Below the pieces are notes generated by a model. It was given only the letters and a program-made list of their open reading frames with translations. It had not been told where the DNA came from and made no database searches. From the IMG/VR virus record IMGVR_UViG_3300007515_000034, positions 1 to 26,494 of that record: a DNA stretch of 26,494 nucleotides; one strand, 5' to 3'. Each line of letters opens with the position of its first letter. The stretch's first letter is position 1. The DNA is from a virus. Positions 1 through 26,494 of the stretch are shown in pieces. The position numbers were made by a program, and so were the translations under genes.

Positions 1-90
1 ACGCTCTAATAAACTACGATAAATAATGTTTGTAGGATTACCTTTGTACTTATTTGGATTCTTTGGTCTAAACTTTCCTTTATAAGACAT
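1..90 (-). CDS. gp4: Head completion nuclease-like protein, gp4 type (5' end only)
   Basis: The reverse strand reads 30 codons from an ATG at 90-88 to the window edge without a stop. The peptide starts MSYKGKFRPKNPNKYKG and continues NPTNIIYRS. From memory this matches the N-terminus of T4-type head completion protein gp4, an endonuclease-like protein that finishes DNA-filled heads before tail joining; marine T4-like phages typically have KxKPKNPxKYKGxPTxIxYRS here. Family members usually continue SSWE after YRS, whereas this copy has LLER. The catalytic part lies outside the window, so activity cannot be judged. It is divergent from the gene at 132. In T4, gene 4 lies directly beside gene 53, and here gp53 is two genes away, which supports the call. 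Only 30 residues are visible, so the assignment rests on one motif. Confidence 0.72.
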   Translation of the reverse strand, partial: MSYKGKFRPKNPNKYKGNPTNIIYRSLLER

Positions 91-95
91 AAATA
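88..95 (+). promoter_or_regulatory. Probable T4-type late promoter box CATAAATA
   Basis: CATAAATA differs from the T4 late consensus TATAAATA at the first base only, and the degenerate form NATAAATA has been described for marine T4-like phages (from memory). With usual late-promoter spacing, transcription would start near 101, giving a leader of about 31 nt before the ATG at 132. The following bases ACTATAA are the same as those after the exact box at 12779. The box overlaps the start codon of the leftward gp4-like gene. Confidence 0.6.
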
Positions 96-131
96 ACTAT
101 AATATATATTACAATTACAGGGTACCGTTTA

Positions 132-1409
132 ATGGGATTAATTAAAAAAATAAAGAATAAGGCTAAGGGTTTACAAACTTCAGTGCAAAAGGATCTAAAT
201 GCTATTGGAAAAAAACAATTCGGTGTAGGTGGAGGAACAGTCAATCAACAACTAAAAGATGCCTTTGATGATGTGATCAGTGGTGTTACAGGGACACGAA
301 CATCTAATATTCCTGAAATAAGTGCACAAGTTGTAGACGCTAAACAGAAAGCAAGAGAAAAAAGACAGGAAGCAGTTGCTGAACATGATAAAAAAGTAGC
401 TGAAGCAAGACCACCAACTAGTGTCCCATTAGTTTTTCCTGAAAGTTATTTTAATGAAAAGGGAACTAGTAAAGGGAAATTTCCCAATTCAATACATTTC
501 AGATCATTGCCTAGAAAGAAATTCGATGCATCAGAAGGTGGTATAGGAGAAGGTCGAGAGTCAGGTGGATCTGCATCAGATTTCCATGGAGATAGAGGAG
601 CATGGGGTTCAGTTGATCCAAGAGTAGAACCAACTTATGATATATTCTTATATCTTCCACATCAATTAGGAGATGCTGTTAAATTATCTTACAATAATGA
701 TAATGAAGCTGGTATTATGGAAAGCATGTTTGCTAAACTATTTTCATTTGGTGATACTGACGATGCAGTAAAAGAAAATGTTGGAGCTAACAATGTAGAT
801 TTCGCTGAGATGTTACAAGTAGTTAAAGATAAATTACCTGGAGGTCAAATTGTTCAACAAGCCACAGGAGCTCTAGTCAACCCTATGAAATTCCAGAATT
901 TTACAGGAGTTGAATTTAGAAGTTATTCATATAAGTTTACATTAAAACCTTCAAGTCCACAAGAGGCTTTAACAATTAAAAAAATAATAGCTGCATTTAA
1001 ACTTTCTTCATTACCAGGTGTAGCTGGAGAGAATGGTAGAATATGGACACAACCAAATGAATGGGCAATTAAGTTTAGAGGTCCTATTTCTAATTGGATT
1101 GATTTTCCATTAACAGTTGCATGTACAAGTGTTGAAGTTGATTACAGTGCTGGTGGTACTTATACTCTTATGGAAGGTGGTTCACCGGCCGCTATTGATT
1201 TAACAGTTAGTTTCTCTGAAACAACTCAATTAGCTAGACAGAAATATATGGCTCAAGTATCAGCTCTTACAGGAGCAAATAGAGATTGGGCGAAGGCAGA
1301 AAAAGGAACTCAAATAGTAGATCAAGAAATTCATCGCGACGAAGGAGTAACAGTTAATATGACTGATGCAGAATTAGCAGCTTATCAAGAAAAACAGGCT
1401 GGGGGTTAA
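132..1409 (+). CDS. gp48: Baseplate tail-tube cap/initiator protein, gp48/gp54 type
   Basis: This 425-aa protein probably sits at the junction of the tail tube and the baseplate hub, where gp48 and gp54 of T4 start tube polymerisation. The N-terminus (residues 1-40) is basic and Gly-rich. A charged, probably helical linker follows at about residues 60-95. The C-terminal half (about 165-395) has the tube-fold look of this family, including PTYDIFLYLPHQL, an FTGVEFRSYSYKFTLKP strand pair and a later WAIKFRGPI stretch. T4 gp48 and gp54 are somewhat shorter (roughly 320-365 aa). Its position just before gp53 matches marine T4-like phages. No clear Shine-Dalgarno precedes the ATG. The gene ends 2 nt before gp53, so translation is probably coupled. 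Whether it corresponds to gp48 or gp54 cannot be settled from sequence alone. Confidence 0.62.
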   Translation: MGLIKKIKNKAKGLQTSVQKDLNAIGKKQFGVGGGTVNQQLKDAFDDVISGVTGTRTSNIPEISAQVVDAKQKAREKRQEAVAEHDKKVAEARPPTSVPLVFPESYFNEKGTSKGKFPNSIHFRSLPRKKFDASEGGIGEGRESGGSASDFHGDRGAWGSVDPRVEPTYDIFLYLPHQLGDAVKLSYNNDNEAGIMESMFAKLFSFGDTDDAVKENVGANNVDFAEMLQVVKDKLPGGQIVQQATGALVNPMKFQNFTGVEFRSYSYKFTLKPSSPQEALTIKKIIAAFKLSSLPGVAGENGRIWTQPNEWAIKFRGPISNWIDFPLTVACTSVEVDYSAGGTYTLMEGGSPAAIDLTVSFSETTQLARQKYMAQVSALTGANRDWAKAEKGTQIVDQEIHRDEGVTVNMTDAELAAYQEKQAGG

Positions 1410-1411
1410 TC

Positions 1412-2152
1412 ATGGCAGAAGGATTTTTTAAACATATACCTAATATTGAATATGACTTTAAAAGTGATGGTAGACTTTTTAATGCTAAAGATTTATTTCG
1501 TAAAGTTTCTACTTGGAGTTATCTTCAAGAAGGAATTACAGGATATTCTTATTATAGAGTAACAGAAGGAGAAAGACCTGATGTTGTTGCAGCTAGATTA
1601 TATGGTGATTCAACTTTATACTGGACTTTCTTTTTAGTTAATGAGAATCTACAAGATTTTAATGATTGGCCAAAATCAAATTCACAATTTGTTAAATTCA
1701 TGGATAGAAAATATCCAGGTACTTGTTTAGTTGCTTCAAATTCTACTGATATAGTTTCTTATAATCATGACACAAATACTTCAAGTAAGTTCACATTAGG
1801 AGAAAAGGTTTCACAATCAACAGACATATATGGATTTGTAACAGATGTAAATCCTACACACAATAGAATTACATTAAATAGTGTCACCGGAATTTTTACT
1901 AATGGGGGTACTGCGACAGGAGCTGACTCAGGAAAGAGTTTTACAATATCTTCAGTTGTAGATGAAAAGGATGCAGCACATCATTATACAGATTCAAATA
2001 ATTTTAGGACAACAGTATCAACAAATAATACTGTAATTACAAATGAAAGACATGAAATGAATTTAAATGAAGATAAACATGAAATTAGATATATTCAACC
2101 AGCGTATATTGATAGAGTAGTCAAAGAATTTAGAGCATTAGTGAGAGATTAA
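1412..2152 (+). CDS. gp53: Baseplate wedge protein gp53
   Basis: A 246-aa wedge component, longer than T4 gp53 (about 196 aa). In T4, gp53 ties neighbouring wedges together around the hub. The core is seen at about residues 35-75 as GYSYYRVTEGERPDVVA and LYGDSTLYWTFFLVNE; the YG-x3-LYW pattern and LysM-like strand-helix layout are the family signature. The C-terminus (about 215-246, HEIRYIQP then a helix ending VKEFRALVRD) matches the usual gp53 ending. The extra length is an insert at about residues 126-183 that resembles a small beta-module also found in gp7, gp8 and the DUF4815 protein of this window. It lies 2 nt after the previous stop and 2 nt before the next start, so it is tightly embedded in the operon. 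Confidence 0.88.
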   Translation: MAEGFFKHIPNIEYDFKSDGRLFNAKDLFRKVSTWSYLQEGITGYSYYRVTEGERPDVVAARLYGDSTLYWTFFLVNENLQDFNDWPKSNSQFVKFMDRKYPGTCLVASNSTDIVSYNHDTNTSSKFTLGEKVSQSTDIYGFVTDVNPTHNRITLNSVTGIFTNGGTATGADSGKSFTISSVVDEKDAAHHYTDSNNFRTTVSTNNTVITNERHEMNLNEDKHEIRYIQPAYIDRVVKEFRALVRD

Positions 2153-2154
2153 TT

Positions 2155-3642
2155 ATGGCTATAGCTGATAGCTCAAAACCATTTAGTTATGATTTAGAAG
2201 TTTTAACACTTGTTAATAACGAAGGAGAAGGTTATGACCTTCGTAAAGTTTTTCTTGGAGTTAAAATACATGAATCAATTACATCAAATTTTTTATTAGG
2301 TGAATTAGCTATAGCTGATTCAACTGGTCTATTAGAGAATGCAAAAATATTTGGACAAGAAACTCTTAGAATAAGATTTAAAGCTCCCTTTGGATTAGAA
2401 GATGAAATACATGATGATGATGTAATTGACCAGGTTTTTCGTATCTATAAAGTAGGTCAAGTTCAAAGAGCTGGTCAGAATACTTATATATACAATTTAA
2501 AATTCTGTTCACCAGAACTTATTCAAGCAAAACGAATTAGAGTTAGTCAAGCCTTTAGGGGTTCAATGACTAATATTGCAGGTCAAATAGCAAGAGATCA
2601 TTTAGGAATAGCTATTGAAGATGGAGAGGGAGGTAAACTTGTTCCTTATTTTGAAGTTAGAGAAAAATCACAAGGAGATAACTTTCATGTAGTAGTTCCA
2701 AATTGGAGTGTTAATTATACTATTAACTGGTTAGCATCTCAAGCACAAGGAGTTGATTCGCAAAGTGGATTACAAGATTCCTTCTTTTTCTTTCAAACAG
2801 CTAATGGTGGATATAGATTACAATCATTAGCAAGTATGATGAAGATAGATTATTTAAATGGTGATCCATTTGTTTATACAACTGCCACTATAGCAGACAC
2901 AAAAACTATTCCTTGGGACAATGTAGAAGCTGGTAGAATGGGTATGGGTAGAAGAATACAAAATTATGAAATAGGCTCGACAGCCAATATGTTAGAAGGA
3001 ATAGTTAAAGGGTTGTTTGCTTCAAAACAAATAACTGTTGATAATACTTATCAGTATCTTTCTGAAAGAACATATAGTTACTTGGATAAATTTTATGGTG
3101 GAAAGGACATGGCCATGAATGATTATCCATTAGTCAGAACAACAGATGAAGTTATGCATATAGGAGAAGCAGCATCTGCAGAAGATACGAGTGATTTGGT
3201 CGCTGGTACTTATGCTGAATATAAAAATATAAGTAATTATGGAGATGCACATACAATTTTAGTAAGCGATAGACATTTTGTAAATGATATTGATAATAAA
3301 ATAAATCAAGCTAGTCATAATGCACATTTAGGTTCTGCACAATTAAGACAGGCTGTAACTCAATTATTAAAATATTATTCAATAAATTTATTATTACCTG
3401 TCAGAACTGATATAACTGTAGGTGCTTTAATTAATTTAGAAATAGATGCAGTGAGACCAGGTGAACAAAAAGAAAGTGAAGCTTATTTTCATGGTAAGGG
3501 TAAACATTTAATAACTGATATAATGTGGGAATTGACATTAGATGAATGTAGAGTTAATGTTAAATGTATTAAAGATTCTCTTATTAATGAAATTGAAACT
3601 ACTGTTACAACATTACCAGAACCAATACAAGAGGGATCATAA
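2155..3642 (+). CDS. gp27: Baseplate hub protein, gp27-like
   Basis: A 495-aa protein that probably forms the trimeric hub ring onto which spike and tube attach. The first 130 residues show the hub pattern: LRKVFLGVKIHESI, then LLGELAIADSTGLLE, then FRIYKVGQVQRAGQNTY, then FCSPELIQAKRIRVSQAF. These strands match the tube-like first domain of gp27/gpD hub proteins (established family architecture; the match here is by eye). Residues from about 340 to 490 include IDAVRPGEQKESE and a KGKHLITDI-type strand, usual for the last hub domain. T4 gp27 is about 391 aa, so this version is larger. The gene lies directly before the spike gene, as expected for physical partners; its stop TAA is immediately followed by the next ATG. 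Identification as the hub is firm in context, less so as a direct gp27 orthologue. Confidence 0.75.
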   Translation: MAIADSSKPFSYDLEVLTLVNNEGEGYDLRKVFLGVKIHESITSNFLLGELAIADSTGLLENAKIFGQETLRIRFKAPFGLEDEIHDDDVIDQVFRIYKVGQVQRAGQNTYIYNLKFCSPELIQAKRIRVSQAFRGSMTNIAGQIARDHLGIAIEDGEGGKLVPYFEVREKSQGDNFHVVVPNWSVNYTINWLASQAQGVDSQSGLQDSFFFFQTANGGYRLQSLASMMKIDYLNGDPFVYTTATIADTKTIPWDNVEAGRMGMGRRIQNYEIGSTANMLEGIVKGLFASKQITVDNTYQYLSERTYSYLDKFYGGKDMAMNDYPLVRTTDEVMHIGEAASAEDTSDLVAGTYAEYKNISNYGDAHTILVSDRHFVNDIDNKINQASHNAHLGSAQLRQAVTQLLKYYSINLLLPVRTDITVGALINLEIDAVRPGEQKESEAYFHGKGKHLITDIMWELTLDECRVNVKCIKDSLINEIETTVTTLPEPIQEGS

Positions 3643-4908
3643 ATGTATCAGGGTAGAGATGGATTTTATTGGTTTACAGGTATTGTAGAAGATAGAAATG
3701 ATCCATTGTTTTTAAATCGAGTTCGTGTTAGAATATTCGGTAATCATACATGGGATAAACAAAAAATAGCAACACCAGATTTACCTTGGTGTGAAGTTAT
3801 GATGCCAGTAACATCTCCGTCATTATCAGGTCTTGGTAATACAACACATGGTCTTGTGGAAGGTTCTTTTATAATTGGTTTTTATAGAGATGCTACAGAA
3901 CAACAAGATCCTATAATTATGGGGTCTGTTATCGGAGCTCCAGGAAAGCTTTCAAGAGTAGATGAAACAATAGATAACAATGGAACAAAAAGTTATACAA
4001 AAGTAGATAGAAAAACAACAGAAGGATTTAATGATCCACGATTAGATTCTGAATCTTCTTATGAAGGAACTCCAGATGGAAAAAATCCAGATCATATTCA
4101 AAGAAACTATGGATTAACATTAGCATTAGACAAGTCTCCAAGACGAGATGGAGAAACTAAAGGAGTTTTATATCCGAAAGAAATTTATTATGACGCATCA
4201 TCAGTTAATCTATTGGCTAGAGCTACCGATCATGAATCAGAAAATAATACTCCTGTTAAAGATGCATATCCTGTTCTCACTTTAGAAACTCAAGAGGGAC
4301 CTGGATTAGAAAATTTAGAAGTAGCTAAAACAGAAGGTGAAAACAATACAGCATTAAGAGATGATACTACATATTTAAAACCAAAATATCCATTCAATCA
4401 TGTTCATGAAACAGAATCAGGACACTTAATAGAGATAGATGATACACCAGATTATGAAAGAATACATCTTTATCATAGAAAAGGAACAAGATTTGAAATA
4501 GATAAAGACGGAAATTATGTAGAGAAAATTGTAAAAGATAAATATTCTGTTGTTGCTGGAAATGATTTTGTAACTATAACAGGAGATGTGGTTGTTAATA
4601 TAACAGGTAATGCATATATGAATGTTACAGGAAATAGTACAAGTACTGTTGGTGGTAATCTAAAGGCTGATATTACAGGTACAAGTGATGTAACTTCTGA
4701 AGGTAAAATAACAATTACAGGTAAAGACACAACGGAGATTATTTCAGATACAACAATTACAGGTAAACTTCATGTCACCGATGCACAAACAAATGATTCT
4801 ACTATCACAGCTGAAGGAGAGGTTACTGGGAATGAAGTTAAACTTTCTAAACATACTCATACAATTAGTTCAGGTTCATCAGCTGGAAAGACAAAGAAAC
4901 CTGATTAA
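3643..4908 (+). CDS. gp5: Baseplate central spike, gp5-like, without lysozyme domain
   Basis: A 421-aa spike protein expected to trimerise below the hub and pierce the outer membrane. Residues about 6-103 form the N-terminal OB domain (FYWFTGIVEDRNDPL, VRVRIFG, LPWCEVMMP, GSFIIGFYRD, DPIIMGSVIG), the standard start of T4 gp5 and P2 gpV/VgrG-type spikes. A variable linker follows (about 105-290) with no recognisable T4 lysozyme domain. Residues about 296-400 are a Val/Ile/Thr/Gly repeat (VTITGDVVVNITGNAYMNVTG and on) typical of a triple-stranded beta-helix. Near the end is His404-Thr405-His406, which resembles the HxH motif that binds iron at the apex of P2-type spikes. An AGAGGGA Shine-Dalgarno lies about 9 nt upstream of the ATG, which directly follows the hub stop codon. 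Confidence 0.85.
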   Translation: MYQGRDGFYWFTGIVEDRNDPLFLNRVRVRIFGNHTWDKQKIATPDLPWCEVMMPVTSPSLSGLGNTTHGLVEGSFIIGFYRDATEQQDPIIMGSVIGAPGKLSRVDETIDNNGTKSYTKVDRKTTEGFNDPRLDSESSYEGTPDGKNPDHIQRNYGLTLALDKSPRRDGETKGVLYPKEIYYDASSVNLLARATDHESENNTPVKDAYPVLTLETQEGPGLENLEVAKTEGENNTALRDDTTYLKPKYPFNHVHETESGHLIEIDDTPDYERIHLYHRKGTRFEIDKDGNYVEKIVKDKYSVVAGNDFVTITGDVVVNITGNAYMNVTGNSTSTVGGNLKADITGTSDVTSEGKITITGKDTTEIISDTTITGKLHVTDAQTNDSTITAEGEVTGNEVKLSKHTHTISSGSSAGKTKKPD

Positions 4909-4912
4909 ATGA

Positions 4913-4920
4913 TATAAATA
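4913..4920 (+). promoter_or_regulatory. T4-type late promoter box TATAAATA
   Basis: An exact match to the T4 late promoter consensus, placed in the 17-nt gap between the spike and gp25. With T4 spacing (box at about -13 to -6) the first transcribed base would be 4926, the A of the gp25 ATG. The resulting gp25 message would be leaderless or nearly so. It would start a second unit covering gp25 and gp6. Confidence 0.65.
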
Positions 4921-4925
4921 GTAAT

Positions 4926-5339
4926 ATGGCTCAGTTTAATAGTAAAAATAAAGCATCAAGGGTGGCACGAAGGTGGTTCACAGATATTGATATTAATATG
5001 AAAAATCATCCTATAACAGGAGATGTGGTTTTAAAATATGATTTAAACTCAATTAAAAGAGCAGTAAGAAATTTAATATTAACTAGTCATTATGAAAGAC
5101 CTTTTAAACCAGGTCTTGGTGTTAATCTTAGGGGAATGTTGTTTGAATTAAACAATACAGATTTGTTAGTATTGGAGGACGAAATTAAAGAACTATTAAA
5201 TACTTTTGAGCCAAGAGCAACATTTACAAATGTAATGACTACTAGTGATGGTAATGAATTAGATGTTACAGTTATGTTTAGTGTTGGTAATAGTCCTGAA
5301 CCACATTCATTAGACCTAATATTAGAGAGAGTAAGATAA
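4926..5339 (+). CDS. gp25: Baseplate wedge protein gp25
   Basis: A 137-aa protein of the GPW/gp25 family, close to the usual length (T4 about 132 aa). It connects wedge proteins to the sheath and helps begin sheath assembly. The family pattern is clear: an FTDIDINM start, SIKRAVRNLIL, RPFKPGLGVNLRGMLFE at about residues 58-75, and the hallmark EPR motif within TFEPRATF at about 95-102, followed by a beta-strand ending in SLDLILERV. An exact TATAAATA box ends 6 nt upstream and there is no visible Shine-Dalgarno, so initiation may depend on a leaderless transcript or on read-through from the spike gene. The stop codon overlaps the gp6 start (TAATG), which points to translational coupling. Confidence 0.93.
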   Translation: MAQFNSKNKASRVARRWFTDIDINMKNHPITGDVVLKYDLNSIKRAVRNLILTSHYERPFKPGLGVNLRGMLFELNNTDLLVLEDEIKELLNTFEPRATFTNVMTTSDGNELDVTVMFSVGNSPEPHSLDLILERVR

Positions 5340-7204
5340 TGGCAGTAAAAAGTTCAAACATTAATATAACAGATTTAGATTTTGATCAAGTTGAAACAAG
5401 TTTAAAAGAATATTTAAAAGGACAAACAGTTCTTAAAGATTATGATTTTGAAGGTTCTAACTTATCTATACTTGTAGATTTGTTAGCCTATTCGGCACAC
5501 ACTTCAGCTTTCAATGCAAACATGGTTGCATCTGAAATGTTTTTAGACACAGCACAGATTAGAAAGAATGTAGTGTCAAGAGCAAAAGAATTAGGATATA
5601 CTCCTTCTTCACGAACAGCAGCTAAAGCTACTTTTAATTTAACAGTTAATAGTCCAACAATAGGTGGAGCAACACCAAGCAATCTAACAATTCTTAGAGG
5701 ACATGAATTCACAACAATTTATGATGGAACATCTTATACATTCATTTGCTTAGATGATAAAACAATTACACCAACTGAAGGTGCGTTTAGATTTGATGAT
5801 TTATCTATATATCAAGGTAAATTAGCAACTGATGTTTATAGATATAGTAGCCAGATTGCTAATCAAAGATTTCCAATATTAAATACTAATGTAGATACTT
5901 CAACAATTAAAATAAACATTACTTCAAACAATGTAGTAACATCTTGGTCAAGGGCTGGTGATTTAACTGATGTTACATCAACTTCAACTGTATTTTATTT
6001 ACAAGAAAATGATGATGGTTTATTTGAAGTTTATTTTGGAGATGGTGTAATTGGTAAAGAGCCTATAGATAGTGATCAAATTACTATTTCTTATTTGGTA
6101 ACTGACAATGCTCATGCTAACGGAGCTAAAGTTTTTTCAATGGCTACATCTATTAATGGAAATTCAGATGTAACATTTACAAATACAACTAGTGCTTCAG
6201 GTGGTAAAGATATAGAGACTCTAGATCAGATTAAATTCTCAGCAAGTAAATTCTATACTTCACAAAATAGATTAGTAACAGTAGCTGATTATAAAGCAAA
6301 ATTACAAGACTTATATCCCGGTGCTGATTCAATAGCTGTATGGGGTGGAGAAGATGCTGATCCTATACAATATGGTAAAGTATTTTGTTCTATTAAACCT
6401 TCTCAATATTCAAACAATTTAACAACAGCTGAAAAGACACAATTAAAAAATGATTTAAGTAAATTAAGTATTCTAACAGTAAGACCAGAAGTTATTGATT
6501 CAGAAATACTACAAGTACTAATTTCAAGTAACTTTAAGTACGACCCAACAAAAACATCTCTTACTAGGTCAGCATTAGAAACTTTAGTAAGAACAGCAAT
6601 TATCGCTTACGACAATGACGAACTTTCTGGTTTCGATACATTGTTCAGACATTCGCCTTTATCTAGTAAGATAGATGCTGCAGAGACTTCTATTCTTTCT
6701 AATATCACAACAATTAAATTAAGAAAGAACCACAGCTGTACAGTAGATGGAACGGCAGATACTATGGCTTTAGATTTTGGTAATGCGATATATAATCCAC
6801 ATGCACAACACAATAAAGCTTCTGGTGGGGTATTAACGACAACAGGTTTTTATATTTCAGGAGATGTATCAACACAATACTTTTTTGATGATGATGGAGA
6901 TGGTAATGTAAGACGATATTATATTTCCGGTGGAACAAGAGTATATTCTGATACTACAGCTGGAACAATAACATATTCAAACGGTAAGGTGTCTATAAAC
7001 ACATTGACTTTAGGTTCGACATCTAATACCGATAATTCAATAGATTTCACAGTTATTCCAAACTCAAATGATGTCATTTCAGTTAGGAATCAACTGTTGG
7101 ATATCACTGCAGCGGAGATTTCTGTTACGGGTGTAGCAGATACAGTTGCTAGTGGTGAAACGAGTGCTGGAGTAGGTTATACAACCTCATCTAGTTACTC
7201 CTAA
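5339..7204 (+). CDS. gp6: Baseplate wedge protein gp6
   Basis: A 621-aa protein (T4 gp6 about 660 aa) of the baseplate J/gp6 family, which forms the inner ring of the baseplate wedges. The N-terminal 110 residues are diagnostic: LKEYLKGQTVLKDYDFEGS, LLAYSAHTSAFNANMVASE, then FLDTAQIRKNVVSRAKELGY. The central part (about 225-330) carries YFGDGVIGKEP and VADYKAKLQDLYPGADS, both usual for gp6/gpJ proteins. The C-terminal third has an extra beta-rich part with an acidic loop Asp517-Asp-Asp-Gly-Asp-Gly-Asn523 that could bind calcium. It overlaps gp25 by one base and is followed by an 81-nt gap with two hairpins, the second a likely terminator, so it probably closes the gp25-gp6 unit. Confidence 0.93.
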   Translation: MAVKSSNINITDLDFDQVETSLKEYLKGQTVLKDYDFEGSNLSILVDLLAYSAHTSAFNANMVASEMFLDTAQIRKNVVSRAKELGYTPSSRTAAKATFNLTVNSPTIGGATPSNLTILRGHEFTTIYDGTSYTFICLDDKTITPTEGAFRFDDLSIYQGKLATDVYRYSSQIANQRFPILNTNVDTSTIKINITSNNVVTSWSRAGDLTDVTSTSTVFYLQENDDGLFEVYFGDGVIGKEPIDSDQITISYLVTDNAHANGAKVFSMATSINGNSDVTFTNTTSASGGKDIETLDQIKFSASKFYTSQNRLVTVADYKAKLQDLYPGADSIAVWGGEDADPIQYGKVFCSIKPSQYSNNLTTAEKTQLKNDLSKLSILTVRPEVIDSEILQVLISSNFKYDPTKTSLTRSALETLVRTAIIAYDNDELSGFDTLFRHSPLSSKIDAAETSILSNITTIKLRKNHSCTVDGTADTMALDFGNAIYNPHAQHNKASGGVLTTTGFYISGDVSTQYFFDDDGDGNVRRYYISGGTRVYSDTTAGTITYSNGKVSINTLTLGSTSNTDNSIDFTVIPNSNDVISVRNQLLDITAAEISVTGVADTVASGETSAGVGYTTSSSYS

Positions 7205-7211
7205 ATAATGA

Positions 7212-7229
7212 TCCATGTATATGCATGGA
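7212..7229 (+). other. Hairpin after gp6
   Basis: TCCATG (7212-7217) pairs perfectly with CATGGA (7224-7229) around a 6-nt loop, giving a 6-bp stem 8 nt after the gp6 stop codon. No T-run follows, so it is not a terminator by itself. It may protect the gp6 mRNA end or assist the next hairpin. The region is nearly palindromic, so a protein-binding site is an alternative. Confidence 0.4.
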
Positions 7230-7237
7230 GTAGAATT

Positions 7238-7256
7238 CCCTCATGGTGAGGGTTTT
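7238..7256 (+). terminator. Rho-independent terminator after gp6
   Basis: CCCTCA (7238-7243), loop TGG and TGAGGG (7247-7252) form a 6-bp stem with five G-C or C-G pairs, directly followed by TTTT. This has the stem plus T-run layout of an intrinsic terminator, though the T-run is short and termination may be partial. It separates gp25-gp6 from the gene at 7286. Confidence 0.65.
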
Positions 7257-7285
7257 AACAATGCTAATTTAAGAGGAAACTAAAA

Positions 7286-7747
7286 ATGGCAGATAAAAAA
7301 ATAACCGCGCTTACGGATTTAAGCACAGGGATTGCAGGCGAAGATTTATTGCATGTGATTGATGATCCTTCAGGTACTCCGGTAAACAAAAAGGTTTCAG
7401 TCGCGAATGTATTAAACTACATTCCTACATTCCTAGCCTTTGCACAGGCAGAACAATCATTAACTGGTGCAGGTGCAGCTAATGTTACATCAGCAGTTAC
7501 AGCATTTACTACAAATACTGATAACTCTGGTAACAACGCTGTTACATTGGCTAACGGAACTACAGGTCAAGTTAAGATTCTTTACACTAAAGTAGAATCT
7601 TCTTCTGGACAAACTACTGTAGTTACACCAGCAAACTTTGGTAACGGAACTACTATTACTTTTGATGCAGTTGGCGATTCAGCTATCTTGTATTTCAATG
7701 GTAGTAATTGGATGTTAGTAGGTAACTACGGAGTTGCAATAGCGTAA
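7286..7747 (+). CDS. Small fibre-like structural protein between gp6 and gp7
   Basis: A 153-aa protein of unproven function. The start [15 protein letters not shown] followed by [12 protein letters not shown] resembles the KITxLT...DxLxxVxD attachment segment found at the N-terminus of many marine phage fibre and virion proteins. The rest is Thr/Asn/Gly/Val-rich with alternating beta-strands and ends in an [13 protein letters not shown] strand, like fibre-head or decoration proteins. No signal peptide or membrane segment is visible. It has a good Shine-Dalgarno (AAGAGGAAAC about 10 nt upstream) and lies after a terminator, so it may be expressed separately from gp6. Its first 130 nt contain clearly more CG dinucleotides than most of the window. 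It has no counterpart between genes 6 and 7 in T4. A baseplate decoration or short fibre is the most likely role. Confidence 0.6.
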
Positions 7748-7758
7748 CTAATTAAATC

Positions 7759-10700
7759 ATGCCGATCTTTTACGATAGAATTGCAGATCAGGTCGAGGAA
7801 CTCCTTCCCGAGTTTTATCGGGAAGAAGGACCTCGCTTTGTTTCTTTTATAAAGGCTTATTTTGAGTTTTTAGAAAAAGGACAATTAATTTATAAAGACG
7901 CGGCTGATATTGATTACATTGGTTTAGAAGATGGAACAGTTGCAGGTGAAGCATTTAATGCTAATGGTCAGAGAGGTAATCTTTTACAAGAACCAACAAC
8001 TTATGCTCCATCTTCTGTACCCGATGCAAAACTTAATTATGAACATGATGTTGATTCAGGTGGAACTCAAAAAACATCTTTTGAAAAAGATGAATATGTT
8101 GTAGGTTCAACTACGGGTGCTGTTGGAAGAATTGATGTCATAGGTACAAGTTCAAACCTTTATATTGAACAATTTTCAGAAGCTCAATTTGATATAGATG
8201 AAACTATAACAGGTATGACTTCTGGAATGACAGCCAAAGTGGCTAGTTTCAAAGCTAGTCCTTTACATGCTGCTAATAATCTGTTATCATATGCTGATGT
8301 TGATAAAACATCTGGTGACTTCATAGAGTACTTTAGACGAGACTTTATGCCGTTCATTGATAGAGATGTTCTAGCGAATAAACGATTATTACAAAAGCAT
8401 GTCAAAGATTTGTATCTATCTAAAGGTACAAAAGAATCATACGAGTTTTTATTCAGAATACTTTATGGATTAGAAGCCGAGGTAGTATTTCCCGGTGACA
8501 ATGTTATAAAGCCTTCTGAATCAGAATTCTCTGAGCCTACTGTAATGAGATTATACAGTGCTTCAGATGTAACAAAATACAAAAGAGGATTAATCAAAAA
8601 GATTGAATCAGGTGTAGTTACAACTCAAGCTTATATTAACGATGCATCGGGTATGAGTGGAACTAATGATGGTGCCAATGGTTATGAAATAGAACTAGTT
8701 ACTCCATTTACAGGAACATTTAATGTAGGCGATACAGTTATATTATCTGATAGAGATGGATTTAGAATTGATGCAGAAGCAACAGTTCGAGGTATAATTA
8801 GTGATGTTGATCCTACTGAATCTGGTGTTTATGTTGGGTTAGAAGATGGTTCAGCTGGAGATATAGAAGATATCATTCGTTTAGAAAGTTCTACTTCTAT
8901 TTATATCTTAAATGAAGATGGTGATAATATCTTAATGGAAGATGGAAGTGAACTAATATTTGAACATGCAATCGGTGGAGAAAAATTTCAGGCCATATCT
9001 TTTGAACTAGAAACAGCAACAGGTATAGGACAGATATTACTTGAAACATCAGTTTATGATCAAGATGATAATTTAACAACAGATTATGTTTTAATATATG
9101 AACAAACAGATTTATATGAAGCTTCAGGAGACCCATTATGGAAAGAAGGTCCAGCAACAAGAACAATGGGTGGAGGTCTTTATGAAGAAGGTGCATCACT
9201 AGGTGCATTGTATGAAGAATCAGATACATTTAATTATAATTCTCCACAGGGTGGTACTGCTACTCAATCAATTAATGTTATTGGAGGTATAGGTAGAGGT
9301 ACAGTTACAGATATAATAGTTGATGATGTTGGATCAGGTTATTCAGAAGGAGACAGTTTAGTTTTTGTAAATGCAGACACAGGTGGAGATAATGCAGAGG
9401 CACAAATTAAAACAACTAGAGCCTTTGTATCATTAGAAGCAGGCACATTAAACGAACATACAATTTATTCATATACAGCAACAGCCGGTCAAACAGTTTT
9501 CTCTGGTAGAGATAACGCGGGTCTTGTCATGGGATTTGATCCTAGAAAAGTAAAAGTATATGTTGCTGGTACAGAAAAGACAAGAGAGACACATTTTACT
9601 ACAGATCAATCAGGTGGTAAAATAACTTTAGCATCAGGAGCATCTGCAGGTCAGTTGGTTGAAGTTTATGCTGCTTTCCAAGGTATGAGACTTGAGGATG
9701 CTGATAATCCAAATCCACACCCAGACTCAGGACACCCAGATAATAATTATATAACACAAGAAGATGATGGTGCTATTTCAAGAATACAAATAACACATCC
9801 TGGTGAAAATTACAAGTCTGTACCTAAAGTTTTTATGGGTGGATATATTTATTATGATACAATATCGACCCTGAACTTAGAAACTCATCCTGATGGAACA
9901 ATAGCTCCTGGCAGTAGAATCGGTACAAGATATTCAGGAGCAACTCCTGCTCTTACATTAACAGTAGTAAAACACGACACAGTAAATAAACGAATATTAG
10001 TTTATAAATTACCTACAGATGCATCTGGAGTTCCAACAGGCCAAGTTAAATATCCTGCTACAGGAACAGCATCATTTGAATTTACATTAACACAAACAGA
10101 TGTAACAGCTGGTAGTGGTGCTAAACTATGGGCATTTGGTGAGAACATTGGTTCAGTTAAGAAATTGAAAATGCAAGATGTTGGTCATAAGTTTGAAGAA
10201 GGTGGTATTGGTAATTATAAACAACATGCAGTTCTAAAAGATGTATCTGCAAACCCAATAGTCAACACAACAGTTACAGCTAATCTAACAGGATCAACTG
10301 CAAATGTCAACAAGTTTGATTCAGATAGAAATATATTGTCATTAGATAAAGTTAGAGGTATATTTAATGAGGGAGATTATTGTACAACTAGTGACAGTAA
10401 GAATTTTGTTATTGGTAAAATAAATGCTGCAACGGCTAGAGGTAAATTAAACAGTATAGCATTGTATGATGGAAATTATTTAGATGATAAAGGATTCCCT
10501 TCTGTTGATTCTCAAAGAATTCATGACAGTAAAATTTATCAAGATTATTCTTATAAGATTAAAGTTGGTAAAAGTATTAATGATTATAGAAGTTTAGTTA
10601 AATCATTATTGTCGCCAGCTGGAACAATCATGTTTGGAGAAGTATCTATAAGAAATACAATAGATGCTAAAGCCGCAATATATGATCGTAATTTTGATGG

Positions 10701-12774
10701 TGTAGCGACTACTAGATCATTTATTCCTACATTGATTATTGGTTCAAGAATAGATACAGCGGATTTAATTCAAGAAGATGGAACAATACCAGGTGGTATT
10801 TTGGGACTGAATCAATTAACTTTAACAGGTACTGGAGCTGCAGGAGTTTATACAGGCGTTACTCCAGAAGTACCTTCAGGTGGTTCAGGAGTAGAACTCA
10901 CATTAGAAGTTAATGCAAACAATACTTCATATCAAAATCTTATAATTACAAGTGCGGGTACAGGATATACTGCAGGTGAAACTGTTACTATCACGCAAGA
11001 GATGGTTGGTGGTAGTGGTGATACTGTCTTTGCAACTTTTGAAATAGAATCGGTTGGAGCATCTCATGAAGCAGTGACTGATGAAGTGTTTATAGGTGAT
11101 TCAAATAGATTTAAATTAGAAACAGAAGAAGGTATTGTAACAACAGAAAGATTCTTATGTACAGACGCTACAGCAACCAATCACAATACTCATACAGTTC
11201 AAGATCAAGGTTCTGGACAACCTTATATTCTTGGTACAGATGCAATTGTTGAAAAGGATAAAGATTTATTTGCAAGACAACTAGTAGCTGAAGTTATTCC
11301 ATTGGGTAGTAGAGTACACAAAGAATTAGATATATTTCCACATTGGAATCAACATAAGATTTCATATTCAACATTAAATGCTTCTTTAGCTGTAGGAACA
11401 AGAATTAAAGGAGCGACTTCTGGAGCACAAGGTATTGTAATAGAACATGATACTGCAGCTGATTATGTTATAGTTGATAGAAACCCTAGAGACTATGGAC
11501 CAGGAAGTTCACAATTTACTGGAACAGAGATTATACAAAATAAGGCTGGCTCTACAAACTACTTTACAGCAACATCTATAGATTTACATTGGACACCACG
11601 ATCTTTTGGACAGTCAGGATATGACCTTAATATTCTTAACAGACAAGAGCCATCAGCCATCACTGCAGACACAACAATAACATCAGCGAATCAAAAAATT
11701 AGTAATAGTGTAGAAGGTGGTGGAGATGCATATGATCATACTGATTACTTACCGGGATTCCAAGGTAGAGGTAAAGTATTAGTAGCAAGTGATCATAGTG
11801 AGGCTTATGATTCAGAAATGAGACAAAGAAAAGTTACTATAGTTTCATCTCCAATATACAGTTCAGCAGCTACTCAATCAGGAAGAACATTATCAGCAGG
11901 TAACAATACTAGGACACCACTTAATCAGAAGGGTGCAAGAACAGAAGGAACAAATACGATAGTTGCTGGAGATACAGCACCACCATATCTAGCAATCAAT
12001 GGAACATCATTAAGATTAGATGATATTAAAAATAGTGTAAGTGAATTACCTGGAGATTCTACTATTACAGTATTACAAGATACAGGTAGAGATGATTCTA
12101 ATACAGGTAGAACAACTAATAGAACAGGTGTAAATATATCTAGTGGTGTTAATTGGGGATATAGACCCGCAGGACAGAAACTATACGAATCAACGAATTT
12201 CGTTTCAGAGAATTTAATTTCTGAAGCAGGTGAAACTTTTATAATGGAAGATAATCATGGCCGGGTTATGGGAGAATATTTTGGCCAAGGTGGTATTGTC
12301 TTATTAGAAGATGATACAACTTTATTATGGGAAACAGCAACTATAGTTGATGACACACATTACTTTGTAAGTGAAGAATCAACTCAAGTTGGCTCATTCA
12401 ATATAATAAGTGAAAGTGGAGATAGACTAATAGATGAAACAAACAGTTTACCTTTACTTCACGAAGAAGCACTTATGATTGGTCAGAAAGAATCAAATCA
12501 GGCTGGACCAAGTATAGGTGATTTAAGAGATATGATGTTTACTGAAAATTACAGTATAATGCAGAAAGTTCAACTTGATGGTGGAAGTGGTATATCATCT
12601 GGAGATGATTTATTACTAGAGACTGGAGAACATTTAATTCAAGAGTCTCTTTCAGAAGGAATCAAGATTAGTGATATAAGTACTATATATCCAAACAGAC
12701 TTATTAATGATTTGCAGAGAGAGTATGGAAGAAAGACAAATTTAACTCATTCTGCTGTAATTCAAACAGGATAA
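7759..12774 (+). CDS. gp7: Baseplate wedge initiator gp7, enlarged
   Basis: A 1671-aa protein, far longer than T4 gp7 (about 1032 aa), which nucleates wedge assembly with gp10 and gp8. The first 270 residues carry the conserved start of marine gp7 proteins: FYDRIADQVEELLPEFYREE, FVSFIKAYFEFLEKGQLIY, then FIEYFRRDFMPFIDRDVLAN and LYLSKGTKESYEFLFRILYG near 190-235. A second conserved helix-rich part lies near 910-990 (YSYKIKVGKSINDYRSLVKSLLSPAG). Between and after these are many inserted beta-modules: TSGA-type units (about 114-165, 836-895, 1210-1262), GSGY/GTGY units (about 518-538 and 1060-1079), and acidic strings such as ILMEDGSELIFE (about 361-404, 443-490, 1486-1574, 1616-1634). No Shine-Dalgarno is evident. 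A 7-bp hairpin lies 46 nt into the coding sequence. Confidence 0.82.
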   Translation: MPIFYDRIADQVEELLPEFYREEGPRFVSFIKAYFEFLEKGQLIYKDAADIDYIGLEDGTVAGEAFNANGQRGNLLQEPTTYAPSSVPDAKLNYEHDVDSGGTQKTSFEKDEYVVGSTTGAVGRIDVIGTSSNLYIEQFSEAQFDIDETITGMTSGMTAKVASFKASPLHAANNLLSYADVDKTSGDFIEYFRRDFMPFIDRDVLANKRLLQKHVKDLYLSKGTKESYEFLFRILYGLEAEVVFPGDNVIKPSESEFSEPTVMRLYSASDVTKYKRGLIKKIESGVVTTQAYINDASGMSGTNDGANGYEIELVTPFTGTFNVGDTVILSDRDGFRIDAEATVRGIISDVDPTESGVYVGLEDGSAGDIEDIIRLESSTSIYILNEDGDNILMEDGSELIFEHAIGGEKFQAISFELETATGIGQILLETSVYDQDDNLTTDYVLIYEQTDLYEASGDPLWKEGPATRTMGGGLYEEGASLGALYEESDTFNYNSPQGGTATQSINVIGGIGRGTVTDIIVDDVGSGYSEGDSLVFVNADTGGDNAEAQIKTTRAFVSLEAGTLNEHTIYSYTATAGQTVFSGRDNAGLVMGFDPRKVKVYVAGTEKTRETHFTTDQSGGKITLASGASAGQLVEVYAAFQGMRLEDADNPNPHPDSGHPDNNYITQEDDGAISRIQITHPGENYKSVPKVFMGGYIYYDTISTLNLETHPDGTIAPGSRIGTRYSGATPALTLTVVKHDTVNKRILVYKLPTDASGVPTGQVKYPATGTASFEFTLTQTDVTAGSGAKLWAFGENIGSVKKLKMQDVGHKFEEGGIGNYKQHAVLKDVSANPIVNTTVTANLTGSTANVNKFDSDRNILSLDKVRGIFNEGDYCTTSDSKNFVIGKINAATARGKLNSIALYDGNYLDDKGFPSVDSQRIHDSKIYQDYSYKIKVGKSINDYRSLVKSLLSPAGTIMFGEVSIRNTIDAKAAIYDRNFDGVATTRSFIPTLIIGSRIDTADLIQEDGTIPGGILGLNQLTLTGTGAAGVYTGVTPEVPSGGSGVELTLEVNANNTSYQNLIITSAGTGYTAGETVTITQEMVGGSGDTVFATFEIESVGASHEAVTDEVFIGDSNRFKLETEEGIVTTERFLCTDATATNHNTHTVQDQGSGQPYILGTDAIVEKDKDLFARQLVAEVIPLGSRVHKELDIFPHWNQHKISYSTLNASLAVGTRIKGATSGAQGIVIEHDTAADYVIVDRNPRDYGPGSSQFTGTEIIQNKAGSTNYFTATSIDLHWTPRSFGQSGYDLNILNRQEPSAITADTTITSANQKISNSVEGGGDAYDHTDYLPGFQGRGKVLVASDHSEAYDSEMRQRKVTIVSSPIYSSAATQSGRTLSAGNNTRTPLNQKGARTEGTNTIVAGDTAPPYLAINGTSLRLDDIKNSVSELPGDSTITVLQDTGRDDSNTGRTTNRTGVNISSGVNWGYRPAGQKLYESTNFVSENLISEAGETFIMEDNHGRVMGEYFGQGGIVLLEDDTTLLWETATIVDDTHYFVSEESTQVGSFNIISESGDRLIDETNSLPLLHEEALMIGQKESNQAGPSIGDLRDMMFTENYSIMQKVQLDGGSGISSGDDLLLETGEHLIQESLSEGIKISDISTIYPNRLINDLQREYGRKTNLTHSAVIQTG
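7804..7825 (+). other. Strong hairpin inside the gp7 start region
   Basis: CTTCCCG (7804-7810) and CGGGAAG (7819-7825) form a perfect 7-bp stem around an 8-nt loop, within codons 16-23 of gp7. It stands out in A+T-rich DNA. It is not followed by a T-run. It could slow early elongation or modulate gp7 translation, or be a by-product of the coded peptide. Confidence 0.4.
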
Positions 12775-12778
12775 CTGA

Positions 12779-12786
12779 TATAAATA
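12779..12786 (+). promoter_or_regulatory. T4-type late promoter box TATAAATA
   Basis: An exact match to the T4 late consensus, 5 nt after the gp7 stop and in a 50-nt gap. The predicted start near 12792 gives a leader of about 33 nt, with AAAAGGGA as a Shine-Dalgarno before the gp8 ATG at 12825. This is the best-placed promoter in the window and should drive gp8 and the genes after it. Confidence 0.75.
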
Positions 12787-12824
12787 ACTATAACAATTAA
12801 TTAAAAACCAAAAGGGATATAACA

Positions 12825-14273
12825 ATGGCAGCAATAATAACTGAAAAATTTCGTCTGAACAACGCGAAGCAGTTTGTCGAAGATATCGGAGAAGGTGCAT
12901 CCGTTGCATATTCTTTTATCGGAAGAGGACATGCGTGGACAGACGATTCAACTCCGCCAACCCCTGTAGATGGACCAAATGATGAATTTGATGCCTATCG
13001 TAATATGGTGGCAATGAAGAAGATCGCGACAACTGATGTTTCACATGCCGTTGTAAGAAGGGATTGGACGAGTGATACAACCTATGACGAATATCGTCAT
13101 AACTATTCATCAGGTAACGCAGCAAGTTCTGGAGCCACAACTTTGTGGAGCGGTACTTACTTTGTAATTACTGATGATTATAATGTATATAAGTGTTTAA
13201 ATAATGATGGTAATACGGCATCAACTGTAAAACCAGATCATACAACACTTGCAACTCCAACAGAATCAGATGGATATCAATGGAAATTTATGTATTCGAT
13301 ATCAGCATCTGATGTAATTAAGTTCGTAACTAACGATTTTATACCTGTTAAAACACTAGGTGCTAAAGCAGCAGTGATAGGTTCAGTCGGTGGATTAGGA
13401 ACAACAGCTTCAGATGATGGTACAGCACAATGGGATGTTGAGAACGGAGCAGTAGACGGAGCTCTTGATAGAGTAAGAGTAGTCGCAGCAGGTTCTGGAT
13501 ATACGGCATCAACTACTACAGCTAACATAGCTATTAGAGGTGATGGTACAGGTGGTGTAGCCACAGTAGTCACAAATGGCTCAGGTGGTGTCGCATCTTG
13601 TACAATTACAACTGCAGGAACAGGTTATACTACAGCCTACTTGGCTAATGAAGATATACCTGGATTTGACAATGCTAATCAGAAAGCTGATGGAACAAAT
13701 GCATCTGCGAATATAGAATTTCTTATTCCACCTAAACATGGTCACGGAGCTGATCCTATAGAAGAATTGGGTGGTAACTATGTAATTCTAAACTCAAGAT
13801 TAGAGTATGGTGAAGGTTCTGGTGATTTTCCAACTGATAACGATTTCAGACAAATAGGTGTAATAGTAAATCCAACTAATTACGGTGGAAATACATTATC
13901 TTCAACAGCAACAATGAGAGCATATAAAACTATGACTTTTAGTTCATCTAATTTTAGTGCACCAACAGTTGACACTTTAATAAGAAACGCAGCTTCAGAA
14001 TCAGCAACAACTGCAGTAGGTGTTGTGGTATCAGTAGATTCAACAAATAGAATCATTTCATACTTACCATATCCTAACGAAGCAGGTGGTATAGTAGCTT
14101 TCTCAACTAGTGAAACTATTAGAAGTGCATCAGGAACTCATGGAACAATCAGTGCGTTAGCAAATGAAGAAGTTGCTAGGCACTCTGGAGATATAATTTA
14201 TCTAGAGAATAGAGGAGCTGTTTCGAGAGCTTCTGATCAGATTGAAGATATTAAACTTATAGTCGAAATGTAA
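12825..14273 (+). CDS. gp8: Baseplate wedge protein gp8
   Basis: A 482-aa protein (T4 gp8 about 334 aa). In T4, a gp8 dimer binds gp7 and gp10 in the outer wedge. The first 175 residues are the conserved marine gp8 type: IITEKFRLNNAKQFVEDI, ASVAYSFIGRGHAW, VVRRDWTSDTTYDEYRH near 83-100, and YKCLNNDGNTAS then YQWKFMYSIS near 123-157. The middle (about 217-280) holds two GSGY/GTGY beta-units and the C-terminal part (about 383-445) a TSGA-like unit, which explains the extra length. The end (DQIEDIKLIVEM) is usual for the family. It has its own late promoter box and Shine-Dalgarno. The first 300 nt contain about 18 CG dinucleotides by hand count against about 4 in 13861-14160. Confidence 0.87.
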   Translation: MAAIITEKFRLNNAKQFVEDIGEGASVAYSFIGRGHAWTDDSTPPTPVDGPNDEFDAYRNMVAMKKIATTDVSHAVVRRDWTSDTTYDEYRHNYSSGNAASSGATTLWSGTYFVITDDYNVYKCLNNDGNTASTVKPDHTTLATPTESDGYQWKFMYSISASDVIKFVTNDFIPVKTLGAKAAVIGSVGGLGTTASDDGTAQWDVENGAVDGALDRVRVVAAGSGYTASTTTANIAIRGDGTGGVATVVTNGSGGVASCTITTAGTGYTTAYLANEDIPGFDNANQKADGTNASANIEFLIPPKHGHGADPIEELGGNYVILNSRLEYGEGSGDFPTDNDFRQIGVIVNPTNYGGNTLSSTATMRAYKTMTFSSSNFSAPTVDTLIRNAASESATTAVGVVVSVDSTNRIISYLPYPNEAGGIVAFSTSETIRSASGTHGTISALANEEVARHSGDIIYLENRGAVSRASDQIEDIKLIVEM

Positions 14274-14282
14274 GGGAATTAA

Positions 14283-17200
14283 ATGGCGCAGAATACAGAT
14301 TTAAATGTATCGCCTTATTATGATGATTATAGCGAATCTAAGAATTTTCATAGAATCCTATTTCGTCCAGCTAATGCGATACAAGCAAGAGAACTAACTC
14401 AACTACAGAGTATTTTACAAAACCAGGTTGAGAGATTTGGTAATCATCTCTTTCAAGAGGGTGCTCTTGTTATGGGCGGAACAACAACAGTTAATAAAGA
14501 ATATTATGCTGTTAAAGTCAATGACGCTAATCCCAACTCTAATGGAACTGCAACTGCAGAAACATTCAGAGCTGCAGCCGTTGGAAAATATTATCAAGGT
14601 AAAACATCTCAAACAGTAGGTAAGTGTATTAACACTGCTGCCAAAACTACTGACGGAGATCCATTAACTTTATTTTTCACTTATGTTAAATCTGGTAATC
14701 CTACTGGAACAACTTATTACGATTCATTTACAGACAACGAAGAAATAGAAGAAGTAGCTTTAGACGCTAACGGAGATTATTCAACTTCTGGTAATTCTGA
14801 TAACGAATTTAAAACAATCGAAACAGACTCAACATTTACAGGTTCAGCTGTAACTGTTCGTAGTGGTATATTTTATACAAGAGGTTTCTTTGTAAGATGT
14901 GATGAACAAACACTTATATTAGATAAGTATTCTAATACTCCTACATATAGAATTGGTTTAGTTATTGGTGAAACAGTAATTGATTCTGCAGATGATACAA
15001 CTTTATTAGATAATGCAACAGGTACAACTAATGAAAATGCACCTGGTGCCAATAGATTAAAAATATCATTAACATTAGCTAAGAAAGCAGTTAGTGGTAC
15101 TCAAGACATAGACAACTTCCTTGAATTGTGTAGAGTAGAAGCTGGTATTATTACAAAACAAGTTGAAGTAACTGCATATGCTACACTAGAAAAGACATTA
15201 GCTAGAAGAACTTTTGATGAAAGTGGTGACTATGTTGTTAAACCATTTCAATTAGAATTAAGAGAACATTTAAATTCAAGAGTTAATAATGGTGTTTATC
15301 TTTCAACAGATGCGACTACACCAGGTGACGAATCTAAATTTGTCGCAATCATGTCTCCAGGTAAGGCCTATGTTAAAGGACACGAAGTAGATAAGCCTTC
15401 ACAAAATTTAATTACTATTTCAAAAGCAAGAACTACGGAAGATGCAGGAGCGTTAGCTGTTCCTTTTGAAATAGGAAATTATTATACTGTAAATAGTATC
15501 TTTGGTCAACCAGAATTTGGTACGGGTGATTCAGCAGTATATCCTTATGGAACTATAGATTTATATACAGATGCAAAAGCTAGTCTAGGAGATTCATCAG
15601 CTTCTGGTGATTTAATAGGTAAGGCTAGAGTAAGATACTTTAACTGTACTAGTCCTACAGTAGGCTCAGGAGTTCATACAGCGGCGTCAGTACACCGTAT
15701 ATACTTGTTTGATGTTCGTATGTTCACTAAACTTACAGTTAATGGAACATCATTAGCATTAACTGCAGGACAGAGAATTAAAGGAGTAACTTCAGGAGCT
15801 AAAGCAACAGTAGCGGTTAGTAGAGCATCTGCAACAGCAACAACAGTTTGGGTAATGGATGTAGAAGGAACATTTACTACAGAAGTAATTAGAAAAGAAA
15901 GTGATACAAGTGGTGGTCCAACAATTTCAGCTGTTAGATCATATTCAACTGATAGAGTAAGAAGTCTTTATCAAGCATCAAGAACAAGTAACTCAGCAAA
16001 CTTTACAGCTGATGTAGTTACAACAGACAGTCAATATATATTAACAGGAACAGTAATTGGAGCATCAGGTGATGCAACACAAACAGGTGTTAATACTAAA
16101 TTTAGTCAAGAATTAAAAGAGGGAGATGTTATAGTAGCTCCTTCAGGAACAGAAAAGATTGTATTATCAATTACAAGTGATACATCAATAGAGCTGACAG
16201 GAAATGGTGTCGCTGAGAACGGAAAGTATATCAGACAAAGAGCTCAATTACAAGAACAAGAAAAAACAATAGCTATCGGTCCTACACCTAAAGATTTTGT
16301 ATCATCTCTAACACCTAATTCAATGGTAGTTAGAAAACAAGCTACAGTAACATTAAGTAGTGGAACAGGTACAATAACAGCTGCAAATGATGAAGTATTA
16401 GTAGCAGAAGATAATAATGATTATATGATTACTATTATGGAGTCAAATGAAGGTTCAGATGCAGATGAAGGAGATGTTGTTGATATAGGAGAAAATCTCT
16501 CTGGTCAAACACTTGCAGTAGCTGGTGGTTCAGGTGGAGCCATGACAATTACAGCTGCAGGTTCAACACCTATTACTGATGGAGATCAACTTAAAGTTGT
16601 ATACGCTGTTACTAAAGATGTAGCTAATAACAATGGTACTAAGACATTAAGACGATCAAGAGGAGTTAAAGTATCAACACCAGCTTCAACAGGTGGTGCA
16701 AGTACAATATACGGAACAAATTATAATGATGAAATTATAACATTAGGTGTTCCAGATGTCTATGCAGTAAGAGCCGTATTTGAATCAAACGATACAACAG
16801 ACGCGTTACCACCCAAATTAACAGTAGCAAGTGGAATGGGAGCTTGTCAACCTGGTGATAAATTGACAGGTAGTGTTACAGGAGCAATAGGTAGAGTTAT
16901 TCAAAAATCAGGTAATGATATTTATTTTTATTATCAGAATAGAAATGTTAGATTTACAACTAGTGATGTTATAAAAAATGAAATGAATTCAGATTCAGCT
17001 ACTGACAGTAGACAATGTACAGCAATTACAATAGATTCAAAAGATATTTCAGAAAACTTTGTTTTAGATGATGGTCAAAGAGATGGATATTATGGATTGG
17101 CTTCAATTAAAAGAAAAGCAGGAAAGCCGGCTCCACAAGCAACAATATTAGTTATATTTGATTACTTTACATCAGGTGGTGGAAGTTTTTACACAGCAAA

Positions 17201-18476
17201 TTCATATGGTGGTGTTGCAGAAGGATCAACAGAAATGAGTTGGGGTAATATTCCAAGTTATATACCTAGTGTGATTGATCCATTAGGACTAGAGGCTGAC
17301 GGAGTAATTGAATTATCAGACGCAGTAGATTTTAGAAGTCATGTGGGTAGATTACACGATCCTTCAGGAGCATTTAATGTGTCATCTCAAACTGATGTTT
17401 CAGATATTAACTCTCAACCATTAGCTTATGATTCAGATAGTTTCACAGGAACAGGTGCAGTAGTGATAGACTTACCACAAAGTGAAACATCATTATCAAC
17501 TACAGCTATGACACACTATTTACCAAGAATAGATAAGATTTCATTAAGTTCAGAAGGTGGATTCCTTCATTCACAAGGTACTGCATCAGACACACCAGCA
17601 GCACCAACAACACCAAACAATTCAATATTATTACATACTTTATGGATTTCTCCATACACATTTGATATTGATGAGATAGGTGTTTCTTCAGAAGATCATA
17701 AACGATTTACAATGAAAGATATTGGTAGAATACAAGGTAGAGTTAGAAACCTTGAAAGAGTAACAAGCTTTAATGTATTAGAAATGCAAACAAGTATGGA
17801 AAACATTAAAGATGCTGACGGATTAGATAGATTTAAGTCAGGATTTGTAACCGATAACTTTAGAGGACACAAAGTAGGTAATGTAGGACATATAGATTAT
17901 AAATGTTCTATTGATAGAGAACCAGGAACATTAAGGCCACAACACAATACTAGATTTATTGATATTTCTATAAACGCTAGTTCTTCATCAGGTTATCAAA
18001 AAACTGGTGATTTAATTACATTACCTTATACAGAAACAGCTTATGTGACTATTGATAAGGCTTCTACTACGGAATTTGTTAATCCATATGATGTAGTACT
18101 ATTTAATGGTACAGTTACATTGAGTCCTTCAAAAGATATGTGGTTCGACACAGAAAGATTACCAACTGTTAGAAGAACAGTCGAAGGAGACTATGATGCA
18201 GTAGTTGCAGGTTTAGGTAATGCTTTAGGAACAGTTTGGAATAACTGGCAAACAGATTGGGTAGGTGAACCTATAGTTGAAGTTCAAGTAGAGAGAACTG
18301 GCGGTCATCCCGGTCGAGTTAGAGTACCTGGTAGGAGACCAACAACAACTAGAAGAACACCGCGTAGACAAGAAAGAGGTAATTCAGCAAACAGACAAGG
18401 TAATCGTGGTGGAGTTTCTAATCAAGCCGGTGGTGGTAGAAATATGTCTGGTCGTGGATGGGAGCAGATGAGATAA
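14283..18476 (+). CDS. DUF4815-type baseplate structural protein with Arg-rich tail
   Basis: A 1397-aa virion protein. The first 60 residues (LNVSPYYDDYSESKNFHRIL, FRPANAIQARELTQLQSIL, then VERFGNHLFQEGALVMGG) are the typical start of DUF4815 proteins, which marine T4-like phages carry where T4 has genes 9-10; a peripheral baseplate role is inferred from that position. About residues 350-380 have VAIMSPGKAYVKGHEV, another family motif. Residues about 494-555 and 855-900 are TSGA-type beta-modules. The region near 950-1200 (VIELSDAVDFRSHVG, MTHYLPRIDKISL, FTMKDIGRIQGRVRNLERVT) belongs to the conserved C-terminal part. The last 58 residues (about 1340-1397) are rich in Arg and Gly, with 14 Arg and no Lys. 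It follows gp8 by 9 nt with TAAGGGA as Shine-Dalgarno. Confidence 0.82.
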   Translation: MAQNTDLNVSPYYDDYSESKNFHRILFRPANAIQARELTQLQSILQNQVERFGNHLFQEGALVMGGTTTVNKEYYAVKVNDANPNSNGTATAETFRAAAVGKYYQGKTSQTVGKCINTAAKTTDGDPLTLFFTYVKSGNPTGTTYYDSFTDNEEIEEVALDANGDYSTSGNSDNEFKTIETDSTFTGSAVTVRSGIFYTRGFFVRCDEQTLILDKYSNTPTYRIGLVIGETVIDSADDTTLLDNATGTTNENAPGANRLKISLTLAKKAVSGTQDIDNFLELCRVEAGIITKQVEVTAYATLEKTLARRTFDESGDYVVKPFQLELREHLNSRVNNGVYLSTDATTPGDESKFVAIMSPGKAYVKGHEVDKPSQNLITISKARTTEDAGALAVPFEIGNYYTVNSIFGQPEFGTGDSAVYPYGTIDLYTDAKASLGDSSASGDLIGKARVRYFNCTSPTVGSGVHTAASVHRIYLFDVRMFTKLTVNGTSLALTAGQRIKGVTSGAKATVAVSRASATATTVWVMDVEGTFTTEVIRKESDTSGGPTISAVRSYSTDRVRSLYQASRTSNSANFTADVVTTDSQYILTGTVIGASGDATQTGVNTKFSQELKEGDVIVAPSGTEKIVLSITSDTSIELTGNGVAENGKYIRQRAQLQEQEKTIAIGPTPKDFVSSLTPNSMVVRKQATVTLSSGTGTITAANDEVLVAEDNNDYMITIMESNEGSDADEGDVVDIGENLSGQTLAVAGGSGGAMTITAAGSTPITDGDQLKVVYAVTKDVANNNGTKTLRRSRGVKVSTPASTGGASTIYGTNYNDEIITLGVPDVYAVRAVFESNDTTDALPPKLTVASGMGACQPGDKLTGSVTGAIGRVIQKSGNDIYFYYQNRNVRFTTSDVIKNEMNSDSATDSRQCTAITIDSKDISENFVLDDGQRDGYYGLASIKRKAGKPAPQATILVIFDYFTSGGGSFYTANSYGGVAEGSTEMSWGNIPSYIPSVIDPLGLEADGVIELSDAVDFRSHVGRLHDPSGAFNVSSQTDVSDINSQPLAYDSDSFTGTGAVVIDLPQSETSLSTTAMTHYLPRIDKISLSSEGGFLHSQGTASDTPAAPTTPNNSILLHTLWISPYTFDIDEIGVSSEDHKRFTMKDIGRIQGRVRNLERVTSFNVLEMQTSMENIKDADGLDRFKSGFVTDNFRGHKVGNVGHIDYKCSIDREPGTLRPQHNTRFIDISINASSSSGYQKTGDLITLPYTETAYVTIDKASTTEFVNPYDVVLFNGTVTLSPSKDMWFDTERLPTVRRTVEGDYDAVVAGLGNALGTVWNNWQTDWVGEPIVEVQVERTGGHPGRVRVPGRRPTTTRRTPRRQERGNSANRQGNRGGVSNQAGGGRNMSGRGWEQMR

Positions 18477-18477
18477 A

Positions 18478-20955
18478 ATGACTATAAAAATAACAACAAC
18501 TACTACAACTACACAAAACAAAAGAGAAATTAGGTCGGGTGTAACTACTTCTGTAGTCGAAGAATTCGCAGAAACAAAAGGAGACAGAATTGTATCTACT
18601 AACATATCTCAAACAATGAGAAGTAGAGATATTACTGTTACAGGAGAAAACTTTAAACCTAATACAAGATACTATATTTTCTTTGATGGTATAGATGTTA
18701 ATGCACACATGACTCCTACTTCAGCTACATATGGTATTGGAAGTGGAACAGCAAAAGGAACAGGATTAAGATCAGATAATTTAGGAAAAGTATCAGGAAC
18801 ATTCTCTATACCTAATTCAGAAGAATTAAATTTCTCTACAGGAACAAAGACATTAAAGATTACAGACAGTTCAGCTAATTCAGCTGATTCATTATCACAA
18901 GGAATTGCACAATACGATGCATCAGGAACAATTACTGTTGTTCAAGAAGAAATTACATCAACAAGAAACGCGAGAGTCATCCAACAAGAAATCTCTGATA
19001 GTAGAATGACAACTTCTGTAGAGAAGTCAGAAGAAGTTAGATATGTTGATCCATTAGCACAATCATTTGTTATAGATACGAGAGGTGGTGTCTTTATAAC
19101 TTCTGTAGACTTATATTTTGGAGCTAAAGATACAGCTCTCCCAGTAACAGTTCAACTAAGACACATGAGTAATGGTTTCCCAACTCAAAAAATACTTCCA
19201 TTCGGAGAAAAAGTTTTATATCCATCATCTGTTAATGTATCAGGTGATGCTAGTTCAGTAACTAAGTTTACATTCCCTTCACCAGTATATCTAGAAAATC
19301 TTAGAGAATATTGTATTGTTGTAATGTCAAACTCTAATGTTTATACTTGTTGGGTATCAGAAATGGGACAAAGAGATATTACTTCAAATGATTTCATAGA
19401 TCAACAACCATATGCTGGGTCAATGTTTAAATCACAAAACAACTCAACTTGGACACCTGATCAAATGAGAGATATTAAAATGACAATTAACAGAGCTAGT
19501 TTCACAACAGGACAAACATCATCTGTAGTCTTTGAAAACGCAGCATTAGGAACAGACACTTTACAAAATAATCCTATTGAAACAGTATCAGGGTCAAAAA
19601 CATTTAGAGTTAGACATTATTCTCATGGTAATTATGATCAATCAAAATCTAATATTACAATTGCGGGAGTTACAGGAGACAGAACAGGTTCAGCATATTG
19701 TTTTGCAGATGATACAGTTACAAAAACTAGTGGAACAATGGAAAATGGAACATATTCAGCTAGAACTGTTTCTTCAACTTCTGGTAGTGGAACAGGATTA
19801 GCTGTAACTTATGTTGTAGCATCAAATGCTACTACTTCAATAGTTATTACAAATCCTGGACAAGGATATGCAGCGAATGATACAGTCACATTAACAAATC
19901 AAGCTGAAGATAGTGGGAGTGCACAAACCAATTCAATAACATTTACAATAGCTGCAATTAAAGAAACTTTAGGTGGAATACCTATTGACTTTATTAATGC
20001 AACTCATAGTGCAGGAACTAGTGCATCAGGATCAACATCTGGTGCTAAGATTATGTCAGATATAGATGAATACTTAATAACAATACCTGATTCAGTTTGG
20101 CCAGTTAGAGCCAATTCAAATAATGCAACTGCTAACTATCAAGGTGCCACAGAAAATACAACTGGAGGTGGAGAGGCTGTTACAGCTACATCAAACACAT
20201 ACTTTGATCTTATTCACACAGCGATACCTAGTGTTGAATTACCAAACACAGCGATTACAACTACCTTTAAAGCAACAAGTGCAACAGTACCTACATATTT
20301 GTCTAGTCCAACATCATCATATACAAAAGACACAAGTTCAACGACAATTACATTGAACAATAATAATTATTTAAATACACCAAAACTTGTAGCATCATCA
20401 ATCAATGAATCAAGTGAAATGAGTAGTGCTAAAAGTTTTGATGTAACTTGTCAATTAAGTTCAACAGCAAACAATGTTTCACCTGTATTAGATGTAGATT
20501 CTTTAGGTGTTATGGCAATACAAAACAGAATTAATAATATAGATTCATCAACAGATGTTGAAGCTGGGACTTATGTAAGTTCTACAGAAGCGAAAGGAGA
20601 TAGTAACGCTTGTATCTATGTTACAAAGAGAATACAATTAGAGAATCCAGCAAACGCTATTCATATTATGTTTGATGGATATCGAGTACCACATGGAACA
20701 ACAAATCCAGATATTCATGTTTATTATAAAGTAGCAGGACCAGACACGAACATGCCTTTTGATGAAATGGGTTGGGTTCTAGGAACAATAAAGAAAACAG
20801 TTCAACCAGATGCATCAGACTTTAGAGAATATCTCTATGAGATTGAAGGATTAGAAGATTTTAATACATTTGCGATTAAGATGGTATTACAAGCAGTAGA
20901 TACATCTAACCCACCATTGGTTGAGAACTTTAGAGCAATAGCATTGAGTACATAA
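18478..20955 (+). CDS. Baseplate/fibre-connector structural protein paired with the DUF4815 gene
   Basis: An 825-aa virion protein. After a Thr-rich start (seven Thr in a row at residues 6-12) come motifs highly conserved in marine T4-like structural proteins: SQTMRSRDITVTGENFKPNTR then FFDGIDVN (about 42-75), VDPLAQSFVID (about 189-199), VTQ-type strands with HMSNGFPTQKILPFGEKV (about 222-242), and SQNNSTWTPDQMRDIKM (about 318-335). In relatives these motifs occur next to, or fused with, DUF4815 proteins, so it is likely a gp10-like outer baseplate piece that holds fibres; this role is inferred. A GQGY beta-unit sits near residues 455-475. It starts one base after the previous stop and its own stop overlaps the next start (TAATG), so the genes are coupled. 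Confidence 0.75.
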   Translation: MTIKITTTTTTTQNKREIRSGVTTSVVEEFAETKGDRIVSTNISQTMRSRDITVTGENFKPNTRYYIFFDGIDVNAHMTPTSATYGIGSGTAKGTGLRSDNLGKVSGTFSIPNSEELNFSTGTKTLKITDSSANSADSLSQGIAQYDASGTITVVQEEITSTRNARVIQQEISDSRMTTSVEKSEEVRYVDPLAQSFVIDTRGGVFITSVDLYFGAKDTALPVTVQLRHMSNGFPTQKILPFGEKVLYPSSVNVSGDASSVTKFTFPSPVYLENLREYCIVVMSNSNVYTCWVSEMGQRDITSNDFIDQQPYAGSMFKSQNNSTWTPDQMRDIKMTINRASFTTGQTSSVVFENAALGTDTLQNNPIETVSGSKTFRVRHYSHGNYDQSKSNITIAGVTGDRTGSAYCFADDTVTKTSGTMENGTYSARTVSSTSGSGTGLAVTYVVASNATTSIVITNPGQGYAANDTVTLTNQAEDSGSAQTNSITFTIAAIKETLGGIPIDFINATHSAGTSASGSTSGAKIMSDIDEYLITIPDSVWPVRANSNNATANYQGATENTTGGGEAVTATSNTYFDLIHTAIPSVELPNTAITTTFKATSATVPTYLSSPTSSYTKDTSSTTITLNNNNYLNTPKLVASSINESSEMSSAKSFDVTCQLSSTANNVSPVLDVDSLGVMAIQNRINNIDSSTDVEAGTYVSSTEAKGDSNACIYVTKRIQLENPANAIHIMFDGYRVPHGTTNPDIHVYYKVAGPDTNMPFDEMGWVLGTIKKTVQPDASDFREYLYEIEGLEDFNTFAIKMVLQAVDTSNPPLVENFRAIALST

Positions 20956-21167
20956 TGAGCAAGATTGAAGGTAGACCAGATTTAGAACGAGATGATAGCA
21001 ACAACGCTATTATCAATAAAGATACAAGTTCTTTCTTACAGGCTAGAGCAGCGAAAGAACGAAGAAGAATAGAAAAGAATGAGATAAATACTCTTAAAGA
21101 TGAAATTAATGATATGAAAGAACTATTATTACAAATTAACGAGAAGATGAAATGGCAAGAACAGTAG
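20955..21167 (+). CDS. Small coiled-coil protein before the tail fibre
   Basis: A 70-aa highly charged protein of unknown function. Residues 1-28 include RPDLERDDSNNAIINKDT, a pattern seen in small proteins next to fibre genes in other marine T4-like phages (from memory). Residues about 30-68 are a predicted coiled coil, with heptad-like Ile/Leu spacing in IEKNEINTLKDEINDMKELLL. It overlaps the previous stop by 1 nt and the fibre start by 16 nt in another frame, so it is tightly coupled to the fibre. It may be a fibre assembly factor or a trimerising connector; neither is shown. Confidence 0.7.
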   Translation: MSKIEGRPDLERDDSNNAIINKDTSSFLQARAAKERRRIEKNEINTLKDEINDMKELLLQINEKMKWQEQ

Positions 21168-24100
21168 ATACAAGTTCAACTTTTGAGAACTGGAGACAGA
21201 ATTATAACGATCTAGCAACTGATGTTGGTGATAAGGATGCATTAATTACTGCAGACAAATCAAGTATTGTAAATGCAATTAATGATATTATGGGTCAATA
21301 CTTCTTCTTTCAAGACTTTGATTTTGATGGATCAGATGGAGCCAGTTCAAATACAGTATTCTCTGGAGCAGACAATGCTGGGAATGTATTACAATATAAA
21401 ACATCAAAAGTATTAGTATACAAAAATGGACTTCTATTAAGAAGTGGAACAGACTATACTGCACTCAATGGTACTTCTGTTACTTTAACATCATCAGCTA
21501 ACAATAGTGATGTCATTCGTATCAGTTCGTACACAGGTTCATATACAGCTACACCTTCAGGTGCAGAAACTTTATTCCGTTGGAATATAGCTGGAGATGA
21601 TGTTTGGAATAACAACTCAGGTGGTATGGTTATACAATCTGGAAGAGCTATTGGAAGTATCGTAACATCTCCGACAGTTGCAAACTCAATTCAATTTGAC
21701 GGACCTGTATATCACAATGGTACTATAACAGTAGGTGTTAATGATACTGGCCATGATGTTAAGTTCTTTGGAGCAACAGCTGGTAAATCTTTATTGTGGG
21801 ATGAAAGTGCTGATAAATTAATTATTACAGGTACATTAAATCTTACAGGTGATGCGACATTTAATTCTAAGTTATATCTAGAAGATAACTTAGATATGCC
21901 AGACTCTGCTAAAGTTATATTAGGTACTGGAGATGATTTACAAATTTATCATGATGGTTCTGATTCTTATATTAAAGATGCTGGAACTGGTGGATTAAAA
22001 GTAGACACTAATACATTTGACTTGAGGAATGCTGCTGGTAATGAAACAATGATCTCAACTGCTGAGAATGGTGCAGTTAATCTTTATTACGACAACGCTT
22101 CAAAACTCCACACACAATCAGATGGTATAGAAGTAACAGGTGATACTGACACAGACACATTAACTGTTTCAGGTAATGCCACAGTTGGTGGAACATTAGG
22201 AGTTACAGGAGTAGCAACATTTACTGCTGTACCCGTTTTACCCGGAGACACAATAGATTCACAACATATAGTAGATGATGCTATTGATTCAGAACATTAT
22301 GCTGCAGGCTCAATAGATAGTGCACATATAGCAAACAATGCTGTTACTACGACACAATTAAATGTTGCAGCTGCAGGAACTTCAGGACAAGTTTTAAGTT
22401 CAGATGGAGATGGATCATTCTCATGGACTAATGTATCAAACACAAACACAACATATACTCAAGAATGGGTAGACAGTGGTGACAATGCTATATTAAGATT
22501 GAATCCAAGTACAGGGTCAGATGATGATCTTGTAATGATTGCAGGTACAGGTATTTCTTTAACACCAAGTGGTGATAATCTTACTATAACTGCAACAGCA
22601 GCTTCTCCTGGTGATGGTGTATTAACTTTAGCAGAAGGTGCTTTAGTTGATCTTAGTGGTGGTGATTATACATTCTCTGCCAATCAATCAGGTAATCAGA
22701 CAGTAACTTTTGCAGTTGATTTATCAGAACTTACTGATATGACTCAAAGTTGGGTTGAAGCTGAAGATGAGTTTGTTGTCTTAGATAACGGATCACAAAA
22801 GAGAAAACTATCATCAGAAATATTTGGAGCAGGAGCATTTCTTGACACAGCTGCAGTTAGTAATGGAGCTACAACACTTGTAACAGGTGATCATGTATAC
22901 GATTGGGTTACAGCACAAGGTTATACAACTGAAACAGGAGATATCACAGGAGTAACAGCAGGAACAGGTTTATCAGGTGGTGGAAATTCAGGAGCCGTTA
23001 CTTTAGCCTTAGATTTAACAGAACTTACGGCATCTACAACCAACGGCGATGGTCATCACTTTATAGTTCTTAGTGGAGGCGGTACCGCAAGGAAATTAGT
23101 TAAGGGTAATATAGCTTTATCTGAATTTAACAATGATTCTAATTGGACAAGTAATACAGGTACAGTTACTAGTGTAGCAGTTACTACAGCTGCAGGTTTA
23201 GATGGTGCAACAACTATTACAAGTTCAGGAACAATAGCTCTAAGTTTAGACTTATCAGAACTTCCTGATATGACTCAATCTTGGGCGAATGGTACAGATG
23301 AATTTATTGTCTTAGACGATGGTGTAGAAAAGAGAAAACTTTCATCAGAAATATTTGGTTCAAATGCATTTAACTCTACAACAATTCCAACTAACAACAA
23401 TCAGTTGTCAAATGGTGCAGGTTATACAACGAATACAGGTACTGTCTTAAAAACAGGTACAATAAATGCTAATGAATACGCAAGATGGGATGATGCAAAC
23501 ACATTAGAAGGTAGAACAACATCGGAAGTAAGAGATGATTTGGGCGTTCCTAATTTGACTGGAACTATTAATGCTAATGAGTTCGCAAGATTTACAGACG
23601 CAAATACACTACATGCATTAACCGCAGCTGAAGTCAGATCAGCTTTGAATGTTGAAAATGGTGCTACAGCAGACCAGAGTAATGCAGAAATAAGAACTGC
23701 AGTGGAAGCTGCTTCAGATTCAAATGTATTTACTGACGCTGATCATAGTAAATTAAATGGAATTGCATCGAGTGCTAATAACTATAGTCATCCATCGCAT
23801 CCTGGAGATGATTTTAGTGTAGATACGGGTGCATTATCAGGTGCTGTTGTTGTATCTGATATTGATATCAATGTAACTACTGATGGTTCAGGTCATGTTA
23901 CTGATGCTAATGGTTCTGTAGCTACACGAACTTTAACTTTAGCAAATCTAGGTTATACAGGTGTAACTAATGCTAATCGTATTACATTAAACAGTTTGGA
24001 CAGTGGAAACTTTACATTTGGAACTGGTATTGGAATATCTACACGCGATATTCAGGTTGGAGGTGGAACAAACTTAACAGCAGAGGCTAATGGTTTAGCA

Positions 24101-24466
24101 TTAGATGCATCTATTACACTTACTTCTGTTAGTTGTTCAGGTGATATCACAGCAAATACTTCAGATGCAAGATTAAAAGATGTAATAGGAATTATAGAAA
24201 ATCCATTAGAGAAATTATCTAAGATTAATGGATATGATTTTACATGGAATGAGACAGCTAAGAGTTTAGAAGATAATACTTTTGATGATGAACCACAAAT
24301 AGGTGTCATGGCACAAGAAATTGAAGAAGTACTGCCTTCAGTTGTTAAACCATCAGCATTTGAAGGATATAATACAGTTCAGTATGAGAAGATAGTTCCA
24401 TTACTGATTGAATCAATAAAAGAATTACAAAAAGAAGTAGAGTCTCTAAAAGACTCAAAAACATAA
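21152..24466 (+). CDS. Tail fibre with C-terminal S74 self-cleaving chaperone domain
   Basis: An 1104-aa tail fibre, probably a host-recognition protein. The N-terminus (about 10-135) has STFENWRQNYNDLATDVGDK and a KVLVYKNGLLLRSGTDYTA segment, used by marine phage fibres to attach to the baseplate. The middle is fibrous and repetitive: DDLQIYHDGSDSYI near 267-280, IDSxHI-type repeats near 370-400, two DMTQSW...KRKLSSEIFG units (93 nt each) and two TGTINANE units. The C-terminus is an intramolecular chaperone (peptidase S74): SDARLKD with Ser1004 and Lys1009 as the expected Ser-Lys dyad, then IGVMAQEIEEVLP, a YEKIVPLLIESIKELQKEV helix and the end. Cleavage before Ser1004 would release about 101 residues after trimer folding. 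The gene overlaps its upstream neighbour by 16 nt and is the last of this unit. Confidence 0.9.
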   Translation: MARTVDTSSTFENWRQNYNDLATDVGDKDALITADKSSIVNAINDIMGQYFFFQDFDFDGSDGASSNTVFSGADNAGNVLQYKTSKVLVYKNGLLLRSGTDYTALNGTSVTLTSSANNSDVIRISSYTGSYTATPSGAETLFRWNIAGDDVWNNNSGGMVIQSGRAIGSIVTSPTVANSIQFDGPVYHNGTITVGVNDTGHDVKFFGATAGKSLLWDESADKLIITGTLNLTGDATFNSKLYLEDNLDMPDSAKVILGTGDDLQIYHDGSDSYIKDAGTGGLKVDTNTFDLRNAAGNETMISTAENGAVNLYYDNASKLHTQSDGIEVTGDTDTDTLTVSGNATVGGTLGVTGVATFTAVPVLPGDTIDSQHIVDDAIDSEHYAAGSIDSAHIANNAVTTTQLNVAAAGTSGQVLSSDGDGSFSWTNVSNTNTTYTQEWVDSGDNAILRLNPSTGSDDDLVMIAGTGISLTPSGDNLTITATAASPGDGVLTLAEGALVDLSGGDYTFSANQSGNQTVTFAVDLSELTDMTQSWVEAEDEFVVLDNGSQKRKLSSEIFGAGAFLDTAAVSNGATTLVTGDHVYDWVTAQGYTTETGDITGVTAGTGLSGGGNSGAVTLALDLTELTASTTNGDGHHFIVLSGGGTARKLVKGNIALSEFNNDSNWTSNTGTVTSVAVTTAAGLDGATTITSSGTIALSLDLSELPDMTQSWANGTDEFIVLDDGVEKRKLSSEIFGSNAFNSTTIPTNNNQLSNGAGYTTNTGTVLKTGTINANEYARWDDANTLEGRTTSEVRDDLGVPNLTGTINANEFARFTDANTLHALTAAEVRSALNVENGATADQSNAEIRTAVEAASDSNVFTDADHSKLNGIASSANNYSHPSHPGDDFSVDTGALSGAVVVSDIDINVTTDGSGHVTDANGSVATRTLTLANLGYTGVTNANRITLNSLDSGNFTFGTGIGISTRDIQVGGGTNLTAEANGLALDASITLTSVSCSGDITANTSDARLKDVIGIIENPLEKLSKINGYDFTWNETAKSLEDNTFDDEPQIGVMAQEIEEVLPSVVKPSAFEGYNTVQYEKIVPLLIESIKELQKEVESLKDSKT
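21749..21781 (+). repeat. 33-nt repeat shared by two fibre genes, copy 1
   Basis: These 33 bases, coding for part of TGHDVKFFGATA, are identical to 25874-25906 in the second long fibre gene. The encoded similarity extends further on both sides (TVGVNDTGHDVKFFGATA followed by LLWDES). Identity at third codon positions suggests recent copying or exchange between the two fibre genes. Confidence 0.85.
22736..22828 (+). repeat. Internal fibre repeat, copy 1
   Basis: This 93-nt unit encodes DMTQSW, a central DEFVVLD and KRKLSSEIFG. It is matched by 23267-23359 in the same gene with several substitutions. Units of this type form repeated shaft segments and can vary in number by recombination. Confidence 0.75.
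23267..23359 (+). repeat. Internal fibre repeat, copy 2
   Basis: Second copy of the 93-nt unit at 22736-22828, encoding DMTQSW, DEFIVLD and KRKLSSEIFG. The ends are the best conserved parts; the middle has diverged, so the duplication is not very recent. Confidence 0.75.
24440..24456 (+). other. Hairpin at the end of the tail fibre gene
   Basis: GAGTCT (24440-24445) and AGACTC (24451-24456) form a perfect 6-bp stem with a 5-nt loop, inside the last codons of the fibre gene. AAAAAC follows on this strand rather than a T-run, so it is not a standard rightward terminator. It lies just before the promoter-like box at 24462 and may stabilise the fibre mRNA end. Confidence 0.35.
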
Positions 24467-24469
24467 ATA
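24462..24469 (+). promoter_or_regulatory. Probable T4-type late promoter box CATAAATA
   Basis: One mismatch from TATAAATA and identical to the box at 88-95. It overlaps the stop codon of the tail fibre gene. The predicted start near 24475 would leave only about 8 nt before the ATG at 24483. It would start a separate unit for the genes at the right end of the window. Confidence 0.5.
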
Positions 24470-24482
24470 GTAGTGTAATAAG

Positions 24483-24815
24483 ATGGCAGCTTTATCGAAT
24501 TTTTACATAGATCAGGGTTCAGATTTTAGTACAACAGTTAGTTTAACTGATTCTAATGGTGATATTTTGAATTTAACAGGATATACAGCATTAGCACAAG
24601 TTAGAAAGACTTATGGTTCTTCAACAATTGCTGCTACATTTACAACTGCTATAGCAGCTGCAACAGGTCAATTAACATTGTCTTTAACTGATGTACAAAC
24701 AGCAGCTATGACTAGTGGAAGATATGTCTATGATGTAATAATAACTGATTCATCAGGAGACAAAACAAGAGTTTTAGAGGGTCAAGCGATTTTGACTCCA
24801 GGCGTAAGTAGATAA
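24483..24815 (+). CDS. Small beta-rich fibre-associated structural protein
   Basis: A 110-aa protein with FYIDQGSDFSTTVSLTDSNG, LTGYTALAQVRKTYGSS and SGRYVYDVIITDSSGDKTRV, ending in a LEGQAILTPGVSR strand. This layout is common in marine T4-like phages beside fibre genes and resembles the beta-sandwich N-terminal domain of BppU-type baseplate proteins; the resemblance is by eye. It has no signal peptide or membrane segment, so a virion or fibre-tip role is likely but unproven. It starts 16 nt after the long fibre gene, right behind a CATAAATA box, and lies 1 nt before the next gene. Confidence 0.68.
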   Translation: MAALSNFYIDQGSDFSTTVSLTDSNGDILNLTGYTALAQVRKTYGSSTIAATFTTAIAAATGQLTLSLTDVQTAAMTSGRYVYDVIITDSSGDKTRVLEGQAILTPGVSR

Positions 24816-24816
24816 T

Positions 24817-25059
24817 ATGGCAAATATAAATGTTAAAGTAAATCCAGTAACCACGACAAGTGTTTCTGTTGGTAGCACTGGTAATAAAGTTAAACAAGTT
24901 GCTATTGGTACAGTTGCTGCAGAAAACTTTACTTTAAATGATTTAAGAAATGTAGACACAACAACTGTTACAGCTTCAGATGGAGATTGTATTGTTTATG
25001 ATGCATCTACTAATAAATTTGAAGCTTCTTCTGGTATAGATGGTGGATATTACGGGTAA
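24817..25059 (+). CDS. Small fibre-associated protein
   Basis: An 80-aa protein without a known function. Its second half contains LNDLRNVDTTTV and DCIVYDASTNKFEASSG, matching the LxDVDTT...LVYDxxTxKF segment found in many marine phage fibre proteins. The first half (residues 1-35) is Val/Thr/Lys-rich and probably beta-stranded. It sits 1 nt after the preceding gene and 7 nt before the next fibre gene, so the three are probably made together. It may be a detached fibre domain or a connector for the following fibre. Confidence 0.62.
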   Translation: MANINVKVNPVTTTSVSVGSTGNKVKQVAIGTVAAENFTLNDLRNVDTTTVTASDGDCIVYDASTNKFEASSGIDGGYYG

Positions 25060-25066
25060 AAAATAA

Positions 25067-26494
25067 ATGTCAACAATAATTCAAATTAAAAGAAATTCTG
25101 GTACTACAGCACCAACAACGAGTGATTTAGTTATCGGAGAAATGGCTTACGCTTATGATGCATCAAATGACGGAGCATCAGCCAAATTATATATAGAAGC
25201 AACAAACAACGCATCAGCCGCAGATGTTCATATTATCGGTGGTAAATATTTTACAGATTTACTAGATCATACAAAAGGTACATTAACAGCCAACAGTGCA
25301 ATACTAACAGACGGAAGTTCAAAGATTGATGTACTTAATGTTGATAACATTACTTTAAATGGTAATGATGTATCAACAACAAATTCAAATGGGAACTTAA
25401 CACTTACACCTAACGGTACAGGTATTGTTGATATCAACAAGAATGACGGATTTAAATTACCTGTAGGTTCAACAGCACAAAGAAGTGGTTCACCAGTCGC
25501 AGGACAAATAAGATACAACTCAACTCTATCTACTTTTGAGGGTTATGGTTCCGCATGGGGATCATTAGGTGGAGTTATTGATGTTGACCAAGACACAAAG
25601 ATTACAGCTGAAGCATCAGCAGGATCAGACGAAGATTATCTAAATTTCTATACAGGTGTTAGTGGATCAGCTGTCAGTCAAATGATATTAGACGATGGAG
25701 TTCTTTATCCAACAACAGACAATGATATAGATTTAGGTAAAAGTGATAAAGAATTCAAAGACGCATTCTTTGATGGTACAGTTACAACAGATGGTTTAAC
25801 AGTTTCATCAACCACAAACTTAGATGGTGCAATTCAAGTTGACAACACATTAACAGTTGGTGTTGATGATACAGGCCATGATGTTAAGTTCTTTGGAGCA
25901 ACAGCTAGTGCATACATGCTATGGGACGAATCAGTTGATGATTTAATCTTAGCCGGTGCAGCTAGAATAGTTGTTCCTGATTCACAATTAGTATTAGGAA
26001 GTACAGCAGTAACTTCTACAGCAGCAGAATTAAATCTATTAGACACGGCAGTTGCAAACACAGTAGTAAACAGTAAAGCAGTTATCTATGGTTCTGGTGG
26101 AGAAGTTGCAGGAACATTAAGTACAGCAGCTCAACCAAATGTCACAAGTTTAGGAACTCTAACAGCATTAACAGTTGATGATGTCGCTATAAACGGTAAA
26201 GTCGTTACAATGACTGGTTCTTCTGGTGATACAGCAACAATGACTGTAGGTAACAACGGAACATTAGACATTGTTACTGTAGACGCAGCAGCAGCTGCAG
26301 CAAACATTCAAATTACAGCAGATGGTACAGTAGATATTGATTCAGCAGGAGCCTTAACTTTAGATTCAGGTGCTGGAATCAATCTTGAACCTGCTGCAGG
26401 TTCAGCTATCTTATTAGATGGTACAATTAGTGTAGACGCAGGAGTTGTTACAGGAGCAACTTCAATTACATCAACAGCATTCGTTGGTAATATC
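25067..26494 (+). CDS. Second long tail fibre protein (3' end outside window)
   Basis: An open frame of 476 codons starts at the ATG at 25067 and reaches the window edge without a stop. The N-terminus IIQIKRNSGTTAPTTSDLVIGEMAY is the typical start of long fibre proteins in marine T4-like phages, and GQIRYNSTLSTFEGYG near residues 145-160 is another usual fibre segment. The rest is repetitive and Thr/Ala/Gly/Asp-rich, with AAELNLLDTAVAN and NVTSLGTLTALTVDDV units near 320-375. Residues about 262-288 (TVGVDDTGHDVKFFGATA, then LWDES) match the first long fibre, and 33 nt there are identical. A C-terminal domain, perhaps another S74 chaperone, would lie beyond the window. The start follows the previous stop by 7 nt without a strong Shine-Dalgarno. 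Confidence 0.82.
   Translation, partial: MSTIIQIKRNSGTTAPTTSDLVIGEMAYAYDASNDGASAKLYIEATNNASAADVHIIGGKYFTDLLDHTKGTLTANSAILTDGSSKIDVLNVDNITLNGNDVSTTNSNGNLTLTPNGTGIVDINKNDGFKLPVGSTAQRSGSPVAGQIRYNSTLSTFEGYGSAWGSLGGVIDVDQDTKITAEASAGSDEDYLNFYTGVSGSAVSQMILDDGVLYPTTDNDIDLGKSDKEFKDAFFDGTVTTDGLTVSSTTNLDGAIQVDNTLTVGVDDTGHDVKFFGATASAYMLWDESVDDLILAGAARIVVPDSQLVLGSTAVTSTAAELNLLDTAVANTVVNSKAVIYGSGGEVAGTLSTAAQPNVTSLGTLTALTVDDVAINGKVVTMTGSSGDTATMTVGNNGTLDIVTVDAAAAAANIQITADGTVDIDSAGALTLDSGAGINLEPAAGSAILLDGTISVDAGVVTGATSITSTAFVGNI
25874..25906 (+). repeat. 33-nt repeat shared by two fibre genes, copy 2
   Basis: Identical to 21749-21781 in the 1104-aa fibre gene. It encodes part of TGHDVKFFGATA. The two copies are in the same orientation about 4.1 kb apart, so recombination between them could delete or fuse fibre segments. 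Confidence 0.85.

Follow-up and report, generated by a model that had tools for sequence, protein, structure and literature searches.

A small module of about 57 residues recurs at least eight times in the window (the whole 26,494-nucleotide stretch of DNA analysed here, from a marine T4-like phage), spread over gp53, gp7, gp8 and a DUF4815 protein, which are mutually non-homologous. Its consensus is FxxGExVxGxTSGAxGxV...LxVxxVxGxFxxGExIxGxTS, and we refer to it as the TSGA module. Judged by sequence profiles, the eight sites are one small domain family. We argue that the module is old and serves the outer wedge for structural expansion and contact; it would have spread into loops and then been fixed and vertically inherited. 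We give this reading a probability of roughly 0.55. The TSGA domain, a predicted beta-barrel, had no name before: when 48 members were scanned against Pfam no family covered it, the best PDB sequence match to the module profile was not significant (E 0.056), and a literature search of open-licence papers found no description of it.

All features discussed here lie on the + strand. The baseplate wedge protein gp53 (1412..2152; PF11246, 1.4e-9; phrog_232) has the fold of T4 gp53 as its match (5iv5_BF, Z 10.4 over 153 residues, 4.9 A) and carries module a at 1787..1960 (residues 126-183). The gp7-like wedge protein (7759..12774) is assigned by PF23786 at 27.8 bits, where the cut-off is 27, and shares a core of about 40 residues with T4 gp7 720-758 (E 2e-5). 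It carries module b at 8077..8250 (residues 107-164), h at 9919..10104 (721-782), c at 10252..10425 (832-889) and d at 11383..11580 (1209-1274). Module b is also found in the gp7 of HTVC008M, Mosig and Melnitz. The wedge protein gp8 (12825..14273; PF09215, 1.5e-18; phrog_438, 1e-127) carries module e at 13950..14162 (residues 376-446), which has diverged in the window but keeps the canonical TSGA form in distant gp8s (L069, L072, L074, L076). The DUF4815 or VrlC baseplate protein (14283..18476; PF16075, 3.2e-56) has a solved homologue, 9euf (E 6e-21), and carries module f at 15756..15938 (residues 492-552) and g at 16845..17036 (855-918). VrlC is a component of double-layered baseplates (PMC7029224).

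A sequence-only reading had listed seven of these segments, one in gp53, three in gp7, one in gp8 and two in the DUF4815 protein. All seven are present in frame within about 60 nt of where it placed them, and its proposal of a single domain family holds under HMM searches, profile pairs and host-held-out profiles. Iterative HMM searches were started from one copy each time (a, b, c, d, f or g) with a threshold of E<=1e-3. Each of the six starts recovered all seven segments, with b found from d by a partial match only and the gp8 copy only close to threshold from c and f. The start from d also added h, an eighth and divergent copy. Run against about 4,900 proteins that had been reversed or shuffled, the same searches gave 0 matches at E<=1e-3, and they gave no module match in the Gly/Thr/Ser-rich fibre proteins of the window. 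In a profile-profile comparison each site was aligned with its own orthologues and scored against the other sites and control tiles. Eleven of the 21 module pairs exceeded 50% probability, against 5/784 module-control pairs, and all five of those involve either the eighth copy or a tile that overlaps a module.

One can imagine that unrelated Gly/Thr/Ser-rich beta segments converged independently on a similar pattern. The motif is simple in composition, and when single sequences are left out one at a time the result is weaker: of 200 shuffled windows, d and g outscore every one and b and e about 98%, while a, c, f and h fail. The family is therefore secure only when homologues are included. When all copies from the host protein under test are left out of the profile, every one of the eight sites is still recovered, with scores of 28-60. 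The probabilities are 98% for a, 96.7% for b, 96.4% for h, 96.9% for c, 95.7% for d, 88% for e, 97% for f and 98% for g. The best control tile scores 21 when copy h and candidate i are not counted as controls. The HMM controls and these profiles rule out an artefact of composition, and convergence is very improbable.

Candidate i would be a ninth copy (14571..14762, DUF4815 residues 97-160), and it is doubtful in the window. Its host-held-out score of 16.5 lies inside the control range and it fails this comparison. It is recognisable in 24 relatives (E<1e-3), and the aligned region also occurs in the DUF4815 proteins of Ackermannviridae. We considered this site as the ancestral source of the module and dropped the idea because its score in the window is within the controls.

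Within the module there is an internal duplication: its two halves match each other at 96% in hhalign, a value reached by 0/150 column shuffles. Each copy is predicted to form its own small closed beta-barrel. The AlphaFold2 model of module a has pLDDT >90 and strands at 132-136, 139-147, 152-159, 167-170 and 176-184; that of f also has five strands, and that of g has pLDDT mostly >90. The F1-ATPase N-barrel (7njp_B) is matched by gp53 102-173 (Z 5.2) and by g (Z 5.5, 56 residues, 2.4 A), and EF-Tu (2c78) by gp53 102-184 (Z 5.0) and by f (Z 5.3, 69 residues, 2.6 A). Models a, f and g thus agree with a common fold in their five-strand order and in the solved small closed barrels that they match, but the Z values are low and only three copies were compared. 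At a Z of 5 to 6, a shared general arrangement may be enough to give such matches.

Judged by alignment with relatives, the module in gp53, gp8 and the DUF4815 protein has been inserted into a host that is otherwise conserved. Module a is absent and its site empty in the gp53 of T4, D480 and HTVC008M. The gp8 of T4 and D480 has a gap at the site of e. The site of g is empty in the DUF4815 proteins of HTVC008M, Mosig, STML-13-1 and BX-1, and in those of Ackermannviridae, while Melnitz and P-SSM4 carry g. At a, e and g alike, conserved flanks border the empty site on each side. The idea that the module was inserted into non-homologous baseplate proteins is borne out for these three hosts.

The marine T4-like phages are highly abundant, and to our knowledge there has so far been no explanation of why several of their baseplate proteins greatly exceed those of T4 in length. 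In gp53, gp8 and the DUF4815 protein, the module accounts for part of the size. The sequence-only reading had made it the reason for the extra length of gp53, gp7 and gp8. This is fully right for gp53, where the module accounts for the excess of 50 aa (246 aa vs 196 in T4), and about half right for gp8 (482 vs 334), where a second insertion unrelated to the module supplies much of the remaining excess. It does not carry over to gp7, whose length cannot be compared with T4 since the alignable core is only about 40 residues. A module family with defined insertion sites makes the size question testable, by removing or adding a barrel at a known loop.

The module had also been called mobile, and a domain that still moves from gene to gene through recombination or gene conversion would fit its several host proteins. 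However, the nearest neighbour in another phage is at the same site for 573/576 copies, and 0/488 copies are closer to another copy of their own phage, so present mobility is not supported. In these comparisons the copies are fixed site by site. The 13-mer AGAATTAAAGGAG common to gp7 and DUF4815 had been taken as a sign of kinship. It is unremarkable and best put down to chance, since 117 different 13-mers recur in the window, and this rules it out as a sign of recent duplication. We consider continued movement extremely improbable. The same fixed sites recur throughout the relatives, so the module has the look of a building block that is used repeatedly to enlarge the tail machine of ocean phages.

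Across about 160 loci, modules are found in homologues of gp53, gp7, gp8 and DUF4815 and in one fragment, and in none of the 98 gp6 or 109 gp5 homologues. Counting fragments, the module is kept in 64/65 gp53, 86/94 gp7 and 65/72 DUF4815 homologues. Three whole contigs of 129-146 kb (G001, G002, G008) have matches only in reading frames of those four host sizes. The module is not confined to baseplates: the cyanophage neck protein gp14 also carries it, which means that no function specific to the baseplate can account for it entirely. When a real copy from a cyanophage was the tblastn query, 152 cyanophage and marine records matched, gp14 most often; an artificial consensus gave no match. The shared module may explain a wrong transfer of annotation: in HTVC008M the gp7 homologue bears the label 'head closure Hc2'. 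The idea that phrog_460, 'head closure Hc2', is itself a mislabelled gp7 was dropped; the gp14 family, which bears the module in cyanophages, is the better reading of it.

We argue that the most plausible history has the module spreading into the loops of wedge proteins in the marine T4-like lineage (Kyanoviridae). It would then have been fixed at each site and passed on vertically. The modules would widen the outer wedge and offer extra contact surfaces among gp53, gp7, gp8 and the DUF4815 layer. The T4 baseplate has 6 copies of gp7, 12 of gp8 and 6 of gp53 (PMC3004832). If these numbers apply, each baseplate would hold at least 42 modules plus those of the DUF4815 copies. It must be noted that the position of the modules in the particle is placed by analogy with T4. 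An all-outer layout is not assured, because T4 gp53 sits centrally with gp6 and gp25 (PMC3004832). A bolder version, which we think improbable, is that the modules are a common socket, where the baseplate copies and the gp14 copy of cyanophages bind the same partner. They could bind one another across proteins, or a small protein of the phage, or a single class of sugar on the host surface. If this were true, a single interface would coordinate the four unrelated wedge proteins in assembly or in the contraction switch.

It is worth considering two other lines of reasoning. The modules could be adhesive decoration that projects from the baseplate, binds weakly to cell-surface glycans or particles and holds the phage near its hosts. 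Their presence on several virion proteins parallels the Ig-like domains and Hoc (PMC10385173; PMC10684548), and one DUF4815 site was gained or lost within one virus family. However, the copies are long-fixed internal insertions rather than swappable terminal appendages, none were found in the fibre-type proteins of the window, and the Pfam scan of 48 members gave no match to a carbohydrate-binding family. Nor is fast evolution uniform: compared per host protein, the module changes faster than the rest of gp8 and DUF4815, about equally in gp53 and more slowly in gp7, so uniform hypervariability was not seen. We find adhesion unlikely.

The other scenario is neutral. A stable, tolerated barrel would have been duplicated into permissive loops and kept by drift or constructive neutral evolution without a specific function. 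The patchy presence of g among relatives (carried by Melnitz and P-SSM4, absent in HTVC008M and Mosig) and the strong drift at some sites, such as e in gp8, are what one would expect of this. It does not sit well with the high retention of the module in gp53, gp7 and DUF4815 homologues, or with gp7 copies that are more conserved than the remainder of gp7. We regard it as doubtful, and prefer structural expansion and contact in the outer wedge.

Several known systems resemble the module in part. The first half is similar to the pattern of KOW and SH3-like small barrels (PF00467). The KOW match is not significant (weak in 3/48 members, best E 0.022), and the module profile matches ribosomal uL24 only weakly (E 0.39). 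What sets the module apart from KOW is its duplicated GExI half and its place in virion proteins. EF-Tu domain 3, eIF2-gamma domain III and the F1-ATPase N-terminal barrel resemble it in structure, the same solved chains being matched independently by gp53 and DUF4815 copies at Z of about 5 to 5.8. No sequence relation to these barrels was found, and at such low Z the likeness is of common arrangement only. T4 gp53 (PF11246) and T4 gp8 (PF09215) are relatives of the hosts, but without the module. ORF65 in 9euf (PF16075) is a relative of the DUF4815 host, and the PDB search with the module profile did not return the DUF4815 chain. A further parallel is with the Ig-like domains that occur on several phage virion proteins, for example Hoc of T4 (Fraser et al. 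2006, as cited in PMC10385173 and PMC10684548). No Ig family was matched when 48 members were scanned against Pfam. The structure matches listed for the module are closed barrels, and absence from that list does not exclude an Ig sandwich. As predicted, the module would differ from that sandwich in being a small closed barrel with an internal duplication. As with the Ig-like domains, one small beta domain is found in several non-homologous virion proteins and is dispensable for the core fold of its host. Unlike them, the TSGA module is internal in gp53, gp8 and DUF4815, is fixed by site and is concentrated in the baseplate wedge.

A beta module of about 57 residues recurs in the baseplate proteins of the window, and the sequence-only reading took seven segments to be one family: a in gp53, b, c and d in the gp7-like protein, e in gp8, and f and g in the DUF4815 protein. 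This holds up. In an iterative HMM search the segments are recovered by profiles, with a start from any single site (a, b, c, d, f or g) finding all seven at E<=1e-3 each time, and reversed or shuffled proteins give 0 matches at that threshold in every round. The weakest results are gp8, which is near the threshold from the c and f starts, and b, which is a partial match from the d start. Every segment was also placed in an alignment of its orthologues (31-69 sequences) and compared by hhalign. Here 11 of the 21 segment pairs exceed 50% probability against 5 of 784 module-control pairs, and all 5 of those involve a further copy or a tile overlapping a module. The strictest test used profiles without any copy from the tested host protein. 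These find 8/8 sites at 88-98% probability with scores of 28-60; the best control that is neither module nor candidate scores 21. With one sequence per copy and leave-one-out, d and g are clear, b and e are moderate, and a, c, f and h are not recovered. Copy h is an eighth module, in gp7 at 9919-10104. A candidate ninth, i, lies in the DUF4815 protein at 14571-14762; it is recognisable in 24 relatives and not secure in the window itself.

The core consensus of the module is FTVGETVTGSTSGATGTVIKIDGTSNRLYVKDVTGTFTTGETITGSTSTTTGTISS. Its two halves form a repeat: hhalign pairs them at 96% probability over 20 columns, a score reached by 0 of 150 column shuffles. AlphaFold2 models of gp53 (mean pLDDT 80.5, module a >90) and of DUF4815 440-960 (mean pLDDT 79.7) have an identical five-strand order in a, f and g, three of the eight copies. 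The whole gp53 model resembles T4 gp53 (5iv5_BF; Z 10.4, 153 residues, 4.9 A). The F1-ATPase N-terminal barrel (7njp_B) is matched by gp53 102-173 (Z 5.2) and g (Z 5.5), and EF-Tu (2c78) by gp53 102-184 (Z 5.0) and f (Z 5.3). Barrel matches at Z 5-6 indicate a similar arrangement, not kinship. Since they start 10-25 residues upstream of the sequence motif, the structural domain probably spans some 75-80 residues. Another small barrel is modelled at DUF4815 583-655 (window 16029-16247). Its structural matches reach Z 7.7 and are to a tail-tube protein, the F1-ATPase N-barrel and further phage proteins; its score against the module profile is borderline.

The 26,494 bases are the entire virus record, which is probably part of a T4-like marine myophage genome. 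Its baseplate operon has family support for gp53, gp6, gp7-like (1671 aa), gp8 and DUF4815 (VrlC; 1397 aa) proteins; gp48, gp27, gp5 and gp25 are names given to the remaining early genes by gene order, and fibre-type proteins lie downstream. Kyanoviridae (cyanophages, pelagimyophages and the methylophage Melnitz) are among its relatives in the public phage set. T4 gp7 is absent from pelagimyophages according to PMC7029224; against this, the 1671-aa protein and T4 gp7 720-758 have a core of ~40 residues in common (E 2e-5; window 7759-8537). TIGR02242 is a weak match of the same protein.

T4 gp7 can be aligned to window gp7 over ~40 residues only, so evidence from empty sites is limited to gp53, gp8 and DUF4815. 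In gp53 the module sits between the N-terminal part and a conserved C-terminal segment, and it is missing from the gp53 of T4 (196 aa), Vibrio phage D480 and HTVC008M (168 aa). In gp8 it is directly upstream of the C-terminal HSGxxxYxENR segment. T4 gp8 is uninterrupted there (KAEKDYYDPED, from residue 291), as is D480 gp8, and the module is present in the gp8s of aligned Kyanoviridae. Site g aligns as a clean insertion, occupied in the DUF4815 proteins of the window, Melnitz and P-SSM4 and empty in those of HTVC008M, Mosig, Salmonella phage STML-13-1 and Vibrio phage BX-1; site f is absent in the alignment from both Ackermannviridae DUF4815s. The gp8 (L167:13635-15074) of Rhizobium phage RHph_I46, a soil phage of the Pootjesviridae, carries what looks like a degenerate copy at the gp8 insertion point, so this insertion may be older than the marine family. 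A second mini-motif, GxGYxxGxxV with a Gly-rich GxxA stretch after it, recurs in gp8 (~13491-13725), gp7 (~9331 and ~10957) and an 825-aa protein (18478-20955, at ~19858); the gp8 region with this motif is likewise missing from T4 gp8.

The domain had also been called mobile, and this does not survive comparison between loci. The nearest relative of a module in another locus is at the same site for 573 of 576 modules (572 of 576 with matches of >=60% identity left out), and 0 of 488 copies are closer to a sister within their phage than to counterparts at that site elsewhere. For module a of the window, the score is 182 with its orthologues and 14 with the best of its sister copies. We argue from these neighbours that the copies arose in old events and were inherited in place. 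The DNA 13-mer shared by gp7 and DUF4815 is no sign of kinship, since 117 13-mers repeat in the window.

Across ~160 viral loci, where many homologues are fragments, the module is borne by 64/65 gp53, 86/94 gp7 and 65/72 DUF4815 homologues, and by 42/72 gp8 homologues by HMM, with diverged copies in the remainder by alignment. One match fell in a fragment that had been attributed to a different protein; gp6 and gp5 homologues had none among these loci. Three contigs of 129-146 kb have matches only in reading frames sized like gp53, gp7, gp8 and DUF4815. Whole phage records with the module are HTVC008M, Mosig, P-SSM4, Syn33, S-RSM4, S-SSM7, ACG-2014f, AG-345-F15, Melnitz and Sinorhizobium phage phiM12; Agrobacterium phage Atu_ph04 gives a weak match. 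The same scans found no module in T4, JS98, D480, STML-13-1, BX-1, SPG24, Cygsa01 and Bhz51, nor in I46 at the threshold used. P-SSM4 has one copy in its neck protein gp14, in a C-terminal part whose form is not shared by T4 gp14, and 152 cyanophage and marine records, most often annotated gp14, neck protein or head closure, have sequences like it. Because of these gp14 copies the family extends beyond the baseplate. P-SSM4 gp7 (L165, L173) is 7312 aa with several modules, and the module is also present in the T4-GC399 wedge protein and in further proteins of this phage. The HTVC008M gp7 homologue (L164:33435-36485) is labelled 'head closure Hc2', likely an annotation error from a promiscuous domain, perhaps since phrog_460, the gp14 family, has the module in common with gp7.

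A structural role fits the evidence best: the predicted independent small barrels are set into loops of wedge proteins and retained at most sites, and contacts between wedge proteins could run through them. In the T4 baseplate gp7 (6 copies) and gp8 (12) are peripheral and gp53 has 6 copies (PMC3004832), which would give at least 42 modules per particle plus those of DUF4815. The relatives of that protein are regarded as parts of double-layered baseplates (PMC7029224). The main rivals are neutral accumulation of modules and, by analogy, adhesion of the kind ascribed to Ig-like domains (PMC10385173, PMC10684548). Relative to the rest of the host protein the module evolves slower in gp7 and faster in gp8 and DUF4815; it is thus not uniformly fast, which counts towards the structural role.

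Pfam has no model that covers the module, NCBIfam has no name for it in the host proteins, and no description was found in open-licence papers. PHROG families match it because their members contain it. It is a promiscuous virion beta domain. In behaviour it is like the Ig-like domains, but it differs from them in its predicted fold, its internal placement and its fixation by site.
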